From positions 888,564-952,563 of the forward strand of contig PJRA01000077.1 in the NCBI GenBank assembly GCA_016987375.1: a stretch of DNA of 64,000 nucleotides. Reading direction: 5' to 3'. Below, one piece after another: positions 1 through 64,000 of this stretch. The position numbers and the translations under genes were made by a program. The notes beneath the pieces are model-generated. The model was not told where the DNA came from, did not search any database, and worked only from the letters and a program-made list of their open reading frames with translations. Within the stretch, counting starts at the first letter, position 1. Every line of letters starts with the position of its first letter. The DNA is from Brachionus koreanus (lineage: Eukaryota > Rotifera > Eurotatoria > Ploima > Brachionidae).

Positions 1-853
1 TAAAAATACCAAAATTTAAATCTAATTGACTGAATTAGTCGGAATGCTATCAATAAAATAATTATTATTCCTTCATTTTTAATCGAAAACTGGTTAAAAT
101 TTTTAAATGTGTTGAATTGAGATTTGATGTAAATTAAAAATAATTGTGACATTTAACTAAGACTTAAATAGATCACTCTAAAAAAATCCTGATAAATTAC
201 TTAATAATAATAATACTTTTTGATTTAATTAATTATTAGAAAAAATAATCAATTCTAAATAGATTACCGTATTCCCTTGCAGATAAGTGGGCCCTAAATT
301 GTCTCTTTATTGAAAAATTTAGGACTCTTGGTTCAAATATGATATGTATTGAGATCTTAGATTGGCCATCACGAAAATGCAGCGATGAAATGAGGTTTTT
401 ATGAGGGAATACGGCAAAAATTTCTTTGGAGTCTAAGAATGGATTTTTGAATTTTCAGCTTTGTTATTTGTCTTAGATCAAAATTTTAACCAGTAATGAT
501 ATTAGAAGCACATTAAAGCCTTATTAGGGTTGCCTTAATTTTTTCTTTATTTTATTCGCACTAGAAAAGCAAAAAGAAAAACTGAATATTAATATTGTGT
601 TGGTTTCACTTTTTTTTTTACCTAAAATAATTTTTTTTTAATCAATCAAATCAATAATCAAATTCAATCTTATTGATATTTTAATTTTTGTCTTTTTTCA
701 ACAACTGTTATGTTTCCGAAATAACAAGATTTTTCGCTCCTTTTTTTAAAAGCACTAAAAACATGAGAATCAATTAAGTTGATAATTTATTTCGTCTGGT
801 GCTTCTAGTATTTAAAATTTATATTTTTATTAAATTTTTTTCTAATATTTTAG
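1..853. other. 5' flank / probable upstream intron of the sacsin-like gene
   Basis: No coding segment is visible on either strand. The stretch ends in a T-rich tract and an AG at 852-853 that reads as a splice acceptor, so most of it is probably intron of the gene that continues to the right. A short inverted-repeat element lies at 267-414. Confidence 0.6.
267..414. mobile_element. Small non-autonomous element with 11-bp terminal inverted repeats
   Basis: CCGTATTCCCT at 267-277 is matched exactly by its reverse complement AGGGAATACGG at 404-414. The 126 bp between is less AT-rich than its surroundings and codes for nothing. The size and form are those of a MITE. I saw no clear target-site duplication and cannot name the superfamily. 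Confidence 0.4.
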
Positions 854-3800
854 CTAATCAAACTGAAAGCCAAGAATTAAAAGAAATAGCTGAAACTTTA
901 AAAGAAATTAGTTTTATACCCGTAAAACAAAAGCCATATCAAAAGTTAAATGTCTACTGGTTTGGCGATAGATTCAAGTATCGATTTGCAAAGCCCAAAG
1001 AGTTGCTATCAGCTCAGTACGAACTAATCTCATCAAGTATAGTTTCCATACCATTAAATGAGTATAAAAAGAAAGAAAATTTGATTACAAAATCAGTTGA
1101 AAAATTTTTATCTATTGATGACTGGGAAACCAAGCTTACATTCAAAGATGTACTCAAGCACTTGGAAGAATTGTCAAAATCAAATTTATCGGATCTGGAT
1201 GATGCAAAAGAAGTCAAACTCCTAAACGACATGGTCTATCAAGTTTATGAATACATTCAATCTGAATGTCTTAAAACACCTCAATTGCATGAATACATTC
1301 GCTTATTTTTCCATGACAAAAAACTTATACTTATAAATGACGATTTTGTTTTAGTATCGCAAGTTATTCTTTCTCTAAATTTCAATCTAAAGCCTATTTA
1401 TTACCAATTGCCGCAGCAGTATCAACGTTCATTCAAATACTTGTTTAGTCAAGTTTTGCCCATAAAGCCAGATCTTGACTTGAACGATTTGCTGCTTATA
1501 GTCGATGTAGTCAAGCGCAAGTACAAAGACTTGCCAATTACAAACAAAGAAGATTTTAATCTAATACTAAACGTATACTCGCTGATAATCGATCACGGCT
1601 ACAAGTCCATAAACAATTTGTATTTGCCCAACATAAATTCTGTCCTTTTGCCCGGTAGGCTCTTAAGCGTAAGCTCTATTGAGAACAAGACAGAAAATAT
1701 GTCCGATTATGTACATCCGTCAGTCGATCGCAGAGTCTGCCTTGTCGCTGGATGCAAATTTACCGATTCAAATTTGGCTCTAGTGGCCGAACAGCGCGTT
1801 TTTCCGAGGGGCTTCGGCAACAAACGTCTCGAAGGTATACTAACTCGTTTGGACGACGAACGCATTGATGTTAACCTAATGTCATCGTTGGACGAAGGAA
1901 ATCCCTTAGTTGTCCTCGAATATTTGCTCGAGTGCAACCGAGTTCATTCGCTGAGCCAATTTTTGAGTGATGACGACATTTTTGTCTTATTGAAATACTT
2001 CAACGACTTTTTGGCTCGCAATTATCAGCAATCTCAATTCACTCGTCTTAAAGAGCTAAAAATCTATCGTCCTCTATGGAGCGAAAAATACATAAGTTTG
2101 CATGTTTATTCGCCATCGACTACTTCAATCTATCTGATAAACGAAGAGCTATTCAGCCTAATCAAACGATCGCTGTTTAAACAACAGCAAACATTCAACG
2201 AAACAAACATTATTTTGATAAAGAGGAACGAACTTCTAAAGCTCTACGCTCATTTGGGTCTGAACAATTTGAACGATGTAGAAAACTATCTTAACATTTG
2301 TTTACCTCTATTTCCGCAAATAGATGCCAAAACTCAGAACAATTTTCTCAAATATCTGTATGAAGAAATACTGGAAAAAATTTACTCACACGAAAAAGAA
2401 AAATGCTTGAAAATACTCCGCGAACGTTTGTTTATACAAACACGTTCAGGCGAACACAAACTAATAACAGACCTGTACGATCTTAAGTCCGAGTGTTTGA
2501 CCAACATTTTGAATGAGTCCTATTTTCCGGACGAAGTGTTCGACTCGCCATTGTGCATACGCTTCTTAAAAGAGGCCGGTCTGCGTACCTATCTGCCGTC
2601 GGAGTTGTGTAAACGATGCATGAATGACATTGAGCAAAAAGTGACCGAATCGGGCTGGTCCGACGAACTGCGACTAAAATCAAAGTACATTTATCAACAT
2701 TTGATTGAAAATTGGCAACGATTCGACGACTCAGTGCTGCAGCAGCGCTTCCTCGAGCCATATGCTCCGCACACAAAATTCATCAGTCTCAAAAAACCCT
2801 TCGAATATGATCAATTTAAAAACAGTTGTCTTAAATTATCCGACGCCGAATTGCACTCATACGAAATGCTTGTATGGAGCTCGAGTTTCATATTGCCAAA
2901 GTTTGTCGACACAAACACCTTGGACATAAACACAATCGAATTTCTAAAGCTAAATAAAAAGCCATGCTTTGCCCTAGTCAATGTACATTTAAACAATATT
3001 TGTGCCGAAAGTGAATCGATAGACGAAAAGTGCCTAATTGAAGCGTTGTGCCACATTTACAAATATTTAAATGAAATGAATTTGACCGAGGCCGACAAGG
3101 ACATACTCAAACAATTGGAAGACAAGGAAATTGTGTGGAGCTCAACCACCCGTAAGTTCGTAAGTCCGAATAAGTTGTGCGTCAATTTGGAGCCTAGTGA
3201 CGAGTGTCCGCCATTTTTGTACTCGTTAAGCAGCGATTTGCACGACTATAAAAATTTGTTTATTCGCCTAGGTGCCAAAGACAAGCCGTATGCGATGCTG
3301 TACGGCGACATTTTGAGAAAAATGGCCAAAGTATGCGCTAGCGACTACTTGAATTCGAACGAGCTGTGCAAAGCGCTCAAGGCAATGGAGGGATTTTTCA
3401 AATATTTGAAACAAAATGCCGACACAATAAGCCCGCAGTTCAAGCTGCCCGGTCTTTACTTTGTCACCACCGAGCTAAAGCTGGAGAAATCCTCAAATTG
3501 TGTCATTGTGGACAGTAGAGACAGCCTGGACGATCTGGCTAAGCTTACTCATGACAAATTTGTGTTCAATCCGGGCGAGAGATGCTTCAAAATGTCGACT
3601 AGCGAAATAAAGCCGCTTATTGACAAAATATTCATATCACAGAGGCCGACTTTGTTCACACAAAAATACGAGTCAACCTATGACTACACATTGCCCGACG
3701 ATCCGGACTCGCAGCGACAAAATTTGCTCACCTCTCTCGAGCGAAAATATCAGCAAATATTCACCAGTCGTCAATTGCATCGTTGTTTGGCTCGATGCAT

Positions 3801-6800
3801 TTCAAACGAGGAGGCGCGTCGTACATCGCCCAAGCATTTGGCTATCGACGAAGTCGAAAAAGTAATCCGCGATCGTTTGAGCTCAATTAAAGTAACATGT
3901 GTCGAGTACTTGGAAACCTCTTTGTCGTATAGAAAATTGTCCAATCAGCAAAAAATTGAGCAAACTGTCGAAGAAAAAGCATGCTATTTGACCAGCGAAA
4001 ATCATCAATTTTCAACACTTTACGTGTCCAAAAAGCACATCGAACAAGCCTATTTTTCTCTATGCCTTGCTCGCAGTCTTCAGCCATTGCTAATCGATTT
4101 GCACTTTGACTATTCGATATTTACATCGCTAATCGCCACTAGTGTAAGTCTAATGAATCGCCTATTGCAGTTGGTCAATGTGGCAACCGAAGAGAACATT
4201 TTGTCAGTGATTAAACTTCAATATGTGCCCTCTAGCGGCAAGTTGTACGGCGACGATGTTCAACTGCTGGCTCCGTACGATCCCAAGCTTCACTCGGTGC
4301 TCATTGGCGACCTATGCGTATTTCAAAACGAACAAGGCGCATATTTGTACTGTCAAATAGTGAAAATTCTCGACCAGGACTTTATGGTCCTGGTGTCCGA
4401 CGAGCCGACTCAAACGCTCAATGTGAACAAAAAAGATTTGTTTGTGCTGGAAAATTGGCACCGAATTTACGATGCTATGCAAGCAAAGCCTCCGGACGAG
4501 CGCGAATCGTTCAAGTATTCGGACAATTTTAGCAATGACAGCAAATCGAAACAGAACAATCAACAGTCGTCGAACAATTCGAATGATTCGAATTTTGACG
4601 AATCGAGCAATGCGTCCGACACCTCCGATGTCAAATCGGAGACATCGTCAAATTATGACGGAAGTTCGGAGAACATACCCAACGCTTTCGAATTGGAACA
4701 AGCCAAAAATGAAGTTAACAATGAGCTGCGTCTATTGTGGTCGTTAGAAGAGAATGAACGTAAAAAGAAAATAAATCGTTTATTGCTTAAATGGCATCCG
4801 GATAAAAATACCGGCAAGGAAAAATTTGCCAGCGAAGTATTTAAGCATTTAAAAAAACAGATTGAATTGTATAAAAACGATCCGTTTTTGGCCGGATTCA
4901 ATTATCGTTCATCGTATTCGTCGTACACACCGGGATTCTCATCTGGCGGGTACAGTTCGTCGACAACTGGTGACGATTACAGATCAAGACACTACAATTC
5001 GTTTGAGAATTTGAATCGAAAAGGAAGTCCCGGTGCAAGTGCAGGTCACTCGCCTCATTCGAGTCCGAGTCGTGACGGCGCATCGGCCGGCACTGGCTTT
5101 GACTATGATGCTAAGGGACCTGGTCCTAGCAATTTGGGACGAGCTGGCAGCTTTAGACAAGAGTGGGAGAGACGCAGACAACAAAAAAGACAAACTGGAA
5201 CCGGAACTGACTCGAGTAATTATTTTTTGTTTTTTTATTAAATAGAATTTTTATATTTTTATGCTAAATAAATTATTTTATTTCCTGCAGACTCAACAGA
5301 AAATGGTTTGTTAAGTTTTTTTCAATTGAGATTTTGTTCGATTTAGAGCTCGTTTATGATGAGTCGTTTTTTTTTTGTTTTTGTTCGAGTTGTATTTGAG
5401 GAAAAAAAATTTTAACTTAAGAAAAAAAGGTGCTTAATCGAATATATGAAATTAATTTTGAATTGGACTTCAAAAAATTCTTTTATCACTTTTTTTAAGA
5501 CTTTTTTTTTTCATCTCCCAGTAGCTAGTTCCTAACTGAATTCCAATTCAATTAGGGTTAAATACAGAATTTTTCTCAAAGGTGTCAAGTCAAAGACTTT
5601 AAATTTCTATTAAATGTTAGTTTGAAATGAAAAATGTTGAATTGAAAAGAAAATTTATTTTTTAATTAAAATATTTTTCGGCATTTTAAATAACTGAACT
5701 AGAAAAAACAAAAATTTAAATTTTTTTCTTTTTGTCGAAAATAGAACTGATCAAAATGTTAAAATTTTTATAACTTTTTCTTTGAAATCAAAAGCAAGCT
5801 ATGTAATATGCAACATGGTTCAACATTCTCAGTTGAATTTTTAAGATCATTCTGATAAAATTCTACAAATTTAGCTAAATTTAAATTTGGACAAATTTTG
5901 ATTTTGCAGAGATTTTAAAGATCAATGGTATTGATGTAACTGTGAATTCTATGTTGCAGTTACAAAATTAGTAAAAAACTTTAAAAAAAAGTTATAAGCT
6001 TTTTAGCATTAATTTTTGTTCTATTTTTTTCAGTGTTGGTTATCGGCAGTGACAGCCATTGGCAGCTTTGATGGCCGTGTACAGAAATAAAAATCTAAAA
6101 ATTTTCAAAAATATAAATTAGATAAATAAATTAATTGAGAATGAAAAAAAATTTAAACTTAGAAATAAAAAGTTTTTTACCCAGCAACCATCAAAGACGG
6201 CAAAAACCAATTTTTGCACTGACGGCATCTAACAATCATTTTTTTCATTTTTTACCAATTTTTGTTTTCACTTGCACCATGATACCGGCTTTTTATTTGC
6301 AAAGTTAATTTTTGACCGAAACAACAAAAGCTACTTCAATATTAAATTATAGGATTATTTTAGTCCAAAAATTCACAGTGCCATATTTTAAATTTGATTA
6401 ATAATTTTTAAAAAGTGAAATGCAAATTAAATTTAAAAATTTGACTTGAAAACATAATAAAAGTCGATTTGATTCTAATTAAAAGTTTGGAAAAAATTTT
6501 TAAATCAGACAGATATTCAGGTTAAAAGTTCTTAAGCTCTTATTTAGTTATTAAATTCATTTTAGTTACGTATTTGGCTTATTGTACATAAATTTTAAGC
6601 TTCAAATTGACTTTTTTTGTGCAAAAAAAATCAAAATGAAAAAAAAAATCCTTTATTCAATTTTATTTCTTATAAAATTCTTTCTAGAGATTTTTTTCTA
6701 ACTTTTTTTTTTCACAACTATTTGATAAATTTAATGATAGTTAAAACAAAAAAGAAAATCGCCTAATTAAGATGCAAATATTTTTACAATTTTTTTGTGT

Positions 6801-8176
6801 TCTTCTGAAATTTATTTAAGTCAATAAAATTCCCTGGCAATCAAAGAAAAATTAATCTATTTCATTATTATTAATATTATCTCCACTGCATAGATATTAC
6901 AAAAAATCATTTTTACTAAATAGGAAAAAATAAAAAGAAGTTACCTTCTCTAAAGATATTTATTTAAAATTTAACTTTAAATTGAAATTAGTTAAAATTT
7001 TAAAATAATTATAATGCATAAACTGGTAATTTAATAATTGTCACTTTTGTGTTTCTAAAACTAACTAAAGTTCCTCTAAATTTATTTATTTAATTAAAGT
7101 TTAAGTCCTATGGACAAATTGAGATAAGAATATTGGACAGTTAAATATCCATTTTACAATTAAGTAAAAAATTCAGTTTGTTTTATAAAAAAAAATGATT
7201 AAGATTATTCAATATACAATATTCTATTAAATAAAAATAGTATTTTATCGAGTCGGTTAGTCAAGAGTTGCTACGTTGATTCATACATAAATAAATCATA
7301 TCAATTGAAAAATTTACTAATATGTTATTTCATTTTAGTAAATTAAAATCAAACAACATCAAGAAATTAATTTTATTAATTTTAAATCACTTATAATCAT
7401 TAATTTGCTTTTATTTATCACTAAAAAAATTTTGAAACGAATCAATACAACTCGATTTTAAATGCATTTACACACTAAATTAATTTTGACTGAATTAATT
7501 TTTTTTTTTACTAATTTGATAGATCGAAGATATAGATCATTTTCAAGAGATTATTATATGGGTAATTGTTTTACTCCGTGTTTGTTAGAGTGGCTTTTTA
7601 AATTCTTCCCTCTTAATTCAAATCATTTTAATTTGATTTAATAAATAATTTTTTTTTCAAAGGAGATCGAAGCAGTCCGTCGTCGGCAAGACGCCGCGGA
7701 ACTGATTTCACACAAATGGATGCAAGTCTCTGGTTTACTCAAGCAAAAGCAGATCTTGAATCGGCAAATAACGACATGCACCCGCTGACTGGCAAGCCAG
7801 CATACGAATGGGTCTGTTACAAGTGTTATCGAGCAGTTGAGAAAGCGTTGCGTGCATATCACTATTTTAAGGGAAACGGTAAGCTGCCTGCTAGTGATAT
7901 TCACGGTCTACTGCTTGGAGTTGATACAAATATTAGAGACATAGCGTTTAGGTTTTGTAATTTTATTGGCAACGAGGCTAATTCTATGCAATATCCTGGA
8001 ATCGCAAGATTCGGAAAAACACCAAATGAAGTCTTCCCATTGAGTAAGTTAAATGCTTGTTAATATCAATTTAAAGTTAAATTTAATCTCAATAATTTTA
8101 AGCTAAAGCCGAGCAAGCTTTGGAATATGGCAAAGAATTGTTAAAGCTAGTTGAAGATATTATTTATGCAAGTTAA
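854..8176 (+). CDS. Sacsin-like protein, C-terminal part (DnaJ + HEPN); 5' end outside window
   Basis: Exons are 854-5215, 7663-8043 and 8103-8176; phases match (1/2 and 1/2) and 1,604 residues are visible. No ATG opens the frame. The first exon follows an acceptor at 852-853, so the N-terminal part (ubiquitin-like and first sacsin repeats in the family) should lie upstream. The long first exon is an alpha/beta region like the chaperone repeats of sacsin. A Ser/Asn-rich linker follows, then a J domain with the HPD motif near visible residue 1314 (HPDKN at 4795-4809) that would stimulate Hsp70. Exons 2-3 encode a HEPN domain with the family patterns WFTQAKADLESA and YEWVCYKCYRAVEKAL. Sacsin is a large cytosolic co-chaperone linked to filament and mitochondrial upkeep. 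G and C are commoner here than in neighbouring genes. J domain before HEPN is the sacsin order, so the family call is firm; orthology is not. Confidence 0.85.
6036..6230. repeat. Inverted pair of a GC-richer dispersed repeat
   Basis: Arm 6036-6078, reverse-complemented, shares the order CCATCAAA, GCC and CACTG with arm 6186-6230. A third copy in the same family lies at 15065-15125. The arms stand out as GC-rich islands in AT-rich intron and are imperfect, so this is an aged foldback or dispersed repeat. Confidence 0.45.
7082..7125 (+). repeat. Dispersed (ATTT)n-GTTTAAGTCC repeat, copy 1
   Basis: TTTATTTATT, then AAAGTTTAAGTCCTATGG, matches the sequence at 24556-24601 (next to an assembly gap) and, inverted, 32551-32597. 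It is probably one end of a repeat family; the other end is not recognised. Confidence 0.4.
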
Positions 8177-9690
8177 GTGTAGAGTTTAGAAGTCTCTAAG
8201 AGAAGAAATTGTTTGCTAAAAATTGTAAAATTTTCAAAATTTCATAAAATATTGTTTGAATTGATTATATATTTTTTTTTCATTCAATTGACAATTATTA
8301 ATTTATATTCTATGCTAAATAAAAGTAATTCTCTTTGAAAATTTGTTTTTTATTATGAACTATCAATTGTTAAAATTTAACAAATAATATTAACTTAAAT
8401 ACTGAATAAATTATTTATAAAGAATTTTTTTTCACTTAAAATATTTAAATCTTATTAATAAAAAATCAATGATTTGAAAAGTAAAAAATATATAAAGAAA
8501 TACACCTGATAAAGAGTCAAAAAATTAGCCATGAAGTATTTACGCAGAAATTAAAATTTCAGTAGCAATTATTTATCAGAAGTTTAATAAACTTTTAATT
8601 TATATTTTTTGTTTTCCAGAAAATAGAATTTAAAATTTAGCATAATTTGAATTTTGACAAGTTTGGCTGAAGTGCATTTTGCAGTGACTTTGAACATCAT
8701 AGTAGACTAAAACAATTGATGCAATTGTTCTATGTTGTAATAATTTGCATTTATGGCATTTGCTTTTGATCTTTAAATTAAAAGTTTAAAGAATTTTTAA
8801 TAATGATTATTAATTGATAATTAATGTGTAGCGACAAGTTGGATCCGAATGCCAACTTTCGGTTTACTCATTGTGGCTGTGGTGTCACCAAATAAGTAAA
8901 CTTTTATTTGCTAAATGATGATATGCTACTACTTATATAATGAAAATGTTAAAGAGGAGAAAAACAAATATCTAATAGTTTGAGACTCGTTTCTAAGCTT
9001 AGTTTTCTTTTTCGATTTTTATTTTATTTACTTTACCAAAGCATAGAACGGCCGTTTTCCAAATAATTTTCCATTTAGATTTAAATAAAGAATTATTTAA
9101 CTTATAAAACTCTTCCTGGACTTACTGAACACAATAATATTCATTGAGTAATTGTATATTGAAGTATTTATTGCAAAAACATATTATGAAAGTTGACATT
9201 TAATGTTATAATTTATTTTTTATGTCTGCAAATTCAAAAAAATTCTAAATGCAAAAATATGCACAATACCTGGCTATAGTTTTACATTTTATGCCTTACA
9301 TGAAAATATTTCTTTGCATTAATTTTTTCAATTAAAAATTTCTTGTGTAAAATAAGTTTTTATCCGGATATTAGGTACCAACAAGGTTGTTTACCATGTT
9401 AAGATAAGCCAATAAATTTTCAAACAAAAAAAAATTATTTTTGAAGATATGCTCTTTTCCAGGAAAAAATGCCTCAAACAGAATTTTAAGAAATAAAATC
9501 TCTTTTTTGATAGCTTCTGCAAACAAGACGTAATATGATCAATAAATCTATTTAGCTCAAATAAGTGAAAATTATCCTATGTTAATTTAATTCAAATAAC
9601 TTAATATTTTTAATCATAAACTAATTTCACAATCAAATTCGTTTAAAAATTTTAATTTCAATTTTAATTAAGTTTCTATCTTTTATTTAA
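8177..9690. other. Intergenic, sacsin-like to DUSP
   Basis: No open frame of note. A GC-richer patch at about 8830-8903 holds two small hairpins (7-bp arms AAGTTGG/CCAACTT and GTTTACT/AGTAAAC) and may be a relic repeat. The rest is AT-rich with nothing recognisable. Confidence 0.6.
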
Positions 9691-10194
9691 ATGTCAAGCT
9701 CTAAAATTTCTATAAAGTCTTTCGATTATTCTGAAATAATCAAAGATTTTTTATTTATCGGAAGTCATCAATCATCTAGACATTTAGAGGGGTTAAATGC
9801 ATTAGGAATTACTCATATTCTTGTTTTATCAGGAAAATGTCAATATCCATCCGAATTTATTTATGGCATTTTTCATTTAAAAGATGGCTTAGTATCGGAA
9901 GAAATAGATGAAAAATTTCTAAAAATATCTCAATTTATTGAAGAAGCTCGGCAAAATTCAATCAATCGGATTTTTGTACATTGCAGCGCTGGTCTCAGTC
10001 GTTCACCATACATTGTAATCAAATATTTAATCAAACATTTTGGCTTAAATCTTAATTCTGCATTTGAATTAGTTAAAAAGTCAAGACCTCAAATCCGTAT
10101 GCATGAATGCTATTGTAGTGATTTAATTAAAGTGGATACAGCAAATACATGTTCATTGGAAAAAATTTCAAATAGGAAAATGAACTTTAAATAA
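9691..10194 (+). CDS. Small dual-specificity protein phosphatase, intronless
   Basis: This 167-residue protein, read from the ATG at 9691, is essentially a bare DSP domain. The signature loop HCSAGLSRS lies at residues 97-105 with nucleophile Cys98 and phosphate-binding Arg104. Asp65, in HLKDGL, is placed like the family's general acid. No regulatory domain, signal peptide or membrane segment is present, so it resembles the small atypical DUSPs that act in cytosol or nucleus. Substrate cannot be read from sequence. It has no introns, unlike the multi-exon genes around it, and stands about 1.5 kb from the sacsin-like gene and before a LINE-rich stretch. The phosphatase call is firm; the subfamily is not assigned. 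Confidence 0.88.
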   Translation: MSSSKISIKSFDYSEIIKDFLFIGSHQSSRHLEGLNALGITHILVLSGKCQYPSEFIYGIFHLKDGLVSEEIDEKFLKISQFIEEARQNSINRIFVHCSAGLSRSPYIVIKYLIKHFGLNLNSAFELVKKSRPQIRMHECYCSDLIKVDTANTCSLEKISNRKMNFK

Positions 10195-10849
10195 ACTATT
10201 GAAGATTTTTCTCAATCTTCATTATTTTCTCTTAAGTTAATAAAATATTTTTTAGATGTTTTATTTGTAAAAAAATTAGATCATTCAAATTTAATTTTGT
10301 TTATTTAAAACTTTTAGCAAAGAGTTTCTAAAAAAAGGCTAAGGGGATATTTTCTAAGAAATTTTTTCCCTTCTCTTTCTAGGATCTAGATTGGTAGCCA
10401 TATCAATCGCATTATCTAATTTAGTTAAAATATAAAATATAAAATTAATGATCTGATCTTTAAAATTTTATTTTTTAAAATTTTATTATAAAAAGTAAAA
10501 ATCTGAAAAATACAAAGTGAATATTTGATAAATTTATACAGTAAAGTTAAGTAACTTCTAGATCGTTTTTTCTTATTCAATATACATTATCAAAAAATTA
10601 TTTTAAAAGAATTCAAAAAAAATTTATTTTTATAAATCGTGTCTTTAAAATTTTCAATTAATTTATATTTTTTTAATTGTTTAAAAAAAATTTAAATGCT
10701 ATTATTTTTGTATTCATATTGGTAAAAAAAAACCCTGCCTTGATTAGACAATTTATAACAGATATGGGACAAGAAAACTAAAAAAAATCTTGAAAACGAT
10801 CTAGGAATTTATATTCAAAATGATTCAAAATAGCGAAACCACTTGTGGA
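10195..10849. other. Intergenic, AT-rich
   Basis: I found no gene, RNA or clear repeat before the LINE scrap that begins near 10850. Confidence 0.55.
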
Positions 10850-11041
10850 AATCGTATTTTGGGTATGATAGTTAATAAAAAGTTCAAGAAGTTGAACATA
10901 GACTAATTAAGAATGCTTTACACAGCACTAGTAAGACCTCATTTAGATTTTGCCATAAGTTCATGGTGTCAATTTCTTGAAAAAGATATTTCAGTAATCG
11001 AGAAGATACAAAGAAGAGCAACCAAGATTATTCCTTAACAT
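10850..11041 (+). pseudogene. LINE reverse-transcriptase C-terminal fragment
   Basis: Two stretches, RILGMIVNKKF and LYTALVRPHLDFAISSW, then IEKIQRRATKIIP, match the region after the RT palm in jockey/CR1-type non-LTR elements. A stop (TAG near 10902) and loss of homology past 11041 show that it is dead. It has the same orientation as the fragment that follows at 11210. Confidence 0.75.
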
Positions 11042-11381
11042 TGGACATATGATTTAACTTAACCGAATTAGGCGCTTGGGTGGTGATTTAATTTAATCAT
11101 TTATAATAATTAATGCACATGAAATTATTAATTCTGAGAATGGTCTAAATTTTTCTTGTAATTTCTTCTAATTCCCTAAATTATTTAATAAATAATTTAG
11201 TCTTTTTTAGATTTCTCGAGGCACTTGATCGCGTTTCGCATAAGCTACTAAAGATCAAGTTAAAGAGCTATGGATTTACCGGTAAGCTTTTGGTGTGGCT
11301 AAAAATATTTCTCCAAGATAGGAAACAGAGAGTAGTAATAGGTCAGTATGAATCTGATTGGGTTGATGTGCTAAGTGAGGT

Positions 11382-12100
11382 NNNNNNNNNNNNNNNNNNN
11401 NNNNNNNNNNNNNNNNNNNNNNNNNNNNNNNNNNNNNNNNNNNNNNNNNNNNNNNNNNNNNNNNNNNNNNNNNNNNNNNNNNNNNNNNNNNNNNNNNNNN
11501 NNNNNNNNNNNNNNNNNNNNNNNNNNNNNNNNNNNNNNNNNNNNNNNNNNNNNNNNNNNNNNNNNNNNNNNNNNNNNNNNNNNNNNNNNNNNNNNNNNNN
11601 NNNNNNNNNNNNNNNNNNNNNNNNNNNNNNNNNNNNNNNNNNNNNNNNNNNNNNNNNNNNNNNNNNNNNNNNNNNNNNNNNNNNNNNNNNNNNNNNNNNN
11701 NNNNNNNNNNNNNNNNNNNNNNNNNNNNNNNNNNNNNNNNNNNNNNNNNNNNNNNNNNNNNNNNNNNNNNNNNNNNNNNNNNNNNNNNNNNNNNNNNNNN
11801 NNNNNNNNNNNNNNNNNNNNNNNNNNNNNNNNNNNNNNNNNNNNNNNNNNNNNNNNNNNNNNNNNNNNNNNNNNNNNNNNNNNNNNNNNNNNNNNNNNNN
11901 NNNNNNNNNNNNNNNNNNNNNNNNNNNNNNNNNNNNNNNNNNNNNNNNNNNNNNNNNNNNNNNNNNNNNNNNNNNNNNNNNNNNNNNNNNNNNNNNNNNN
12001 NNNNNNNNNNNNNNNNNNNNNNNNNNNNNNNNNNNNNNNNNNNNNNNNNNNNNNNNNNNNNNNNNNNNNNNNNNNNNNNNNNNNNNNNNNNNNNNNNNNN
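11382..12100. other. Assembly gap (719 N)
   Basis: The gap lies inside LINE sequence on both sides. Open frames that cross it are artefacts of N being read as open. Confidence 0.98.
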
Positions 12101-12199
12101 CGGTTGTCACAGCTAGTTCGATAAACCAGTTCAAAAACAGACTGGACAATATCGGTAGAAATAAAAAAATGAAAAGTCTACTATAGCGGGATTACTATA

Positions 12200-12232
12200 A
12201 CGGTCAAGTTTAGTTAAACTAAACTTGGCCGT
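12200..12232 (+). other. LINE 3' UTR hairpin
   Basis: Arms CAAGTTTAGTT and AAACTAAACTTG pair, extended by ACGG/CCGT with one mismatch. It sits 14 bp after the LINE stop and just before the ATT tail, the place where many LINEs keep the structure recognised by their own reverse transcriptase. Confidence 0.65.
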
Positions 12233-12572
12233 AGAATATTAACTATTATTATTATTATTCTGTCTGTTCCTGACAGAAGTACAATTTGAGGAGACATATT
12301 AAATGTGTTGCTAGGAAAGAAGTAAAAAACTGCATGCAACGATAACAGTCAAATTTACTACCATAGCTTCAAGGAAGCTTTAGGCATTAATAGTAGATTT
12401 GAGAAATATTAATTTTAAAATAAATAAATACAGCTATTAGCTATAATCAAAACTTTATTTTAAAAAAATCTCGATTTTATATATTTTAATATTGAATCAA
12501 GAAAAATTTAGCTTATTTCATAAAAAGAGGCCTAAAAATTTAAATTTCACAAAATATTTTGAATTTAATATT

Positions 12573-14324
12573 TTAAAAATTAATATAAATTTTTTTATAA
12601 TTCATTATGAAAGAAACTATAAGCCAAACAACAACCCAATAAAAAGAATTAGACAAAAGCAAAAAGTGAGAACTCCCAAAATAAAAATTAGGAAAATAGT
12701 TTCCAAAAACGATATGACCAATATAGACCACTATTGAATTTCTGCCCATATACAAAAAAGGAGCACCTGAATACCAATCGAGCATATCGATAAAAATAAA
12801 TAATATACTCAAACCTAAAAGTCCTCCTGATGCCATTACAAAAATAAAACTTAATGACCATAAATTCTTATTTATTGGAATCCATCCATCATTTATACTA
12901 AACTTGCACAATATTAAACCTAGTAATCCAAATAAAACTGCAAAAAAAATAAATCTTGCAATCATTTTTATTTTTTCCTCATAGTGCAAAATGATATGTC
13001 CAGTCATGACACCAAAATAAGTAAGCACGCAGCTAGTCAAGCATCCAAGTAAGCCCTCGGGGTCGTAAGGTACTGTATTTTTGTAAACAAATTTACATGT
13101 CGGGTCTTGATACATGTGCTTTGGGCCTAAAATTTTACGATCTATGAATCCTGCGGCTCCTCCTGTACAATCAAAATGCGAACCATTTTCGTGTAGTCCA
13201 CCAGGTCCTAAATAACCAGTTTGACAATTGTCTAATGGCAAAAAAAAACTGACAAAAAGCCACAAAATAGCCAAGAATGAAATAACCAACCATTGAATCC
13301 AATAACTAAATATTTCGATAAATTTTTTTTGGTTATTATATAAAGTTGTAATGTATTGGTAATTGTTTAATTTCATGCTTAAAAGTTCTAAAAGAGCCAT
13401 AACAAAATAAGAAATTGAAAATCGTTGTAAAACTCCCATTATTCTTAATTCATTTAGTTTCAAATCTGATGAATTTGATGTAACCAGGCCAAAAAAAAAC
13501 AGTAAAAGTGTTCTTCTAATTATTTTGATTACAACCAAGAATAGTTTAATATCATTTTGTCGAAAAATGCTTTTAAATGAAAGAGGAATTGAAACTCCCA
13601 TAAGAAATATAAATAAAGGAAATACAGTGTCAGCCAAATTTAGTCCGTTCCATACTGAATGATCCAATACTGAATAGCCACCAGCGCCAAAATTAACAAA
13701 TATCATGATACTTAGACATAAACCGCGTAATACATCAATGCTTTTTATTCTATTTGATCTTACGCTTGGTCTCAAAACACCCTCTTGGTCTTCATTTATT
13801 ACAATACGATCCGTTTCTGTTTCTGGTTGATTAATCAAACGATTTTTAAACTTAATCAAAATAAATTTGATTAGAAAATAAAAAATGTATAGAAATAATA
13901 AAATGCTTGGTAAGGTAATTAGCGGCTGATATTTCTTTTCATTTCCATCAACTATCGTTTCCAAATAGCAGTCTAATTTATCGTTTAGAGCATCAATACG
14001 AATTTTAATTAAAGAATTTTCGTTTAATAAAATTGATTTTTGGGAAAGTGATTGACACACAAGTTCATTTGTAGCAATCAATTTGAAGAAAAAAAAATAA
14101 TCTGGATAAAAAGTATCTAAATGCACTGTGTTGTTTAACAGATGATTGAAGCGGCCAAAGTTAGTTGGTTTACACTTATGACATTCACTATTTCTAATGC
14201 TAACACTTATGGTGCTTGTTGAGTTTGTTTCAAAAATAATCGTAGAATTGATGCTGTTTTCTGTCAATATAAAATTTCCATTCAAAAAAATAAGAATTAA
14301 AATGATCATTAACAAAGAATTCAT
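12573..14324 (-). CDS. HGSNAT: Heparan-alpha-glucosaminide N-acetyltransferase
   Basis: This intronless 583-residue protein is close to the full animal length. It starts with a signal peptide (about residues 1-20) and a Cys/Asn-rich lumenal domain (to about 135), then roughly eleven membrane segments. The core begins with KSIDVLRGLCLSIMIFVNF and DHSVWNGLNLADTVFPLF; His222 in the second falls on the family's acetyl-carrying active-site His. A lumenal Cys loop near residues 370-415 is also typical. HGSNAT moves acetyl from cytosolic acetyl-CoA across the lysosomal membrane to terminal glucosamine of heparan sulfate. The start at 14324 is the first ATG and gives the signal peptide directly. The gene's 3' end lies about 300 bp from the LINE 3' tail. 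No introns are needed, which is odd for a family that is multi-exon in vertebrates. Confidence 0.92.
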   Translation of the reverse strand: MNSLLMIILILIFLNGNFILTENSINSTIIFETNSTSTISVSIRNSECHKCKPTNFGRFNHLLNNTVHLDTFYPDYFFFFKLIATNELVCQSLSQKSILLNENSLIKIRIDALNDKLDCYLETIVDGNEKKYQPLITLPSILLFLYIFYFLIKFILIKFKNRLINQPETETDRIVINEDQEGVLRPSVRSNRIKSIDVLRGLCLSIMIFVNFGAGGYSVLDHSVWNGLNLADTVFPLFIFLMGVSIPLSFKSIFRQNDIKLFLVVIKIIRRTLLLFFFGLVTSNSSDLKLNELRIMGVLQRFSISYFVMALLELLSMKLNNYQYITTLYNNQKKFIEIFSYWIQWLVISFLAILWLFVSFFLPLDNCQTGYLGPGGLHENGSHFDCTGGAAGFIDRKILGPKHMYQDPTCKFVYKNTVPYDPEGLLGCLTSCVLTYFGVMTGHIILHYEEKIKMIARFIFFAVLFGLLGLILCKFSINDGWIPINKNLWSLSFIFVMASGGLLGLSILFIFIDMLDWYSGAPFLYMGRNSIVVYIGHIVFGNYFPNFYFGSSHFLLLSNSFYWVVVWLIVSFIMNYKKIYINF

Positions 14325-16735
14325 TTTTTAGCTATTTTTTTAAAAACGATAAGATAATTTTGAAAAATTTTAGATCAAAATTTCATATTAATTATTTTTA
14401 TAAAGATATTAAAGAGGCTATCAACTAAAATTATAGTTTATTTCGCATTGTGATAATTTTTTGCATTACTGTATTTTAGAATTAATGAACTAGTGCCTAA
14501 TATTTTTATCCAGAATCTCTATTCTTTGAATATTTTTGTAGACCTAATCAAATTGCCACAAATATGTTATTTATTGAATTTTATTAAATTAAAATTATGA
14601 AAATTAAAAATATAATTTACATTTTTTCTTATGATAAAAAAGCTTTCCATTTATCTTTTTAAAATATTTTTCATCATTAAAATTAAAAAGTTATTCTCAT
14701 AAATTATTGAGTCCTATTTCAAAATTTCATTATTTGTGACGCATATCGATCGATTTCTAAATTAAAATTACATAGATATTTTTATAAATGAATCAAACAC
14801 ATTAGTTTTTTGAAATTTAAGCTGAGATAAGATTTTTAAGTAAAAAAATTTGGCTGCTTAAACTTTTTAAAAATAATAATTTTTAATTTTTAAATCAGTT
14901 AAAAAAAACATTCAAAAAACAAATTGAATTTTTTCAAAAATAAATTTAAAAAAGTAAAAATAATTTTTTTAAAAGCTTTTGAATTTTTAAATTTCATATA
15001 CTCAATTCTTTGATCTATCGAATTTTTTTATTTGAAAATTTTTAGAATTTTATTATATTTTACATGGCCATCAAAACAGCCAACACCAAATTCTGGCGGT
15101 CCAGTGGCGGTCACTGACGGTAGCCAAAACTAAAAAAAATTGCCAAATAATTAGTAACCAAAATTAACAGATAAAATTTATTCTAATTTTTTTAAATGTT
15201 TTTTTAAAATTTTTTTTATTCAAGAAAAAATCATCAAGATAGATATAACATCTAGAGCCTAAAAACTGTCTAGCTTTTGCTTATAATTTGAGGTACATTA
15301 ATAACTTAAGTTAAGAGAATGAATCACATTTTTAAAGTATTTTTAATAATTAGTGAATTGGTTTTAAAATTATTAGTGGAGATGATTTTAAGATTTATCA
15401 ATAAAAGTTTCGTAAAAAATCACAAAAAATATTTTAAAATAAAAAAGAAAAATTCACATCATTTAAATTTTTAAAATGCATTTAAAGGGCATTCATTGAA
15501 GGTAAATTTTGTTCACAATCATAAATTATTTATTCCCTTAGAAATAAAATGTATTATCTTTATCTATTGTACAGCCAAGATAATTAATAGTTTCTAGGTT
15601 CAAATTGATAAGAAATGCTCAAATAAAATCCATAAGTGCGCCAATAACTCTAATCACAAAATTCAATTTTGCGAAAACTAAACCGTAGAAACACTGATCT
15701 TACTCGTGTGTATTACACAGAGAAGAGTTGTTTTCAATCTTTTATTTTTTTTAAGGTAAAAATTGTTGAAATTATTATATTAATTTTTTGTTTTAATTAA
15801 AAAAATTTATGGGCAAATATTTTTTTTCTTAATTTTCTCATTTCATATTCTTTATCTAACCTTTTTGTTTTTATTTTTAAAATGTATTAATAATAAAAAA
15901 AGAAGCACTAATTGTTAACAAAAAATTTAAATAAATTACTAATAATGTTATGTTTGTCATTATTATTAAATTAGCTAATAAATTCGTCTAAATTTTGAAC
16001 TTGAAATCAAAAAAATTTTAGGTATAAATTAATTAAAATAAAAAGTTTTATTTGAAAAATTTAACTTATCATTTTTTATTAATAATATTGAATCTTTATC
16101 TTTTAAAAGTGTCCCAAGTGATAAACCATAGTCTCAGACATTATAATTTTTAATATTTTTGGAATTTAAAATCAGATATTTTAAATTATTAAAGAAAATT
16201 TTTCCCAATAACTTTTAACTAAACTATCAGCTTTAATTTAAAACAAAAATCATTTAAGATTGATGGAATCCGAAGGAGGTTTGAGACTTAAAATTTGACA
16301 TATCTTATTACAATTTATGATTTGAGGCACTAAAAGTTTTTTTTTCTTAAATCGAGCACTATTAATATGTACTAATATTAATAATAAGTTTAATAAGCAT
16401 TTTACAATACCTTTTCCAAACAAACAATCGCATTTTATAATTCATTTAAATTTCATTTTATAAATTCTAGTTTTAAATTTATTTTTTATGCAAATATTAT
16501 ATGGTTAAATGAAAAAAGATTTCTTGTAAAAAGAAATTTTTAATGCCAAGGTTTAGTAAGCTTTAACTCGATGGGATTGCAGTATTTTTTACTACTACCA
16601 TTAGTACAAATATGATCATTTTTTATTAAAAAAAAACTGAAAAAAAATTCATTTAATTTATTTCTTTTTATATAAAAGCAAAAATCTAATATACTAGACT
16701 AATAACATTGCCATAGGAATAATTTCCTATTTGTT
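14325..16735. other. Intergenic, HGSNAT to the intermediate-filament gene
   Basis: About 2.4 kb of AT-rich sequence. The only distinct item is the GC-richer repeat at 15065-15125. No open frames or RNA genes were recognised. Confidence 0.6.
15065..15125 (+). repeat. Dispersed GC-richer repeat, third copy
   Basis: GGCCATCAAAACAGCC at the left and GGTCACTGACGGTAGCC at the right match the two arms at 6036-6230 in order and spacing. It is a clear compositional island in AT-rich sequence. Confidence 0.45.
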
Positions 16736-18681
16736 TTACTTAAAGGCTGGAGACTTCATCAAGCGACAAAATTCTAAAATAAAAAAAATATAAAATTTTT
16801 TCAAAATTTTAATTTATGATTAAAACCTTGAAAGTTCAATCTTCCATCAAAATTGGAATCAACCTTTCTTATCATGGTTTCAATTTCATATTCACTAAAA
16901 TTTTGTCCAATATTTCCCAAAATTTTCTTTAGCTCTGACACTGTTATATACCCGGATCCATCCAAGTCAAACTTATTAAAAGCATACCACAAGTCGTTGT
17001 CATCAAATTTTCCCGTGAACACTGGTAACATAAGTCTGCAAAACTCGTTGAAATCCAAATCTCTGCTTCCGTTCCTATCAACTTCACGCATCAATTTCTG
17101 ATAAGCATCTCTGCTTAGTCTAACATTAAGTCTTTCCAAGATTCTATCTATTTCTGAAACATTAATTGTTCCACTCTTATCAGCATCAAAATATTTGAAC
17201 ACTTGCCTCAAGACTAAAATATTTAATCAAAGATTTATTTAATCTAATTAAAATCGTTATCTTACTGCTGATAGATTCAGATTCAGTATTTGATGTTGTA
17301 GTAGTTGTTGTTTTATTCAAATAAGTTTCATAGGAAAGATTCGAATTTTGCATAAGTTTTATTTGACAGTTAAGAATACTGCGATATGTTTGAATTTCAG
17401 ACTCCAATTTGGTCCTAGTAACTGTGTCCCAATACTCAATATCGTTTGCATAAGAATCATTTTCTTGTACTAGTTTTTCAATTTCATTTTGTAATCTCTC
17501 CAATTTTTCTTTATTTTTCAATTTTATATCCATTAAGCCTAAAATATTTATATAAATATATATATATATATTTATTTTTTTTAATCCCAAATAAATATTT
17601 AGAAAATAATTTTTTTTTTTTGAAATTTACCATTTTCTAGACTAGCCAATTTTTTAACTAGATCATTATTTCTTTGATTTAACATAGAAATCTCGTTTTT
17701 GGATGAATTAAAAGTTGAATTCAATTCAGAAACGTTGTAATTTTCAATGTCAATGGAAGCCTCTAATTTTGATTTAGCTCTTTCGGCCATTACTTTTTCA
17801 TATTCAGCCGCTTGAGAAACAACAGACAATTCATTTTCTTTATGCTCTCTGTAGTCTTTCAATTGCTGATCACTTAATTGTTTAAAATCAGATCTTATCT
17901 CTTTGACTGCAGTTACAAGTTCATTTTTATAAAAATTGCTCAAATCAACTGGATTTAATATGGTTCCAGTAGGTCTAGATCTTAAATCAGTAACTTCTTC
18001 GTTATAAACAGCCTTTCGGAAAGACAATTCATCTAGTAAAGTCTGAATTTCGAATTCAAGGCTTTTGTTTTTAAGTCTACTATCCTTTAGTGATACTCTA
18101 AGGTTTTCCAAATCTTTTTCAGCTTTAAAATGCTTGGTCTGTTCGCGAGCAATGTCATCTTCGGCGACCAGAGCCGAACGAACCAGACTTTCGCGTTGAT
18201 CTTTAAATGTATCCAATTGATTTTGTAAGGCCGCTATTTTTTGCCGTTGAGACTCGGATTCAACTTGAAAAAATTTTATTCTTTGATTCAATTCTTGTGA
18301 TAGTGCTTCACTTTCCAGAATTCTTGTCTGATGTTTTACACAATCATACGACTCGGATTCTAGTTTTGTTCGAACTTTTTCAATATCTTGGTCCATGGAG
18401 TTCTTATTAACCAAAGTTGGAAAGTGGAATCCTTTTGCTCGGTCTACTTCAGCAATTAAGTGCTTGTTGAGCGCCTCTAGTGCTCGCACATTTTCCAAAT
18501 AGTTGTGAAGTTGGGCATTTAATTTTTTTAATTCATTTTTCTCTGTTATGTTACTATTTTTTAATTTAAGAACAGCATTTTTTGTATACTGCTCAATGGC
18601 GGTAAAACTTTCAACTTCTGGTTTGGAAGCTGTTACCAAAGCGGCTGCAGCTCTCAATGACTGGGCAGTAAAATTTGACAT
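16736..18681 (-). CDS. Intermediate-filament protein with C-terminal calmodulin-like EF-hands
   Basis: Four exons, read leftward: 18681-17631, 17538-17266, 17213-16827 and 16773-16736. Introns are 92, 52 and 53 bp with GT/AG ends and matching phases; the product is 582 residues. Residues 46-81 are an intermediate-filament coil 1A (LKKLNAQLHNYLENVRALEA). A coiled-coil rod follows to about 410, ending in a diverged helix-termination motif (ESEIQTYRSIL, 396-406). The roughly 365-residue rod fits the long, lamin-like type of protostome filaments. After a Thr-rich linker, where an Ig-fold tail might be expected, come four EF-hands with loops at 450-461, 486-497, 523-534 and 559-570. Loops 1, 3 and 4 are canonical; loop 2 has Arg for Gly at position 6. 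The last exon is inferred: without it the frame runs into intron and loses the EF-4 Glu. It should be a cytoplasmic filament subunit whose tail binds calcium. The exon join is the point to test. Confidence 0.85.
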
Positions 18682-20350
18682 GTTTTTATTCTTCTTCTAT
18701 TAATCTCAAATCTAATTCAAATAAAAAAAAAATCTTTTTTTTAAATAAGCTTTATAATCCTAATTTAAGTATTTTAGAAAATAGAAAATATGCTTTCAAC
18801 TTTTGAAATTCTAAAATCTGGCAACTTTTTAAGCCTAATACATCTAAATTATAGTAAAGCTAAAAGTTGTTCTTTTATATGGCACAATTTAAATATTAGT
18901 AAAACAAATAAGATTTATTTGTAACTTAAGCTAAGATAAGATTGAATTGCTTTTAATCGCAACTCATAAGAGAGCCATATTCGCTATTGCAATTCAGGGT
19001 ACCGAGGTAAACGCTATAAAAAAATTCTTTAATCTTTTTTTTTTTTTTTATTTTAAACAGGTAGATAAACATTATTATTAATAGCTAAGTAATAAATTTT
19101 AGTTTTAATTTTTAAATTAGATATTCAAGTTTGAATAAGCCAGGATTGTCAAGACTTTAAAGAATAAATTTCGAAAAAGTACGGTAATTATTTGAATCTA
19201 AATTTAAAAAAAAATAAAAACTTTTAAGGTTGTCTATTTAACATGCAAATAAACCTTAGTTACTCTTATTTAAATATTTAATCAACATTTATGAAGTAAC
19301 AGTGATTTATTTTTCTTAAAATGGAAACATTCGAATATGTGGGAGATTCAATTTTATCATCTAAACCTAATTTATTTAATATTTTATTTGGTTATTTCAT
19401 TAATTTTTAATTTGATGCTTTAATACGAAAAAAGTGTCTCAATACTTGAGTTTTTTTTAAAAATGAGAATTGAGAATTTTAAAAAATGATTTTGATTTTT
19501 TTATTGACAAAGAAAATTTAAAATTAATTCTATCTAGATAAATTTTTTTATCGTTGTTACATTATTTGAATCTAAGAGGCTTCAAGTATTTTAATGCTAA
19601 ATGTTAATACTCTATTTTATCAGAAACCTTTCAAATTAGAGTGTTTTCAAAAATTGTTTAAAATTGATCACAATTTTATTGATCACAATTTTGTTACGTT
19701 TCTATAGCCAAAACCTTAAATTTTAAATAAAAAAACCCATATAATTTGATTTATTATATAGCAACAAATAAATTTAATAATCAATGTAGTTGCTGGATTG
19801 ACTTCTTTGGCAACATACCTTATATTTTTATCTAACATTTAATTCTGTACCATATTTGCATAATCAGATGATGCTAATTACCATCCTGATAATATTCCAT
19901 AATCATTAGTTCTAGTCGTTTCTTAATACAGCTTCCAAGGTAGACATGCTGATTGACCACTAAACTAGGTAAAAAATATAGTTCGCTTATTCCGCGTTGT
20001 GAAATAGCCAATCAAACTATTAATTTTTCTTCAAATATTTAACTTACTTGGTCTTTAAACTCTTCTGCTTCCTGCTAACGTTACTGTTATAAAAAACATC
20101 ATTCCCTGGCAGAGTGGTTTTGCCAAGACTGAAATATGATTCATCATCAATTATAAATTCATATCTGCTATTATTTTATTTGACTCGTTTTTTTAATTTT
20201 TTTTAAATGAAAACAAAATTATTTTGTAATAAAAATTAAATAAATCTATAATATTTTATTTAAAGAATATGATTAGAAAATAAAATTACAAAAAATGATT
20301 AAATTTATTGAATATAAAACAAATAAAGGAAGTAAAAAGGGAGTTTTAAA
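18682..20350. other. Intergenic, AT-rich
   Basis: This is the upstream flank of the filament gene. I see no gene, RNA or clear repeat up to the LTR target site at 20351. Confidence 0.55.
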
Positions 20351-20355
20351 GACCC

Positions 20356-20612
20356 TGTGGTGTTCACCACAGATACTTATCTTTATTTATTTATTATGTA
20401 TGTGAGCGTTAAGTTACTTATGATATTTACTTATATTTTATTTTTGTACTATTTATTTTTGCATGTTCGAGAGTTGTAGGACTCTCGATAAAATAAGGGG
20501 ATAAATAGAGAGGCGAGAGCGGAATGTGGGGATTCCGTCTTTTTTTCTTTTGGCTTAAGCTTAAAAAATAAAGATTTTGAAAACAACTGCACTTTTGATT
20601 AACAATTTCACA
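20356..20612 (+). mobile_element. Solo LTR (257 bp) with 5-bp target-site duplication
   Basis: It starts TGTGGTG and ends TTTCACA, and is bracketed by GACCC at 20351-20355 and 20613-20617. Inside, in order, are a start palindrome (TGTGGTG TT CACCACA), a hairpin (CGAGAGT/ACTCTCG), a TATA-like GGGGATAAATAGAG, a second hairpin (GGAAT/ATTCC), a T-rich run, and an AATAAA poly(A) signal near 20566. That is the U3-R-U5 order of a retrotransposon LTR. No internal region or second LTR lies nearby, so it is a solo LTR left by recombination. The orientation is set by the TATA and AATAAA signals; the parent family is unknown. Confidence 0.8.
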
Positions 20613-20617
20613 GACCC

Positions 20618-21579
20618 GTCCGGCCTTTAAGTGTTAAAAGCATTGGATGACATTTTGGCCAGGCTGCCTTCTCCTGGTTAGTATTTAAATGAGGTCTTAA
20701 GTGTTTTTTATACTTATTGATGTTTGTATACTTCTTTTAAATATTTCCGATATAGATATAGTGGCAGTTTAATTAGTTTCATCGCTATTTAAACAGGTCT
20801 ACCTCATATTTTTTGTAGCTTGAAAGTTTTATCTTTTTTCTATAATATTTAGCCAACGATAAATAAAACATTATTTGTATCCAAGACCAGTGAAACACCT
20901 TGAATCTTTTGCAAATTTTGGTTACTTATTTTAAAGTTGTACAAATCTTTTTGATGGTTTTGTTCAATTTTTATCAACAACTTATCGAAAATTAAACTTT
21001 TTGAAATAATTTTATTTTATTTAAAAGCAAGGATCAGTTTGATTTTAAATTTTGAAAAAATTGGGAAAGGTCTTGTGCCATCTTAACTTTTGTGCCATTT
21101 TAACCCGTTAGTTCCTGTGATACAGTGCTCTATAAGGCAGCGCAAATTTGCGTTAAGTCATTACGGCTGTTAAAGGTCAGTCTATAATTCTTTATCAATT
21201 TGTGCCTTGAAATTGTTAACTTTCCTTGCTGATATTGTTTCTTTATAATATGAGACTGAGTCAAAAAATTTGATTAAATGAATTGTTCAAAGGCTAGAAT
21301 TTACTTGGTCATTTATCTTTGATAAGAATCAAAATGATTAATTCATACTCTTTTTATATTATTAATTTGAAATAAAATTTTGAAACAAAACTACGCTTAT
21401 TTTTATGAGTAATTTAGGAATTAACAGAATATTTTCTAATAATAAAGAATAAAAATTTTTTTTATAAAGATAATTTAGGAAAATTTATTTTAATTAAAAT
21501 GATTGCATAATTCGCTATTTACTAAAAATTTGAATTCGATTTTTAAAAAAGGAAAATTTGACTAAAAAAACAAATTGTT
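20618..21579. other. Intergenic between solo LTR and SOD
   Basis: Immediately right of the LTR, GGCCTTTAAGTGTTAA (20622-20637) resembles one end of the TTAA elements at 28507 and 31901. A patch near 21107-21175 is less AT-rich and holds the palindrome CGCAAATTTGCG. No gene was seen. Confidence 0.5.
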
Positions 21580-22167
21580 TTAAATTGAACTGACTATTCC
21601 AATAGTACCACATGCGATACGACTTCCGCTATTTCCGCTTTTCAAACTTTCTGGATGATTACCCATTCCTTGATCATCACTCCTTTCGTGAAGAACAATT
21701 GAACGACCAATAATTGAGTTTGGTCCTAGTAATTGTAGTTTAGCGCTTCTAATTGTGGTAACGATTCTTCCATTAATAGTTTGTACATTACCCAAATCTC
21801 CAGCATGACTGTTCATGCTCATAACTGATCCATGTCGAGTTCCAGTTGGATTCCAGTGAGGGCCAGCAGTGTTGCATACTTGAGAAGGGTCAAGCATGCC
21901 ACCAGAGATTCCAAATGTATGAATGTGAACTCCGCGGACTTGGTTCACAATCGGGCTATTAGCTGGCATAAAAGTAACATTTAGTCGAACTACAACTGGA
22001 TCTCTTGGTGAAAGCTGAGAAAATTTGGCATCTCCAAAAGCCATTACTGGCTCGCGCATACCGGGATTCATTATACCACCGCCAATTATTGCCACGGCAT
22101 TGATTGGAAATTTTTGTCCATTAGCATAACAAAAAACTGCAAACAAAAAAACTGCCAATTTTAACAT
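21580..22167 (-). CDS. Secreted Cu/Zn superoxide dismutase, intronless
   Basis: This 195-residue protein has an N-terminal signal peptide (about residues 1-17, ending YANG), so it should dismutate superoxide outside the cell or in the secretory pathway. All metal ligands are present: His81 and His83 (GVHIHTFG), bridging His104 (AGPHWNPTG), His112, His121 and Asp124 (HAGDLGN), and His160 (VLHERSDD). The disulfide pair Cys98/Cys186 and the guiding Arg183 (GSRIACG) are also kept, so it should be active. There are no introns. It sits about 240 bp beyond the 3' end of the chitinase gene, on the same strand. It could be a SOD3-type or a secreted SOD1-type enzyme; the two are not separable here. Confidence 0.92.
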   Translation of the reverse strand: MLKLAVFLFAVFCYANGQKFPINAVAIIGGGIMNPGMREPVMAFGDAKFSQLSPRDPVVVRLNVTFMPANSPIVNQVRGVHIHTFGISGGMLDPSQVCNTAGPHWNPTGTRHGSVMSMNSHAGDLGNVQTINGRIVTTIRSAKLQLLGPNSIIGRSIVLHERSDDQGMGNHPESLKSGNSGSRIACGTIGIVSSI

Positions 22168-22407
22168 GATTCTATTAAATTCAAAAAGCTTAATTTAAAA
22201 TAAAGTCTTCGTTAAATAAAGCTAGTATTTCTTTTTATAGTCAATTTTAAATCTATTCAAAAAGTTTTAGTAATAAAAAGCTTTTTTTTTCTAGATTATT
22301 CTTATAGTGAATAGTGATTTTTGAAAAAAAAAATTATTCTTTATAAAATTTTATTTAAAAAAAAATCAAAATGGCTTAAAAAAATCATGCGCTTTACACT
22401 GTACAAG

Positions 22408-25400
22408 TCATAATTTTTTGAATTTAGTCAAATCACAGTATGTTTCGATCAAATGTTCACATTTTGTATACGAGGCTCTTTTCAAACAGCTACATGACTC
22501 CAAGTCGAAAAAATAATTCGCTTGGCATTTTAGCGCTTTAGTCATGTTTTTTCCACTAATGCTTGCCTCATCACAAAAATAGTATTTAGAACAATCCAAA
22601 GGATCCCTGTAGAGACCTTTCTTTTTGTATGCACAATTGAACGATTCGCTCAAACTTAAAGAAAAAAATTTCTCCGGCTGCTGACTAAGAAGCAACAAAA
22701 GATCGTTTCTGATACGATTTTGCTTTACTAATTCAAAATCAGCATCGGACTCGTCCAGCAAATTGACTTCTTCTTTCAAAACATAGAAAACATTAGCATT
22801 AACTGAGGTCTGTATTCTGGAATTTTTTAGCATTATTTTTTCTTTCTTGTTCACATTGGACGAATACCATTCAGGCAAATAGTCCATGAGTAGAGACATG
22901 CTATTCTTAATTAAAGGATAAGAACCTTGGTGGCAAAATTTCCCACTAAAGTCGTCCATGTCTATAGACCAAATAAATATTCCTCCCAACTTTTTAGCCA
23001 CCACATATGCGGTCTTTAAGAAAGATTAACATTTTTCAAAAGAATTAAATATTTTTTCATAAAATACTCTTAATTGGAAGCTTTTGATATCATCATAACT
23101 AATCCAATCAAAATCTTGATATAGATAATGGCTTTTGCTTTGAGGCTGCCATTCCTGGGTCCAGTTTTTATTCTTTTTTAGGTCACATATTTCGTAAAAG
23201 CTCAAAAAGCCAGCTGTTTGTGTGTAGCTACCAGAAAGCGCATCGTTCTGAATTGTTTTAGATAACAGACCAGATTTTTTTTTGTCTTTTAAATGAAAAG
23301 ATCGGCCATAAGCAGGAAGACCTTTTAAAAATATCGAAATTAGTTTCAATTTTAAACAAGTAAATTTTTAAAAACCCAAAACAAGTTTGTGAGGTGGACA
23401 GCCATTTTTAATCCTTAAAAATTTTCTATTAATACAAATATATGATATTTGAGATAAATTTTACCAATATGTGACAGCCCAGTCTTGATTAAATTGCGTT
23501 TCGGTACCAGTAGCATTTTCATGGTTGTACAAAGGTGCATTCATACCTGTCTTATCATCCCTTTTTGAAAGAAAAATAAAAAATGAAAATAAAAATTAAA
23601 TTTATTTACCAATTTCCATGAAAATCAAACCTTTTTAAAAAAAAAATTAGCTTAATTGATTAATAAAAATTCAAATTTTTGTTAAATTTACGCCATTAAA
23701 TTTATAAAGTCTAACTCAGCAGCTATTTTTTTTATTTCATATCCTTGATCAATTCTTTTTTTCCCAGCTGCAGCTGCTATCGATAAAATAAGCTGATCCT
23801 GGTCTTGATTAATTGACTCATATATAATTGCCTTTCGGAATTCTTTTATCAATCTGGTGAAATTTGGTTTGTCCGCTAAATCACCTCCTCTATCCCCAGG
23901 AAATTCCCAATCTTAAATTCGAAAAACTAAATATATCTGAAAATTTTATTGAAAAAAAATTAACGAAAAATTTACAATATTTTACATATTTTAATTATTT
24001 AGAAAAGGTGATTCTAATAATTTGATTTTTTCTCACAGATTTTATGAGAATTAAATACTAAAGTTAAAATTAATTACTTACCTTTTATTTTAAATTTTAA
24101 TTTTTTATCATTTTAAATAAAATAAATCAAAACAACTAGTTATTTTTATTTTTAATTTTTTTAAATTTATTGCAAATCATGTAGAATAAATTTAACTTAA
24201 TTTTTTTATCCTTGTGCATGTGACAATTAGACTCAAGGGTCGATTATTGTGAAGTCCTCAATTTTAATATCTCTAATTGTACACAATATTTGGTAGCGGA
24301 ACAAAAATTTTATTTATTTAGATAAAATGAAGTTTAAGATTAAATTAAAAGTGATCATGCTGAAAAACTCTCAGAAAAAATAGGTTTTAAATATTTTTTG
24401 AGTAAGAAATTTATTGCAGAAGTACATTTTCAAACTCAATAGTCAATATTAAGCTTAATTTTATACATCTGCAAGCTTCTAAAAAAATTATATCATAAAA
24501 AATTATAAGTATGCATAACTTTACATGGCTATGATTTTTCATCTATTACTAAACATTTACTTTATTTATTTATTTATTTATTTAAAGTTTAAGTCCCATG
24601 GNNNNNNNNNNNNNNNNNNNNNNNNNNNNNNNNNNNNNNNNNNNNNNNNNNNNNNNNNNNNNNNNNNNNNNNNNNNNNNNNNNNNNNNNNNNNNNNNNNN
24701 NNNNNNNNNNNNNNNNNNNNNNNNNNNNNNNNNNNNNNNNNNNNNNNNNNNNNNNNNNNNNNNNNNNNNNNNNNNNNNNNNNNNNNNNNNNNNNNNNNNN
24801 NNNNNNNNNNNNNNTAAACTTTGATAATAAGCTTCAATATGCTTTATTAAGCTGTTTTTTTTTTAACTTTTTAGTCGTTTTGTTTTGTAACAAGGAATTC
24901 AAAAACAAATTTTGAAAATTCTAATCTCATTTAATTCAACATTAAATTTGAATAAAATTTTTAATTAAGACAAAACATTGTCGTTTTTAAAAACAAATTT
25001 TACTTGAAAATTAGTAGTTTTTTTCGCTGAATATCTTGGCTGATTAACCTTTAATCATTTAACCTTTAAATAAACCAAATAATCGAAACGTAAATTAAAA
25101 TTTTTATGGATAAAGTCTAAATTTCTATATGAAAATTATAAATCAATTAATTAATTCATTTTCTTTTTGTAATTATAAATGAAAGATTTTTTAAATGGAA
25201 AATACTAAATCTTGTGACTAAATGTAAATAATTGTTCAATTTTGTTTCCTCAAATTTCTATATTTTCTAGTATTTTTTAAATTTTTTATAAAAATATGAA
25301 GATACAAAAGTGCAAAATTATTTACATTTTCCAATCTAAATAATAATTTTCAAAATAAAGAACAAAAAAGACTAATTACCTAGATCAATTCCATCAAAAT

Positions 25401-26555
25401 TGTAAAAACGTAAGAATCTAATAGCATGAGTAATAAAATTTTTTCTTGTTTGTTTTAACTTTACCATTGCACTGAATTCTTCACTGGCCATACTTAATAA
25501 AATTTTGAATAGATTTTATTTAGAATAGCAAAGAAAAAATTGAATACTTCCAACCACCAATAGCTAGCATAGTTTTAAGCTTAGGATTTTTGTATTTTAA
25601 ATCATTGATTCTTTTATACATTTCTTCATCGTTTTCCTCAATGGTTCGTATTGTAAGCGTATTTTTATCTATGTAAGCAAATGCAAAAATAATGTGCGTA
25701 CATAGGAATGGATCAACATTTTCAGGAAGAAATCGTGCTGAACCTGGCCTGTATTGACTCCAATTAGTAACATAGCATACTTTTTTATATTTGTATAATT
25801 GATCCAAATCGACAACAGGTTTTCGATTTTTATATTTTCGGTTTTTTTTTTTCGATTTTACTTTTGGTATATTTATATTCTCATTTCTATTTAGTTTTAT
25901 TGGAACAACTATGTATGCATATTCATTTTGATCATTATTTATCAAATCATAGCTGTCATTTGATGAGCGAAATTCTCTAATTTTTTCTGGAAAGTCTTTT
26001 GCAAATAAAGTTACTAGTTTTTTTTCTCCGGGACGAAATTTCAACTTTTTGGTAACTTGAAATGAAGTAGTCATTGCATTTGTAGATGCATTTACCATTT
26101 TTGTCTCTAAATTTGATTGACACGGATGCCAAGGAAGCGACCAGACACACTTTTGAATTTTCTCATCAAAAATAAGACCACGAGCACATTTAAATATTTT
26201 GCTAGTTGAAGATTGCATATATGGATAGCATAGCTGGTAGTAACACGGTCCTGCTTCGTTGATGCACATTAAACTTTTCGACTCAGATTCTTTATTCATA
26301 ATAAAAAACATTTAGCTTTTTCAAGAAGAGTAAAATAAAAATAAAATTATTAATAAATTCTTTTTAAAACTTATGAATCAATATGTTTCAATATTCATTT
26401 TAAGAAATTAAAAAATGGTTGTAAGTGTCTAGTTGAAAAATTTTCTCCTACTTACCAAGGTGCTTTTGAAGATAGAATGTGTTGAATTTATGTTGGGCTG
26501 CAGCATAAATTAATAGATATACAAATATAGAGTATAATTCGAACAAGTGTTTCAT
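22408..26555 (-). CDS. GH18 chitinase with chitin-binding domains at both ends (active site intact)
   Basis: Nine exons, read leftward: 26555-26456, 26289-25548, 25492-25380, 23911-23692, 23630-23610, 23560-23465, 23413-23376, 23321-23068 and 23013-22408. All have GT/AG ends and matching phases, giving 729 residues. Order: signal peptide (1-21), a Cys-rich CBM14-like domain (about 42-90), a basic linker, GH18 from about 203, and a C-terminal CBM14-like domain ending at the stop. The catalytic motif FDGIDLDWEF is whole, spans the exon 3/4 junction and puts the proton-donor Glu at 321. IGGWNMASE and GLPAYGRSF are also present. It should cut chitin in cuticle, eggshell or food. Two exons are tiny (21 and 38 nt). 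Intron 3 (1,468 bp) holds an assembly gap. It is transcribed away from the related gene at 30.7 kb. Confidence 0.9.
24556..24601 (+). repeat. Dispersed (ATTT)n-GTTTAAGTCC repeat, copy 2
   Basis: This copy matches 7082-7125 and runs straight into the assembly gap. Just after the gap TAAACTTT is the inverse of AAAGTTTA before it, so the hidden element may have inverted ends. Confidence 0.45.
24602..24814. other. Assembly gap (213 N) in chitinase intron 3
   Basis: The N run begins inside a dispersed repeat, which probably caused the failed assembly. Frames that cross it are artefacts. Confidence 0.98.
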
Positions 26556-28149
26556 GCTACTTCAAAAATTAAATCTAAAATTTAAATGAAATATTTTTTA
26601 AATTATTAGTTATCAATATGAAGCCTAAAAATTCTAAATTGTTTTGAGAAATGAAGGAAACAAAGTAAATATTTATACAAGGAAAATCAGGTATTAACTT
26701 AAGTATTTTAATCAATTAATTAATTCAATTGTAAATACTTAAGAGCCTGGTATAGTAGATTGCTAACATCCATGTAAATTTTTTTGCTAAATCTCGAGTG
26801 CAAATAGCTAATCTTTCTGATCACTCTTAATAAATGAAAACTCGTCTTCTTGTCCATTTGATCTTTTTGCTAAAACTAAAAAATTGATATTTAGAATTTT
26901 AATTAAGAAAGAATTGATTTAAAATTTTGAAAAGTACTAATCTTTTATATGCATCGCATGGACTTATTAAAGTGAATAATATTTTTTTGTGATTTAAGCA
27001 CTAAACTAATCTTTGAATTTTATGTAATTCAAATGACTCAACAAGAAAATTTATTAATGAATAAGTTTCATTGTCACACATAAATAATTAGAGATTTATT
27101 AAATCTTCAAATTATTCAATTCATTTGATAAGTTTTAATATGAGAGTGTAAATCCAATAATTTTTTTTTATTAGATATTACAAAAAATTTTATCTAAATT
27201 TGTATGTTTTGAAGATTAGTAAAAAAACTGTATCCAAATTGTTTTATTCAAGTATTGTGAAACACAGCTTAAAAAAAACATTATACAAATATTAAGTCTC
27301 TTTTAGATTTTATTCTTTCTTAGATTTACTTATTTTTTCGAAAACTTTAAAATCTGAATTAAAAAAGTTTAATTGCAGATTTATACTAATTAATTTAGAA
27401 TAAAATTTTTCAAACCATTTTATTATTCTGTTACATGTTTATTATTTTCTAAACAATTTCAATTTAAAATTAATAATTCATTTATTTTTATTTAATTTTT
27501 CATATTAATAAAATTAAAAGACGACTTAACTTAAGGGAATTAAATATAAGATTTGTACTGTTGCTTTGAAGTTTTTTTTTCACAAACTATGTAAATTAAG
27601 TGCTGTTGAACTTAATAAGAATATTTGCTTTGAATTGTTTAATGTGAAAAGCAGATTTTGGATTGCATGAAACATGTCTTTGAGCTGTGACAAAATAAAA
27701 ATAACTAATAGAACATGAGTGATTAATCAATATTTGATTTAACCAATATCATGAAATTCAAATAACCGAATCAATTCGAATCACTTTAATTCAATTGATT
27801 TCAAGAACAAATATTTATCTAGAGCATAAGAATTTATTCTAAATTAAAATAAAACATAAGCAATGAATAAAGTTTTCTAAGTTTTAATAAATTTGTCCTA
27901 AGTAAATGAAAACAAGAGTAAACACAATATTAATGGTTATTTAACAAGTTTTGTGAAATTCGGTGCAAAAAAAAAATAAATACTAAAAAAGCTTATAATT
28001 TTTTTTCTGAAGGCCTTTGATTAGTTCTGTAAGTGCAACAAAGTGTAACATACTTAGTTGGACCAAAAGTTAAAGTCTGCTAATATGTGCAAAGTCTCTG
28101 GTTTCAACTTAAGGAATCTATCTATCTTCAAATGTTATTTTTCTTGTAG

Positions 28150-28349
28150 GTTTGGTTAATTTCGTTGTACTCTTTCAAGAGTTGACAATAAATAAGCATA
28201 ATTCTGCATTCAATAAATTTTTTCAAAGGGGTTTAAACATGCGCCCCGTATTGCAGATATATTTTGAAGATTTTTCCACCCTTAGTGGGTTTTGAACCCT
28301 CGATCCTCTGCTTGCATGACTAACACACAAACCGCTCGGCTATACGGGC
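28150..28349 (-). mobile_element. tRNA-derived SINE
   Basis: Reading leftward from 28349, the first 75 bases look like a tRNA: an A-box-like TAGCCGAGCGG and a T-arm with GGGTTCAAAACCC. The acceptor arms do not pair well (GCCCG against GGGTGG) and no clean anticodon stem forms, so it is not a working tRNA gene. A non-tRNA body continues left, including CAACTCTTGAAAGAGTACAAC. This is the make-up of a SINE with an internal Pol III promoter. The left limit is approximate. Confidence 0.55.
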
Positions 28350-28506
28350 TCTTATTTGTAAATATGCTTCTTCTTCTTCGGTAAATTTTTATCAAAAAAG
28401 TACTTAAAAAACTTATATTAATGAAAATTTTTGAGCACGATTATTTTTAATTTAATGTTTTTTTTTACAAAATATTGTTAAAAAATTTAACGGTGTAATT
28501 TTCGTG

Positions 28507-28720
28507 TTAACACTCAAAGGACCGGCAGTGAACACTTTTTCAAAAATTCAAATTTAATTTTTTAATTAACTATCAATCATACATACATTTTTAATATTTA
28601 TTTTAAAGCTTTGAAAATGATCTTTTAAATTTAGTCTTTTACATGTTACAGACTTTTATGGAACTAGTGTAACATTTAAACAAATTTTTTGACAAAAATA
28701 GCCGGTCCTTTGAGTGTTAA
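28507..28720. mobile_element. piggyBac-like MITE with perfect 20-bp inverted ends including TTAA
   Basis: TTAACACTCAAAGGACCGGC at 28507-28526 is repeated exactly, inverted, at 28701-28720. TTAA at both outer edges is the target duplication of piggyBac elements, and the terminus CACT is found in some of them. The 174-bp interior codes for nothing. Perfect ends suggest recent movement. Confidence 0.75.
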
Positions 28721-29009
28721 AGAAAAATAAAAAAAAAAACAATTTTTAATTACGTTAAATCAAAATAAAAATTTAATAAAAAAAATTGATATTTTATGCA
28801 CATATAAAATTCTTGTTATGATTCAAAAGAGTAAAATGTTTCTAAAAATTGTCTAAATTTCAAATTTTTGATTCATAAATTTATCAATGTTATATAATTG
28901 AACATCAAAATAACTTTTTAGAAAAAAAAAATTATTTTTTTTAAACTTATTTCTAAATTTAATAAATAAAAAGCATTAATAAGCTACTATTCAAAATACA
29001 AAATACAGT

Positions 29010-29600
29010 CTAAAGCCATTTATCAGCGAGCAGTTCGATTCTTTGGTAGCATTCACGACTTTTAGAACTTGGGGCACTCTTCTTCAACTTGGTCTTCTTC
29101 AGTAAAATGCCATCATCTATAAGAAAATGAGCCATCGAACGAAAAAAGATGATAATCAGAAGGAGAAAGATATGGGCTATATGCTGCATGTGGAAGAAGT
29201 TCGTTCGTAGTTTTTCGAGCAACATGAGGTCTAACTTTATGTTGAAGTGACAAACTCAGCTTTCGGTTTCTTGAAATGAAGCATAAACTTGTTCCAATTG
29301 GTCATTATAAAGCTTTGTATCTATAGCACAACTTTCTGGAACTAGCACAAGTTTATTACCCCTTAGAAATTCGACCAAACAAATAACATCATCTTTTTAT
29401 CAAAACGTCCTTTTCACGACTGGCTGAGTTGGTCGAGATTATTCGAACCACTTATTTCTGTCATCATAAATTTGAAAATACATTCATTTCTCATCAGAAG
29501 ATCATTTATAATTGGCAAATACAAAGCTTGGGGTTGCTCTCAATAGCAGTACGCACAGCTTTTTGATCGATAATAGGTCTAACTGAGGCTTTCTTCTTCT
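29010..29600 (-). pseudogene. Mariner-family transposase pseudogene
   Basis: Across all three minus frames, pieces of a mariner transposase appear in order: RPIIDQKAVRTAIESNP (DNA-binding part), RTFDKKMMLFVWSNF, LIMTNWNKFMLHF-like text, SPSDYHLF (with the last catalytic Asp of the DD34D triad) and ECYQRIELLADKWL at the C terminus. Several stops and frame changes show it is long dead. No terminal repeats were recognised. Confidence 0.75.
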
Positions 29601-30695
29601 GAAGGTTTGTATTATCAATATAAAATTTTAAAATTATTAAGAATTTAATATTGGTAACTTATAATTCAATATGAATTATTAATAAATGCAAAAAAACTAA
29701 TTAATTTTGGAACTGAAGGTTTTAAATAGAAGTATTTTTAGTCATAAGTAACAATTTTTTTAGTTTAAAAAAAATGATTTCAAATAATATGAAATTGTGG
29801 TATTCTTAATTTATTTAATTTATTAAGTTTTAGAATAACAATGTTGCTAAAATCATAAATATCTAACATTTTAAAAAATGTAAATGTATTTTATTCATTT
29901 GATTTATTTTATTTTGAAATTAAACTTCAATGTTTACTATTTTAAAAATTTAGTTAATTTTTTTTTATTATAATAGACACAGAATACAAAAAAATTTATT
30001 TTAGAATTTTTTCGTGTTCTAGATCTAAATTTTAATTCACAAAACATTCTTAAGGATTAATTAGCTTTTATTTTATTTTTTCAGATTATCTTTCAAAAAA
30101 TCTTGCTCATAAATAATCTTCTTTGTATAAAAAAAGTTTTTGCTTATTTTTTTTAAGTACTAATAAGGTTTTTTTGACCATGTAGAAAAAAGCCAACATT
30201 TATTACTGAACAATTAGCTATGATAAGTCTATATTTGAACAAAAGATACAAATAATCAAGTTTTTTCTTTACCGAACAAGTAAAATAAAAGATTAAGAGT
30301 TTGCCTTATCTAATCCTTACCAAAATAGGTCTGTACTTCGATGATTTTAAATTTGCATAAAAAACATTTACAAATAAAAATTAATCCCGATTTTGAACTA
30401 AACAAAAAAATAACAAGATCGAAAGACCGCTGTGTTTGTAGAACAACAGCGTCCTTTATTTACTTATTTTGAACAAAAAAATTCTTTTTTTTTTATTTCC
30501 AATATGATTAAACAAAGAGAAGATTGGGACAAGCTTAAACTATTAAATCATTAAACTTAATGTTTGCACTATTTTATTATTTGACCAAACCAAAAAACAA
30601 AAGATAAAATTTCAATTAAATATTTGCAAGACTTTATTTTACACTAAACTAAACGCTATTTAATAATGATGATAAAACTAAAGAGACAAAACCAC

Positions 30696-33600
30696 ATGAA
30701 TATCAGTAAACTTTTGTTTATTATTTTGCTGCCAATTGCTTTGTCAAAAAGTAAAATAAATTTATTTTAATTGTCATGTAATAAGCCTTTTTTAGGAAAT
30801 TCAAAATTATGCCGTGACCCATTTAATTGCCAGGTATTTACATCTTGCACTGATGGACAAGAAGATGTCGGAGAATGCTCAAATAATTCAGTTTTTAGTG
30901 AAGACTTTCAAAAGTGTGTTCCAGCTGTTTCTATAGAAGATTTTCAGTGTATCATTTTGGCAAAATTTTTATCCGATCAAAAAAATAAGAAAAAATTTTC
31001 TTCTCTGGTTCATTCGCGGAAAAATAAAACCCAGAAGACAGAGTCTAGTGAATACATAATAGAAGACACTACTGATGATGGCAACGCTTATAAGCGAATG
31101 TGTGTAGTTACAAATTGGTCTCAATTTCGGCCTGGCCGTGGAAGATTTAGCTTTGATTTCATAGATGCCACACTTTGTAATCATGTTGTTTACGCTTCAG
31201 TCAAAGTGGTCGAAGCCGATTATGACTATTATGATACGGAAGAATTTGAAATTCAAGCTGTTCAGCATAATGAGATGGATTTGTATTATAAATTGAGAGC
31301 TTTAAAAAAACAGAATCCTTCACTGAAACTAATTCTTAGAATAACAGATGAAAATGGTCGTATTTATTCAAAATTGTCCAAAAGTTTTGATACGAGATTG
31401 AATTTTTGCCGTAATCTTCTTGAATATATGGAAGATAATGGGTTTAATGGTGCTGAAATAGAATGGCGTTGGCCTGCAGGACCATCAGGCATTCCAGCTG
31501 ACAAAGAAAACTTTATTCTCTTACTAAAAGTAATTGTTATTGCAATTTTTTTTTCAAATTATGATGTCATTATGAGGTCAAATTTTAATTTTTAATTTTT
31601 GAATCAAAGATATTTGTATCCATTTTATTTTTTAATTTAGTAACAAATTTGGGAATCGTATTTATCGATCCGTTTTTTTTTAAAGAAAATTTTCCAAATC
31701 ATTAGATATCCAAATTTTATTTTTTCAAAAAGATTTTATCTTACTTTTTTCTGGTATTCTGTAAAATAATTCAAGGAAGGTTAGTAGCAAAAAAAAATTA
31801 ATTTTTTAGAATTTTTTAGAAAATATTTTTTAATTAATTAAATATTTGTATTAATAGAATGATCTACTGCTTATAAAAATTTATTCCTATTTTTCATTGT
31901 TTAACACTCAAAAGCTGCTGCTGACAATTTAAACTCTATTTAAAAAATATTTAAAAAAAAAATTGAATTTTTGAAAATTTGATTAACGGCCACATAGAAG
32001 TAGACCATACTAAAAAAGCTATCAAATTGGCACCAGCCCTTTGAGTGTTAAAAGATGTATTTACAACGTTTGATTTTACAGGCATCTTTTAATAAGAATA
32101 AATTCGAATTAAATTTTTAAAATATTTTTCTGAACGTTCCGGATCATTCATGAACGATCAATTTCATAATTTTTTCACAAATTTTTATTATATTTTTAGG
32201 GCATTTATGTAATCTTTAGTTTTGAAAAAAGTAAACCTTATTTTTGTTTTAAGATTAAAAATATTTGATAGAGAAAATTTTTCTTTCATTAGACAGTAGT
32301 GTAAATTAATGATTTTTTTTAGTTGCACGCAATATGATGTAGCATTCAGTTTTTTTTTGGTTCTTTGAATGTAACAATTCTTGACCAACTTACATGATAA
32401 AATAAGCTATTTTTGCTTTATCGAATTTTATGTGTTAAATAATCTTGGTCATTTTTGGTTTGATAATTTTTTGTATATTACCAAACTTAACTTTTTATCT
32501 AATTCTAAAATAGACATTTGATTGTCTCTTATTTTACAAACAAATCATATTAAAATTTTTCCATGAGGGACTAAAGTTTTAATTAAATAAATAAATAGAT
32601 ATTATCAAGCAAACTTTTACAAAACTCATTTTTGTGGATCTAAAGGTTTATTTTCATCATTGCTAATTGTCTTTCCCTTTAGATTATAATTATTTGATAA
32701 TTCAGACAAATAGAAGATGTATTACCTTGCTTAAGAAGACGTGCATTAATAGTCGAAGAAACATGTTTCTAGTATTGGTGCTTCTAGTGTTAAGCTAGGT
32801 AATATGGTAGCATAACTAGTAATAGAATATTTTCTAACTATCTGAATTTTGAATTCAAAAATTCTTTAAAAAATTTAATTTTTCAAATAAGGGATTATCT
32901 GTCTTTCTTTATTTAGCCACGAATCTAATCTGATAGTCAGACTTTTCAAGTATTTAGATAAGAAAATAATGTTTGAATGATCATGACTGTACTGAAGTGC
33001 TTTTTTTAGATAAAAAAAATTTAGTTTCAGATAAAATTTTTTTCCTCATTCACCTCTTGCGGGACCATAGAGTAATTGCTTTTGATTTCAAATCAAGTCA
33101 ATCCTTTCCTTTAACCATTTCTTTCCCCATTTAGGTGAGCTGTTTTGTATATATTTTATATAGAGATCAACATTGACTTCTATACACGCCTTGAAGCTCT
33201 CAAATTGTTCTTTCACATAAAATGGTTTTAAATAAATATTTTTAAAGTGATTTTTAATTTTTTTAAAAGGATTTGCGATTTAAATTTTCTTCCAAATATA
33301 TAATTGGTATTATAATGTCACCATTAACCGAACGCATCCAATCATACAATCTCCTTGAAATAAACAACTTAGTTGACTATGTGAATGTTGAAGCATTCGA
33401 TTTTTATGGACCTTGGAACAAAAAAACTGGACTGATGTCTCCATTAGGAAAAATGAATGAACAAATTTTACTTGAAACATACATGAATATAGAAGGCACC
33501 GTTGGTTATTTGAAATCACTAGGACTTTCGATGGATAAAATAGTTCTTGGCTTGGCTGCCTATTCTCGGAGCTTTACACTGCAGCATCCGATGGCAAATC

Positions 33601-35103
33601 GCATCAATGACCTTACATCTGGAAATGGTTTCAGTGGAAGCTTTACAAAGACAAATGGAATGCTGGCTTATTATGAGCTATGTGAAGCAACTAAACATGG
33701 TAAATGGACCGAAAAATGGCATCCATTGGCCCAAGTGCCTTTCATGTATCATCAAACTGAATGGATATCTTATGAGAATAAAGAAAGTTTAGCTAAAAAA
33801 GTAAAATTAAGCTTTTTTAGTTATTTTTTAAAAATATAAAATTTTTTAGATAGAATTTGTGAAAACAAATAATCTTGGTGGAGCATGTGTTTATTCGATT
33901 GATTTAGATGACTTTAGAGGCTTATTTTGTAAACAAGGCTCGTATCCTTTCTTAAAAATGTCACTTGGTTTGCTAGCAACATGGCATCGCAAACCGAATA
34001 AAGAGTCAATAGAAATAAATCCATCCAAAGACGTTTTGAATAACAAAAATAATACAGAGCCCAAATTTAGGACTAAAATCTCAATTTGGAATGAATCAAG
34101 ATCTAAAATGTTAAAAAAAATGACTTCATCCTGGAATTCAGAATCAAATGAAGAAAGAACTGAAAAGTTAAGTGAGTCACAGCCACGAATATCTTATATT
34201 TTGGTAACACCAAAAGCAATAGAAAAAAAATCTAATACTGATAAGAGAGAAAGTAAAAAAGGTGAAAATAATGCTGAAGTAAATCAAAAAAAAACTGAGA
34301 AATTAGAAAAAAAAGAAAATCAAGCGCCTGTAAAAGAATTTTCTCCACTGATAGATGGCTCAAAAAATAGACCAATTATTTCTATTTTGAATACATATAC
34401 ACCCAAAGAAAAAGAAGAAAAAATATTGCACCCAGTAGCTTTAAAATTGATATCAAAGCAACATTCTGAAGATAATTTATTTTTCGAAAAGCATGTTCAA
34501 AATAAAGATATAGAAAAACAGATGTTTAAAACAAATTTGATTGACAAGTGTGATGGAAGAGTAAATGGAATTTATCGAGCAGAAAATGACTGCAGTTCAT
34601 TTTATGTTTGTGAAAGTGAATCTCAGATAAAACTTCATGAGTTTCGTTGTCCGGAGGGCCTAATTTTTAGTATGCGTGATTGTACTTGTGATTGGCCAAG
34701 AATAGAATCACCTTGTGTTATTCCGCTTCAAGAAACTCTTTGTAAATCAACTGATACCACAAGTATCAAAGAGAATTTGAATTTTTCTACCAAAGCCAAC
34801 ACAACAATGAAAGCAATTACAAAACCACTAGCTAATCCTTCAATGATTTCAAACCATGTACCACAAACTTATTCAAATAATGAAATTTTTACATGTACGA
34901 ACAAGCAGCAGGGTACATATCCAGATCCGTACGACTGTACTAAATTTTATTATTGCCAGCCAATGTCCAATAATATCAAGACAGTAACTCATGAGTTTAA
35001 ATGTCCTCACAGTCTCCATTTTAATGTCAATATTTGTAGATGTGACTGGCCAGTAAATAACAACTGTAAAATACCTAATCATATTACTTATCCTTGTTGG
35101 TAG
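30696..35103 (+). CDS. Chitinase-like GH18 protein with destroyed catalytic motif
   Basis: Exons are 30696-30750, 30796-31529, 33270-33800 and 33850-35103, all in phase, giving 857 residues. In-frame ATGs at 30666 and 30669 would add ten or nine more. Order: signal peptide, N-terminal CBM14-like Cys domain, GH18 domain opening KRMCVVTNWSQFRPG, a long Lys/Glu-rich linker, and two C-terminal CBM14-like domains with CDW cores. At the catalytic site the family's DxxDxDxE pattern reads FNGAEIEWRW: both middle Asp are Glu and the proton-donor Glu is Arg243. The fold marks AFDFYGPW and GLAAYSRSFTL remain. It should bind chitin but not cut it, like known chi-lectins and imaginal-disc growth factors. 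The 1,740-bp second intron holds a MITE. Frame is fully kept, so it is not a pseudogene. Confidence 0.88.
31901..32051. mobile_element. Second, decayed TTAA MITE
   Basis: It begins TTAACACTCAAAAG and ends CCCTTTGAGTGTTAA. The outer 12 bp match the element at 28507, while the inner ends have drifted. At 151 bp it is shorter than that copy. It lies within the GH18-like intron. Confidence 0.6.
32551..32597 (-). repeat. Dispersed (ATTT)n-GTTTAAGTCC repeat, copy 3 (inverted)
   Basis: On the minus strand it reads TTTATTTATT, AATTAAAACTTTAGTCCC, TCATGG, an imperfect match to the copies at 7082 and 24556. Confidence 0.35.
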
Positions 35104-36738
35104 CTAACTGAGGACACAAGTTTAGGGTTAGATTGAATTTTTAATATTTTAGAGAGTCTATTAGTTATTTTTTTGATTTTTAAAAAAAAATTTTTCCAAA
35201 AAGTTAATTAAAAATTTTTGTAAAATTTAAAAAAATTGAATATAAAAATGTAAATAAAAATGAAATAAAAAAAAACGTAATTTACTCATTATCTAATTTT
35301 TTCGGTTTACAAAAATATAATTTTTCATTTACTCTTAATTTTTACAATACTCTCAGCCAGAGTTGTACAAGAGTCAAGTCATTTTTTTAAATATTCAAAG
35401 ACTTTGAATATTATTAATTTTGAGACATCTATCCTCTGCTTATTAAATGACAGACATCTAAACTGGACTAAATATAAAATTTTTATTTAAAATAAATTTG
35501 AAAAAATATCATTAAACAATAATTTGTAAAATTTTTAAAATAGCTTTAGTCTCGCTATGGTAGCTGAAAAAAAATTATAGTTAGTCAGTGTTGAATTTAA
35601 TTATCTAGGTCTGTACATATACATAGCATTTCATTTATTTCAAATTCAATTTTTTTTGTTTTTTTTTTCTACTTCTTTTCTCCTTTTCTCATATTTTTTT
35701 CCTTTTGTTAAATTTAATTCAGAGTATCCGTATTTTCAAATCATTATCTTAAATTGAATCTCCTAAATTTTTAAAAAAGATAAAAATTAGTTGTCATTGT
35801 TATCAATAAATTTTTAATTAGAGAATCAGAAAAATAACGCGACATGAATCAAATAGTGAATAAAATAGTATTTGTTTAAATTTTATTGAAGACTAATCAA
35901 TTTAGATTTGTATATTTGTGCAAATATTTCCAAAATTCACCGTTTAGTAATATATTATCATTAGTTTAATTTTTAAAAAATATTAAATAGAATTTTTTCA
36001 AAAATTTATAAAATTAAATTTTTTTTAATCAAATTCAAAACAATCAATTAATTTATTTTAAGGCCTTTTAATATTTTTGAGTAGAATTTTTAAGACGTTT
36101 AAATTGAATAAATTTTAATAAATATTGGTTGATATTATTTTTTAAATTTTATAAAACAAGGATATTGAATTAAGAATTTTATGTAGTTTCGGCAGTGTTA
36201 GAGTAAAATTAAGAAAATGATGATTTTCAAAAAAAAACAATTTATATAAAAAAAATTTTGAATGAAACATTCTTTTAAAATGTATCTGATTTTTATAAAA
36301 TCTTGGTCAACTAAAAAAATAATTTATTATCTTTTTAAAATTTTATTTTAATTATTGTTTTAAATTTTTTTTTATTTTCTTTGTGAGTAAATTAATTAAA
36401 AACTTTTGAATAAAAAAAAAAAACTACCCTAAATTTTTAGTTTTTAACAGTGTTAATCCAAGAGTACAGATAAAATATTAAATACATAAAAACTATAGAA
36501 TCAAATGATTATGATTTCTTAAAAATTCTTGAAAACTAAAAATGAATTCATTTTGAATAATATAGAAAAATCAATAAATAAATTTTATTATTAAGTCAAA
36601 TAATTAACTTGAATAAATGTTTAAAATAATTATTTAAGTTTACAATTTTTTAAAATAAGGTTTTTTTTTATTTTAATTTTTAATCTAATTGCTATAGATA
36701 AATTAGTTTCAATGGAATTTAAAATACAAATTGGTTCT
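35104..36738. other. Intergenic between convergent GH18-like and eight-EF-hand genes
   Basis: AT-rich 3' flanks of two convergent genes. AGAGTTGTACAAGAGTCAAG (35360-35379) resembles, in inverse, sequence at 40437-40470. No gene was seen. Confidence 0.55.
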
Positions 36739-39700
36739 CTAGGATTGAAATATACTTGTGCCACTCAAAAGCCCACTGAATTCTTTTTAATAAAATTAAC
36801 TTTTTAAAATTTTTAATTAATTCAAAGAATTATTACCACTGAGGTCAATTTTTCCGTCACCGTTCTTATCTGCTGCTTTTATCATATCTTTTACTTCCTG
36901 ATCAGTCAAATTCTCGCCAATGTTTTGCATGGTTTTTTTTATTTCGTCAGCCGAAATGTATCCATTGCCATCAATATCAAATATTTCAAAAGTCTTCTTA
37001 ACTTCATCTTCGGCAGTGGAAGGCTTAATGTTTGTTTGAGTCATCATTTGAATAAATTCATCGTAATCGACATAGCCGTTTTGATTTTTGTCAACAACTT
37101 GAATCATAGCTTTTACTTCCTTTTCTGTGGTCTTCAAGCCTAGGTATTTCATTACTTGAAATAACTCACTCTCAGATATCTTATGATCTCCGTTCTTATC
37201 GAACATGGTGAATGCTGCTTTTAAATCTTTTAAAAATTAGTAATTAAGAATTAGAAAATTAATAAAATATTATTTTTTTTTGTTTACCCATTAGCTGAGA
37301 GGTTGTAAATAATTGAACAAATTTACGATAATTAGCTATATTGGGTGACTGGTTTGCTGATTGTGATTGTGACTGTGAGCGACTTCGTTTGCCGGGCTCT
37401 TTGCTGCTATTTCGTGAATTTAATTTGCTGTTTATTGACTTGTTTGAGCGACTTAAATCTTTGCCGATTCTACCATTAGATCTCAATTTTGGACTTGGCG
37501 AATAAAACTCGCTGCTTTTATAAAAATAAATTTTAATTAAATTGTTTATTATTTAGAATTAAAAATATCAGTATTAACTTAACTCCGAGACTTTAAGTTG
37601 CAAATTTAAATTTTAAAATAAACCAAAACGCTCATTAAAAAATTATAAAATATTTACCTGGTTATGGTTTCTTTCGGGGGATTTTTTTTATACAAATTAA
37701 ACATATTGGCAAATTCTTGTATTGAAAAAAAATTAGTTTATTTAAATTTTTAAAAAATAGTGTTTTTTTACTTAATGAAAAACAAATTTTAGTCATTTTA
37801 TAAAATAATTAAATCTTTATGCTAGTTTATTATCATTTATACAGAAAAAAAAAGAAAAAATTCTCTCTCACACTTCTTAGTCATGCCTAATATGCAATTA
37901 AGTCTACTTACGTCTTTTGTTTAGTAAAGATTGAATTTCGTATGTGAATATTTTCATTTTAAAAATTTTAAATAATGAATTTAGATTAAAAAAAAATAAA
38001 CAGAATAAATAAAACAGAATTGGTTAGTCATTAGATGAGAGATGAGATGATTCACATATATCAATTTTTTTTATTTATTTTACTCACCTTCAAAATCAAT
38101 AAAACCATTATTATCAAGATCAGCTGCCTTTAGCATGTGATTAATATCTTTTTCAGTAATTTCTTCATCAGGAAAAAGGTTGCACATTACAAAGGATAGC
38201 TCATGCTTGGTTATTTTTCCATCATTGTCCTTATCAAATTGTTCAAAAATTAACTTCATATTGGACATGACCAAATCAGAGTAATCATTGCGAAATGTGT
38301 CTAAGTCATATTCAATATTTGATTCATTGCTTTTTTGTTGTGTAAATCTGGACTCAGTCCTTGCAAAATTTTGATTTGTTTCACTGGGCGAAATTGATTG
38401 ACTAGAACCGGCACTTTTAAGAATATTCATGAACTCATCAAACTCAATGGCTCCATTCTCTTTAAAAAAAAATTTGAAAAAATTAATTTTACAATAAAAA
38501 AATAAGTATTAATAGGAACATACTATTGTCATCGAATTTTTCAAAAGCTATCCGTATTTGTTCTAGAGAGGGCATTTCTAGTTCATTTTCCAAAAATTGA
38601 AACGAATTCATGACTGCTTGAACATCGTCTATAGTTATTGATCCGTCATGATCACGATCAAAAATGCTAAATACTTTATTCAGTGCTAGAGTTAAAGTAA
38701 AAAAAAATTAACCTTTTAATTTTTTCTTAAATTAGAATTTTTATTTTTAAAAATTAAGAATTGTTTTGTTTAATTATTTCATGAGTAACTTTTTGAACCT
38801 ATTCTAAATTATAAATAATTTATTATTTTCAAATGATTAATTATTTTCTTTAAAACAAATCGAAAATTACGTCAAACTAATTTTCTTATTTTTCAAATTA
38901 TTTTTTTCATGTTAACAAATATTAAATTTTTTGTTAATTAAAAAAAATTCTTGACTAAAATTTTTAAAGTGTGTCAAAAATTTTAAAAAAAAAGCACTAA
39001 GTTTTTCGAATGAGTTTGTTTAAACTTAGTTGTTATATTTTAATTATTTCAAAAGTTCGAAAAATCATCTAAATTTTAAGTTAAATATAAGAACATTTAG
39101 CTATTTTGTTTGAAATTCAAAAATAGAAACTATATCAACATCTTCTTTTAGTTCCCAATTATAGAAATTTAATCTTTTTTAATAGCAAGCCATTTTAGCA
39201 TTAATAATAATCCCATTATTATTTCAAAATTTCAAGTACGAACATCTAGGATTTAAATTCACTTGAAAAGGAAATTATTAGTAAAATAGTTTCAGTTAAA
39301 GAAAAAAAGCTTATGAAATTTCTTCTTAAATGTTGCAATTAAGCATTTTATTTTCTTTTTTAAAATACTAAATTTATTAAGCCACACAACTCGGCCATGC
39401 TTTTTAAAAATAAATATTCAAATCTTAAAATCAATTAAACTTTAAAATTTCAATAAAATTTTTTGCAGTGTAATCATTTGTTTCAAAAAATTTAGATTCT
39501 TAAGTCTAAAGATTATTAAAATGCAAATTTAATTGACTCAGAAAGCCTCGAATTTATCAATTCTATTTTTTTCTGATTCATTAAAGTTCAGTTTTAGTCC
39601 CACCTTAAAAAAATAACTATTTACAATAATTTTATTTTAAACATACTTCAAATATTAAATTCTTGTTGATATTTAATAAAACTTATGTTTAGATATTTTA

Positions 39701-41150
39701 TTTATTTTTGCAAATAAATTACTCAATTTTTTAGAATAAATTAATTTTGTAAACAACCAACATTTTACATATATCTATCACATCTTGCATCAGAAGCTTT
39801 TAAATGCTGTCTAAGCAATAAAATCTTTAATCTTTATTTAATTAATTTCACCTGTATATCTGATGTTTGTTAATTGAGCTTTTCTTATTTTCAATAAATT
39901 TATATTAATAATTATAAAGCTTTAGAATAAAAAGTCCGTAAAAAAAATATGTGATCAATGGCTTATTGTTCAATATTTGTTCAATTAACCCACTGAATAA
40001 ACAAATTGCCTGAACATTGAAAAATGTTTAGAATTCAAGATTTTAAAATTTTTGAAAATAAGTAAATAAGTTTTATTACTTATTTTTTATTGACTTTCTA
40101 AATGAAATCCTTTTTGTTACATTATTAAATTTTTTTTTGAAAAAGTTTATTAAATTATAATTAGATTTTTAAAATGAATGATAAACAAAATTTTAATTCT
40201 TATCATTCTAGTATGATAAAACTTAACAATAATTTTATGAACTTAAAATAAATTAATTTTTAAAATCATTTTTCGATAATTATCTTTATGTGATGACCCA
40301 ATATTAATTAAATTTAGAGTTACATTTAATACCCATGGTCTTAATTTTTAGAGCCCTATTGTCAGCATAGACTAGACTTATGCAAGAGCCTGAAAAAGTC
40401 ATTTTCACAAATTTCCAAGTCAATTACTTGACTTGACTCTTATTTTTGACTTTTGAACAACTCTGTACAAGGCCATAAAAAATTTAGCTTTGAAATTAAA
40501 AAAAAATATTCAAAATTTACTTTCTAAATTTAAGTTAGATTTTTCTGATGTAGTTTTTTTATTAGATTCAATTGATATTGATTTGGAGTCATTTAAAATG
40601 GACGTTTTGTAATAATCACAATTATTTGGTTTTGTTTGACCAATGGCTATTTGTGGCGAGTCGGTCGAGTTTGACTTGAATCTAAAGCTCAACCGTTTGA
40701 TAAAGCTGCTTGACTTTGTCCTCGACTCAGAGCGGACCATTTTTTCCGACTTAATTAAATTGCTTGTGTTGGAACTTTTTCGAGAGCTGTGTATAGAGCT
40801 TTTTATATTTGTTTTCTTATCTCCACTAAATTTCTCATTTCGATTAAAATTATTAACTTTGTTGACGTAAGACAGTTGTGTGTTTGAATTGGCTTTGCTT
40901 TTTCTTAGATTAAGATTCGACATCAAGTGATCAAATGATGTAAATAGAGATTTATCATGCAAATTATCGGTACTGTGTCTGTAAGATTTTTGTTTCTTGG
41001 CCGGTTCGGCCGATGTCAATTCCTGTGTGCCATATTCTTTCACGTTCATCTTGCCAATTTCATTAAAAACCCTGGTTGAACCATTACAATGCAGACCATT
41101 TCCAATTTTGTTGTTGTTTGTCCGAGTATCTATATCATAATGAACAGACA
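36739..41150 (-). CDS. Eight-EF-hand protein: two calmodulin-like modules after a basic Ser/Lys-rich head
   Basis: Exons, read leftward: 41150-40521, 38685-38524, 38459-38088, 37715-37658, 37514-37288, 37226-36837 and 36782-36739, all GT/AG with matching phases; about 627 residues. The first 210 are Ser/Lys/Asn-rich and basic. The first module has four EF loops (DRDHDGSITIDD, DDNKNGAIEFDE, DKDNDGKITKHE, DLDNNGFIDFEE). An Arg/Ser-rich linker follows, then a second module (DKNGDHKISESE, DKNQNGYVDYDE, DIDGNGYISADE, DKNGDGKIDLSE). All eight keep Asp at position 1; loop 1 has Asp rather than Glu at 12 and loop 5 has His for Gly at 6. The first listed exon opens with TG after an acceptor, so the start ATG may be split across an intron; its other half is not proven. 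It is probably a calcium sensor or buffer of unknown partner. A possible internal first exon lies at 37912-37957. Confidence 0.8.
37912..37957 (-). other. Candidate alternative first exon of the eight-EF-hand gene
   Basis: An ATG at 37957 opens 15 codons (MKIFTYEIQSLLNKR) followed by an excellent donor, GTAAGT, in phase 1. That phase joins in frame to the exon at 37715, giving a short form with only the second EF module. It lies in the intron between exons 38088 and 37715. Confidence 0.4.
38686..40520 (-). other. Large intron of the eight-EF-hand gene
   Basis: Phase-1 intron of 1,835 bp between the basic head and the first EF-hand. It contains the inverted partner (40437-40470) of the 35360 repeat and otherwise featureless AT-rich sequence. 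Confidence 0.65.
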
Positions 41151-44100
41151 CTTGAAAACAAAAAAAATGAAATAAGATCTATAAACCTAAATTTTTGCTG
41201 AGATAGAACGCTTTCAAAAATTATATAGTTATTTTCGAAAGCGTTTTGTTAATCTTATCTTTTAAAGGTAAGATAAATCATTGTCTAAATTAAGTTCATA
41301 TATTCAGAAAGTTAAAAAATGCTTTGTTATATAATCTAATGAAAAAAAGCTTTTATTTTTTTTAGTGGAATGCTAATTTTAATTTTATGCTGATTGTTCA
41401 CCTTTAGATACTGTCACTTTTTGAATAAATTATACTTGATACTTAGGTTGCTTATCTAATAGGTAAGTATTGTCAGTCAGCTCCATCGATTATCCAAACA
41501 CAAAAGTAACCTAATTTCTTAAATGCTGAGCTAATTTTGTTCCATAAGCAAGATACAAAATTCCTTAATGAGTCCATTCATGTTGTTCTTCACTGTCAAA
41601 GAATTTTACTTGTTTGGCTCAGAATTTGCATCAAAAATCAATAATTTACATCGCCTTAATCCTTTCATTTATTATAATTAAAAAAAAAATTTATATCTAA
41701 AATATGATCTTGTTTTCCAATATAAATTTAATGATTATTGTCTAAAAATCGCTTTCAGGAACATGTCATGTCTATGTTTTAAAGTCTTATTTCCGACTTA
41801 ACTATTTAGTTTGATAATGTGTTCGAATCTTTCGAACACAAGCCCCGAGGCTCAGACACAAGTCTACATGAAATGTACTAAGTATGATCAATGGTATCGA
41901 AATGGAAGCTCGGCTTGAAATGATTTTAACTGAGTATTAACTTTGAAAAGCAAAGGCATTTAGATAAATCAACATTAAATTGTAAAAATTGTTATTATAA
42001 ATTTAAGATACTTAACTAGTCTCTCGATGATCTTAAACAAATCAGAAGCTTTCTTTCAAACCAGATTAATTAGATTCAAAATTAGTAATTAGTGTTCAAA
42101 ATAGTTCTTTTTAGCGTTTTTTCAATTTTAATTATTGAACATATTTGGATAGCATGTGGTAGCACATTATATAAATTCTACCATATTTTGAATTTTAATG
42201 CTTCTTAGAGTCTATTTAAGCAAATAATAAGATATAATATGCCTCTATTCAATTTACTTGAAACAAAATTTTGTAGCAACAAAAAAAACACAGCTTAAAA
42301 TTGAATGAATCTAATTTTGATGAAAGCTAACAAACTAAACTGCAAAATGCTACTGAATTTAAAATTGCTCTCAGGAGAAAACACTTGTGCCGAAATATTA
42401 AGATTCTAATCAAATTTTAATTACGAGATTTTGCATTTAAATTAAGTTTTATTGATCTATTTACTAAATAAAAACTATAACATTCTCATTTCCATTTAAC
42501 AAAAGCCCGCTCTTATGTAATTATTTTCCGCAAAACATTTATTGCCAGTTTTGCTCTTTTTTTCATCTTATTTTCTCTATGAATTGAACTAGAGACCTGG
42601 GAATTGAATTAAAACAAAATTAATTTTCTAGATTTTAATACCAAATTCAAAAAAATCCTATGGCAATTTCAATTCTATTCATTTAGGTTCCTTCAAAATT
42701 TTTATTTGATCAGTATTATTTTATCCTAAATAAAATAGTCTAGCTCTCCTCCTACATTAATAATAAAACTTCACTATAACTAACTACTTTGTGAGGTTTT
42801 GAATAGTTTAAAATTTTAAATGATTTATAGCACATTTGCGCTAATATGACAATAGGTACTTAAAATAATTCATATTTTTATTCTCTTTCAAACTTTCTGT
42901 TTGAATATTTACATTTAAGAACTACCATAAGCGCAGAAAAACTCCCTCAATTTCAACTTTTTAACAAAAGAAAATTTGAAAAATAAATGTTTGACTGTTG
43001 TCAATAAATATTTGAAAAGTTAATTGCCCACTTTAAATTTGCTTTAAAGCTTAAATTTCATCAAAAACTAGTTATTTCAACAGAGAAATTTTTAAATGTC
43101 ACTTACTTTTACTTTCAAATTTTACCAGGAGTCCATTTCAAAATTTACACATCTAAATTAAAATAAACTAAAAACAAATTTGATGAAAATTCGATTTTAA
43201 TTTTGACATAAAAAGCTTTTTGATGCAATAAAATTTTTATAAATAATATAGAAAAAAAAATGCTAGACAAATTTAAATATTAATACAGATATATTTAGTG
43301 ATTAATTGACTTCATTGTATTACACTAAATGATCGAAATCAAGTAAATAAAAATAGATTTAACAATTTTTTGAACTTTTTTATAATGCATCACAGATTTT
43401 TCTAATGCTATTTGAATATATCCAAGTCCAGGGTAAAATTAAATAGCATTTAACTATGCTTAATGTAATCTTCTGAATTTAAGAGTTCGATCGATAATTT
43501 ATGTTTTATTATAATTTTATAAAATTGGAAAATTTTAATTAAAAAAAAAATCCAAATTTTTGGATAAACTATTATGACTAGGGAGTTTGTGAAAACGACA
43601 ATAAACAAAGCACATATACACAATAGTTTGGCAATTTTCTAATTAAGTTTGCTATTATGGATTCTCAAGCAGTTGCTTTAAGAACAACAGCTTCTTAGTC
43701 ACTCTTGTTTCTATTTCCTTAATAAAATCGATTTTCTATTGCATAACATCTAATTTTTTTTAAAATGCTCATTTGAATCCATTTTTTCCCACTTAACAAG
43801 ATAACCATATTACCATATTTAGCCTTAATCATAATTGATGATTTGAATAAATTTATTTAAAATTTTCCTAAAAATTCATGACGTAAATTGAATGAAAAAT
43901 ATACCTATGACGTTAATAAAGGTATTAAGTTGCCGTAAGTAAACAAAAATATTAGTTTAAGCAAAAAAGTTAACTACTATCAAAACATAAAAAAAAATAA
44001 AACTTCTAATGAAGGCTATTATTATTTTTTTTTGAATAAAACTAAATATTTTTAAAAATTTGTTACTTTCTATACTTTCAGTCGGAATTTTCATTTTTCA

Positions 44101-45206
44101 AAATTGATTAATGTCGTTATACGGACAAAAAAGTAATTGTTTCAATTAAATCTAAGAATAAAATTCAATTGTTTTAAATTGACTACTTCAGTAAAATTCA
44201 AAAAATCAATAGTTTTAACTTAAAATTTAATGTTTCCTTAATTTCCAGATTTTTATTGATTTTTTCAACTAATTTTGATTATGGTAAAAATTATTTTAAA
44301 ATTAAATTTACTTAATTTACTCAACATTTATATACTCATTTTTGGTTAGCTATCTGCTTTTTTTTTTTAAATTCCAAGTTTAATTAGAATTCCAAAAATA
44401 GTCTTTAAACATAAATGGAAAGTAAAAAATCAAAATGTTCCAGATGAATATGTTAGTAAATTACATTTTATTTTTCTTATAAGGTGTTTAAACTTTAAAC
44501 GTCATTATTTTAATTAAACCAATTTTTTCTTCTAAAAATAATTAATATTTCAAAAACATCTTTTATTTTAATTAGTCGCAAAAATAATATGGTAATTTGA
44601 GACGGTCTAGATAGTTTTAATTAATTTTCAGAGTAAAAATAGTTTTTAACATTTTAACAAAAAAAGAAATTAAATTCAAGATAGTTCTTAAGTTTTTGTG
44701 AAGCCAACAAAAAAGTTTTTTTTTTAATATTTCTATTGATTTCATCAAAAATTGTCCTCATTTTCAATGTTTATTTAGCGTTTCTTATTATATTTGCTTG
44801 TTTAAAAAAAGTATTTATTGGCTTTTTTTCCCAAAAAAATAAGTCAATTTAAAAATTCTTTTTAAAGTGTTTTATTCTGTTACTTTATATTAATAAAATA
44901 CAAATAAACATTTATTTATATCTGAGAATTTGGATTTTGAAAAAAATAAAAAATTTATTTTGAAATTGAGTTCTATTATCGTCAATTTAAAAAAAAAAAA
45001 CTAATCAAAAATTTTATCTAAAAATTTTTCTTGTTAGATATTTAGATGTGAGTGATTGAGCCACCGTTTTTGACGATTGATGAATTTGAGACAATTTGAA
45101 TTTAAAAAATTAATTATTTACAATTTTGATTTAACTAATAATTGTGTCTAATGATGGTAAAAATCTTTTAAAATTCAAACGACAACTAAGTTTACTTTTA
45201 AAAAAA
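41151..45206. other. Upstream region of the eight-EF-hand gene
   Basis: Four kilobases without a clear coding segment. A hairpin with arms GTGTTCGAA/TTCGAACAC lies at 41819-41839. A strong minus-strand donor (GTAAGT, 43106-43101) after an A could supply the first base of a split ATG for the exon at 41150. Confidence 0.5.
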
Positions 45207-48200
45207 CTATTTCTTGGACATCATTGCTACAAAATCTAAAAAAATATATTAGATTTCAATAAAGAATGGTTTTTTTTTCAATATACCTCCAAAGTCAACT
45301 TTTCCATCAGCTTGGAAAATAATTTTTTTAAAGGATAAAATTTTGAAAAATTAAAAAATTACAATTTTGATCGGCTTCTTTGATCATGTCTTCTATATCT
45401 GATCCACTGACAGACTGACCAAGAGAATGCATGACTAGTTTAAGCTCTTTGGCTGTAATTACTCCGTCACCATCTAAGTCGAACACTTTAAAAGCTTCTT
45501 TTAGGTCTGCTTCTGGATCAGCAATTGATTTTGTCTTATCAAGCATGTCTGTAAATTCATCAAAATCAATTACTCCATTCCCTTGAAGACAAAAATCATT
45601 ATCAATTTATTAAGAATTAAAAATAAATAACCATTTTCATCAATTAATTTCATTATTTCTTTTAGTTGATTTTCAGAAACTCGGTGTCCAAGTGTTTTCA
45701 TCACATAGCCGAGCTCTTCCCATGATATACGACCATCGCCGTCTATTTTTATGGAAAAAACTAAATAGACTAATTTTTATCATTTTATAACTATTCTACC
45801 TCTGTCTAACATCAAAAATGCTTCTTTGAAATCTTGAAATTGAAATCATTTTTAATTTTTATGAAACAAAAAATCTTTTTATTTGGAAATAGAGCATTTT
45901 ATTGGTATTTTTTAAATTCTTAAAGCTTAGCTAAAAAATTAAAGAGTATACATTTCCGTTAATGTTAAAATTAGTTTCATCATTTTAAGTAACAAATAGA
46001 GCAGTAAAAAACTTAAACATTAGTCATATTTTAATGTCTATATTCTAAAAAATAAACGTATTTTAGTAAAATGTTCATCAAATTTGCTAAAAAAATTTTA
46101 ACAAATTAATGTAAACAATTTGATGCATAGGTTTAAATTTTTGATGCTATCATATTTATTTCTTTATGTATCTAATGTAGTGGCTAATAATTTAAAAAAT
46201 TCATTAAAAAAATGAATGAATGCTTTTCTGATTAAGTTATCTTTCGAGTCTAGTATGATACCAGCGTGTTGGAAAAGAGCTAATGTTACTCAAGTATACA
46301 AAAAGAAAGGTGGTAAAACAAATCCTGAAAACTATCGTCCAATATCGCTTTTATCGATATTAATAAAAATAATGGAGAAGCTAATTAGAGATGAAATGGT
46401 AATGCATTTATCGGAACACAAATTACTTTCTATTCATNNNNNNNNNNNNNNNNNNNNNNNNNNNNNNNNNNNNNNNNNNNNNNNNNNNNNNNNNNNNNNN
46501 NNNNNNNNNNNNNNNNNNNNNNNNNNNNNNNNNNNNNNNNNNNNNNNNNNNNNNNNNNNNNNNNNNNNNNNNNNNNNNNNNNNNNNNNNNNNNNNNNNNN
46601 NNNNNNNNNNNNNNNNNNNNNNNNNNNNNNNNNNNNNNNNNNNNNNNNNNNNNNNNNNNNNNNNNNNNNNNNNNNNNNNNNNNNNNNNNNNNNNNNNNNN
46701 NNNNNNNNNNNNNNNNNNNNNNNNNNNNNNNNNNNNNNNNNNNNNNNNNNNNNNNNNNNNNNNNNNNNNNNNNNNNNNNNNNNNNNNNNNNNNNNNNNNN
46801 NNNNNNNNNNNNNNNNNNNNNNNNNNNNNNNNNNNNNNNNNNNNNNNNNNNNNNNNNNNNNNNNNNNNNNNNNNNNNNNNNNNNNNNNNNNNNNNNAAAT
46901 GGAATGATCAAATCGATAGCTGCGTTAAAAAAGCTAACAACATGCTTGGTATGATCAAGAAAACGTTCGTGTATTGGGATGCTCAATCGTTTTTGCAGCT
47001 TTATAAAACATATGTTAGACCCCATCTAGAATACTGTGTACCCGCCTGGAATCCATATTTAAAGAAGGATCCAATCCATATTTAAACTTGAACAAGTACA
47101 AAGAAGAGCAACAAAACTTGTTCCACAAATAAGAAGTTTGAACTATGAGTCAAGATTAGCTAACTTGGGATTAGAAACTCTAAAAGATTAATAAATGATT
47201 GAAAAATGCTACTTTAATTTACTCAATTTTTAAATCATACATAAAATTATTTAAATTTTTTTTTCCTTTTATTAACGTAGATTAATGTAAATTTTGACAA
47301 TCTTTAAGAAAATAAAAATATAAAAAAATTATGCTAAATTATAAATTTAGGAGAAAAAAAAATTCAAGATATTAGGGTTAAATTATTCTAATTTTGGGAC
47401 CAAGTTAATAAATATTGATATTTTTGATGAGAAATAAAAAATTGGTCGTAATTAATTTTTTTTAGAAAATGACTTTTATTTTAGCTTTATTTCATATTAC
47501 TTATACTTATTTCTGAATAGTCTTTTATTCAAAATAACATGTGAGTTATTATAAAAATAAAAAATTAAATCAATTTTACAACTAGCATATGTTGAAACTA
47601 TTGAAGAGAACTTTTTAAAAAAGTTATATAAATGATAATTTCATCAAAACAAATCAAAGCAAGCTAATTTTTGGATTAAGCTAAAAAAAATTAGTATAAT
47701 CAATCTATAAAAAAATCTAGTCAAATTTTCTTTAATACTACTTTTGCAATAATGAAATTTTCTTTAAAAAGTATAAATTGTTCCAAAACTTTTAACTTAG
47801 TAAAAATAACTGATTTAAAAATATGTTGAAACTTTTCAAAAATATTTTATCTTTAATTATTGAATTTTAAGAGATCAAAATATGAAAAATTTTAAAAAAT
47901 AAACAAGAAACTTTGATTAAAAAGTATAAATGTTCGAGCGTGAAAAAACTGTAACACTTAATTGCTTGTTCTTAATTTATAAAATTAAATTTTTAGAGAG
48001 TGAAATTTTTACTGGGAGTAATATCTTGCTTGCAGCTTGTCTTGATTCAAGTTCTTAATTCATTGATTTTCCGTATTTTCAATAATTAAGTCATTTTTTC
48101 GAATCTTAAATTGTTTTTAATTTTTCTAAAATTTTAGCTAATTAATCTTTTCGAAATTTTTTATTTATAAATGATTTGGCATTTTCGCATGGTTAATAAA

Positions 48201-50400
48201 TTTGATTCTTATATTAAAACTCTCTTTAATACTACAAGCAACAACGAATCTTTAGATTTTTAAAATTAATTTATTTAATTTAGGAACTTTATTTCCGTTT
48301 TTTATTTCTAATAAGTGTACAGACCCTACAGACCGCTTTTTTAAAAAATGGATTTACATCATCTTTATTGTTTGTTAATAAGTTAAAAAGATTTCTTATT
48401 TGAAGAAATTTTTCAACTAGCTTAGGCTCTAAATTCTTCAATAAAAACACAATTTGGAGATCATCATTTGACTCTTTTGGTGCTTCTAGGGTCAATAAAT
48501 AAAAAGAAGCCTAAAAGTTTACGTAAATTAAAATTTTTACTTAGACTAATGGTTTTTCATGTTTATTTTAAAGATAATTTTCTTTTGTAAATTCAAATGT
48601 ATATTATTGAAAAAATTCTACCAAAAAACTCACTAATCGTAATTAGCTTTCATAAAAAATATTTTTATTGAATATTTTGGTAATATTTTCAACTTAAAGA
48701 ATATTGAAATTGGAATCGAATTGTTTAAATATTGTTTTGATAATTTAGACAAGACCATTAAAAATTATAGATCTATCAAAAAATTTGCATTAAAGAATAG
48801 AATGTATTTGATCAAAAAGCTTAATAATTTTCTCTTGGACTTAACATTAACTCTGTATATGCTGTATAATTTTTATTATAGAAAAAAATCTTTACTAGAA
48901 AATATAAATAAAAAAAAAAACTGTTGAATATAAATTTACTAAATGAACTTTTTTATTTTAATTTTAGCTTTAAAAATATAATATGTCAAAATAATCAATA
49001 TATACTCATACCGTAAACCCTTGCGATATCATGCATGGGATAACTTTTGATTCTTAGGATTTAGTGCATGCATAAGCGACCATCCTTCTCATTTTAAAAT
49101 CGGCTCCTTTGAGATGCGTGCATAAAAATGCAGATTTCATGATTTGATGCGGCGTTAAAATTTAAAAAACAAGAAATTAATCGGTCAAAAACCGAAAGGT
49201 GGACTTAACCCCACATTTGAGCTATGGTGCGGGTTTAATAATTAGGTTTACAAAAAAAAAACTTAAAAATTAAACAAAATAATTAAGAATATTTTTCAAT
49301 GGCCCCTAATTTAATTTATAATTTTCAGTTTTTAATCCCTAGTCAAGTCCGCATTTTAGGTTTTTGACCGATTAATTTCTGGTTTTTTAAATTTAAATTT
49401 TTAAAAAAAAAAAGATTTTTTCTCTATGGCAACAGTGCGAAAATTTCAAATTTATTTAATTAATTTTTTATATCATAAATAACTAGTAATTGTTAAATTT
49501 CGACATTTTGAGTCCTTTTTTTGTGAAGTAATAATTCTTCATTTAAACTAAAAAAAGAGCGATGAGTTTTTTAGACCCCTTTTTTTAAAAAAAAAATTTA
49601 AACTTAAATATTTTTTGAAAGAAATAAAAATTTTTGAAACAAGTTTTTTTTTAATTAAATTTGAAAGAGCAAATTGAAATATCTTGAAAGTTAAAGTTAA
49701 ATATTTTAGCACCAAAATATTAATTCATAGCCAATTTTACGCACTTTGCTTCGATCCAAATTCACTATTCTGAATCTGAACGAAAAAACTTCCACCACGG
49801 CTTTCCAGACCATATTTGGTTTTGCCTAAAAGAACAATGTACTGCAAGGAACACCAAAGAAAGACAATTTTATCAAAGAAGACAAAGAAGAAGAGATAGA
49901 AACAAAAAGCATTCTGAGAGGTGTCCTCTTAAAATTAAAAACTAAAGCGTCAGCACTGGCAAAATCGATCCTACCGTGTTTTCTTTCTTCCTATTCATTT
50001 AATCATTTAATTCAATTTAAAAAAATATATTTATATATAAAGTAATTAACAGACATAGGTGTATGTGATTAATTGTGCCATTTATATCTATTCAATTAAC
50101 TAAACTAAAATAGTTTCAAAAGTAAGCAACTTGTTTTTATTTTCTAAAAAAATTTTTTTTAATTTCTAGGAAAAATATTTAAACTGTTTACTATGCTAAA
50201 TTTAAAATTTTTATTTACAATCAATCGTGTTTAGAATAATAGGCGCAAAAAATTAAAAGTATATTTAAAAAATTGAGATTATTCCATTTTATTTTCTAAG
50301 TGTGAAAAATCAATTAATTTGTTGTTTTTTTAAAAAATAGTCTGGAATAATTTTTTGGTTAAGAAAATATAGACTCACCGTCGATATCTTTTTTATCCAT
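45207..50400 (-). CDS. Calmodulin-like four-EF-hand protein
   Basis: Exons, read leftward: 50400-50379, 45832-45800, 45742-45632, 45581-45363, 45310-45287 and 45235-45207. All are GT/AG and phase-matched, giving 145 residues, close to calmodulin's length. It opens MDKKDIDDFKEAFLMLDRDGDG. The four loops are DRDGDGRISWEE, DENGNGVIDFDE, DLDGDGVITAKE and DQNSDGKVDFGD; loop 4 has Asp at position 12 where calmodulin has Glu, which should weaken binding there. It ends FVAMMSKK. It is a divergent calmodulin or troponin-C-like sensor. The first intron is 4,546 bp and holds a LINE fragment in the opposite orientation. The reading frame also continues 5' of this ATG through three small in-phase pieces (50441-50379, 50540-50513, 50657-50604), so the true start may be further upstream. 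Confidence 0.85.
46216..47191 (+). pseudogene. LINE reverse-transcriptase fragment with assembly gap
   Basis: The left part encodes SMIPACWKRANVTQVYKKKG and NPENYRPISLLSILIKIMEK, the start of a jockey/CR1-type RT domain. An N run (46438-46896) hides the palm. The right part encodes MLGMIKKTFVYWD, LYKTYVRPHLEYCVPAWNPY and then, after a frameshift, LEQVQRRATKLVPQIRSLNY to a stop at 47191. The frameshift falls in a local 14-bp duplication (47050-47063 and 47073-47086). It is antisense to its host intron. Confidence 0.85.
46438..46896. other. Assembly gap (459 N)
   Basis: The gap lies wholly inside LINE RT sequence; open frames across it are not evidence of coding. Confidence 0.98.
49155..49396. 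mobile_element. Foldback / MITE-like inverted repeat with long arms
   Basis: Left arm 49155-49210 and right arm 49343-49396 pair over about 50 bp with few mismatches; the core GAAATTAATCGGTCAAAAACC is inverted exactly on the right. The loop is about 130 bp and non-coding. No target duplication is obvious. It lies in the calmodulin-like intron. Confidence 0.55.
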
Positions 50401-50984
50401 TTCAGTTCCAATGGTTAGATAAATCAAATTTTGTATACTATCTAAAACAAAAATTAAAAAAGAATGCGAAATTGAAAAGCTATAGATGAAAAATTATAAT
50501 TATTTTTGAAACCTAATTTTCCGTGTTTTGGTGTGCTTGGCTGAAATAACAAAAATTAAGCTAATAAAATGAAATTTTGTCAAATTTTGTGTCATACTAG
50601 TACCAATTTTTTATTGCGATTGAGAATTCTCAGCCTTATTTTATTAAAACCAGCATCCTGAAAACAAAATTATTGGCCGAATTAGCTAATATTAAGATTT
50701 CTCAGGAATGACGTTTCAGCGCCAGCACGAATCTATGTCTCTTGTAGAAATAATTACGTTATAATTAAAAATCTAATTGAATTCCTGGTTACATCTTAGT
50801 TACACATTCATGATTGTTTATCTAATATTTAAAAAATCAATATTTTGAGCCAAAAAACGGCTAATTTAAAAAAATATTTATTAAAATTTGTTAAAATCGA
50901 TGAATTCGAATTTTATATCATTTATAATCTTTTTCCGAAAATAATTATAATCTTGAGCAAAACAAAGCCTTCTCATTTCAATGC

Positions 50985-52102
50985 TCATGTCAATACCTTT
51001 GCCGATGGAGTAAAAAATACTCCTTTGCTGCTAAAACTCTGAGCTTGCTTAGAATTTATCCATGCTGAGATCGGTTCATAAGTACCTGGACCCGGAATTT
51101 TCTAAAATAAAAATTTAAATAAAAAGAAACTCATCTTATTCTATTACATTGTCTAAATTTTGAAATCTGCCATTTTTAGATTTAAAACAAGAAGAAATTT
51201 CTTTTTTATTTTCGAGTATAGCTGGTTCATACTCGCCAGGAGATGGACCATCTTTTGCCACAAATAAATTGCGCTTTCCTTTTGACTTAAAAAATGAATG
51301 TCTAGAAACAATCAATTAAAAAAAAAGTATTCAAGTAAATGAAAAACTGACTTGACTGGTTCAAGGGAAGAGTCATTAGTCATGTAATTGGCCGTTTCAT
51401 AACTCATTGGACTTAATTCTGGACCCTTTAAGGATCAGGCTAAGAAAATTCTTTTTGAAATAAATTTAAAAAAAGTTTTACTGCTGATACACTAAGCTTA
51501 TTCTTTTCCAAAGGAACGTGGTTTTTAAAACTGTATGACATGTTAAGTTTTTTTATTCGTTGAGAAAAGTCTTCATATGAATAGGCACCAGGAAGCAGAA
51601 ATTCTCCTTTCCCTATCTGTGGTAATGGCTCATGGCGTCTTCCGTCTGATTTAAACCGGTAGGTATTGGGTCTTTTGACAAGATCATTTATAAAATTTGG
51701 TAAATTGTATTTCCCAGGCAATGGAGTTTCCTTTGTTTATTTTAAAATTAAATTTTTTATTAAAGATTAGAGTCTACTACTTTAATGCTACAACGCCACC
51801 ATGATTCTCTACCTGATACAGGCTTTTGATAGCTATCTGATATTTTACGGCGTATCTAATTTAATTTTTGAAAATAAATAAAATATCAGATTTTTGATAC
51901 TTTTGACAAAAAAATTATAAAATTTTTTAATTTTTTTTTTTTCATTAAATAAAAAATATTTTTCAATTAAGGCCACTTTTTTGAAGATTTTAAATTAAAT
52001 AAAAAAAATTGATCTAAATACCAATTTAGGATCCTTAAAAAGCGTTGATTGCTCACGTAATAATTCCTGTTTGTTTGATTTTTCGTGGTAATCTTTGTTC
52101 AT
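50985..52102 (-). CDS. STPG4: Sperm-tail PG-rich repeat protein 4
   Basis: Exons, read leftward: 52102-52022, 51855-51781, 51730-51482, 51425-51352, 51301-51148 and 51101-50985, all GT/AG and in phase; 249 residues. The N-terminal GRESWWRCSIKETPLPGKY block and the following TYRFKSDGRR and LLPGAYSYEDF segments follow the STPG4 pattern. Two PG repeats come later (GPSPGEYEPA and KIPGPGTYEP). STPG proteins are linked to sperm and cilia; STPG4 has also been tied to paternal-genome demethylation in mice. Length fits the mammalian protein as I recall it. The ATG at 52102 lies 13 nt after a good acceptor (ending 52116), so a 5' UTR intron or trans-spliced leader precedes it. An alternative donor just before the stop is discussed in the findings. 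Confidence 0.8.
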
Positions 52103-52115
52103 CTCTTCTGAGTAT

Positions 52116-53974
52116 CTAAAAAAAAAAAGAAAAGAAAAAATAAACAAATTAATTTAATAAGCCAGATTTGTCGATCTAATATTTTTTATCTTCAATCTTA
52201 AGAAACCTTAACAAATATTTTTAGAGGCTTCTCTAAATTGGATTATATTTGATCGAAATTCTTGGTATATTGAAAATGGATGGATTCTTAGAAAAAAATG
52301 GTAAAACTACCTTTTTATTTATTTTATCAAGATTATTTTTTAAAAATTTCTAACAATTTGTTAAATCGACTAACAATAAACTTATACTGGTTGCATTAGT
52401 TACAGTAACAAGACTAATTGTTCTTTATTTTATTATAATTAAGTAATAGCTAATAAGCAACCTTTGAAGCCATTTAAAAATTAATTATTTACCATACTTG
52501 TATTTTAGCTAAGAATCCCTATGAAACAAAAGGCGTTTTGATGCAATGTATCGTTAGTATCACATTAATTGTATTTTAATTAAAATGGTAAAGTTTAAAT
52601 TTTGGATTTTATTTTATTTTTTTTCGAAGATTTTGTTAGAAAAAATTAAAACTTGTTGAAAAAATAATCTAAAAGCAATTTAGACTTAATAAATTAAACA
52701 ATTTTGTTCCTATAGAAAACTTTTGCTTAAAAGACGCCATATATTTCTTAAAATTTTTTAATCGATAAGAATAATTCTCATTATATTTTCTTTCGATTAA
52801 ATTCGTTAAAAATATTTATAACCTAAAAGATCCTTTCGAAAATATTCGAAAAATTTAAAATAAAGATAAATTTTTGAAAAGAAAAAAAAATTTACAAAAG
52901 GACCGAACTTTAATTTTTTGATATTTTATAGAACATTTTTAAATGATTAAATTTAACGGTTAAACTGTTCAAAGATTTGGTGATTACAAATTTGAAAAAT
53001 GTTAAAACTTTTTTTTCCATTTAGTTTACCTTTATTGCATTACATTTATTAATTTAATTTAGCAATAAATAGTTTGTTTGTTTTTCTTGAAAATAATTCT
53101 TTTAAAATAAATAATTTAATTTTTGGATCTCGTTTTTTTTAGCCTACAATGCTGATTTTTAGGGTGATTTTAGCAAAATTACGAAACTTAACCAAAATTT
53201 TAGACGTTTACTCGACTTTTCATAATTTTTTGATTCCATTGAAACAAAAAAAATAAAAAAAGTGAAATACAATACTATAACAAAAATCTGGCTTCTTCAA
53301 TATCAAAATTTATAAGAAACAAAAAATTGATTCATTTAATTTTTACTTATCTATCAATTTATTTTCTAGCTTACTCATTAATTCCCATAAAAATCTCTAA
53401 AAATTATCAAGTTTTTCAAAATAATTTAAGTTCTTTTTACAATGTATATACCATTTTTTTTTATAAAATAATTTAAAAAAGGTTAATTACAAATTTTATT
53501 TTTTATTTTTAATTCATGTTTAAATCAGCATTTTCATCTATAATAAGAAATTAGAAATCTGTGTCATATATTGTCTGTGTAAATTATTGGTTCGGGAATA
53601 ATTGAATGGCATCAGAAAAATTCTCATTTGAAATAGCAAGATTATCGGTCAAAAAACATAATATAATTAAGAAAGATGCGTTCTTTATATTTTATTATTT
53701 ATAAAGCTAAAAATCAGATTAATTTTTGAAAAAAGTATAACAATACTGAATCATTTAAACAAAGTTTTGATTTTTTAAAGTTTAATTTTTTCTAAAAACT
53801 TTTATTTTTTTATTTAATTTAAAACAATTTTTAAGGATTCAATAAATTGAAACAATGCTTTTTTAAGTGGTTTTCCTTTTTTCTTTAAACTACTTTGTAC
53901 TTTATTTTTGTTAATTCTTTTTTGTTTAAACTGTATGGGCTAACAAAAAAAATTATAATTAGTGAAAAACTTAT
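52116..53974. other. Intergenic, AT-rich
   Basis: Upstream flank of STPG4. I saw no coding segment, RNA or clear repeat. Confidence 0.55.
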
Positions 53975-54267
53975 TCAGACAAAATCTGTTTCAACGGACA
54001 ATAATATTATACAGTCCCCATAAGCTGCAGTACACTAAAAAAAAAAGCGAAAAAGCGTATTAGTAGCATTTTTGTGATTGCAATCTCTTTATAAATGATT
54101 CCTTTGTCAGGTTTTTTACTTGGTTGTGCATTTACATCCTCAAAAGCAAGCATGGTGTCACCTTCATTGAAATCGAGAATAGCTGATTCAGCGCTAGGCA
54201 TTTTTAATGATAAGTAATAATTTAGATTACAGCGAGTTTTTTCTTCTAATTGAACCAAATACTTTTC
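53975..54267 (-). CDS. Unrecognised small coding segment (two exons, 3' part)
   Basis: I do not recognise this protein. An open stretch 54267-54136 follows an acceptor (AACATCAG) and ends in a GTAAAT donor; it joins in phase 0 to 54034-53975 after a T-rich acceptor. It would read EKYLVQLEEKTRCNLNYYLS, then KMPSAESAILDFNEGDTMLA, and end LLSVETDFV. If the GTAAAT donor is not used, the frame stays open to 54007 instead. No start exon was found; the ATG at 54201 is a possible internal start. It lies 275 bp beyond the 3' end of TRPT1. Confidence 0.35.
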
Positions 54268-54541
54268 CTGATGTTAAAGAGATTGGAATTTAACTGACAA
54301 CTTAGAACAAAAAATACATAAATAAAATTAAAATCAATAATTCAAATGAAAATTTTCTGCTAATTTTATTTTATCATGTATCAATTTTTCAAAAAATTAA
54401 TTAAATTTAATCAGAGCTTAATAATATTTATTTAAGTCTTTTTAAAAGATTTGCTTAATATACTAAATCACCGATGGGTCCAATAAATTGACATCTTAAT
54501 TGAAAATATAAATTAAAATTAAAAATTTTGTCAAATTTTTT

Positions 54542-55180
54542 CTATAAAACTTTACTATTTTTAAGATCAATAACTTTAGAAAAATATCTTGGATTCAAAA
54601 ACCCATTATTATCACCTGGCGAGAGAATAACATCATTTAATGATTTGTAAAATTTCAGACCGTTTCTGATTGCTTTTTCTAGATCAATAAAAATTGCAAT
54701 TTGACAATTTGATCTCATTCCACTAATGACTTCATTCGAATTCGGCATATTTGTACTAAAGTGAATATGTTGTCGGTTCATTTTACTTAAACCTTCATGT
54801 TTTATTTTATCCCAGTTATTAAAATAGGTACCATGAATTACTGTTTTGATTTCTTCTGTCGTAGTTATTTCTTCCATTTCAATTTTTACATTTTTCATGC
54901 TATGTCCTTGGTTTGCTCGTATGTAAGTATTTTCTCTTTTCGTTTGTTCATCAAATTCTTTTTTAACAAAAAACCTCTTCTTGGGACAGTTCTCGACTAT
55001 TTTCAAAATTTCCTCAGCACTCACATCTTTCATTGAAGAATGAGTTAAAAGTTTATTTATTTCGATAAATCCATCTGAATCAATGGCAACTTTTTCCTTC
55101 TCGGCGCCATGACGTAAAATAAAGCTCATCGCTTTAGAAATTTGAACGTCTTTCGAAACTTTTTTACCTCTAGTAGCCAT
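54542..55180 (-). CDS. TRPT1: tRNA 2'-phosphotransferase 1
   Basis: This intronless 212-residue protein starts at the ATG at 55180. It belongs to the KptA/Tpt1 family, which removes the 2'-phosphate left at splice junctions of ligated tRNA, using NAD+ and yielding ADP-ribose cyclic phosphate. Family marks in order: SKAMSFILRHGA (Arg23, His24), IRANQGHS (Arg88 with QGHS), HGT (116-118) and RQHIHFS (Arg136). These supply the Arg-His-Arg-Arg set known to matter for catalysis, so it should be active. Length is close to other eukaryotic forms. It begins a run of minus-strand genes to 62.2 kb with no shared pathway. Confidence 0.9.
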   Translation of the reverse strand: MATRGKKVSKDVQISKAMSFILRHGAEKEKVAIDSDGFIEINKLLTHSSMKDVSAEEILKIVENCPKKRFFVKKEFDEQTKRENTYIRANQGHSMKNVKIEMEEITTTEEIKTVIHGTYFNNWDKIKHEGLSKMNRQHIHFSTNMPNSNEVISGMRSNCQIAIFIDLEKAIRNGLKFYKSLNDVILSPGDNNGFLNPRYFSKVIDLKNSKVL

Positions 55181-56886
55181 CGTTAATTTCCTATTTTTTT
55201 TTTCATATCATGTCAACTATTTATACAGAATTTAATCATTCTTTTTTTGTTTTGAAAAAATATTAATAAATTACTTCAAGTTGTGAAATTATTTATTTAA
55301 AATTCAAGGCTTCTAATTTAACATTCTCTTTAGAATAATTTAAAATATATAAAATAAAAAAATCAAATTTTATGATCAAAAAAAGAAATATCCTAAAATA
55401 TTTGCTTGTTTATAAAGTGTTTCTATTCATTGTTATAGGCTTTTTTTGTTAACTAGATTAAAAATACAAATAAAGTGCTACAAACTTACTTGTAAAATTA
55501 TATAAAAGTTTCAAAATTTAGTTAGTTAGTCATTTAAACGAAATCCTCAAGTCAACCGACTGTTCATCAAAGCAAAATGCAGAATTAAGTTTTTGGCTGT
55601 ACTAGCGCCAGCTGTACTGAGATTACTGTGATTAAACCCAACTTATCTAAACCATTTAACCAAAACATACACAGATGCCACTCAGAGTGTCCCAGTAGCA
55701 AAGCATCTTACAGAATGCATTTTTGAACCAGAAGCCTTTAAAAAACTAGGCAAAACCCTGAGTTAAATGTCTTAACTAAATTAACTCTAGATTTACTTTT
55801 GGATCCTTTCATGCTTGATTTTTTCATGATATAATATTTGTACAATTTAGTCAGAAAGTAGTTTTGCCATAGCAACTTCTGAACCGATCAACTACTGATC
55901 CGGCCTTAGTAATTGCGTTAACAAATGAAAAAGGTAACCAACTTTTCTGACATTGTTGAATCCCTAAACGCGCTTGTAGAGAAAATTACGGAAAGCATTA
56001 CTTTGTCAAAATCTAAATTTTCTGCTCGTAGAGCTATCCTGGAAAACAAATCACTTAATTTAACATCTAGATTGGAAGATATCGAAAGTAACTACATAGA
56101 AATGAATCAAGCTACTAAAAGCAATCTAGAATCAAGAATAGGTTTACTAGAAAAAAAGAGACGAAATACCCATCCTTAGCGATCTATTTAACAGGAATGG
56201 GACAAATAAAAATACCTATTATGAACTTATACTGATAGAAAAATGAGAACAGCGGCAAAAGCTTAAGACGAAAAGTTCTCAGTCATTAGTCTGTTCAAGC
56301 AGATCGGTATTGCCCCATCAAGATTCAACATCAAAGGGACAAAAAGAATAAGACGGACAAACCAGACCAATAAAACTGACTATCTTGTTGTTGAACTTGG
56401 AAATAAAAGCTTTTAAGCCATATGTAATTAAAAGCTGTGCTGAAAGCTTCTATTTAATGCTCGAACAAATTTTCAAAAAGTCCTACACAATCTGATTGCC
56501 AATCAACAACTTTGGCTTTGTTGAAATCATGCAACTTATTGCTTTTTTTTTAGATTTATCTTTACAATTTAAAAATAAATTAAAACAAACAAGTCATTTT
56601 AGTTCATGTTTTAATATAAAAATTTTAGTCAATGTTCGAAATAAAACATATTTTTGATTTTTTATAATTCAAAATTCAATTGAATAGATAAAATGTAATT
56701 TAAAATATTACTTACTTGTTTCTACAAAAAAAATTAAATGAATAACTTTTGATTTTAAAAAATTATTTAAAAAAATTTTTAAAGAAATTTTTATTTACTC
56801 TAAAAAAAATATGTGTATTGAAAGTAAGATTAGCAATTTATTAAAATGAAATTAGTTTTTACTAATTTAAAAAAAAAATTAAAAAT
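55181..56886. other. Intergenic, TRPT1 to EAPP, with LINE ORF1 relic
   Basis: The middle (about 55560-56420) is less AT-rich and consists of retrotransposon ORF1 remains. The flanks hold nothing recognisable. Confidence 0.6.
55925..56418 (+). pseudogene. LINE ORF1-like relic (coiled coil + RRM-like part)
   Basis: 84 open codons from the ATG at 55925 predict a coiled coil (SDIVESLNALVEKITESI, then heptads to 56130). After stops and frame changes, the frame at 56291 reads LFKQIGIAPSRFNIKGTKRI and then DYLVVELGNKSF, the style of the RNA-binding part of LINE ORF1 proteins. A coiled coil followed by an RNA-binding domain is the ORF1p plan. Less certain than the RT fragments because ORF1 evolves fast. 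Confidence 0.55.
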
Positions 56887-57746
56887 TTAAGAGTGACTGA
56901 CTAATACATTAAAAAAATGATACATTTCATCTTTTGGATCAAAAACACCAATTTCAGTTTTACATATTTTACATTCTACTGGTTTGTATATGTCATTTCT
57001 ATCTGGCCTATCGGCTGACATGTCGTCAAATTTATTTTTCTTATTTTTTTTTTCGTTTGAATATTTTAATTGCTCATCTTGCTTTATACTGCAATTAAAA
57101 ACAAACATAGCTCGAAATTGAGTCCTATACTTCTCATGGCGTTGGCAATCCATGCAGACAAGTGACATACAGCAAGGGCAATTTAGTACCGCATCGCTAT
57201 TAGGATTCAAAGAACCTGATTCTTTGGCTTGATTCATAGATTTCTCATTTTTTAAAACCGATTTTGTTTGTTGTTTTTTACATGCTTTTCTTTGTCCATT
57301 CATCCACGCTTGATCTAAATCGTCAGCGTCAGGATCGTAAAAAAGTTCATCATTTGTAAAATGCTCTCTTTTCTTTTTAGTCCTAACTCCGGTCGCCATT
57401 TCAGCTTCGCTATCTGTATCACTTTCCTCAGCTGGCTGATTTCTATCCACTTCACCATTTAACACATTCAAATACTTTTCTTCTTGTGCACGTACAAAAT
57501 TTTCAAGCTCATCGTTCATTTCTTCTTCAAACGATTTCGGTTTAGTCTGAGTATCATCTTTTGCTTTCGATCTCAAATAATTGCTTAATTCCTGATCGAA
57601 ATCGTTTTCACTTAATAAAAATTACTTATTTAATAATTCACATTTAAACTAAATATTTACCCTTCGGACTCATATGATGCATCGTCTTCAATTGACGACT
57701 CGTCATCTTGTTCATAACCAGTATAATAGTCAAATTTAGAACTCAT
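56887..57746 (-). CDS. EAPP: E2F-associated phosphoprotein
   Basis: Two exons, 57746-57661 and 57610-56887, join in phase 2 across a 50-bp intron; 269 residues. The N-terminal third is very acidic (DDESSIEDDASYESE). The family block DELFYDPDADDLDQAWMNG comes next, then SDAVLNCPCCMSLVCMDCQR with RTQFRAMFVFNCSI, and a closing ECKICKTEIGVFD and MYHFFNVLVSHS. The paired Cys-x-x-Cys motifs look metal-binding. In mammals EAPP is a nuclear protein that binds E2F factors and modulates their transcription; that role is inferred here from homology. The 5' exon is supported by a split Gly codon and uninterrupted acidic sequence. Confidence 0.9.
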
Positions 57747-58040
57747 TCTTGTTTTGTCTGTTATTAAAATTTAGTAATTTTAATTTATAGTTTAAAATTT
57801 TCATAATTTTAATTTCAAAAAAATTTGAAATATTTTCATGGTTTTAAAGCCAAGCAATACACTGCTATCAAAATAAAGTGAATATGCTTAAAAATTTATT
57901 TTAAAATTTTGGTAATAGAGTTTTTGTATAGAGTAAACATGATAAAAATAAAAAAAAAGTTTTTATATATTTAAGCTGAAAATCAATGAAATTTCTTGAA
58001 AACAAAAATACACTATATACATAAAATATCACTAGGTTTT

Positions 58041-59135
58041 CTATTCTATGCCGATCTCAGTTCTGATATCAGAATTCTTATCGGAATATGTGCTCGTAAT
58101 GAATCGAAAGTTTTTCATGGCCAAATCTTGTAGATTAAATTTGTGTCTTAGCAGATCGTTTTTAAATTGAAGCTCGAAATTCAAGTATTCAATGCCATTT
58201 TTAATTCGTGGATGCTGGTCTAAACGGGCAACAAACTCCATGCAGTCCAGCGACCTAGGAAAATCCTCAGCTGGCCCCAGCTCAAACAAGCTTGGGTCGA
58301 AATCTTTCAAGGATTTAATTTGACGAAAACTTTCATCAATTGGCACTAACCAAGTAATAACAGCGCTTTTTTGACCAAATTGATCACTTAAAAAGGCTCT
58401 TATCTGTGCGAAATAAATATTTTCCAAGTCATCTTTGTCTCTTAAAGCAACAATATCTCCAACTTGTATGTAAAAGCCTCTGTGAAACACATAATCACTG
58501 GTGTTAATTTTGGACACTACAATCTGATTTCTGACCGGTGGTTTACACTTGAAAAGCTTGTTTCTTCTATTGCAATCAGCTTCAGATTCAGGATTCAATC
58601 TAGCTGACTTTCTTGGCATTTCTTCATAGGTCGAATCCAGCGAGTTTAGCTGAGATTTATTAGTTCTTGTTAGAGGTCGATTGAGCAATTGTTTTCCTTT
58701 CTGCTTTTGATTTCCTAGCGTTTTCTTGTTTCTATTTTTTACTATATGCTTAGAGCTGCTTGACGATGAAGAGTCTAGTTTTATTCTTTTGCTCAAATGA
58801 TCATCGTCAAACAGAATGAGATAGGCTTTTTCAAAAAAGCATTCGTTACAAACTATTTTGTTTCGTGTAACTCGGCGCCAGAAAGACGAGTAATGTGTCT
58901 GGCATGCATCACATTTATCATTTGAAAAAAAGAATGTATTTGATTCATCTGTGACTATTTGATCTATGTGCCGAAAATGTTCATCTAGCTCGAAAATAGA
59001 TTCTTCTATATCTCGCTTGTTCAACCCTGATTTCAAATTGGACTCATCTAAATCATAAAAATCGTCGATTTCTTCTACGGCTACTTTGTTTATTAGCTCA
59101 TAGAGCAAAATTTTAATATCGTCATCGACTTTCAT
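58041..59135 (-). CDS. GATAD1: GATA zinc-finger domain-containing protein 1
   Basis: This intronless 364-residue protein carries one GATA-type finger, CDAC-x17-CNEC (Cys75, 78, 96, 99), in the setting HYSSFWRRVTRNKIVCNECF that marks GATAD1. A poly-Ser and Lys/Arg-rich stretch (about 120-215) is probably a nuclear localisation region. The C-terminal half has the family's BAH-like block: FYIQVGDIVALRDKDD, YFAQIRAFLSDQFGQKSAVI and ITWLVPIDESF. In mammals GATAD1 is recruited to H3K4me3 promoters within a Sin3/HDAC complex. An acidic N-terminal extension of about 60 residues precedes the finger. The ATG at 59135 is the first in frame. Confidence 0.88.
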   Translation of the reverse strand: MKVDDDIKILLYELINKVAVEEIDDFYDLDESNLKSGLNKRDIEESIFELDEHFRHIDQIVTDESNTFFFSNDKCDACQTHYSSFWRRVTRNKIVCNECFFEKAYLILFDDDHLSKRIKLDSSSSSSSKHIVKNRNKKTLGNQKQKGKQLLNRPLTRTNKSQLNSLDSTYEEMPRKSARLNPESEADCNRRNKLFKCKPPVRNQIVVSKINTSDYVFHRGFYIQVGDIVALRDKDDLENIYFAQIRAFLSDQFGQKSAVITWLVPIDESFRQIKSLKDFDPSLFELGPAEDFPRSLDCMEFVARLDQHPRIKNGIEYLNFELQFKNDLLRHKFNLQDLAMKNFRFITSTYSDKNSDIRTEIGIE

Positions 59136-59979
59136 CGCTATCTACAATATTATCTAAATTAAAATTTAAAAATCTGTTAATCTAAATTTGAATATTTAAA
59201 GCTGATCAAAGCTTTAAACATAAAATAAACAAGTTTTTTAATTTAAGTATTCAATTTTTACGTATTAAATCGAGCTCATTAGTTTTATTATATTCTTATA
59301 AATTCATTTTATGATAATTTTTGCTATTCTTTTTTAAATTTTTTTAATTTTATTTTAAGACAAGTATTCAATTAAATTTTTCAAAGATGAATACCTTATT
59401 CTTAACTTAACTAAATACTTATTCTTTATTTTATTAGACTTAATTTTTTAAAAATAAAAATTTTCTCAATGCTTTTACTTGTAAATTTTTTTAGGACAAC
59501 ATGTTAATAAACAAAATTAACTTTAATTTAACTCGTGAATAAGAAAAAAAAGATTTTAATTGATAATTCAGTTCATTAAGCACGTTCCGAACTATTCAAC
59601 AGATAAAAATTGAATTAACTAGTTTTCACTAGTTAAATTTTTTTTATAAATCAAAGGCAAATAAAATTTTTAAAAACTTAATATTTCTATTTTAATTGTT
59701 AAAATGTTATGTTTGATAATTGTTGATTTTTGGGTGGCCTTTTTTTTGCCTTTTTATTCCTTTAAAAAACACTTATCGAATTGCAACAAAAAAGGGAGAT
59801 TATTTTCAAGTCAAATTTTTAAAAAACGTAGTCTTGAAAATTTTGTAATGTCATTAAAATCTTAATATGAATAAAAATTAAGAATAAAGTTTTAAATAAC
59901 TATAAAGTTTTTAAAAAATAAATATGCATAACATTGAAAAAGTTTAAAGACATTTTAGGTCCATTTAATAGTCATTGAA
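59136..59979. other. Intergenic, AT-rich
   Basis: 844 bp between GATAD1 and the phospholipase gene, with no recognisable feature beyond the presumed GATAD1 promoter. Confidence 0.6.
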
Positions 59980-61284
59980 TTAATTATATAACAATTGAAT
60001 TATGTATTCAATAACAGTGGGATGCTTGAGAGTGGCCACATGCTCGGCACCAGGCACTTCTTGATAGTAAATACCAAACTTGGTCTGCCCAATCCACCTC
60101 TGATAGCCAAGTAGGCTCTTCAAATTAACAGTGCCATCTCCATCGCCATAAGTTACAGATGGTTGAGAGTCTGGAAAGTCCTTTTGTTTCAAATATGTGA
60201 ATGACTCGGGTGTTTTAAGACCAACACCATACAAAAAATGGGATTCAACCTGTGGTGGTTCTAAATAGTAAACCAGTTTTTCAGTTATTTTTCTCATTTC
60301 ATATCCTAAAGGGTAGCCTATGTCTGTAAAAAATTCCTCATAATTATTTACTGTATAGTTTTTGTTGGGCGTTGAAACAAGTATGTCCTCATCTGACCAA
60401 AATTTATTGCTCGGCATCAAAAAAGCAGTGCTTGGCGCTGATCGCTGATAAGCTCTGACACTCAAAGGTTTGACTACTATTATGTCAATATTATCCCCGG
60501 AGGCCATAAGCCTCATGGTCTTGGAAGCACCTCCCCACGGTGCCGATAAACTTACAAAATTTTGAATATACTTGTTCTTCCAGGCTTGGGTTACAAAATT
60601 ATTCAGCCAGTACAAAGTAACTGGATTGCCCATGCTATGAGCAACTAGCATAACTCTGGTATTATTATTCATTTCATAAGTTTCTTCAACAAGCTTTGTT
60701 AGATCTATAAAATAATGATTTAGTTCATTGGGCGACTTTCGCCAATCGTAAGGGGCACCGCGCACATTCAACCCTCGTGTATAGTTAAGTTTCTTAACCA
60801 AGGCATCTACAATAGCTCCAAAATAGATAGTCACCGAATATTTACTGTCATCAAGATACTCAACAGTGCTTGTTCCACCAAAGTCATTAACTTTAATTTC
60901 AACACCTTCTCTGTTAGTGCTTGTTTTGGTACGCTCAATCCACTCAAGACGAATATTGTCTATGAAACAATCGATCACATAAGGAGTTATTTCCTGCAGA
61001 TTGAGCCATAATTCAAAGAAATCGGAGGTTTTTAGCTGACAGAAATAATGCGGTGCGCTCGTTTTATTCAAACGAGCGTGCAACTGGTTGCCACCATAGC
61101 CTGGTATAAGCACTACTGGGTATTTAGTCAAAGTTTTGTCCTTTACTTTGTTAAATATTTTTCCAAAGTCTATTTCTTTTTCAATGTTATACAATTGCTG
61201 GTATAGCTGTGCTCGGTCTTGGTATGTTCTTGAATCGACTTGACAAATGTAAAATAGAAAAACAAAAAGAATTTTCGCTTTCAT
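59980..61284 (-). CDS. PLA2G15: Lysosomal phospholipase A2 / LCAT-family acyltransferase
   Basis: This intronless 434-residue protein has a signal peptide (about residues 1-18) and an LCAT-type alpha/beta hydrolase fold. LIPGYGGNQLHARLNK (59-74) is the oxyanion-side loop. The nucleophile is Ser217 in VAHSMGNP, the acid lies in GDGDGTVN (381 or 383) and the His is 415 in AEHVA. RGAPYDWRKSP and SLSAPWGG are also family blocks, and several Asn-x-Ser/Thr sites fit a glycosylated lumenal protein. Vertebrate members are LCAT (plasma cholesterol esterification) and PLA2G15 (lysosomal phospholipid deacylation and transacylation). Length and lack of cholesterol-carrier context favour the PLA2G15 side. 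The 301-bp gap to the next gene holds nothing distinct. Confidence 0.87.
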   Translation of the reverse strand: MKAKILFVFLFYICQVDSRTYQDRAQLYQQLYNIEKEIDFGKIFNKVKDKTLTKYPVVLIPGYGGNQLHARLNKTSAPHYFCQLKTSDFFELWLNLQEITPYVIDCFIDNIRLEWIERTKTSTNREGVEIKVNDFGGTSTVEYLDDSKYSVTIYFGAIVDALVKKLNYTRGLNVRGAPYDWRKSPNELNHYFIDLTKLVEETYEMNNNTRVMLVAHSMGNPVTLYWLNNFVTQAWKNKYIQNFVSLSAPWGGASKTMRLMASGDNIDIIVVKPLSVRAYQRSAPSTAFLMPSNKFWSDEDILVSTPNKNYTVNNYEEFFTDIGYPLGYEMRKITEKLVYYLEPPQVESHFLYGVGLKTPESFTYLKQKDFPDSQPSVTYGDGDGTVNLKSLLGYQRWIGQTKFGIYYQEVPGAEHVATLKHPTVIEYIIQLLYN

Positions 61285-61585
61285 TTAAATATTTTTAAAT
61301 AAATAAATATCTAAAAGAAAAGAGAAAAAAATTTCAAAATTTTTTATTCATTCATTTTTGCCAACCGAACTTTAAAATTTAGTCTTGAAAAAAATTATCA
61401 TGCAATTTTTTTTATTTTTTTGAAAATAAGATCAAAGTTAATTTTATCAAAAAAAAATTAATAAATAAAATTTACCTTAGTATAAGCAATAAAGATACAA
61501 ACTGCATAAAAATGCCATTTTATTATTAGTTTTGAAAATAAATTATTTCACAAATAAAAATACTATAAAACCCGCAAATAAAAAA

Positions 61586-62185
61586 CTATTGCTTAGAGGA
61601 AAAGACTTTGGGTTTTTTGATGCTTATGGTACCTTTTGTGTTAATTTGTGTAATTAACTGAGCCAATTCGATAAATGGCTTGCAAAGTGCATCTCGCTTT
61701 TCCAGTGAGATAATTTCATAGCACTGAGCTTTGAGTTTACTCTGAAGATCTGATCGAACAGTTTCTCTGCTAGGTTCAGTGGGTGGGACCATAGCTGTAT
61801 AGTCAATAAGAACAAAATGGAATGGCTCTCGCGTTCGACGCTCTCTGTTAAATTTTTCAATTTCTGTTTTTAGCTTTTCAATGCAATGAATCGAGTCCGG
61901 ATCATTTGAAGCGAACACAAGAACTATTCCATCCACCAATGGAAATAAATAGCGCATTTGGTTTATAGTTTCGCTATCTCGACTGTTTTCCATTCCTTTA
62001 GTGTCATATAAACGAATTTTTTCTTTTACGCCTTTGTCTTTTTCCCAACAAGCCACATAAATGTCTTCGATAGTTGGAAAGTATTTTTGATTTATGTTGT
62101 AATTATTGTATACAAGTTGTTCTAGTAAGGCAGTTTTTCCAATGGATTTTTTTCCACAAACAAGAATTTTTAAAGTCTTTCCCAT
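61586..62185 (-). CDS. kappaB-Ras-like small GTPase (NKIRAS family), altered G4 motif
   Basis: This intronless 199-residue protein starts MGKTLKILVCGKKSIGKT, with a full P-loop (residues 11-18). YFPTIEDIYVACWEKDKGV and KIRLYDTKG follow the NKIRAS family, which bind and mask IkappaB and damp NF-kappaB signalling. The switch II motif is DTKG rather than DTAGQ, in line with weak GTP hydrolysis. Where Ras proteins carry NKxD for guanine choice, this protein reads FVLIDYTAM (about 124-132), so the G4 motif is gone. There is no C-terminal CAAX box, as usual for NKIRAS. Nucleotide choice may be loose, or it may act as a pseudo-GTPase. The call is good for the family; NKIRAS1 and 2 are not distinguishable. 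Confidence 0.8.
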   Translation of the reverse strand: MGKTLKILVCGKKSIGKTALLEQLVYNNYNINQKYFPTIEDIYVACWEKDKGVKEKIRLYDTKGMENSRDSETINQMRYLFPLVDGIVLVFASNDPDSIHCIEKLKTEIEKFNRERRTREPFHFVLIDYTAMVPPTEPSRETVRSDLQSKLKAQCYEIISLEKRDALCKPFIELAQLITQINTKGTISIKKPKVFSSKQ

Positions 62186-63100
62186 TTTAAGAAATCGATG
62201 CGAAAAAGTATGGAAAAACTTAAGCTTTTATGCCAATAGTTTAGGTTCAAATGTAAAAAAATTTCTCATTTTAGTTTCGAAATAGCAAAAAATTGATCAA
62301 GATTTGCGATGCTAAAATTTAGCCCATTAAAATGCAAATAATTTGAATTTTTTTTTTTATAAATTTAAAAACAGAAATTTTTAGTCTTATTTTAATGAGG
62401 AAAAATATTCTTTACTAAATCTCAGTTTAGAAAATTCTTATCTGTGGTTTGTCAATTTTTTTAATTAGCTGACTTTCTAAATAATTTTTATTTTAAATTT
62501 TAAGACAAGCTTAAATATTGAAAAAAATCTCTATTTTTTCGATTTGATTTTTATTTTTACGATTAAAAATTTAAGTATACTTTAAAACATACACCCGTCA
62601 AGATTGGGAAAAAAACAACACCGGGTGTAAATCACGAAATTATTTAAAAAAAGCCATTTTTTTAATTATTATATTTCTGCCTACCTTTATTTTATTACAC
62701 AATCTTTTTTTATAAAAAAATAAATCATCATTATATTAAAATTTTGAATAATAAAATACATTTTAATACACCCAAAAATACTCTTGGAATTTTGTGACAC
62801 ACCTAAAAGCTTATAATATTTTTTTAAAGAGCATAAAAATATATATTTGAAAATGTAATTTATTAACTAAAATAATATGATTTTGCTATGAAAAATGAAA
62901 AAACTTTTAATGATCTGAGATGATACACTCTGATTTTTTTTCCAAATTTCATTTTTTTTTCACTAAACAAAATTGTTATTGTAGGTTTTCGATCATCAGG
63001 AATACAAAAATTTCGTTATTTTTTTTAAACATAAATTATTTTTTGAAGTAAATTTTTGTGTTTTTTTCTATTTTTTTTTAAATGTTTGTAAATCATCAAT
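62186..63100. other. Intergenic, AT-rich
   Basis: Upstream flank of the kappaB-Ras-like gene. No feature was recognised before the LINE fragment at 63101. Confidence 0.55.
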
Positions 63101-63321
63101 AATGATAAACTTTTAGAACGTTCACAAAGAGTGTTATTAGGTGATTCCAGCTCAAGTTGGATAAAATTTAAAAGTAGAGTTCTATAAACGATATGAATAA
63201 GTTTTTGAGTATTATCCAAGACAATTATAAAGCATTTGCTAATGATACGAAAATCTTATCAACAATTGATAACTTGAACTCAATTTATAAACTATAATCG
63301 GATATCGATCAAGTGTGTAAA
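63101..63321 (+). pseudogene. LINE reverse-transcriptase fragment (catalytic box region)
   Basis: NDKLLERSQRVLLGDSSSSW, then INDMNKFLSIIQDNYKAFAN and DTKILSTIDNL, follow the order of RT motifs in jockey/CR1-type LINEs. The stretch between them (the SVLGPLLF region) is deleted. The catalytic F/YADD box reads FAND. A stop (TAA at 63295) and TGA at 63322 confirm decay. Confidence 0.75.
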
Positions 63322-64000
63322 TGATAATATTTTAACCCAAAAAAATTTGATAATATTTTTTTGTTGAATTAAATAATGTGATTTTATTTGTTTGAATAAG
63401 CTTAAGTTCTTAGTTTTGTTAGCACTACTACTAATGTTTTATATCCTTCAGTTACAAAATTAATTAGTTTTATTGCATTTTAAAAAATTTTAATCAAAAT
63501 ATTCCATCCATCTATTGTCAATGACAAAATAAAAACATAGTATATATGCTTTATGAACTTTATGCGATCTTTTTGATTTTTAATTTTATTCAATGAAAAT
63601 TTTAATAAATTGCTTCCATCACTTTAATGTAATATCTATATCATTAATATAAAAAATCATTCTTTCATGTATAGTTATTGGTATTGGTATCAATTTTTAT
63701 CTTTATTTTTCACCATATTTTGACGAAGCAAATTACGTCGTCAAACGTATTGAGATATGTAAATACATGGGGACATTCGACATAAAGCGCATAAAGGGGC
63801 AGTAGAACAAATTGGTTGACAAGAATTTCAAAATATCGGCTGTGCTTAGAGTAAGAAGGGTACAAGATTTGTTACAAAAATTTAATATTGGTAATAACGA
63901 GTGATGCATAAGTAAAAGTTAAGTTAACTTGCCCGATCATGCAAATGATCAGGGGATCATATATATATTTATTTGTAAACTACTAAAAATTAGCTATAAT
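63322..64000. other. Right edge of window; probable further LINE debris
   Basis: 63720-63960 is less AT-rich than its flanks and ends in a hairpin (CCCGATCAT/ATGATCAGGG, 63932-63954) followed by an AT repeat, a layout like the LINE 3' end at 12200. No protein match could be made. Confidence 0.35.

Follow-up and report, generated by a model that had tools for sequence, protein, structure and literature searches.

A stretch of 64,000 nucleotides from Brachionus koreanus (here called the window) carries an intermediate filament (IF) rod and four EF-hands in close succession on the minus strand, raising the question of whether these are parts of one protein or of two adjacent genes, and what a calmodulin-like tail would do on a filament subunit. 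Control of IFs is usually external, through phosphorylation and partner proteins.

Gene and protein organization

The IF-EF gene, as we call it, lies on the minus strand, with four exons and three GT-AG introns of 92, 52, and 53 bases (Table 1), and its 1749-base spliced frame runs through 582 codons to a TAA, with no stop in between. Each of the introns is phase 1: the cumulative exon length, divided by 3, leaves 1 at every junction. The junctions proposed in an earlier, sequence-only reading of the window (17631/17538, 17266/17213, and 16827/16773) proved exact, with GT...AG introns, matching phase, and a frame that is open when spliced. The donor-site string searched for has a single occurrence in the window; scans of all 64 kb for Rfam families and tRNAs gave no matches. 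The predicted protein runs from a head through a full IF rod and a linker to four EF-hands with their calcium ligands in place.

Pfam Filament matches residues 47 to 408 (E 3.5e-23; 83.1 bits against a cut-off of 40; profile positions 2 to 309 of 313), and by profile the protein belongs to the Filament family across the whole rod. Segment boundaries were taken from P0001, a B. plicatilis relative that is equally long and aligns gaplessly with the window protein, using only the secondary structure of its model; this model is of low confidence (pLDDT 62.1, pTM 0.26) and places four helix-loop-helix units after the linker. The coil 1A and helix-termination-like end described by the sequence-only reading are both present, the helix-initiation motif EKNELKKLNAQLHNYLENVRALE and the helix-termination motif KLESEIQTYRSILN aligning with other IFs of the same genome. 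The rod itself also stands, at about 370 residues; the earlier figure of about 365 is the length of the exon 1 open frame. The 1B block is of the long lamin/protostome type, with 155 residues against 154 to 157 in six own IFs (lamin included). Coil 2 plus L12 exceeds that of five own IFs by 8 to 13 residues, and the helix ends in TYRSILNCQ, compared to TYRRLLECEE or TYRRLLEGEG in own IFs (LNCQ against LECEE or LEGEG in L002 to L004). Because of this deviant helix end and the longer coil 2 with L12, polymerization of the predicted protein into filaments is not certain.

Heads of the family share a short hydrophobic motif, in the window version SLRAAAALVTA. Counting the window protein, 17 of 27 family proteins match a strict pattern, five of them twice (P0004, P0012, P0013, P0015, and P0018), and near matches are seen by eye in several others, such as P0008, P0009, P0010, and P0017; the pattern was composed after the sequences had been seen, and the count is descriptive, not a test.

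Two Pfam EF-hand_7 stretches (E 4e-29) cover the tail, of which residues 437 to 577 match calmodulin by sequence search. All four EF-hand loops of the sequence-only reading are joined in frame, with ligand positions 1, 3, 5, 7, 9, and 12 filled by D/D/S/T/N/E, D/N/S/D/D/E, D/D/S/Y/T/E, and D/N/D/R/N/E in loops 1 to 4, the last residue of loop 4 being the bidentate Glu. Position 7 of EF-hand loops binds calcium through the backbone, and position 6 is usually Gly; in loop 2 it is Arg. EF-hand pairs of this ligand type take up calcium at micromolar concentrations and uncover hydrophobic pockets, and calcium binding by the predicted tail is very likely. The EF part contains four Met, fewer than calmodulin, and for this reason its target binding may differ from that of calmodulin. 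A model of exon 3 (pLDDT 63.6, pTM 0.44) has the helices and short strands expected for EF-hands, and the best 50 of 1116 matches in a Foldseek search with the whole protein are EF-hand proteins, with 133 to 149 aligned columns and poor TM-scores by target (0.15 to 0.41). A Pfam scan found no lamin tail domain (PF00932) in the IF-EF protein.

The window also contains ordinary genes assigned by Pfam (Table 1), several chitinase-like frames (by eye) with chitin-binding ends on both strands at 22411-35100, and a 1487-codon open frame without a Pfam match at 778-5238. Downstream of the latter is a HEPN domain frame (7632-8060), and the pair, to our eyes, recalls sacsin. Masked stretches at 11149-12191 and 46216-47082 are flanked by frames resembling reverse transcriptases (by eye).

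Table 1. Features of the IF-EF gene and Pfam-assigned genes in the window (positions in the window)
Feature	Position	Strand	Basis
Exon 1: ATG, head, coil 1A, coil 1B, L12, start of coil 2 (residues 1-350 plus one base)	17631..18681	-	splicing, Pfam Filament, P0001 model
Exon 2: remainder of coil 2, helix-termination motif KLESEIQTYRSILN, Thr/Ser-rich linker	17266..17538	-	splicing, alignment, P0001 model
Exon 3: EF-hands 1-3 and most of EF-hand 4	16827..17213	-	splicing, Pfam
Exon 4: last part of EF-hand 4 (junction within Glu 12 codon), C-terminus FCRLMKSPAFK, TAA	16736..16773	-	splicing
Intron 1: 92 bases, GT-AG, phase 1; also in C21 copy, with indels	17539..17630	-	splicing, copy comparison
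Intron 2: 52 bases, GT-AG, phase 1, separating rod from EF part; one AATAAA	17214..17265	-	splicing, copy comparison
Intron 3: 53 bases, GT-AG, phase 1	16774..16826	-	splicing, copy comparison
Upstream block, likely promoter and 5' leader	18682..19299	-	98.2% identity to second genomic copy
Head motif QSLRAAAALVTA (residues 7-18), common to many relatives, repeated in some	18628..18663	-	pattern search
Coil 1A (residues 45-84)	18430..18549	-	alignment, P0001 model
Coil 1B (residues 93-235), long lamin/protostome type	17977..18405	-	alignment, P0001 model
Coil 2 (residues 247-413; intron 1 lies within; predicted break 322-327)	17351..17943	-	P0001 model, alignment
Linker (residues 414-437), without predicted structure	17279..17350	-	P0001 model
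EF loop 1 DADKSGTINVSE	17152..17187	-	loop alignment
EF loop 2 DRNGSRDLDFNE (Arg at position 6)	17044..17079	-	loop alignment
EF loop 3 DLDGSGYITVSE	16933..16968	-	loop alignment
EF loop 4 DSNFDGRLNFQE; last two bases at 16773-16772	16827..16860	-	loop alignment, splicing
Dual-specificity phosphatase	9691-10191		Pfam
Cu/Zn superoxide dismutase	21583-22194		Pfam
Tpt1/KptA RNA 2'-phosphotransferase	54545-55207		Pfam
LCAT family	59983-61284		Pfam
Ras-like GTPase	61589-62227		Pfam

Relatives with rod and EF-hands

A first protein search, in which the 7994 candidates sharing most words were scored, gave 25 proteins at E up to 0.001, 23 of them in the IF-EF family and two EF-hand proteins only. A profile search gave 26 matches of 7995 scored, two of them new (P0026 and P0027) and with EF-hands only; distant IFs may have been crowded out of the scored candidates in both. 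Searching from the junction of P0006 gave 11 matches of 119, including three new family members. The sequence-only reading had suggested a search for Filament plus EF-hand, and the fusion layout does recur: both annotations are carried by 11 of the 26 family proteins (P0001, P0002, P0003, P0004, P0006, P0007, P0010, P0012, P0028, P0029, and P0030). In our own Pfam scan of eight of these 11 (E up to 1e-6), all eight and the window protein score above the Filament cut-off, P0012 and P0030 with Filament only. Seven entries have the complete layout (P0001, P0002, P0003, P0004, P0006, P0028, and P0029), P0028 and P0029 being two variants of one sequence, and the remaining four dual-annotated proteins stop inside the EF part. 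With seven complete entries, the sequences indicate that the layout is not due to chance.

The closest relative, P0001 of B. plicatilis, has 582 residues and is 88% identical to the window protein over 100% coverage without gaps; its public database name is "calmodulin," despite the 582-residue filament fusion. P0002 and P0003 (78% identity, 586 residues) are on contigs of 1888 and 1878 bases, P0006 (589 residues) is on a 2008-base contig, and P0028 and P0029 (577 and 589 residues) are on contigs of up to 1771 and 1856 bases. P0004 has 906 residues on a 2923-base contig, and its four EF-hand_7 stretches amount to eight EF-hands. We take these six entries other than P0001 as transcripts, apparently intronless, because their contigs leave little or no room for introns. 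All three junctions are crossed gaplessly in P0001, P0002, P0003, and P0006, the linker before junction 2 varies in length, and the complete relatives share a PVFTGKFDD-like segment between the lobes.

Among the 26 family members, 15 are without visible EF-hands. Of these, six (P0005, P0008, P0017, P0019, P0020, and P0022) end at the site of intron 1 or within about 40 residues after it, as expected of unspliced genomic frames, and it is possible that the others truly lack EF-hands. B. plicatilis is the one organism given for the relatives, and we confine our claims to Brachionus.

One gene or two

Contig C21 of the genome carries the gene a second time, with all 1749 coding bases kept and zero indels. 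Over the whole coding sequence the copies differ with dN 0.0043 and dS 0.169 (dN/dS about 0.025), and over the EF part with dN 0.0028 and dS 0.206 (dN/dS 0.014); from codon 431 onward, 15 of the 16 differences are at third codon positions. These substitution patterns indicate that purifying selection acts on the whole frame, EF part included. Identity between the copies is 98.2% (aligned bases) over the 618 bases that precede the ATG, higher than in the three main coding exons (96.0 to 96.8%), and falls to 82% over the next 600 bases further upstream; positions 18682-19299 are likely a strongly conserved control region or 5' leader. Intron 1 is 93.6% identical, with 15 gap columns, and intron 2, at 84.6%, is the lowest among the start-to-stop parts by aligned bases. 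Among the candidates scored in the 83-Mb assembly of 92 contigs (150 of 331 and 75 of 104 first-look candidates), rod and EF-hand matches are adjacent only at C35 and C21.

C35 and C21 also share matching copies of several other genes, including EF-hand genes and one resembling the ryanodine receptor, and dS values of 0.17 and 0.13 were measured in two C35/C21 genes. By sequence, the two contigs could be either highly divergent haplotypes or an old duplication.

Could an IF gene have been joined by mistake to an adjacent calmodulin-like one? There are two signs in favor, both in intron 2: an AATAAA, which also occurs in 22% of shuffles of the intron, and, in the window copy, a sequence that is open in the rod frame. 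That frame stops in the C21 copy after SKIRI, and the rod and EF exons are only 52 bases apart. A separate EF-hand gene would need its own start and promoter; from the end of exon 2 to EF loop 1 the only ATG is out of frame. A second promoter would have to sit in intron 2, the part with the low identity of 84.6%, and comparing the window with the C21 copy reveals no conserved noncoding stretch dividing the rod exons from those of the EF part. Junction 2 is moreover closed up in P0001, P0002, P0003, P0006, P0028, and P0029. The third junction rebuilds the essential Glu (residue 12) of EF loop 4; without splicing at intron 3, this position is Gly and the frame stops seven codons later. We therefore set aside a separate EF-hand gene, against which start, promoter, and relatives' layout all speak, and consider two genes highly improbable. 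The scenario named beforehand as fatal to the fusion, a transcript end near 17266 with a separate EF promoter and start, is contradicted by the sequence. The absence of an internal in-frame ATG, the split Glu-12 codon, and the selection across both parts support the in-frame fusion that the sequence-only reading had proposed, and they indicate that rod and EF-hands form one gene and one predicted protein.

A conserved short isoform formed by reading through intron 2 was considered and rejected on account of the stop after SKIRI in the C21 copy. A short form without EF-hands, made by alternative polyadenylation in intron 2, is possible.

Kinship of the rod and the tail

Six further IF loci are present in the genome. 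A lamin tail domain accompanies four of them: by Pfam it is in frame in the lamin L001, in L002, and in L005 and in an adjacent frame in L003, with no hit in L004. A rod-only IF frame with a very long branch is seen at C32:41517-42839 (L047), with no tail visible, adjoining an 803-codon frame. In a tree of 33 rods (27 of the family, window included, and the six other own IFs), the family sits behind a 100/100 branch of length 2.95; long branches meet in this tree, its bootstrap is not quite settled, and the exact place of the family within the IFs is provisional. Nor is the tree a test of tail gain or loss within the family, because 15 family rows bear no EF label. Rod identity is 48 to 54% to the five divergent family members compared and 20 to 25% to five own IFs (21 to 25% to L002 to L005, 20% to the lamin L001). 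We tentatively place the family with the cytoplasmic IFs because the segment after L12, FYKNELxxAVRQIRxDF, is nearer that of L002 (FYRHELERAIRDIRSDF) and L003 (FYRTELERAIRDIRGDF) than that of the lamin.

A tree of 17 EF modules splits the nine IF tails from eight own EF-hand proteins (95/96), and the two modules of P0004 pair at 81/81. On the simplest reading, the fused tail arose once, and P0004 duplicated its module internally. Of the eight own proteins compared, the closest match to the tail is in an EF-hand cluster on C4 (36.6%; cluster range, 31.0 to 36.6%), whose fork with the IF tails is supported only at 87/53; an EF-hand gene on C31 is 32.4% identical. The C4 cluster consists of EF-hand open frames at C4:1805292-1813450. 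The window itself has two more EF-hand open frames (36820-37236 and 38083-38508, minus strand), the first with calmodulin-like EF-hand pairs. Descent of the tail from the gene at 36820-37236 was rejected, with 27.5% identity and no kinship in the tree.

The tail has four EF-hands in two lobes, as calmodulin does, and aligns with it over its full length. Calmodulin, however, is a free protein of about 149 residues, and the fused IF-EF module is hence not calmodulin; the tail is 28.7% identical to the genome's own calmodulin exon, and we take L009 and L010 to be separate own genes with calmodulin sequence. Alpha-actinin, the nearest functional analogue, also joins a cytoskeletal rod to a calmodulin-like domain at its C-terminus, through which cross-linking is tuned, but its rod is of spectrin repeats and its head binds actin, a likeness in working and not in kinship. 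The S100-fused proteins profilaggrin and trichohyalin likewise have EF-hands that serve an epidermal intermediate filament layer, but they lack an IF rod, act as partners of the filaments, and have N-terminal EF-hands of the S100 type.

With protostome cytoplasmic IFs, the IF-EF protein shares the head, coil 1A, long coil 1B, L12, coil 2, and the start and end of the helix. It differs in the extra coil 2 residues, one residue inserted before EIQTYR, the LNCQ end, and the family-shared head motif, and it has the four-EF-hand module in place of their lamin tail domain, an Ig fold that is usual but not universal in these proteins. The lengths of segments 1A and 1B are shared with lamins; own lamin L001 has a lamin tail domain, whereas the IF-EF protein has the EF-hand tail and the C-terminus KSPAFK. 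L001 ends in KFLGLWKSQP, the C-terminus that Table 2 of PMC10125929 gives for B. koreanus and for none of the seven other monogononts in it, which agrees with B. koreanus as the most likely host. The rotifer lamins listed in PMC10125929 lack CaaX, and Kollmar 2015 (PMC4448529) lists odd lamins, including one with a PDZ domain.

The sequence-only reading knew of no filament family with a calmodulin-like tail, and we too found no description of one in the open-access literature searched. The words EF-hand and calmodulin are absent from the main texts of PMC4448529, PMC10125929, and PMC4829535. We conclude that this is a real IF subfamily with a tail type apparently undescribed for IFs.

Proposed function

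We propose that the gene probably encodes a cytoplasmic IF subunit whose calmodulin-like tail senses calcium and regulates the filament network. IF rods form parallel dimers and then filaments. The tail would be a covalently attached four-EF-hand module replacing the lamin-tail/Ig domain, and if the rods pair in parallel and polymerize, every dimer would expose two calcium-sensing modules, set at fixed intervals on the filament. A rise in cytosolic calcium would open the modules, allowing them to take hold of a target, which might be hydrophobic helices from neighboring subunits' heads (of the type S-[LMV]-[KR]-A-A-x-x-L-V-T) or another partner, and this grip would stiffen, bundle, or loosen the network. 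A calcium-dependent change of assembly or cross-linking is the mechanism that we think best, with an even prospect of being right; that the head motif is the target of the tail is a candidate idea, and an unlikely one.

Two other roles would leave the gene structure as described. The tail may dock a partner or buffer calcium without controlling assembly, which we regard as somewhat unlikely. The four conserved loops and the PVFTGKFDD-like segment between the lobes would also fit a fixed binding partner, and the linker, length-variable and without predicted structure, suits a free module; the sequence is compatible with buffering, docking, and regulation alike. Alternatively, the protein might be an IF-derived coiled-coil calcium sensor that no longer forms filaments, for example, a cross-linker at cilia, muscle attachments, or adhesive glands. 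The very long branch and low identity of the rod to the five own IFs point that way, as do the deviating helix end and coil 2 length, but coil 1A, the coil 1B length, and the EIQTYR end are preserved, as is FYKNELxxAVRQIRxDF at the start of coil 2 in most members, and the Filament cut-off is exceeded by the window protein and all eight scanned relatives; we think this role improbable. For a calcium-sensing filament subunit, the integument is a tentative and somewhat unlikely candidate for the main site, an attractive idea because rotifers have a syncytial epidermis (PMC10125929) with an intracytoplasmic lamina (PMC13403294, on Asplanchnopus). More speculatively, and doubtful as a whole, the rotifer IF subfamily, with its 4- and 8-EF-hand variants, could be a self-sensing cytoskeleton in which calcium waves switch cross-linking through the grip of tail on head motif, perhaps stiffening the syncytial integument or setting the retraction of corona and foot.

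If the proposal is true, a filament subunit with a built-in calcium sensor would control IFs in a new way. The protein also bears on which proteins build the filament layers of rotifers, an open point, and it shows that an apparently ordinary public "calmodulin" entry is something else.
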